Positions 1-21,270 of a stretch of DNA of 21,270 nt are shown here, in pieces (position 1 is the first letter of the stretch; each line of letters begins with the position of its first letter). The stretch spans positions 482 to 21,751 of the IMG/VR virus record IMGVR_UViG_3300030098_003348; one strand, written 5' to 3'. The DNA comes from a virus. The notes under the pieces were generated by a model. The model did not search any database, was not told where the DNA came from, and was given only the letters and a program-made list of their open reading frames with translations. Both the position numbers and the translations under genes were made by a program.

Positions 1-1
1 A

Positions 2-172
2 GGGGAAAAAGAACCAGAGGTGCCTACCGCCGGTAGCACTATGGCTAGAGACCCTGAAAAAGGTGTGGCTATAATGACACAGACTGCGGCTGAGATCTCA
101 GATGAAGCTCAGAAGTCTGACAAAAAACTGCGAGAAGAGCTAAACAAAGATAGGATCTATAAAATAAAATGA
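2..172 (+). CDS. C-terminal end of an unidentified protein (5' truncated)
   Basis: An open frame enters the window at its left edge and ends with TGA at 170-172, giving the last 56 residues of a protein. The tail is hydrophilic and rich in Lys, Glu and Asp (for example KKLREELNKD near the end), with no motif that identifies it; the last 25 or so residues look helical. Its stop overlaps the ATG of the next gene (ATGA at 169-172), the same coupling seen throughout the window, which supports it being a real gene. Function unknown. Confidence 0.6.
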   Translation, partial: GEKEPEVPTAGSTMARDPEKGVAIMTQTAAEISDEAQKSDKKLREELNKDRIYKIK

Positions 173-591
173 TCTGCACGCAAGAGGATTCGTTCCTAGA
201 CGAGAAAACTATCTGGATAGCCACGTTATCTGATGGGAACACCGTTTTCCAAGACGATGATAGAGAGGGAGACTTCCACCCAAGCGCTTGGATAAGGCTT
301 AAGGATCATTGCGATTCAAAGGGTGTATATGTAGATAACCTCAGTATACGTTTCAGAGATCACAAAGTAGACGTGCCAAAGGCTGAGGCATATCACTTCA
401 TTAAGTCTGTTGGCTGTATGGTGGGTTTTCCAGAGGAACACTTTTTTATAGTTAGTCTGCTTAAGCAAGGCGAATTAGTAAGAACTTGGTATAAAGTTCC
501 TGAAATAGTAGAAAATAAGTATTCTGTTGTCAAGACGGAAGATATTCCAAAATATGAATCATTAATGATTAAGGGGTCTATAGATGGCTAA
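169..591 (+). CDS. Unrecognised 140-residue phage protein
   Basis: I do not recognise a named domain. The protein is a soluble mix of predicted strands and helices without signal peptide or membrane segment. Its first half has a strand-rich opening (TIWIATLSDGNTVFQDDD, residues about 14-31) followed by a helix containing SAWIRLKDHC. The middle (SIRFRDHKVDV) and the part around residues 80-100 (SVGCMVGFPEEHFFIVSL) look like a beta sheet. It begins in the ATGA shared with the upstream stop and its end overlaps the next start by 8 bases, so it belongs to the same transcription unit. The sequence has the flavour of a conserved small phage protein, but no function can be assigned. Confidence 0.75.
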   Translation: MICTQEDSFLDEKTIWIATLSDGNTVFQDDDREGDFHPSAWIRLKDHCDSKGVYVDNLSIRFRDHKVDVPKAEAYHFIKSVGCMVGFPEEHFFIVSLLKQGELVRTWYKVPEIVENKYSVVKTEDIPKYESLMIKGSIDG

Positions 592-979
592 TGTAGAAGA
601 AATATTAGGGCAGATTGATGATGGTATAGAAAACTACAAGCCTATTATCGCCAACCTGCAAAATCAGTACTTTGAAAACAATGGCAGATATTGGCAGGGG
701 CTCTTCACTCATAGCACAGCCCCAATTGATGAAAATTCTGAGGCTCCAGATCGTCTTGGAGATAGACCAACAGACCAAGACAGCTCTTGGCAAGATATAG
801 CGGGTGATGCAATGCCATCAGAGATGCTGAGTCGTATAAGAATTGACACATACGAATCACCCGAAGGGCATGGCTATATAATCATTGCAGAGAAGACTAT
901 CAATAGTGACAGCTACAGACGCATGTACAATGTAGGGCCCGAGTCTGGCCGTTCCTCTGAGTGGGAAAAACTTTCTTAA
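584..979 (+). CDS. Unrecognised 131-residue phage protein
   Basis: The start ATG at 584 follows an AAGGGG ribosome-binding stretch and overlaps the previous gene by 8 bases. The N-terminal 50 residues look helical (VEEILGQIDDGIENYKPIIA), followed by NNGRYWQGLFTHSTAP and a polar, Asp-rich middle. The C-terminal part (GYIIIAEKTINSDSYRRMYN) looks strand-like. No transmembrane segment, signal peptide or enzymatic motif is visible. The asparagine- and tyrosine-rich composition would suit a virion or accessory protein, but this is only an impression. An antisense frame of 62 codons overlaps it and is treated as a shadow. Confidence 0.7.
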   Translation: MANVEEILGQIDDGIENYKPIIANLQNQYFENNGRYWQGLFTHSTAPIDENSEAPDRLGDRPTDQDSSWQDIAGDAMPSEMLSRIRIDTYESPEGHGYIIIAEKTINSDSYRRMYNVGPESGRSSEWEKLS

Positions 980-982
980 GAA
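973..982. repeat. 10-bp perfect palindrome at the gene boundary
   Basis: TTCTTAAGAA reads the same on both strands. It spans the stop codon of the gene ending at 979 and lies 15 bases before the extended -10 element at 997-1005, where an upstream operator or a poor -35 region would sit. A 10-bp palindrome can occur by chance, so a regulatory role is only possible. Confidence 0.35.
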
Positions 983-996
983 TAGGCCGCCCTTCG

Positions 997-1005
997 TGTT
1001 ATAAT
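997..1005 (+). promoter_or_regulatory. Extended -10 promoter-like element (TGTTATAAT)
   Basis: TGTTATAAT is an exact match to the bacterial extended -10 consensus TGN-TATAAT. It lies in the only real intergenic gap of the window (980-1011). A transcription start about 7 bases downstream would fall at about 1012, on the A of the next ATG, which would give a leaderless or nearly leaderless mRNA. There is no clear -35 box at 16-18 bases, which extended -10 promoters can tolerate. The TATAAT hexamer also occurs by chance inside several genes here, so position and TG extension are the main support. Confidence 0.55.
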
Positions 1006-1011
1006 ACGCTA

Positions 1012-1449
1012 ATGGGCAAGAAAAGAACAAACAAGAGCACGTTTAAGTCTATCTATAGCGATAGCTTTGTCACTCCAGCACAGTATCTCACTGAAGCACT
1101 GTGCTTTCTGGTGGCCAGACAAGCAGGCAGAGATCTAGCCGACAAATTTTGGGAAGAAAAGGAGTGGGCTAAATTCTTTCGTAGGCAGGTCGCTCTCGCC
1201 AATGAACTGCTTAAAGATTACGATATAAAGGCTATTCTTTCAGCCTTAAAAGACAGGCGTGTTAAAAACAAAATAAGATCTCTAGGGGCCAAGTTCATGC
1301 TGGTTCCGATCATAAAAGAGTACCAGAAGAAGATAAACTATCAGGATACAAAAATAGAAGTTACTCCGAAGGCAGATACCACAAAGAGACCGAGGAAGCC
1401 GGTAGGAAAACGATCAATATTATCAAAACTTGAGGATTTAGACAAATGA
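1012..1449 (+). CDS. Unrecognised basic helical protein, 145 residues, possibly leaderless
   Basis: From ATG 1012 the protein starts with a basic stretch (MGKKRTNKSTFKS), has a helical core (residues about 25-85, containing FLVARQAGRDLADKFW and FFRRQVALANELLKDY), and ends with a Lys/Arg-rich tail. This would fit a DNA- or RNA-binding accessory protein, but no family is recognised. A GTG at 961 in the same frame would add 17 residues and overlap the previous gene. I prefer 1012 because the added residues look unlike a protein start and the promoter-like element sits directly before 1012. Neither start has a Shine-Dalgarno sequence. The stop overlaps the recombinase start by 4 bases. Confidence 0.65.
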   Translation: MGKKRTNKSTFKSIYSDSFVTPAQYLTEALCFLVARQAGRDLADKFWEEKEWAKFFRRQVALANELLKDYDIKAILSALKDRRVKNKIRSLGAKFMLVPIIKEYQKKINYQDTKIEVTPKADTTKRPRKPVGKRSILSKLEDLDK

Positions 1450-2501
1450 GCAGTGTTGATGAGATTATTAAAAAATACGGCACAGGGGTCGTTCTCTCTG
1501 GCAGTATGGTTCTAGAGGATAAAAAGGATGTGATACCTTGGTCTCCAGCTTTGGATATTATCTTGGGAGGAGGAGTCCCAGAAGGAAGCTGGGTGACATT
1601 GACAGGCGAGCCAAAGTGCGGGAAGACCACGAGCGCCCTGCATTTTGCGGCTAAAGCTCAGCAGGCCTCTGATAGAAATGTGTATTACCTTAACATAGAA
1701 GGCAGACTGAAACCTAGAGACCTAGAAGGCATTAAGGGGCTCGACCTTGATAAGGTAAACATCGTCAGATCCTATTTCGATGAGGGTGCGGGAAGAGGGA
1801 GAATTCTTACGGCAGAAGAGTATCTAACTATTGCGGAGAACTTTATAAAGAATGATCCCGGATGTATTGTAATTATTGACTCTGTATCTCAGTTAATTAC
1901 AGAGAAAGAAATAACAGGAGAAGTGCATGAGCAGCATAGAGCGCCCGGAGCTAAGCTTGTGGCTAACTTCTGCAAGAGAGTCTCCAATGTACTCCCAGTT
2001 AATAAGAACATAGTTATTGCTATCACCCACCAAATTTCTAATATCAGCGGTTACGGTAAAGCCAAGGTGGAGAGTGGAGGTAGAAAAATTGCGTATGCTG
2101 TAGACGTTAAACTGGAAGCTAAGAGAGTTCAACCTTGGCATGTTGGCAGTGATGATGACGCGCCTGTTGGTCAAATTGTGACTTGGCTGACCCACTCTAC
2201 GGCAATAGTAGCCCCCGGCCAAAAGATAGACTCCCATATCAGATATGGTCAAGGTATCGACGAGATAACAGAAATCATACGTCTTGGTATAGATACTGGG
2301 TTTATCACTAAGGCTGGCTCTTGGATGACTTGTTCATTTATGCAGGATCATCTAGATGTTTTAGAGGTTGATGAGTGGGACAAAGAAGCCGAAAAGATGT
2401 GCAAAGTCCAAGGACAAGAAAAACTTCGCAATTTACTACTTGACAAACCGGAATGGTTTGCTATACTAGATAAAGAGATTAAGCAGATGTTTGGTGCGTA
2501 G
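1446..2501 (+). CDS. recA: RecA/UvsX-like recombinase
   Basis: This is a RecA-family strand-exchange ATPase that would form filaments on single-stranded DNA for recombination, repair and recombination-dependent replication. The Walker A motif is at residues 54-62 (GEPKCGKTT), a glutamate in the position of the RecA catalytic Glu is at 85 (NIEGRL), and Walker B is at 140-146 (CIVIIDS). The segment around 193-225 (ITHQISN, ESGGRKIAYAVDVKL) corresponds to the RecA L2 region and following core strand. The length of 351 residues is close to bacterial RecA. The N-terminal pattern PWSPALDIILGGGVPEG matches RecA, where the protein is placed on its target before the P-loop. It is the first gene of a recombination block and overlaps the upstream gene by ATGA. 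Whether it is nearer RecA or UvsX cannot be settled by eye. Confidence 0.9.
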   Translation: MSSVDEIIKKYGTGVVLSGSMVLEDKKDVIPWSPALDIILGGGVPEGSWVTLTGEPKCGKTTSALHFAAKAQQASDRNVYYLNIEGRLKPRDLEGIKGLDLDKVNIVRSYFDEGAGRGRILTAEEYLTIAENFIKNDPGCIVIIDSVSQLITEKEITGEVHEQHRAPGAKLVANFCKRVSNVLPVNKNIVIAITHQISNISGYGKAKVESGGRKIAYAVDVKLEAKRVQPWHVGSDDDAPVGQIVTWLTHSTAIVAPGQKIDSHIRYGQGIDEITEIIRLGIDTGFITKAGSWMTCSFMQDHLDVLEVDEWDKEAEKMCKVQGQEKLRNLLLDKPEWFAILDKEIKQMFGA

Positions 2502-2906
2502 ATGAGGGTTACTGGCTTAAATGGAAGGCATTACCCTTTTCCGCCTACTGGATATATGCCTGACGACAATGATTCTAGGAAGAGATCTGCGCTGCATATT
2601 AGAGCGAGAAATCTCCTGAGAAGTCTTTATCCGATGGACAGGGTTTTAGAAGAAGTGCCACTGCCGGGCAGCAATCAGCTCACGGCAGACTTCTTCTTGC
2701 CCGAACGGATGATCGTAGTGGAGTGTCATGGACGACAACATTATGAATTCGTAAAACATTTTCATGGAACTAAGTTAAAATTCCTAAAGTCTAAGGCGAA
2801 CGATGGCCGAAAAATAGACTGGTGTGAGTTAAATAATATAAAATATATAGAGTTACCTTATACAGAGAACGATGATGAGTGGAAATATAGAATCGAATCG
2901 AGTTGA
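2502..2906 (+). CDS. Small PD-(D/E)XK-like (Vsr/DUF2726-type) endonuclease
   Basis: A 134-residue protein whose core resembles small restriction-like nucleases. After a helix (residues 28-43) comes EVPLPG, then TADFFLP with a candidate catalytic Asp63, then a hydrophobic strand IVVECHGRQHYEF with Glu74 followed by His76 and Gln79 instead of the usual E-x-K lysine, then a basic helix containing KSKANDGRKIDWCE and a last strand IKYIELPY. This order of strands and the D-K-WC-N-I-Y-I-E-L ending are reminiscent of Vsr and DUF2726 proteins. It follows the recombinase stop with no gap, suggesting a role in recombination or Holliday/branched DNA processing. The fold call is by pattern only; activity is unproved because the lysine is replaced. 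Confidence 0.6.
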   Translation: MRVTGLNGRHYPFPPTGYMPDDNDSRKRSALHIRARNLLRSLYPMDRVLEEVPLPGSNQLTADFFLPERMIVVECHGRQHYEFVKHFHGTKLKFLKSKANDGRKIDWCELNNIKYIELPYTENDDEWKYRIESS

Positions 2907-3372
2907 TGAGAGGATTACGGAAGTGGAGGCTTTGTTGCTTGAGTACCAACGCTCCCTTGGGCTTGTGCCCTCAATCCATAACGCCGACATAGGTAAATAT
3001 TTGAATATGTCGATTGAGCAAATAAGAAAGATGAGCCCAGAAGAGTGTGCGGAGGCGTCCTTTGCCATTGCTCAACAAGCGTTGTATATACAGCAAGAAA
3101 TCAACAAGCACAACCAAAGAATCAATTGGGCTAAAACTAATATAAACATGATGGTTACTCAGCACATAGACCAGTATGGAAGCAAGTATACCCCATTTGA
3201 GAGCAGAAAACTGCTCGCAATCAAAGACAATGAATATACTTCTAAGTTATTTGAGCTGGCTATTAGGGCACAGCAAATAGTAGACACGTTATCTTATGTA
3301 CCTGCCAAGATAAAGTTCGTGGCGGATATGTTATCAGAATATAAAAGAACAAAGGAGTTAGGTAATGTCTAG
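2872..3372 (+). CDS. Helical protein, candidate UvsY-like recombination mediator
   Basis: The 166-residue product looks almost entirely helical, without cysteines in a metal-binding pattern or membrane segments. The layout is an N-terminal part (residues 12-30), a linker DIGKYLNMSIEQIRKMSPEE, a long central helix (EASFAIAQQALYIQQEINKH), a short segment QYGSKYTPFESRKLLA, and two C-terminal helices up to DMLSEYKR. T4 UvsY, the loader of UvsX on single-stranded DNA, has a similar arrangement, including a Leu-x-x-x-Lys-Asp segment before a long helix and a basic end. The resemblance is structural and weak. Location two genes after the recombinase supports it. ATG 2872 and 2875 are both possible starts; either overlaps the nuclease gene by more than 30 bases. 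Confidence 0.45.
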   Translation: MMSGNIESNRVDERITEVEALLLEYQRSLGLVPSIHNADIGKYLNMSIEQIRKMSPEECAEASFAIAQQALYIQQEINKHNQRINWAKTNINMMVTQHIDQYGSKYTPFESRKLLAIKDNEYTSKLFELAIRAQQIVDTLSYVPAKIKFVADMLSEYKRTKELGNV

Positions 3373-3820
3373 CATACCAGAACTATTAAGAAAAGGCTTT
3401 GAGAATGACGACTGGAGCTATGTCTCTGAGGCTCACCAGATGCTAACCGGAGAATATTTACTGGTTGATGAAAGCCTTGAACCGCAGGAAGTAGTAGAGG
3501 AGAAGCCGGAGAGTTTTTCTGAAAGCGTGCGTCAGGATGAGTCGTCTTATATCTCCAAAGTCTATGATGGAGATCGCCCTCAATTCCAAACCGATGGAGG
3601 TGGACAGGCTGCCCGCAAAGAGCCTATGCAACTGCCTAAAAACAGGAAGATGGAATGGAAGGATGACGGGTCTATTGCTGCCAATGAAAAGGTCAGCGAG
3701 AACCCCAGTCTTGGAGTCGCTAATCCAGTCAAGAGAACCAGAAAAAGAGCCAGTCAAAAAAATCAGAGTGGCGAGTTACGTTTAGACCGAAGCGAAAAAC
3801 TAAAGGAATTAAATGAGTAA
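3365..3820 (+). CDS. Unrecognised disordered protein with acidic middle and basic tail
   Basis: A strong ribosome-binding stretch (AAAGGAGTTAGG) precedes ATG 3365. Only the first 30 residues look folded (IPELLRKGFENDDWSYVSEA, then MLTGEYLL). From about residue 35 the protein is low in hydrophobics: first acidic (EPQEVVEEKPES), then mixed polar, then strongly basic (VKRTRKRASQK at about 122-132). This makes it a probable flexible linker or hub protein, perhaps bridging recombination and helicase proteins, or helping helicase loading given its place immediately before the DnaB-like gene, which it overlaps by 8 bases. That role is inference. A second 82-codon frame inside it is regarded as a shadow. 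Confidence 0.6.
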   Translation: MSSIPELLRKGFENDDWSYVSEAHQMLTGEYLLVDESLEPQEVVEEKPESFSESVRQDESSYISKVYDGDRPQFQTDGGGQAARKEPMQLPKNRKMEWKDDGSIAANEKVSENPSLGVANPVKRTRKRASQKNQSGELRLDRSEKLKELNE

Positions 3821-5357
3821 ACTCTCAGACTTACTAGCAGAACGCAATGTGCTGGCAGGCATCTTCCGTTACGGACAAGATGGCTATCTAGAAGCTGCCG
3901 ACATTGTTAATGAGAAAACCTTCTCTGACGCTTCCAACCAAGCGTTATTCAAGTGTTTCAGACACCTGATTGAAGAGAAAGGTTTAGACTCGCTAGACGA
4001 GGCTTCTGTTGTCTCTGGTTGCAACGAGACAGGCAGCGGCTGGGTGTTTGAGAATAGGACTGAGCGAGAGCACGCTAAGGCCATATTCAATACTACGATC
4101 AATTTGGAAAGTATTCGTACTTGGGCGGCAAAAGTACGGAAGCTTGAAATAGCTAATATGCTCAAGGAGCAATTGGATGCCGCTGGAGAAGATGTAGCTA
4201 AGGTTCGTGGAGACGAGCCTATTGGTGAAATTTTGGGAATTGCCGAAAGGCGGATTTTTGATTTTACTACGCTACTGGCCCAAGATAATCAGGACGATCC
4301 TCAGCAACTGTCTGAGGGGATTGACGCTTATCTCGACAACTTGGAATCCAATCCAAGTGACACTGTGGGAATCTCCAGCGGTTATCCTTTATATGACTTC
4401 TCTATTGGAGGAGGGTTCCGCAGAAAGACCGTAAACCTTATAGGTGCCAGAACTGGTATCGGTAAGAGTATGTTAGCAGATAATATAGGGATTCATGTTT
4501 CGGAGAAGCTAGGAATTCCCGTGTTGTACTTAGACACAGAAATGCCGACTGAGGATCACTGGAACCGTATTCTTGCAAATAAGACACGAGTAACTATCAA
4601 CGACATTGAAACTGGTAAGTACTCTAGAAATTCAATGAAGACTCAGAAAGTCAGGGCAGCAGCAGAGGCGCTCAAAGAAATAGAATACCACTATCTAAAT
4701 GTATCTGGCAAGCCATTTGAAGAAACAATGTCTATCATGAGGCGTTGGATTCATAAGGAGGTTGGATTTGATGAGAACGGTAATACGAATGACTGTCTGA
4801 TCATATACGACTATCTAAAGATGCTGTCTGCCGATGGGATATCTGGCTCCATGCAGGAGTACCAGATCCTCGGTTTTATGATGACATCCCTGCACAATTT
4901 TGCAGTGAGACACGATATTCCGGTTCTTTCATTTGTCCAGCTAAACCGAGATGGGATTGATCGAGAGACGACAGGCGTTGTCTCTGGTTCTGACCGTATT
5001 TCTTGGCTGACCTCAAACCTGTCTATATTTAAGCCTAAGACAGACGAGGAGATCGCAGAAGACGGAGGCGAAGAGAATGGCAATAGAAAACTTGTGGCTC
5101 TTAAGTCTCGTCACGGTGGAGGACTAGCCCCCGGCGACTATATAAACATGTACCTAGAGGGAAAATATGCTACAGTTACAGAAAAAGAGACAAGGAATAA
5201 TTTGAGACAAAAAGTTGATAAAGATAGGGAAGATCCTCCTACCTTCAAGGTTGAAGGCTCCGAGCCGGTTGAGTTTGAGCAGCCTAAAAAGAAGAGAGGT
5301 CGTCCCAAGAAATTGGATGCAGAGAGTATAAACAGGATGATTTCGGATGACGGATGA
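3813..5357 (+). CDS. dnaB: DnaB-like replicative helicase with AT-hook-like tail
   Basis: A 514-residue hexameric 5'-3' replicative helicase of the DnaB family. The N-terminal domain (residues 3-110) starts with the LSDLLAERNVLAGIF pattern typical of DnaB. A linker precedes the RecA-type ATPase domain, which has Walker A at 211-219 (GARTGIGKS), the catalytic Glu in DTEM at 241-244, Walker B at 329-334 (LIIYDY), the QLNRD sensor at 376-380, and KSRHGGG at 431-437 as likely arginine finger region. After the core comes an unusual tail, with KKKRGRPKK at 492-500 matching the RGRP core of an AT-hook, a minor-groove binding element not usual in DnaB. The gene overlaps the primase gene by 11 bases, as expected for partners at the fork. 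Confidence 0.92.
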   Translation: MSKLSDLLAERNVLAGIFRYGQDGYLEAADIVNEKTFSDASNQALFKCFRHLIEEKGLDSLDEASVVSGCNETGSGWVFENRTEREHAKAIFNTTINLESIRTWAAKVRKLEIANMLKEQLDAAGEDVAKVRGDEPIGEILGIAERRIFDFTTLLAQDNQDDPQQLSEGIDAYLDNLESNPSDTVGISSGYPLYDFSIGGGFRRKTVNLIGARTGIGKSMLADNIGIHVSEKLGIPVLYLDTEMPTEDHWNRILANKTRVTINDIETGKYSRNSMKTQKVRAAAEALKEIEYHYLNVSGKPFEETMSIMRRWIHKEVGFDENGNTNDCLIIYDYLKMLSADGISGSMQEYQILGFMMTSLHNFAVRHDIPVLSFVQLNRDGIDRETTGVVSGSDRISWLTSNLSIFKPKTDEEIAEDGGEENGNRKLVALKSRHGGGLAPGDYINMYLEGKYATVTEKETRNNLRQKVDKDREDPPTFKVEGSEPVEFEQPKKKRGRPKKLDAESINRMISDDG

Positions 5358-6408
5358 TATTTATTTTGACCAAAGCCGTCTAGCTAAGTTAAACGGCATG
5401 CTTTGTGATGAAATTGAGGCTTTATTTGAACACCTTGGAATAGACTATAGTGATCAGGGTAAGATGCTTGTCGGAGCGTGCCCTGTGCATAACGGAGACA
5501 ACAAGACTGCCTTTAATCTGTATGTTGAAGAGCTACCAAATGGTTTACGAGGTAACTGGAAGTGTAGATCTCAGGGGTGCGAAAAAAAGTTTGGCAACAA
5601 TATATTAGCGCTTCTGAGAGGCGTGCTTGAAAAACCTTGGAAAGAAGTTATTGACTGGGCTTGTGCGTTTTTAGGTGTCGAATACACTAGTTTTGAAGGA
5701 ACAGATGCATCTGAGATAGAAAAGAGAAGATACATCACCCGAGTCAACTCACTGAATAATAAACCAAAAGAAGAGAACAAAGGTGTTGTAAGAGATATAA
5801 TAAGAAACAGGCTAAAAATACCCTGCCCTTACTATTTAGATAGAGGCTATAACCAAGAGACACTCTCTAAATATGATGTCGGCCTATGTGTCGAACGTGG
5901 GAAGAGGATGTACGGAAGGGCCGTAGTCCCCATATATAACAATAATTATGAGTATGCAGTTGGTTTCACTGCTAGAGCTACTACAGATAATTATAAATAT
6001 AAGTGGATTCACAGTGAAGGCTTTCAGGCTAACAACTACTTATACAACTACTGGTTTGCCAAAGAGCATATACTAAAAAGCGGCGTTGTGATTCTAGTCG
6101 AAGGGCCGGGAGATGTCTGGAAGCTAGAGCAAAGTGGAGTGAGAACATCGCTGGCGATGTTTGGCACCGACCTTTCAGAACAACAGTTGTCTTTGCTTTA
6201 TAGCTGTGGCGCGAATTCAATTATAGTACTTACTGACAATGACGAAGCGGGCATAAAGTCGGCTCAAAAGATAAATGAAAAGTGTAAGAGATTATTTAGA
6301 ATGTTTTTCCCAACCTTGTCTTCCTCTGATGTCGGAGATATGCACAAAGATGAGATTGACAATCAAATTAGACCAATCCTAGAACAGGCTATGGAGGTTA
6401 GCGTATGA
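5347..6408 (+). CDS. DNA primase (CHC2 zinc finger plus Toprim)
   Basis: This 353-residue protein would make RNA primers at the fork for the neighbouring helicase. A CHC2-type zinc ribbon is visible with C45 and H48 (CPVH) and C73 and C78 (CRSQGC). A middle segment (residues 150-235) contains RAVVPIYNN and GFTAR, matching the N-terminal half of a primase catalytic core. The Toprim domain follows: VEGPGDVWKLEQSG with Glu252, then VLTDNDEAG with Asp297 and Asp299, and a later DVGDM near 328-332. The order and short length are close to the primase half of T7 gp4 and related phage primases. There is no helicase-interaction domain like that of DnaG, and the helicase is encoded separately. Overlap with the kinase gene is 4 bases. 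Confidence 0.9.
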   Translation: MTDDIYFDQSRLAKLNGMLCDEIEALFEHLGIDYSDQGKMLVGACPVHNGDNKTAFNLYVEELPNGLRGNWKCRSQGCEKKFGNNILALLRGVLEKPWKEVIDWACAFLGVEYTSFEGTDASEIEKRRYITRVNSLNNKPKEENKGVVRDIIRNRLKIPCPYYLDRGYNQETLSKYDVGLCVERGKRMYGRAVVPIYNNNYEYAVGFTARATTDNYKYKWIHSEGFQANNYLYNYWFAKEHILKSGVVILVEGPGDVWKLEQSGVRTSLAMFGTDLSEQQLSLLYSCGANSIIVLTDNDEAGIKSAQKINEKCKRLFRMFFPTLSSSDVGDMHKDEIDNQIRPILEQAMEVSV

Positions 6409-7187
6409 ATATCTTAGGTCTCTCCGGACGCAAGCAAAGCGGAAAAAACACAGCATCGAACTTCCTGCATGGCATGGAGATGTTGTCCATCGGACTTATC
6501 CCCGACTTCAAATTCAGCGAAGAGGGAAAGCTCGTGGTTCCCACTACTGTTATAGACGGTCAAGGAAATGAGAAAGTTGAATATGGAGTCTTTGATTTAG
6601 AAAGAGATAAGACAGACTCAGCATTCTTCGACTATATGGCTGGTAACGTATGGCCGTTCATCAAGGCATACTCCTTTGCTGACATGCTAAAACTAAATGT
6701 ATGTGTTGATGTTCTAGGACTGACATACGATCAGTGCTACGGAACAGACGAGCAGAAAAACACGCCGACTCACATTAACAGAGAACAATTTCCGGGGCTT
6801 GATGGAAGCGGCCCTATGACAGCACGGGAAGTGATGCAGTATGTAGGAACCGACTTCTTTAGAAAGATCTACCCTAACGTATGGGCTGACTCTACTATCA
6901 GAAGAATCAAGAGTGAAGGTACGGCCTTTGCGGTTATTACGGACTGTCGCTTTCCTAATGAGGTTGATGCTATTAAAAAAGAAGGAGGAAAGGTCATTCG
7001 ACTGACCCGCAACGGAGATGATAGCGATGCACATTCCAGCGAAGCAGCTCTCGATAAAGAGAATTATGACTGGTCAAACTTTGATTTCGTTCTAGATAAC
7101 AAAGATATGAACCTAGCTGAAAGCAATGAGACTATATACTCTAAGCTGACAGAATGGGGTTGGTGTCAGACGGATATCAGCTCATGA
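6405..7187 (+). CDS. Deoxynucleoside monophosphate kinase (T4 gp1-like)
   Basis: The 260-residue product is a P-loop kinase that would convert dNMPs to dNDPs for phage DNA synthesis. The P-loop GRKQSGKNT is at residues 8-16. Further recognisable family segments are SFADMLK, a helical region with REVMQYVGTDFFRK, and ITDCRFPNEVDAIK, where the Arg lies in the lid/base-recognition region of phage dNMP kinases. A long insertion between P-loop and the FADMLK segment (residues 28-80) includes a strand pair around KLVVPTTVID. It follows a good Shine-Dalgarno (GGAGG) and overlaps both neighbours by 4 bases. Some phage kinases act on modified nucleotides; substrate preference cannot be read from the sequence. 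Confidence 0.88.
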   Translation: MNILGLSGRKQSGKNTASNFLHGMEMLSIGLIPDFKFSEEGKLVVPTTVIDGQGNEKVEYGVFDLERDKTDSAFFDYMAGNVWPFIKAYSFADMLKLNVCVDVLGLTYDQCYGTDEQKNTPTHINREQFPGLDGSGPMTAREVMQYVGTDFFRKIYPNVWADSTIRRIKSEGTAFAVITDCRFPNEVDAIKKEGGKVIRLTRNGDDSDAHSSEAALDKENYDWSNFDFVLDNKDMNLAESNETIYSKLTEWGWCQTDISS

Positions 7188-8209
7188 TAGTAACCTACTT
7201 CAGATCGAGTTCATACAATCAGTATAGCATGTGTCCTCATGCCTACTATCTAACCTATGTGCTTGGACATCAATCTCCTTCGGGGCAAGCCGCAGAGAAG
7301 GGCACTATAGTTCATAAGGTAATGGAGTGTCTTGCTCAGGCTAAGCTCGCCCATCAGCAGAATGAAGGAACGATCAATGACGACGCTCTTGGCTTTATGG
7401 ATGTGAGTGATTTTGAGTATGTATATTCAAATGATTTTGTTGACGAGCTGGTGAATCTAAGTTATGAGCACTATACAAAAGACTCTAAGCATCACTATAC
7501 TCCAAGGCATTATAAGCATTGTAAGGAGTGGAGTTATCAAGCAATAACTCATTGTAACGGGGCATTTGATCCTAGAAACAGAGACATAGTTGCTCCAGAA
7601 GGTTCCTTTGACTTCGAGGTTGATGAACCTTGGGCTCAGTATAGTTATGATCTTCCAGATGGCACTAAGCTAGATGGTCGTCTATCAATGAAAGGAACAA
7701 TCGACTTAATTACACAGGTAAGGCCGGGAGTGTATGAAGTTATTGACTGGAAGACTGGCAGGAGGTTAGACTGGGCGACGGGTAAAGAGAAGACCTTTAG
7801 AAAGCTTACTACAGACCCTCAGTTAAGAATATACCACTACGCCCTGTCCAAGATGTATCCAGATATAGACCAATTTATAATGACCATCTATTTTATCAAA
7901 GATGGAGGGCCTTATACACTTGCCTTTACTAAGGATGATATTGAAGACACTAAACAGATGATAAAGAATAGGTTTGAGGAGATCAGAGACTCGAACGTAC
8001 CTCAGCTAAAGAAATCTTGGAAGTGCACTAAAATCTGTCACTTTGGGAAAAATGAACACCCAAGCGGTATAATAAATCCAGACACAGGCTCTCCGTTCAC
8101 TATATGTGAATTTGTCGCAAAGAAAATCAGGAGGAAGGGCATGAATGTTTCTCTTGCAGAGGATATATCCCCCGGCCATCAATTTGATTATTATGAGGCC
8201 CCCGGATAA
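7184..8209 (+). CDS. RecB/Cas4-family PD-(D/E)XK nuclease with probable Fe-S cluster
   Basis: A 341-residue PD-(D/E)XK exonuclease of the RecB/Cas4/AddB/Dna2 group. Reading from ATG 7184: SSYNQYSMCPHAYYL at 9-23, GTIVHKVME with His44, GTIDL with Asp174, VIDWKTG with Asp188 and Lys190, and QLRIYHYAL with Gln213 and Tyr217, the full ordered motif set. Four cysteines fit the family's [4Fe-4S] arrangement: Cys17 at the N-terminus and Cys281, Cys285 and Cys308 near the C-terminus. It could process DNA ends for the RecA-like protein. I chose 7184 because it gives the ATGA overlap with the kinase; an ATG 30 bases upstream adds ten residues that resemble only the kinase frame. Confidence 0.88.
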   Translation: MIVTYFRSSSYNQYSMCPHAYYLTYVLGHQSPSGQAAEKGTIVHKVMECLAQAKLAHQQNEGTINDDALGFMDVSDFEYVYSNDFVDELVNLSYEHYTKDSKHHYTPRHYKHCKEWSYQAITHCNGAFDPRNRDIVAPEGSFDFEVDEPWAQYSYDLPDGTKLDGRLSMKGTIDLITQVRPGVYEVIDWKTGRRLDWATGKEKTFRKLTTDPQLRIYHYALSKMYPDIDQFIMTIYFIKDGGPYTLAFTKDDIEDTKQMIKNRFEEIRDSNVPQLKKSWKCTKICHFGKNEHPSGIINPDTGSPFTICEFVAKKIRRKGMNVSLAEDISPGHQFDYYEAPG

Positions 8210-8406
8210 TGAGAGTTTTGAATGACGCTCAGATCGAACAGTTGCTGGAAGTTACAAGGAAGGGAACGCCAGTAGCAGGCACCGCCCTGTACAAGATTGC
8301 AACAGATTTGAAGAGACTGAGAGGACTTATTGTTAGGCTTGTTGATAGCCATGAAGATAAAGAAGAAGTTGAAAAGATTGTTAAAGAGGCCATTGAATAC
8401 CTATGA
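8209..8406 (+). CDS. Small helical protein of unknown function, 65 residues
   Basis: ATG 8209 shares its first base with the preceding stop (TAATG) and the stop overlaps the polymerase start by 4 bases, so the gene is fixed tightly between nuclease and polymerase. The protein is probably all helical: AQIEQLLEVTRKG, then a short turn and ALYKIATDLKRLRGLIVRLV, then a charged helix from EDKEEVEKIVK. It has no cysteine and no membrane segment. It could be a small regulator or polymerase accessory factor, but no family is recognised. Overlapping antisense frames of similar size lack context and were not taken. Confidence 0.65.
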   Translation: MRVLNDAQIEQLLEVTRKGTPVAGTALYKIATDLKRLRGLIVRLVDSHEDKEEVEKIVKEAIEYL

Positions 8407-10349
8407 AATTCTTTCCATTGCATGTCCACAGCCACTACAGCTTGTTGGACGGGCTGAGTAAACCAAAAGATATTGCGAATAGATGCGTTGAGCTTGACCT
8501 AGATGGCTCCGCACTGACAGATCATGGAACTATCGGAGGGGCTGTGACTTTCGTAAATGCCATGAAGAACAAAGGCAAGAAGCCCATTCTAGGGTGTGAA
8601 TTCTATATTTGCCAAGAGAAGCCAGAAGAAAAGAGCGACCGAACCACAAGCCATCTGGTTGTGCTTGCAAAGAACCTACAGGGTTGGAAGAGGCTGATCG
8701 AAGCGACCTCTGAAGCTAACAGGCCTGAGTTTTTTTATTACAAGCCACGATTGGACTTAGATAATCTAGCTAGGTTTGCAGATGGTAGCTTAATTGCTTT
8801 TAGCGGCCATATGGGAAGCGATCTGGCAAATGTTATATTTACAGAGCCGAGTGAAGCTTACAATGCAAGAACTTACGAAGAAGCACGCTCTATGGTTGAC
8901 CCAGAATGGCTGACAAAAGCCAAGGAACTTGCTTATAAATACCAGAATATATTTGGAGAAGGCAATTTCTTCATTGAGATACAATTAATAGACCAAAACA
9001 ACCTCCCCGCTTCTAAGGTCGTAGGAGAGGCGCTGCGCTTCGTTAGCAAGGAGACTGGTATTCCCCCCGTAGCAACGCCCGACGCGCATTATGCGCGCTC
9101 TGAGGACGCCTATGACCAACGTGTGCTTTTATGTAACGCTATGGACACCACACTGAACGATGTTATGGATAAAATAGCGAAACAGGAGGATGTGGGGCTG
9201 GCGACGTTCTTTAAGTCCACAAACTACCATATTCCGTCTCTAGAGGAAATGCAGGAGATTCATACGGATGAAGAGATAGAGAACACAATGGTTATTGCTA
9301 ATATGTGCGAGGAGTACGATATTACTAGCAAGCCTATGTTACCTAAATTCCCAGTACCTAAGAAGATGTCCTCTGAGCAATACCTGTATCACTTATGTCA
9401 GGAGGGATGGTTACGCAGGAAGGATAAAATTGAAGAGGTCATAAGATACACAAACTATAAAAAAGAGGAGTATGGTGAGAGGGTAAAAAAAGAGCTTGAT
9501 ATCCTAACAGAAGCAGGTCTGTCTGACTACTTCCTTGTTGTACACGATATAATTCAGGCAGCCAAAGATCGTGGTGAGATCGTTGGCGCTGGCAGAGGAA
9601 GTGCCGCTGGGAGTCTTATCCTTTACCTGCTGGGAGTGACTGAGATTGACCCTATTGAGTATGGGCTTATCTTTGAGAGATTCTACAATGCTGGAAGAAA
9701 CACAGAGGAACATGTCAGCTTACCTGATGTGGATATGGATTTTGAGATTCAGAACCGTGATAAAACAATTTCTTATATCAAAGAAAAGTATGGTCATGAC
9801 AGGGTGGCCCAAATCCTTACGTTCAGCCGTATGCAGGGCCGAGGTGCGTTGAAAGATGTTCTTAGGGTTCATTCCGCTTGCGGATTTGAAGAGATGAATC
9901 GAATCACTAAGTGGATTCCAGACGAAGCAGAAATTTCAGACCAACTTCAGGAAATGAGAGAGGCTGACAAGGAATCTGGAGGAGACGGTGATGCCAGTAT
10001 TATCATGTGGGCATTAGAAAACCATCCAGAAGAACTTAAACAGTGGTGCTACATAGACAGCAATGGCAACCTGCAAGGGCCGATGGCAAAGCGTTTCGAG
10101 CAGGCCATTCGACTAGAGGGGACTAAAAGGTCGCAGTCCAAGCACGCTGCGGGAGTGGTGGTATCTCAACAGCCCCTTAATGAGGTCGCTCCTTTAGTGT
10201 TTGATAAGAAGACAAAAGAGCCTATTGCTGGTATGGAAATGGGAGACTTAGAGGCTATGGGCCATGTTAAGTTTGACATACTCGGCATCGCCCTTCTGGA
10301 TAAAATTCATGGTGTCAAGAAGATTGTAGCAACTGGAGACTTGCGGTGA
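8403..10349 (+). CDS. dnaE: DNA polymerase III alpha subunit, N-terminal part (PHP and palm)
   Basis: This 648-residue protein is the first part of a bacterial C-family replicative polymerase. The PHP domain has HVHSHYS (His7, His9), LTDHG (Asp40, His41), GCEFY (Glu66), SHLVVLAKN (His84), SGHMGS (His136) and PDAHY (Asp227, His229), so all metal ligands of an active PHP appear present, unlike E. coli DnaE. The palm has GAGRGSAAGSL at 395-405, LPDVDMDF at 440-447 with two catalytic aspartates, and VKFDILG at 622-628 with the third (Asp625). The protein ends only 23 residues later, where E. coli DnaE continues into the fingers; the rest is in the gene starting at 11914. No intein motif is visible at the end. 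The stop overlaps a GTG start of a glycosyltransferase gene. Confidence 0.93.
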   Translation: MKFFPLHVHSHYSLLDGLSKPKDIANRCVELDLDGSALTDHGTIGGAVTFVNAMKNKGKKPILGCEFYICQEKPEEKSDRTTSHLVVLAKNLQGWKRLIEATSEANRPEFFYYKPRLDLDNLARFADGSLIAFSGHMGSDLANVIFTEPSEAYNARTYEEARSMVDPEWLTKAKELAYKYQNIFGEGNFFIEIQLIDQNNLPASKVVGEALRFVSKETGIPPVATPDAHYARSEDAYDQRVLLCNAMDTTLNDVMDKIAKQEDVGLATFFKSTNYHIPSLEEMQEIHTDEEIENTMVIANMCEEYDITSKPMLPKFPVPKKMSSEQYLYHLCQEGWLRRKDKIEEVIRYTNYKKEEYGERVKKELDILTEAGLSDYFLVVHDIIQAAKDRGEIVGAGRGSAAGSLILYLLGVTEIDPIEYGLIFERFYNAGRNTEEHVSLPDVDMDFEIQNRDKTISYIKEKYGHDRVAQILTFSRMQGRGALKDVLRVHSACGFEEMNRITKWIPDEAEISDQLQEMREADKESGGDGDASIIMWALENHPEELKQWCYIDSNGNLQGPMAKRFEQAIRLEGTKRSQSKHAAGVVVSQQPLNEVAPLVFDKKTKEPIAGMEMGDLEAMGHVKFDILGIALLDKIHGVKKIVATGDLR

Positions 10350-11263
10350 GCATCATTATAGATGATCGTAAATTTGAGGGGATGCACCAATATGTTTTTT
10401 GGAATAACAAATTCTTTCGCTCAGAGGATGTGAGAGATGAAGATATGCATATCCATTGGGTCGCATCTTCTAGAAACATACTAGCCTCTGACCCTCCTGA
10501 GCTAGAGGGCACTCCTGAGAGCGGCGTCATTGCTTCTCACGTAGTACAGCTTAATAAACTGTTTAAAAAACTAAAGAGTGAGACTGGCCCCTACAATATC
10601 GTATTATATAGTAGAGATGGAGGGATTCAGCTACAGCAAGAGTCGCTAGACAAGGGGTATCGTACGAAAAAGGGCTACTGCATTACCTTCAAGATCGACG
10701 AAGGAATAGAAACCCTAAACAGGATACCAAAAAGCGTAAACAAGATCTTTTGCAGCAATGTAACTGTCAACGACAGCCAGATCGTTTGTTTTCCTTATGG
10801 AACTTCATACGACTGCGCAGAAGGAATATACGAAAGAGCAGAAGAGCCTTCTATCAACAAAAGAAAGCTTTGTTACGCAAACTTTAATGTGATAACAAAC
10901 AGAAGGCACAGGATTCCGATTTGGAATAAAATGGTTGAGCTAGGATGGGTTGATGTTCGCTCTGGCTTGACGACAGAACAATATATTGAGGACTTGTTTT
11001 CATACAAATACACTATTTGCCCTAAAGGTAATGGTATAGATACTATGAGGATGTGGGAGAGCTTGTATTGCGGAGCGATCCCTATTGTCCCAAGAAGCGG
11101 AGTTAGCTCTCATTTTAGTGGGCTACTGCCTATCGTTGAGGTGGATGATTGGAATTTAGATAGCGAATATCTGGAATCAATTTACCCAGCTTTAGCGACG
11201 AGACTAGCAAATTTTGGATTACTGAATAAGGAATATTGGAAGGTTGTAACAAATGAACTATAA
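10346..11263 (+). CDS. Exostosin-like glycosyltransferase between the polymerase halves
   Basis: Starts with GTG at 10346, forming GTGA with the polymerase stop, and a Shine-Dalgarno-like CTGGAG lies upstream. The 305-residue product has the C-terminal GT-B nucleotide-sugar half of exostosin/GT47-like proteins: SYKYTICPKGNGID at about 219-232 followed by MRMWESLYCGAIPIV, then a loop and LLPIVEVDDWN at 260-270. The N-terminal half (about 1-170) is less conserved but has strand-helix repeats. Soluble, with no signal peptide. The enzyme would transfer a sugar from an activated donor; acceptor unknown. Its place inside the polymerase operon makes DNA or nucleoprotein a candidate target, but cell-surface or virion glycan is equally possible. 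Confidence 0.75.
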   Translation: MSIIIDDRKFEGMHQYVFWNNKFFRSEDVRDEDMHIHWVASSRNILASDPPELEGTPESGVIASHVVQLNKLFKKLKSETGPYNIVLYSRDGGIQLQQESLDKGYRTKKGYCITFKIDEGIETLNRIPKSVNKIFCSNVTVNDSQIVCFPYGTSYDCAEGIYERAEEPSINKRKLCYANFNVITNRRHRIPIWNKMVELGWVDVRSGLTTEQYIEDLFSYKYTICPKGNGIDTMRMWESLYCGAIPIVPRSGVSSHFSGLLPIVEVDDWNLDSEYLESIYPALATRLANFGLLNKEYWKVVTNEL

Positions 11264-11939
11264 TAACATTTGCGTATTTGACTTTGAGACCAGCAGTGCC
11301 GACAAGAATACTTGTCAGATTCTCCAAATTGGAGCAGCTATTGTAGACAGGTGGAATCTTGAAGTTATAGATACATTTAATTCCCTAGCTAAACCAGAGG
11401 ATATGGATGCTGTCGAGGAAGAGGCCTTGCAGATTAATCGTATCAAAAGAGAAGACTTGGAGGAAGCTCCAGATGTCAAGATAGTGTGGGGACAGTTTGT
11501 AAACTGGGTTAATAAATACAATAAGTCAAAAGGCCCGCTGAACACTTTTAGGGCCCCAATCCCATCAGGCTATAATATAATTGGGTATGATATGCCCATC
11601 GTGCAGCGCTACTGCGAGAAGTTCGGGCCTTGGGATGAGAAGAGAAAAGAACAAAAGCTTTTCAACCAGCTACATAAGATTGACCTAATGGATCACATGT
11701 TCTTCTGGACAGAAAACAATGATACTATCAAGTCGTTAAAACTGACATCAATCTGCGAGTGGATGGGCTTTGCGAAGGCAGATATAGAAAATGCCCACGA
11801 TGCTCTCCAAGATGTTTTGAATACCGCTAAAATTGTCGTAAGATTACTTAGGATGCAAAGATCCTTGACTGCGGTATCGGATGAAACTGGTAAACCTAGA
11901 CTACAAATGAAGAATGCGTTTGGACATGGACAAGATTAA
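11253..11939 (+). CDS. DEDDh 3'-5' exonuclease (DnaQ/epsilon-like)
   Basis: The 228-residue protein is a DnaQ-like 3'-5' exonuclease with catalytic residues in order: CVFDFETSS with Asp10 and Glu12 (Exo I), GYDMPIVQRY with Asp113 (Exo II), and AHDALQDVLNTA with His182 and Asp187 (Exo III, DEDDh type). It lies between the two polymerase genes and overlaps both neighbours, so a proofreading role is the most natural inference. A substantial insertion between Exo I and Exo II (residues about 40-105) lengthens it compared with the catalytic domain of E. coli epsilon. No sign of a clamp-binding peptide was found. Together with an apparently intact PHP domain in the polymerase it gives two potential editing activities. 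Confidence 0.88.
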   Translation: MNYNNICVFDFETSSADKNTCQILQIGAAIVDRWNLEVIDTFNSLAKPEDMDAVEEEALQINRIKREDLEEAPDVKIVWGQFVNWVNKYNKSKGPLNTFRAPIPSGYNIIGYDMPIVQRYCEKFGPWDEKRKEQKLFNQLHKIDLMDHMFFWTENNDTIKSLKLTSICEWMGFAKADIENAHDALQDVLNTAKIVVRLLRMQRSLTAVSDETGKPRLQMKNAFGHGQD

Positions 11940-13566
11940 GATCATAAAGTCAAGCTGCGGCTGCAAGTTCAATTCCCATGACGGCAAGCACGCTGAAATT
12001 GATTTCTACAACATGAACCTCTACTGCCCTAAGACTTGGGGGCTGATTGGAAGCGGTGCCACCAAGGGTATCTTCCAGCTTGAAAGCCATCTAGGTAGAG
12101 AGTGGGCGAAAAAAGTTAAGCCGTCTAACATCGAAGACCTTGCTGCACTAGTGGCTCTGATTAGACCCGGATGTCTGCGGGCTATGAGTGGAGACCCTCC
12201 CAAGAGTATGACACAGAGATACTGCGACAGAAAAACGGGAGAGGAAGAGACTGAGTACTTCCATGAGTCGCTTGAGCCAATACTAAATAACACCTATGGT
12301 GTGCTGGTATATCAAGAACAGGCTATGCAGATTGCACAAGCTATTGCTGGATTCAACCTTCAAGAAGCCGATGTCTTGAGAAAGGCTATTGGTAAGAAGA
12401 AGGCTGATATCATGGCGAAGATTGAGGGACAGTTCATTGATGGGTGTAAACGTGAGGGAATCGTTAGTGAAGAGCAGTCTAAAGAGATATTCGGTTGGAT
12501 TCGTGAGTCTCAGCGTTATTCATTCAATAAGTCGCATGCTGTTAGCTATGCAAAAAACGCATATTGGTCGGCATACTGCAAGGCTCACTTCCCTCACGAG
12601 TTTTTCTGCTCTTACCTACGTGGCTCTGCTTGGAAGCAGGATACGCATGAGGAGGTTTATGAGCTTGTTAACGACGCACGATTAAGCGATATTGAAGTCG
12701 CCGTCCCAAACCTGCCGTCGTTGAGAAAGAGCTTCTATATACACGGAGACTATATTAGATTCGGTCTCTCTGATATAAAAGGGGTAGGAGGCTCCGCCGT
12801 TGAAAAGCTGAAAGAGAGGTCGCCAGAAGTCGAGGAGAAGCTATCCTGTAAAATGGCAGACTGGACTTGGGAACAGTATTTGATATTTTTCTCCAAGAGT
12901 TCTTCCACAACAGTCAATGTAGCAATGATCTCCTGTGGCGCGTTAGACTATACCAAAGTTCCTAGAAACCGTATGTTGTATGAGTTTGAAATATGGAATA
13001 AGCTGACTGCGAAAGAGATGGCTTGGGTGCAGGACAACTATAAACCTCTTAGCTCCCTTAAAGAGTCTTTGATCGCATGTCAACCAACCAAAAAAGAAGG
13101 AGGAGGGTGTAGCACGTCGAAGAGGTCTTTGATTTTAGCGGATCTAATAAAGACTATAGAGAACCCGCCTCATAGCTTAGAAGATACTCCTTCGTGGATA
13201 GCTTGGGCAGAGGAAAAGTATTTAGGGATCGGTGTGACTTGCAGCAAGGTCGATGGATGCAGCGGCTCTGTAAAAGCAAATGCTACATGCAAAGAGTTTG
13301 CGGACGGACGTTCTGGGCATATGATAGTTGCCGTAGAAGTGAACAGGGTCAAGCAGGTTACAACAAAGAGCGGCAAATCGGCTGGATCAAAAATGGCTTT
13401 TATAACTGTATCTGACAGCTCTTGCTCTATTGATAATGTCGTGTGTTTTCCCCAGCAATGGAGGGACTACCAAGGAACCCTACAAGAGGGAAATACTATA
13501 CTACTTCAAGGTGAACGAGATAAAAGAAAGGGTGGATTTGTAGTCCAAAAAGTATGGCAGATATAG
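11914..13566 (+). CDS. dnaE: DNA polymerase III alpha subunit, C-terminal part (fingers, HhH, OB)
   Basis: This 550-residue product holds the second half of the polymerase. After about 35 N-terminal residues with SCGCKF (Cys15, Cys17) and Cys38, alignable DnaE sequence begins: KGIFQLESHLGREW, LVALIRPGCL, the finger segment VLVYQEQAMQIAQAIAGF and DVLRKAIGKKK at 154-163, then RYSFNKSHAVSYA at 201-213. GLSDIKGVGGSAVEKL at 284-299 is the helix-hairpin-helix. The last 80 residues (from HMIVAVEVNRV) match the OB fold. It ends there, without the tau-binding domain of E. coli DnaE, and no clamp-binding motif was visible. It should pair with the 648-residue protein. ATG 11914 or ATG 11926 could be the start (550 or 546 residues); neither has a good Shine-Dalgarno. 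Confidence 0.92.
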   Translation: MRLDMDKIKIIKSSCGCKFNSHDGKHAEIDFYNMNLYCPKTWGLIGSGATKGIFQLESHLGREWAKKVKPSNIEDLAALVALIRPGCLRAMSGDPPKSMTQRYCDRKTGEEETEYFHESLEPILNNTYGVLVYQEQAMQIAQAIAGFNLQEADVLRKAIGKKKADIMAKIEGQFIDGCKREGIVSEEQSKEIFGWIRESQRYSFNKSHAVSYAKNAYWSAYCKAHFPHEFFCSYLRGSAWKQDTHEEVYELVNDARLSDIEVAVPNLPSLRKSFYIHGDYIRFGLSDIKGVGGSAVEKLKERSPEVEEKLSCKMADWTWEQYLIFFSKSSSTTVNVAMISCGALDYTKVPRNRMLYEFEIWNKLTAKEMAWVQDNYKPLSSLKESLIACQPTKKEGGGCSTSKRSLILADLIKTIENPPHSLEDTPSWIAWAEEKYLGIGVTCSKVDGCSGSVKANATCKEFADGRSGHMIVAVEVNRVKQVTTKSGKSAGSKMAFITVSDSSCSIDNVVCFPQQWRDYQGTLQEGNTILLQGERDKRKGGFVVQKVWQI

Positions 13567-14087
13567 TAGAAACTATAAAAGAATTTGTAAAAGATACATA
13601 CGAAGTTAAGGCTTCCATCACTGGTGATCTATGCATTATAGAGTTTCCCTTTAGGAGCCAAGTCCCCGCTTCTCGTTATTTTAGGACATGCTATGAGATT
13701 GAGTATGAGGGAGAGACCTCAAGGCTGAAGTACACTAGATGGTCAGATAAAAACAAGATACTTAGAGATGTAGTGTACTCTCTTCCTAATTATGCTACCA
13801 AGATGTTTATATGGTGTGATTTAGTGAGATGTTCACTCTCGCTGGGATATAGCTATGAGATGATAAGATACGAGCTTGATGGGGAGGAAGTTGACGAGGA
13901 GTCTTTTTTCAAGTGCCTGCCAACGCCATTGTATGACAGCAAATTTGAAGAAAAGCAGGAAAAGCTGGAAAACTTGTTCATAGAGTCTTATGATAAAATA
14001 TATTCAGACTTTGAAGAACAGGCTGAAAAGGATGGAGTCGGAGATGGTTTCAGGCTTCTTTGTAACATTTTTTTAGAGGCAAAATAA
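13554..14087 (+). CDS. Unrecognised 177-residue protein beside the polymerase and SSB
   Basis: The gene starts 13 bases inside the polymerase C-terminal gene and its stop shares a base with the SSB start, so it is embedded in the replisome operon. I recognise no domain. Residues 1-20 form a helix (IVETIKEFVKDTYEV), then several strands with RSQVPASRYFRTCYEIEYEG and RLKYTRWSDKN, then LVRCSLSLGYSYEMIRYELDG. The last third (from about 130) is a charged helix, with FEEKQEKLENLFIES. It is acidic overall, without membrane segments. Possible roles are a polymerase accessory factor or inhibitor of a host protein, but this is guesswork. Confidence 0.7.
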   Translation: MADIVETIKEFVKDTYEVKASITGDLCIIEFPFRSQVPASRYFRTCYEIEYEGETSRLKYTRWSDKNKILRDVVYSLPNYATKMFIWCDLVRCSLSLGYSYEMIRYELDGEEVDEESFFKCLPTPLYDSKFEEKQEKLENLFIESYDKIYSDFEEQAEKDGVGDGFRLLCNIFLEAK

Positions 14088-14455
14088 TGAATAGTTGTGA
14101 TTTTGTTGGTCAGTTCAAGTATGATCCAACGCTTAAAACTTATCCCAACCCCAGAGGTGGAGAAACTGCGGTAGCTAACTTTGTACTCGAAGTATCAAGG
14201 ATATATCGGAAGAAAAGTGGAGAAGAAAGAGAACAGGTTTATTGCTTAGACTTTGAAGCTTGGGATGCAGGCGCTAGATTGATTGCAGAGAATTTCAAGA
14301 AAAGCGACTGGATAACAGTTCACTCTTCCGCTAAAGTGGATAATTATACCGACAAGAACACAGGAGAGAATGTGACTAAAGTCAGATTCCGGGTCAACGA
14401 GTTTGAAATTCCAAAATGGAACAGCGTAGCACAGACGGTGGGAGTTGCAAGTTAA
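14087..14455 (+). CDS. ssb: Single-stranded DNA-binding protein (OB fold)
   Basis: A 122-residue protein with the bacterial SSB-type OB fold: MNSCDFVGQFKYDP at the start, VANFVLEVSRIYRKKSGEEREQ for the strand 1-2 region, YCLDFEAWDAGARLIAENF for the central strand and helix, then DWITVHSSAKVDNYTDKNTG with a second strand pair ending in VRFRVNEFEIP. It would coat single-stranded DNA at the fork. It is shorter than cellular SSB, and its end (SVAQTVGVAS) lacks the acidic DDDIPF-type tail that recruits host partners, so it may not use those contacts. The start shares a base with the preceding stop and follows AGAGG. Confidence 0.85.
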   Translation: MNSCDFVGQFKYDPTLKTYPNPRGGETAVANFVLEVSRIYRKKSGEEREQVYCLDFEAWDAGARLIAENFKKSDWITVHSSAKVDNYTDKNTGENVTKVRFRVNEFEIPKWNSVAQTVGVAS

Positions 14456-14931
14456 TGTCAGCATGTGACTTCCTAGAGAAGAATGAGTCCGAAATCGTAA
14501 AAGAGTATTCCCCTTTGGTAGTTTCTCAAGCGCTAAAGTTCAGGCCAAATAAATTAACCAACTTTGATGACTACATGCAGGCTGGCTATATTGGCCTGCT
14601 TAGAGCTATCAGGAAGTATGATCCCGACAGAAATACCAAGTTCTCTACCTTCTCTGTCATCTGCATAAGAAGGCAGATAATGAAAGAGTACAGCAAGCTC
14701 CGCATGTACCCAAGTGCGTTTGAGGATAAAGAAGATGAGAATGTGAAGGAGCCTTTCTGGGAGATACAGCCTGACTATCTTACAGCCACAGAGAAAGAAG
14801 TCCTTGGGCTAAGGCTACAAGGATACACCTATGAACAAATAGGGTCTAAAATGAACTTTACCAAATCTTGGGCAAGTGAGCTGCTCTCGTCAGCCATTAA
14901 GAAAATAAAAGAGGCTAATGCGAAAACCTAG
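14455..14931 (+). CDS. Minimal sigma-70-like factor
   Basis: Starting at ATG 14455 (TAATG with the SSB stop), the 158-residue protein has a sigma-70 region 2: PLVVSQALKF at 20-29, NFDDYMQAGYIGLLRAIRKY at 36-55, and TKFSTFSVICIRRQIMKEYS. After a short linker comes region 4: TATEKEVLGLRLQGYTYEQI and a helix-turn-helix ending in SELLSSAIKKIKE. Regions 1 and 3 are missing, as in small sigma factors of the ECF or phage type. It would direct host RNA polymerase to phage promoters, perhaps for later genes. A longer frame opens upstream at 14416 but overlaps the SSB gene and adds only 13 residues without homology, so I rejected that start. Confidence 0.85.
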   Translation: MSACDFLEKNESEIVKEYSPLVVSQALKFRPNKLTNFDDYMQAGYIGLLRAIRKYDPDRNTKFSTFSVICIRRQIMKEYSKLRMYPSAFEDKEDENVKEPFWEIQPDYLTATEKEVLGLRLQGYTYEQIGSKMNFTKSWASELLSSAIKKIKEANAKT

Positions 14932-16564
14932 AATTCTATGGTGCGGTGAGGCCAGCTATCTCCACACTGGATATGCTATATATGGGCGAGAAGTCTTGGA
15001 TAGGCTTCATGCTACAGGCAAGTATGAGATAGCTGAGTTCTCTTCATATGGAAAGCCCGGCTCTCCAGAGATAAACTCTATACCTTGGAAATACTACAGC
15101 AATATGCCAAGTACAGACGAGGAGTGGGAGGAATACAACTCTGTCGCCACAAACCAGTTTGGAGTTTGGAGGTTCGAGGATGTCTGTATAGACTTTAAAC
15201 CAGATATCGTATGTGATACACGCGACTGGTGGATGCTGAACCATGAAGGAAGCTCTATATTCAGACCCTTCTATCACTGGATGATTATGCCCGCTGTAGA
15301 CTCCGCTCCTCTACAAAATGAGTGGCTAGAGACATTTCAAAACGCAGACACTCTATTTACCTATTCTGAGTTTGGTAAAGAAACTATTGAGAAAGAGTCT
15401 GCGAATAACATACAAGTGAGAGACGTATGTTCTCCCTCAGCAAATTCTGAAGCATTCCGCCCCACAAAAGATAAAGATAGACACAAGTCAAGTTTTGGCT
15501 TCATGGATGATGTGCAGATTATAGGCACAGTCATGAGGAACCAAAAGAGAAAACTCTACCCTGACCTGATCGACTCCTTCTCTGAATTCTGCCGCCGAGA
15601 GCCAGAGATTTCTAGCAATGTATACTTATACCTACATGTAAGCTACCCAGATGTCGGCTGGGATATACCGAGATTGGTAAATGAGTCTGGTGTCGCTCAT
15701 AAAATACTGTTCACTTACTACTGCAACGACTGCAATTACGTCTTCCCCTCATTCCTGACAAATGCAATAAACATCTGCCCAAAGTGTGGTAAGAGAAGGG
15801 CAATGATGCCAAACGCACAGAACGCAGTGCCAGAAGAGTGGTTAGCGAGCATAATAAATTGCTTTGATTTATACGTACAATATAGCATCTGTGAAGGCTT
15901 TGGTATGCCTCAAGTGGAAGCAGCATCGTGTGGAGTGCCTGTCATGTCTATGGATTACTCTGCCATGTCATCAGTAATAAAAAATATAGGAGCTACTCCA
16001 ATAGGAGTGAATATGTTTAGGGAGATGGAAACACACACGAAAAGAGCGCTTCCTAATAATGAAGAATTTGTGCAGAAGCTCATCGAGTTTTTTAGCATGC
16101 CCAAAACAATGCGAATGAAAAAGGGGTACGAGACCTACAATAATTGCATGAACAACTATAGTTGGGATAAGACTGCGGCGAAGTGGGAAAAGGCTATAGA
16201 CGAAGTTGAATTAAAGGACATCAATGAGACTTGGTTGTCCCCCCCAAGAGTTCATAACATTCCAGAAGAAATACCCGAACCTTCCACTATGTGTTCCAAC
16301 GAATTTGTTTCTTGGTGCATCTTGAATATTCTCGGACAGCCGGAAAAAATGAATAGCTTTGAACATATGAAGATGCTTAGGAATATAAACGATGGGTTCA
16401 TGACTGAGGTATTTTCTATATACACAGCCAAAAGAAGGCTTGAGCCGTACTCTGCAAGTGATTTAGCCAATGACTTGGGATTTATGAGAGAGTTATACAA
16501 CGACCTAGAACTCCGTAGAGTCTCTGACTATAGACCTCGGTTTATACAGGAGGATTGTAGATGA
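14918..16564 (+). CDS. GT4-type glycosyltransferase with internal zinc ribbon
   Basis: The 548-residue GT-B protein opens with RILWCGEASYLHTGYAIY, the N-terminal sugar-acceptor half with its Gly-rich loop. The C-terminal half starts at about 200 (IIGTVMRNQKRKLYP with Arg207 and Lys212) and has the donor-binding EGFGMPQVEAASCGVPV at 326-342, with the E-x7-E pair at Glu326 and Glu334. Between them, residues 268-291 insert a zinc ribbon, YCNDC followed by CPKCGK (Cys269, Cys272, Cys287, Cys290), unusual in this family. A C-terminal tail of about 130 residues beyond the GT core is helical and unassigned. It begins 14 bases inside the sigma gene after AAAGAGG. Donor and acceptor unknown. Confidence 0.85.
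   Translation: MRKPRILWCGEASYLHTGYAIYGREVLDRLHATGKYEIAEFSSYGKPGSPEINSIPWKYYSNMPSTDEEWEEYNSVATNQFGVWRFEDVCIDFKPDIVCDTRDWWMLNHEGSSIFRPFYHWMIMPAVDSAPLQNEWLETFQNADTLFTYSEFGKETIEKESANNIQVRDVCSPSANSEAFRPTKDKDRHKSSFGFMDDVQIIGTVMRNQKRKLYPDLIDSFSEFCRREPEISSNVYLYLHVSYPDVGWDIPRLVNESGVAHKILFTYYCNDCNYVFPSFLTNAINICPKCGKRRAMMPNAQNAVPEEWLASIINCFDLYVQYSICEGFGMPQVEAASCGVPVMSMDYSAMSSVIKNIGATPIGVNMFREMETHTKRALPNNEEFVQKLIEFFSMPKTMRMKKGYETYNNCMNNYSWDKTAAKWEKAIDEVELKDINETWLSPPRVHNIPEEIPEPSTMCSNEFVSWCILNILGQPEKMNSFEHMKMLRNINDGFMTEVFSIYTAKRRLEPYSASDLANDLGFMRELYNDLELRRVSDYRPRFIQEDCR
16548..16553 (+). promoter_or_regulatory. Strong ribosome-binding site (AGGAGG)
   Basis: AGGAGG sits seven bases before ATG 16561 and inside the end of the preceding glycosyltransferase gene. 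It fixes that start and shows that the phage uses a standard Shine-Dalgarno system. Confidence 0.75.
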
Positions 16565-17673
16565 AAGTCTTATTTATAGGTGTTTACAAAGACGGGACAG
16601 GCTGGGGAAATGCGGCTCAGAACTACATACTTGCACTAGACGCTGCGGGTGTTGACGTAGTTCCCCGCGCCATAAGGCTGAATGACCGCAATGTGGAAGT
16701 TCCTCAAAGAATACTCCAACTTGAAAAGAAAAGCTCTAAAGGATGTACGCATGTAATACAAAACGTGCTTCCTCATCACATGGAGTATAGTGGTGAGTTT
16801 GAAAAGAATATAGGAATATACTACACTGAGACTAGCCATTTTAGGAACTCTGGCTGGGCAGAAAAGCTAAACCTAATGGATGAACTGTGGGTTCCCAATA
16901 GTCAAATGCTTTGGTCGGCTAGACATAGCCATGTAAAAACCAGAATAAAAACAGTGCATGTCCCCGCATATATAGATAAATATAAGAGGCAATATGAGAA
17001 AATATACTTAGGAACAGAAGGTTCTTTTGTCTTTTACTTTATTGGTGAAGTCACTAGAAGAAAAAACCTTGTGGCTCTTCTTAAAGCCTTCCATCTTGAG
17101 TTTACGACAGATGAGCGGGTAGATCTGGTGATAAAGGGAAACCTTACTGGCATGTGTAAGGAGGAGACTACGAAACATATTAGAGAAATGTGTAATCAAG
17201 TTAAGACAAATCTAAAACTCTACCCAGACATAAGCGATTATAAACAAGAGAAAATAATAACAAAGTATATTGACAATGACACCATGTTGAGATTTCATAG
17301 ATCTTGTGACTGCTTCGTGGCTCCATCTTTTGGTGAGGCTTGGTGCATACCTGCGTTTGACGCAATGTGCATGGGAAATACTCCAATAGTTAACAACTGC
17401 ACAGGCCTTCCTGAGTTCGTAAATAACGATAATGGATGGCTCGTCGATAACGCAGAGGAGCCTGTATTTGGAATGGCACATGGATTCGGATTATCTGACC
17501 TTTACATGGGCAATGAAGACTGGTGGAACATAAATATTAAACATCTCCGTAAGTGTATGAGAGATGCCTACGAAAATAAAAGATCGGATAAAATAGCGTC
17601 CTGCATGGAGAGAAGAGAAGAGTTCTCTTATGAAAAAATTGGAGAGCAGATGAAGGAGAGGTTGAATGCCTAG
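16561..17673 (+). CDS. GT4-type glycosyltransferase
   Basis: A 370-residue GT-B glycosyltransferase. The N-terminal half opens with VLFIGVYKDGTGWGNAAQ, where the Gly-rich loop contacts the acceptor, and IGIYYTETSHF lies at about 84-94. The C-terminal half starts near 155 (FVFYFIGEVTRRKNLVALL), typical of GT4 proteins, and the donor motif at 255-267 reads PSFGEAWCIPAFD. Here the second glutamate of the E-x7-E pair is Asp267, a conservative but unusual change. TGLPEFV and GWLV follow as usual. The gene is preceded by AGGAGG and overlaps its neighbours by 4 and 8 bases. It probably acts with the adjacent transferases on the same glycan. Confidence 0.85.
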   Translation: MKVLFIGVYKDGTGWGNAAQNYILALDAAGVDVVPRAIRLNDRNVEVPQRILQLEKKSSKGCTHVIQNVLPHHMEYSGEFEKNIGIYYTETSHFRNSGWAEKLNLMDELWVPNSQMLWSARHSHVKTRIKTVHVPAYIDKYKRQYEKIYLGTEGSFVFYFIGEVTRRKNLVALLKAFHLEFTTDERVDLVIKGNLTGMCKEETTKHIREMCNQVKTNLKLYPDISDYKQEKIITKYIDNDTMLRFHRSCDCFVAPSFGEAWCIPAFDAMCMGNTPIVNNCTGLPEFVNNDNGWLVDNAEEPVFGMAHGFGLSDLYMGNEDWWNINIKHLRKCMRDAYENKRSDKIASCMERREEFSYEKIGEQMKERLNA

Positions 17674-18727
17674 CCAAGTACAATCTATTATAAGGGGGGC
17701 GACCAGAGATCGTGATGGTAAGCTGAATATACTCACGTTCCCTACTCACGAGAGGTACGAAAGCAACCTCTGTAGGACAGGGCATAATTTTTATTCTGTT
17801 TCTGTTGAAGGACGAACTAAGTCGGGATGGGACACGGACTATGCTTGTATCCCAGAGAACTATACTATACTTGAGCATATAAACAACATACCACTGCTGT
17901 TAGATATAGATATCGTATTGAGTCAAAACAAATACGGACAGTTTGATATAGCTAAAGAGGTTGCTAAAAGATACAGTTGCCCTATAGTATCGCTAGAGCA
18001 TACCTGCCCTCCAAACAGAGAGCTTACTGACCCACTTACCGCCACAGCCTTCTCTCCTGAGATGAGATCTTCTATGGTAGAAAGCTTCTATCACAAAAGA
18101 GGAGACATAAATGTTTTTATATCCGAGTGGAGCCGGGACGAATGGGAGTGGGATGGCGACAGCGTTGTTCTTCATCACGGAATAGACACAGATGTCTTTA
18201 TGAGCATAAACCCAGTGGAAGAAAGAGACAACGATGCCATATCGGTGGTTAATGATTGGGTTGAGAGAGACTGGTGTTGCGGCTATACTCTTTGGGAATC
18301 TGTTATCAGGAAGAGTGGGGCTCCTACTAAGGTGGTCGGCAAAAACCCCGGACTGTCAGAGCCAGCAAAGGACGTATATGACTTGTCGTCTAAATACAAT
18401 AGTAGCAGAATATTTCTCAACACATCAATTGCCTCTCCGATACCGACCACGCTTCTTGAAGCCATGTCTTGTGGGTGCGCTGTTGTGTCTACTGCAACAG
18501 GAATGATACCGGAAATAGTTAAGCACGGGTATAATGGACTCATAAGCAATGACCCGAACAAGATTGCTGGTTATTTATCGGATATACGAAACGATCTGGG
18601 GCTGGCAAAAGAGCTTTCAGAAAATGCTATAAAAACCATAAAGGAGAATTTCTCTCTTGACACTTTTGTTGATAAGTGGAATGAAATATTTTTACAGGCT
18701 GAAACCATCGGAGAACAGGCTAAATGA
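17666..18727 (+). CDS. GT4-like glycosyltransferase, divergent
   Basis: The 353-residue product has a GT-B layout: a first half with KLNILTFPTHERYESN and DIVLSQNKYGQFD, a middle with VVLHHGIDTDVF (about 167-178), and a C-terminal donor half with TTLLEAMSCGCAVVSTATGMIPE. The first glutamate of the usual E-x7-E pair is absent: Ser257 occupies that place, while Glu265 is kept. The middle region lacks the typical GRL/GEVxxxKN strand and has a different sequence (AISVVNDWVERDW). It may therefore be a weakly active or differently specialised transferase. Start is supported by GGAGAGG eight bases upstream; overlaps are 8 and 4 bases. Confidence 0.75.
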   Translation: MPSQVQSIIRGATRDRDGKLNILTFPTHERYESNLCRTGHNFYSVSVEGRTKSGWDTDYACIPENYTILEHINNIPLLLDIDIVLSQNKYGQFDIAKEVAKRYSCPIVSLEHTCPPNRELTDPLTATAFSPEMRSSMVESFYHKRGDINVFISEWSRDEWEWDGDSVVLHHGIDTDVFMSINPVEERDNDAISVVNDWVERDWCCGYTLWESVIRKSGAPTKVVGKNPGLSEPAKDVYDLSSKYNSSRIFLNTSIASPIPTTLLEAMSCGCAVVSTATGMIPEIVKHGYNGLISNDPNKIAGYLSDIRNDLGLAKELSENAIKTIKENFSLDTFVDKWNEIFLQAETIGEQAK

Positions 18728-19194
18728 AACTGAATTTAATCTACGGCAGAGGACAAAAACTTAATGGGTACACAAATATAAATGCTGTGCCTGTCGAGGA
18801 TGACGACGTAATCACAGCAGATCCATCAAATCTAGACTTTTTTGTGGATGACGCTGAGGCAGAAGATATAATAGCATGTGATGTGGTAAATTTTCTACCT
18901 AAGTCAGTAATGGTGTCAACCATCAACCATTGGGTTAGTAAATTAAGGCATGGTGGCTCTATAGCAATAGGTGGTATTGATTGTCATGCTATTGCTAGAG
19001 ATATCGTAAATAAAAAAATAGACCTACACAGCATAAATGATATACTATATGGTGCTGGAGTTTCTGGGTGGGACATCAGAAAGAATGCATTTACTATGGA
19101 AAGCCTAGTAGACCACTTAAGGGATCTAGGCTTAAAAATACAAAGGAGTAGAATTGATAAATATGAAATTATTGTGGAGGCAGTCAGGCCATGA
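18724..19194 (+). CDS. Degenerate class I SAM methyltransferase-like protein
   Basis: A 156-residue protein that resembles the small SAM-dependent methyltransferases found in glycan gene clusters, with LNLIYGRGQKLNGYTNIN at 3-20 corresponding to motif I and its following strand (usually LNLGCG...GYVNID). Here the first Gly-Cys is changed to Ile-Tyr and the ribose-binding Asp is Asn20. DVVNFLPKSVMV and WVSKLRHGGSIAIGGID at 70-86 match the later core strands and a GG-turn. A last strand (DKYEIIVEAVRP) ends the fold. The altered motif I suggests weak or no SAM binding. It could be a pseudoenzyme or a regulator of a neighbour. Stop and start overlap flanking genes by 4 bases. Confidence 0.6.
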   Translation: MKLNLIYGRGQKLNGYTNINAVPVEDDDVITADPSNLDFFVDDAEAEDIIACDVVNFLPKSVMVSTINHWVSKLRHGGSIAIGGIDCHAIARDIVNKKIDLHSINDILYGAGVSGWDIRKNAFTMESLVDHLRDLGLKIQRSRIDKYEIIVEAVRP

Positions 19195-20021
19195 GCACTG
19201 AAAATAAAAATGATAGTGAATTTCCACTGGAACAATCGTCTAACGAGGCAGAAACAATATGCCGAGACTGCGCTTTCGCGGTGTATGAGGGGGAGACCCA
19301 AACTACATGCGCGCTCGGGAATCTGGATAAGCTAGAGGAACAAGGGGCAGACATAATCGAAGTCTACGATGAAACCAATAAGGAGTTTTTCGTTGTTAAG
19401 GGTAGAGTCTGCGTGGCTTGGAGGGGCTCTGATTGGAAAGAAAAACACAAAGATAGAACAGATTTGGAGCAGATAGTCGCCAGAGAAACCATGATCCGCA
19501 TGGACGCAAATATCTATATGGACAAAGATACGACTCTCGCAGATGTTGAGGCTACAATCTTATCCCTAAAAGATAATCTCATCAAGCCCGCTCAGATCAC
19601 GCTGCTCAATAATTTTAGTAAGATTGACAGGCCTACGATGGCAAGGATATGTACCCATTCTGGTTTTAAATGGAGAGTAGAAAATATACAGGAAGGTGAT
19701 GTTGACAAACTTAGGTGTATCGACATTGCTATCAGAAAACTCAATGCAAATGAATTTAATTACTATTGCGTCTTTGATGCTGGAAGAAAAGTCCCTGTTA
19801 ACTTTATTAGCGATATCAATAACTCCTTGAATAAGGATATGAATAGATTTCTGGCACTCAGAGGTGAGGAGGATGGAAATGGAGATGTCGGGCAAATACT
19901 GATGCATAAGAGAATTGGTGGCAACAGAGACAAGTCTTTCTTAGACAAAATCGAACATACAACAAGGAGCCAAGGATGCCCGAACCTTCTACAGAAAACA
20001 TCGGAGATAGTTTCAGGGTAA
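19191..20021 (+). CDS. Cys-cluster protein with possible GT-A-like C-terminal region
   Basis: This 276-residue protein has an N-terminal cysteine set, ETICRDCAF (Cys24, Cys27), then Cys40 and Cys74 (GRVCVAWRG), fitting a metal-binding module. A linker helix region (85-130) follows. The C-terminal part, with AQITLLNNFSKIDRP, RVENIQEGDVDK and NYYCVFDAGRKVPVNFISDINN, is reminiscent of the nucleotide-binding half of GT-A/GT2 enzymes, but the usual NDGS and DxD motifs are not clear; FDAG at about 195-198 could be a remnant. RIGGNRDKSFLDKIEHT ends the alignable part. It is flanked by a methyltransferase-like gene and a GT2 gene. The GT-A reading is a tentative interpretation. Confidence 0.6.
   Translation: MSTENKNDSEFPLEQSSNEAETICRDCAFAVYEGETQTTCALGNLDKLEEQGADIIEVYDETNKEFFVVKGRVCVAWRGSDWKEKHKDRTDLEQIVARETMIRMDANIYMDKDTTLADVEATILSLKDNLIKPAQITLLNNFSKIDRPTMARICTHSGFKWRVENIQEGDVDKLRCIDIAIRKLNANEFNYYCVFDAGRKVPVNFISDINNSLNKDMNRFLALRGEEDGNGDVGQILMHKRIGGNRDKSFLDKIEHTTRSQGCPNLLQKTSEIVSG
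19964..19969 (+). promoter_or_regulatory. Ribosome-binding site (AAGGAG) deciding the GT2 start
   Basis: AAGGAG lies six bases before ATG 19976, within the coding region of the preceding gene. It supports starting the GT2 gene here even though that produces the longest gene overlap of the window (46 bases). Confidence 0.7.
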
Positions 20022-20710
20022 CTGTAATTATACCTTGTCATAACCATGCCTCCTTTTTAGAGAGGTCTGTGGATAGTGTCGTTACTCAAGATTATGAGAA
20101 TAAAAAAATCATAATTATAAACGACGGATCAAGCGATAACTCGTTAGAAGTTGCGACTGATCTATCTAGGAGGCATGACAATATAAAAGTCATCAGCAAT
20201 GAGTCCCCTACTGGGCCATCTGCCGCAAGAAACAGCGGCATAAGGCACGCTTGGGATGATACAGATTTCTTTATGATGCTCGACGCTGACGACATCTACC
20301 TGCCCGGAAAAATTAGTAAGTCGGTAGATATTATATCAAAGGACGTACAGAACATTGGCGTGGTTTACTCTGATGACCTAATAGAGCATGTATCAAGCGG
20401 TAGTGTTGTCCTTGAAATCAGAAGGCCTTATACTAGGTCGGAGATAGAGGTCGAATGCATACTCCCCAACACTTCGCTAGTCAGCAAGGTTGCCCTTAGC
20501 GAGATGGGTCTTTATGATGAAGATATGCGGACAGCCGAGGATTGGGATCTCTGGCTAAGGGTAACAGAGAACTTTGTAGCAGTCCATATTCCAGAGCCGT
20601 TATCAAAACACTATCTAACAGGGCATAACTCCTCCGATATTGTTTCTAAGGATGTTTGGAATGAAAACTGGGCAAAAATAAGGGAAAGGGTAGCTAGATC
20701 TCATAGATGA
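19976..20710 (+). CDS. Family 2 glycosyltransferase (GT-A)
   Basis: The 244-residue GT2 enzyme has all hallmarks of the family: VTVIIPCHNHASFLERSVDSV at 15-35, IINDGSSDNS at 47-56 binding the nucleotide, PSAARNSGIRHA at 81-92, the metal-binding LDADD at 102-106, and the base segment AEDWDLWLR at 187-195. It has no membrane segment, so it is a cytoplasmic transferase rather than a synthase/flippase. Ten or so N-terminal residues before the core are variable. The ribosome-binding site at 19964-19969 supports the start; the stop overlaps the next gene by ATGA. Donor and acceptor are unknown. Confidence 0.9.
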   Translation: MPEPSTENIGDSFRVTVIIPCHNHASFLERSVDSVVTQDYENKKIIIINDGSSDNSLEVATDLSRRHDNIKVISNESPTGPSAARNSGIRHAWDDTDFFMMLDADDIYLPGKISKSVDIISKDVQNIGVVYSDDLIEHVSSGSVVLEIRRPYTRSEIEVECILPNTSLVSKVALSEMGLYDEDMRTAEDWDLWLRVTENFVAVHIPEPLSKHYLTGHNSSDIVSKDVWNENWAKIRERVARSHR

Positions 20711-21270
20711 CTAGGAACACAGGCAGAGTAAAAAAAGAACCCGACTCAACGCAGGAGCCGTTAGGTTATAGCGGGCTATCCGTGATTATACCCGCTGCGG
20801 GTATGGGCAGGAGAATGAAGTCTTATGGGCCGAAAGGATTGATATCGTTAAATGGCCCGTCTGTTCTAGAGAGGCAGTTAAAGATAGTATGGAAGATTTA
20901 TCCAAAGGCGGATATAACCATAGTGGCAGGGTTTCAAGCAGATCTAATAAGTGAGAGAATCAGGAAGAAGTACCCTGTAAGGATAGTGAGGAATGTAGAG
21001 TATGAAACTACAAATGTAGCTAGGAGTTTATTCCTTGGATTAGAAGCTTCACTGAATAAACAGGCTTTGATTATATACGGAGACCTCGTGTTTAATTCCG
21101 CTGCCCTAAAAGGATTGGTAGGCAAAGAGTCTAAAGTTGTGGTAGATTTAGACAGGAATATAAGAGATGAGGAAGTGGGGGTCTTATTTAACGAAGAAGC
21201 TGTAACTAACTTTTCTTATGCTATAGACCAGAAATGGTGTCAGATAGCTTATTTAGCTCCCCACGAGATG
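20707..21270 (+). CDS. Nucleotidyltransferase (GlmU/LicC-like), 3' end outside the window
   Basis: An open frame from ATG 20707 runs in frame to the window end, giving the first 188 residues. After a polar 24-residue leader comes SVIIPAAGMGRRMKSYGPKG at 25-44, the NTP-binding signature (Gly-rich loop, Arg35 and Lys43) of sugar-phosphate and choline-phosphate nucleotidyltransferases. ITIVAGFQADLI, NVEYETTNVARSL and IIYGDLVF (Asp126 as metal ligand) continue the pattern seen in LicC-like enzymes. It would make an activated sugar, alditol or choline for the transferases upstream. The substrate cannot be determined and the C-terminal part, which could carry another domain, is missing. Confidence 0.85.
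   Translation, partial: MTRNTGRVKKEPDSTQEPLGYSGLSVIIPAAGMGRRMKSYGPKGLISLNGPSVLERQLKIVWKIYPKADITIVAGFQADLISERIRKKYPVRIVRNVEYETTNVARSLFLGLEASLNKQALIIYGDLVFNSAALKGLVGKESKVVVDLDRNIRDEEVGVLFNEEAVTNFSYAIDQKWCQIAYLAPHEM

What the first reader, a model, noticed from the sequence alone, without database searches (positions are those of the whole stretch)
8403..13566. Bacterial-type DNA polymerase III alpha encoded in two widely separated genes
The 648-residue product has PHP and palm with all three catalytic aspartates; the 550-residue product has fingers, HhH and OB. Combined length is near a whole DnaE with no core block visibly lost, yet the pieces are 1.5 kb apart with two other genes between. The break lies shortly after the third catalytic Asp, not at the cyanobacterial DnaE intein site: that site (RYSFNKSHA) is intact in the second protein. 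No intein-type splicing residues were visible at either edge, so the enzyme is probably a true two-subunit polymerase.
Basis: partly seen in the sequence, partly recalled or inferred. Interest (0 to 1): 0.8.

Follow-up and report, generated by a model that had tools for sequence, protein, structure and literature searches.

The report
Phage replicase built from two genes
A large family of environmental phages makes its only DNA-copying enzyme, a bacterial-type DNA polymerase III, as two separate proteins with a proofreading nuclease gene in the gap, so half of the polymerase's active machinery must be supplied by each partner.

Summary
The window encodes a DnaE-type polymerase III alpha as two genes. 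N (8403-10349) carries PHP, palm and thumb with all three catalytic Asp. C (11914-13566) carries fingers, HhH and OB. Together they tile the family model almost without loss (1-573 and 576-1021 of 1022).

It is not a one-off. The order N / DnaQ-type 3'-5' exonuclease / C recurs in about 190 viral contigs and 2 MAG contigs as separate genes; representatives form one fully supported clade. 78 of 78 bacterial dnaE genes and 54 other phage dnaE loci are unbroken at this site.

Sixteen long relatives (101-244 kb) hold one of each half and no family A or B polymerase. Both halves are under strong purifying selection (dN/dS about 0.05). The halves can lie about 7 kb apart. No intein or catalogued intron lies at the break.

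Best explanation: a permanently two-subunit C-family replicase, co-translated with its proofreader. C gained a conserved Cys-rich hairpin at its new N-terminus. The glycosyltransferase in the window's gap is a late insertion.

The same junction broke independently in phage phiT1 and one other contig. Splits of phage polymerase III alpha at other places are in print, so this is a new variant. Assembly and activity in trans are inferred, not shown.

The parts
8403..10349 (+). dnaE-N: PHP + palm + thumb half of DNA polymerase III alpha (648 aa)
   Evidence: Pfam PHP and DNA_pol3_alpha; TIGR00594 positions 1-573; AlphaFold pLDDT 91.9; Foldseek best hits all DnaE, TMq up to 0.76
9726..9734 (+). Codons of catalytic Asp442 and Asp444 (PDVD), equivalent to Taq D463/D465
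   Evidence: Alignment to 2hpi; invariant in 59/59
10275..10277 (+). Codon of third catalytic Asp625, equivalent to Taq D618; 23 residues before the N stop
10346..11263 (+). Exostosin/GT47-like ORF, GTG start overlapping the N stop by 4 nt; late insertion, not part of the polymerase
   Evidence: Pfam E 5e-5; absent from nearest relative L002, where N and exonuclease abut; only one weak viral relative found
11253..11939 (+). DnaQ-type (RNase_T, DEDDh-like) 3'-5' exonuclease, probable proofreading subunit
   Evidence: Pfam RNase_T 1e-14; phrog_192 'DNA polymerase exonuclease subunit' 3e-32; between N and C in about 190 relatives; dN/dS about 0.04
11914..13566 (+). dnaE-C: fingers + HhH + OB half of DNA polymerase III alpha (550 aa from ATG 11914; relatives suggest ATG 11926 as the likelier start)
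   Evidence: Pfam DNA_pol3_finger, HHH_6, OB; TIGR00594 576-1021; AlphaFold pLDDT 93.3; Foldseek hits DnaE over 541 columns
11938..12027 (+). New N-terminal element of C: predicted beta hairpin with C-x-C (Cys15, Cys17) plus Cys38; absent from unsplit DnaE
   Evidence: CxC in 53 of 59 and Cys38 in 59 of 59 relatives; strands 9-12 and 18-21; unsplit homologues lack it
12514..12540 (+). RYSFNKSHA, site of the cyanobacterial DnaE split intein, uninterrupted here
   Evidence: sequence; invariant core residues in A4

Best explanation
This is a C-family replicative polymerase that is permanently made as two polypeptides. The N subunit brings the PHP, palm and thumb with the three catalytic aspartates. 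The C subunit brings the fingers, which bind the incoming nucleotide and template, plus the HhH and OB modules. Neither half holds a complete active site, so the two must assemble non-covalently, probably through the palm/fingers interface and helped by the Cys-rich hairpin that C gained at its new N-terminus. The DnaQ-type exonuclease between them is most likely the proofreading subunit, made in step because its gene overlaps that of C. Shown: sequence completeness, conserved order, single copy of each half and no other phage polymerase in long relatives, purifying selection on all three genes, independent folding of each half in silico. Inferred: physical assembly, polymerase activity only together, exonuclease as a stable subunit, role of the hairpin.
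For: N and C tile the DnaE model 1-573 and 576-1021 of 1022. N-exo-C as separate ORFs in all relatives of the clade that hold both halves: 114 rows, 2 MAG contigs, 78 more; none fused. Representatives form one clade with 100* support. One palm and one fingers half, no PolA or PolB, in 16 relatives of 101-244 kb. dN/dS about 0.05, 0.04 and 0.05 for N, exo and C. Catalytic residues invariant in 59/59. Confident separate models that match DnaE. Halves about 7 kb apart in L297 and L333. New conserved N-terminal element of C.
Against: No biochemistry, and no model of the N-C complex could be run. The window's own genome is a 21.7-kb fragment, so a second polymerase in it cannot be excluded directly. 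A few relatives lack the CxC hairpin (e.g. L059, L060, L066, L072, L073), so it is not essential for assembly. Completeness of the relatives' contigs is not stated.
Confidence: 0.85

Rival explanations
1. The two halves are joined after all, by protein or RNA trans-splicing through an element too diverged to recognise.
For: The same phage clade does carry inteins (in C of L065 and L079 at RPGC) and homing endonucleases next to or inside dnaE. Cyanobacterial DnaE is the classic trans-spliced protein.
Against: No intein domain in either half; N tails and C heads vary in length and sequence between relatives. No Rfam intron in window or relatives. The conserved extra hairpin at the start of C would be an odd leftover. 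Halves up to about 7 kb apart.
Confidence: 0.05
2. The halves are remnants; the host polymerase copies the phage genome and the pieces do something else (e.g. N as a PHP nuclease).
For: No sliding clamp domain was found in 20 relatives, so some host replisome parts are presumably used.
Against: Every catalytic Asp and the fingers motifs are kept and dN/dS is about 0.05 on both halves. No sign of decay across about 190 contigs. Phage helicase, primase and SSB genes surround the locus.
Confidence: 0.06
3. Assembly chimera or frameshift error in the window.
For: The record is a single metagenomic contig, and the glycosyltransferase insert is so far unique to it.
Against: The same break and order occur in about 190 other contigs, and the same break in isolate phage phiT1. 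The insert joins its neighbours by tidy 4-nt and 11-nt overlaps.
Confidence: 0.01
4. Translational recoding (frameshift, bypass) yields a fused polymerase.
For: The exonuclease and C frames overlap in most relatives, a setting where recoding can occur.
Against: The exonuclease, and in places UDG, glutamate dehydrogenase or several kb of other genes, lie between the halves. No ORF in the loci fuses N, exo or C.
Confidence: 0.01

Closest known systems
Cyanobacterial split DnaE (Synechocystis/Nostoc dnaE-n and dnaE-c with split intein; from general knowledge)
   Same: C-family polymerase III alpha encoded by two genes
   Different: There the break is at the YCFNK/RYSFNK site and the halves are ligated by a split intein into one protein. 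Here the break is about 200 residues earlier, at palm/fingers; no intein; the RYSFNKSHA site is intact; an exonuclease gene lies in the gap.
Split minimal polymerase III alpha of group 2.2 jumbo phages (Iyer et al. 2021, PMC7824862)
   Same: Phage C-family polymerase in two proteins predicted to reconstitute one enzyme
   Different: That version lacks PHP and the accessory domains, its genes are distant, and it accompanies a family B replicase. Here PHP, HhH and OB are kept, the genes flank a DnaQ exonuclease, and no family A or B polymerase is present in 16 long relatives.
Two-gene DNA polymerase III alpha in actinobacteriophages (Microbacterium phage AnnaSerena, PMC7302621; Gordonia phage Suzy)
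   Same: Phage DnaE in two adjacent genes
   Different: Break lies between PHP and palm, so the polymerase domain is in one piece.
Rossellomorea phage phiT1 gp20/gp18 (PV767480.1) and contig L102
   Same: Break at the same palm/fingers junction, halves as separate genes
   Different: A different branch of the tree; only a 49-aa gene in the gap of phiT1; no exonuclease; no CxC hairpin.
PolC
   Same: C-family alpha subunit with a DnaQ-type exonuclease placed inside the reading order of the polymerase
   Different: In PolC the exonuclease is a domain inserted in PHP of a single chain. Here it is a separate gene at the palm/fingers junction, and the halves match DnaE far better than PolC.
Intein- or homing-endonuclease-fractured phage genes (split PolB of MIJ3, PMC6892783)
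   Same: Phage replication gene broken in two with another gene in between
   Different: No intein halves here; the constant gene in the gap is a proofreading-type exonuclease, not an endonuclease.

Membership tests
C-family DNA polymerase, DnaE type | Palm with D-x-D and third catalytic Asp | tested here: met
   D442, D444, D625 align to Taq D463, D465, D618, 59/59 conserved
C-family DNA polymerase, DnaE type | PHP domain at the N-terminus and C-family fingers, HhH and OB | tested here: met
   Pfam, structures
C-family DNA polymerase, DnaE type | C-terminal tau-binding domain of cellular replicases | tested here: not met
   C ends at the OB fold; also missing in unsplit phage DnaE such as Andromeda (L094), so not defining for phage forms
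Cyanobacterial split-intein DnaE | Break at RYSFNKSHA with IntN on N and IntC on C | tested here: not met
   Motif intact at C 201-209; no intein domain in either half
Split minimal polymerase III alpha of jumbo phages (Iyer 2021) | No PHP and no other polymerase III domains | tested here: not met
   PHP, HhH and OB present
Split minimal polymerase III alpha of jumbo phages (Iyer 2021) | Accompanied by a family B polymerase | tested here: not met
   No PF00136 in 16 relatives of 101-244 kb; not testable in the window's own fragment
PolC | Exonuclease domain inside PHP on one chain; PolC sequence class | tested here: not met
   Separate gene; for N the best DnaE model has E 4e-149 against 3e-23 for the best PolC model
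Homing-endonuclease-fractured gene | Free-standing homing endonuclease between the pieces | tested here: not met
   Window has GT47 and DnaQ in the gap; nuclease-like ORFs in the gap of only a few relatives (L003, L034, L130), and Pfam does not name those as endonucleases
Two-subunit enzyme assembled non-covalently | N and C bind and polymerise only together | not testable with these tools
   Needs co-expression; no complex prediction was possible

The most novel reading that the evidence does not exclude
A major clade of aquatic phages, some with Planctomycetota-type genes, replicates with an obligate alpha(N)-exonuclease-alpha(C) heterotrimer. The C-family active site is assembled in trans across the palm/fingers junction, with the proofreading exonuclease and the Cys-rich (possibly zinc-binding) hairpin acting as the glue that replaces the lost peptide bond.
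Probability: 0.3. Interest if true: 0.78.

Novelty: new variant of a known kind. Interest (0 to 1): 0.62.

Why it matters
It would show that a replicative C-family polymerase can work for evolutionary time with palm and fingers on different chains and no ligation, which bears on how the active site closes and how fidelity and proofreading are coupled. The exonuclease in the gap gives a simple route from alpha plus epsilon to a PolC-like order. The same junction broke at least three times, so it is a natural split point. That makes it a ready-made site for a split, switchable polymerase III.

Tried and rejected
Scan with window N as a single protein found no confirmed relative, and so did phiT1 gp20, because the patterns were too specific; profiles worked. 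Group I/II intron at the break: rejected. Split intein: rejected by family searches. GT47 as part of the system: rejected, absent from L002 and the other relatives examined. Programmed frameshift: rejected, because the exonuclease and, in L297 and L333, about 7 kb lie between the halves. dN/dS for window versus L002 is saturated at synonymous sites, so closer pairs were used. Clamp-encoding phage replisome: no beta-clamp domain in 20 relatives. Literature: searches in the open library found only the precedents listed in Closest known systems; subscription papers, e.g. on phage replicases, were not held.

Full report
OBSERVATION. The window (G000, a 21,751-bp virus record) has a same-strand replication operon. 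Searches identify a UvsX-like recombinase, DnaB helicase, TOPRIM primase, dNMP kinase, PD-(D/E)XK nuclease, the two DnaE pieces, an exonuclease, SSB and a sigma factor, followed by a run of glycosyltransferases. N (8403-10349) and C (11914-13566) are real, open and complementary: TIGR00594 is matched 1-573 by N and 576-1021 by C. By alignment to Taq DnaE the three catalytic Asp are all in N. C starts near Taq residue 637, at the palm/fingers boundary. The gap is 1,564 bp.

NEIGHBOURS IN THE GAP. A GT47/exostosin-like ORF (weak Pfam match, E 5e-5) and a DnaQ/RNase_T exonuclease (phrog_192 'DNA polymerase exonuclease subunit', E 3e-32). The nearest relative, L002 (71% N, 63% C), has N, exonuclease and C overlapping with no glycosyltransferase. 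The glycosyltransferase is therefore most likely a late insertion. The slot between N and the exonuclease collects cargo in other relatives: nuclease-like ORFs (L003, L034, L130), uracil-DNA glycosylase (L005, L156, L162), glutamate dehydrogenase (L162), or most often a 60-aa protein.

HOW WIDESPREAD. Relatives of C in IMG/VR and profile scans were classified with N, C and exonuclease HMMs. 114 rows (the window is one of them and a few are the same contig fetched twice), 2 MAG contigs and 78 more show N / exonuclease / C as separate ORFs. No ORF fuses any of them. 54 other phage DnaE loci and 78 of 78 bacterial DnaE genes are unbroken at this junction. On a tree of 62 representatives the N-exo-C type is one clade with 100* support and a long stem (quick method). 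phiT1 plus L102, and L107, broke at the same junction on other branches, without an exonuclease, so there were at least three breaks here. L107 shows the simplest form, an ATGA overlap of the two genes.

SOLE POLYMERASE. In 16 relatives of 101-244 kb there is one fingers half and one palm half (the palm half is cut again in L013 and L015, see below), and no PolA or PolB. In L297 and L333 the two halves lie about 7 kb apart, each once. These facts argue against recoding, cis-splicing and a hidden intact copy in the clade. The window itself is a fragment and could not be tested for this.

FUNCTIONAL STATE. dN/dS medians are 0.057 (N), 0.039 (exo) and 0.049 (C) for close pairs. Catalytic Asp, GRGSAAG, YQEQ, GKKK and FNKSH residues are invariant or nearly so. 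AlphaFold gives pLDDT 91.9 and 93.3 for N and C alone, and Foldseek returns Taq, E. coli and M. tuberculosis DnaE for both. The fingers residues and the catalytic aspartates lie on different chains, so a working site needs both (inference from homologous structures).

NEW ELEMENT. C begins with F-x-C-G-C-x-F, a variable stretch and L-x-C-x-x-T-W: CxC in 53 of 59, the last Cys in 59 of 59. Unsplit DnaE has no such hairpin. It is predicted as a confident beta hairpin. A zinc or docking role is my inference; some relatives have lost it.

ORIGIN. The clade is rich in mobile elements that target dnaE: inteins at RPGC in C (L065, L079; Intein_splicing E 2e-16 in L065) and a LAGLIDADG endonuclease in a second break of N at the palm motif (L008 group, L070). 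This makes fracture by a homing element plausible, but the exonuclease at the palm/fingers break is not such an element, so origin stays open.

COMPARISON. Iyer et al. 2021 (PMC7824862) described a split minimal polymerase III alpha in jumbo phages that lacks PHP and goes with PolB. PMC7302621 notes two genes for polymerase III alpha in AnnaSerena, broken at PHP/palm. Cyanobacterial DnaE is intein-ligated (general knowledge). None is this arrangement, so I rate it a new variant of a known kind.

Noticed in passing
L065:7968-10367 and L079:8022-10379 (also L263:4987-7344): C carries a canonical intein with an HNH-like insert at the RPGC site (L065 and L079). L263 shows a similar long insertion by its HMM pattern only.
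   Followed up: partly
L008:5401-6522 and its near-copies; L070:4604-5822: N is broken a second time just before PDID, with a LAGLIDADG endonuclease ORF in between; the downstream piece has a conserved extra N-terminal stretch (NSYIMWIY) in both lineages.
   Followed up: partly
L139, L140, L158 between exonuclease and C; contigs of L023 and L028: DUF1559 genes (PF07596; none in 14 control genomes), plus DUF1501 in L139, suggest Planctomycetota hosts for part of the clade.
   Followed up: partly
L087 (Rossellomorea phage phiT1, PV767480.1) 3986-7268: A cultured phage with polymerase III alpha broken at the same palm/fingers junction, 49-aa gene in between; annotated as two alpha subunits.
   Followed up: yes
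window 14918-21270: Run of GT4 and GT2 glycosyltransferases and a nucleotidyltransferase after the sigma factor; the GT47 in the polymerase gap may have come from this module.
   Followed up: partly
window 2502-2906: 134-aa protein related to phage homing endonucleases (phrog_9084, E 2e-17) right behind the UvsX-like gene; Pfam names nothing.
   Followed up: no
L100 (Enterocloster phage CB457P1) 3989-8817; L095 (Bacillus phage vB_BpsS-140) 2010-5626: DnaE in three pieces in CB457P1 (breaks at the palm motif and after the fingers core) and in two overlapping pieces at PHP/palm in vB_BpsS-140, where it is not annotated.
   Followed up: no
L022 and L045, around 7279-7282: The stop codon of N is followed directly, in the same frame, by the exonuclease ORF.
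   Followed up: no
record of L302 (166,833 bp), fingers match 45797-46282: The fingers match contains one in-frame TGA; could be a sequencing error or a recoded stop.
   Followed up: no
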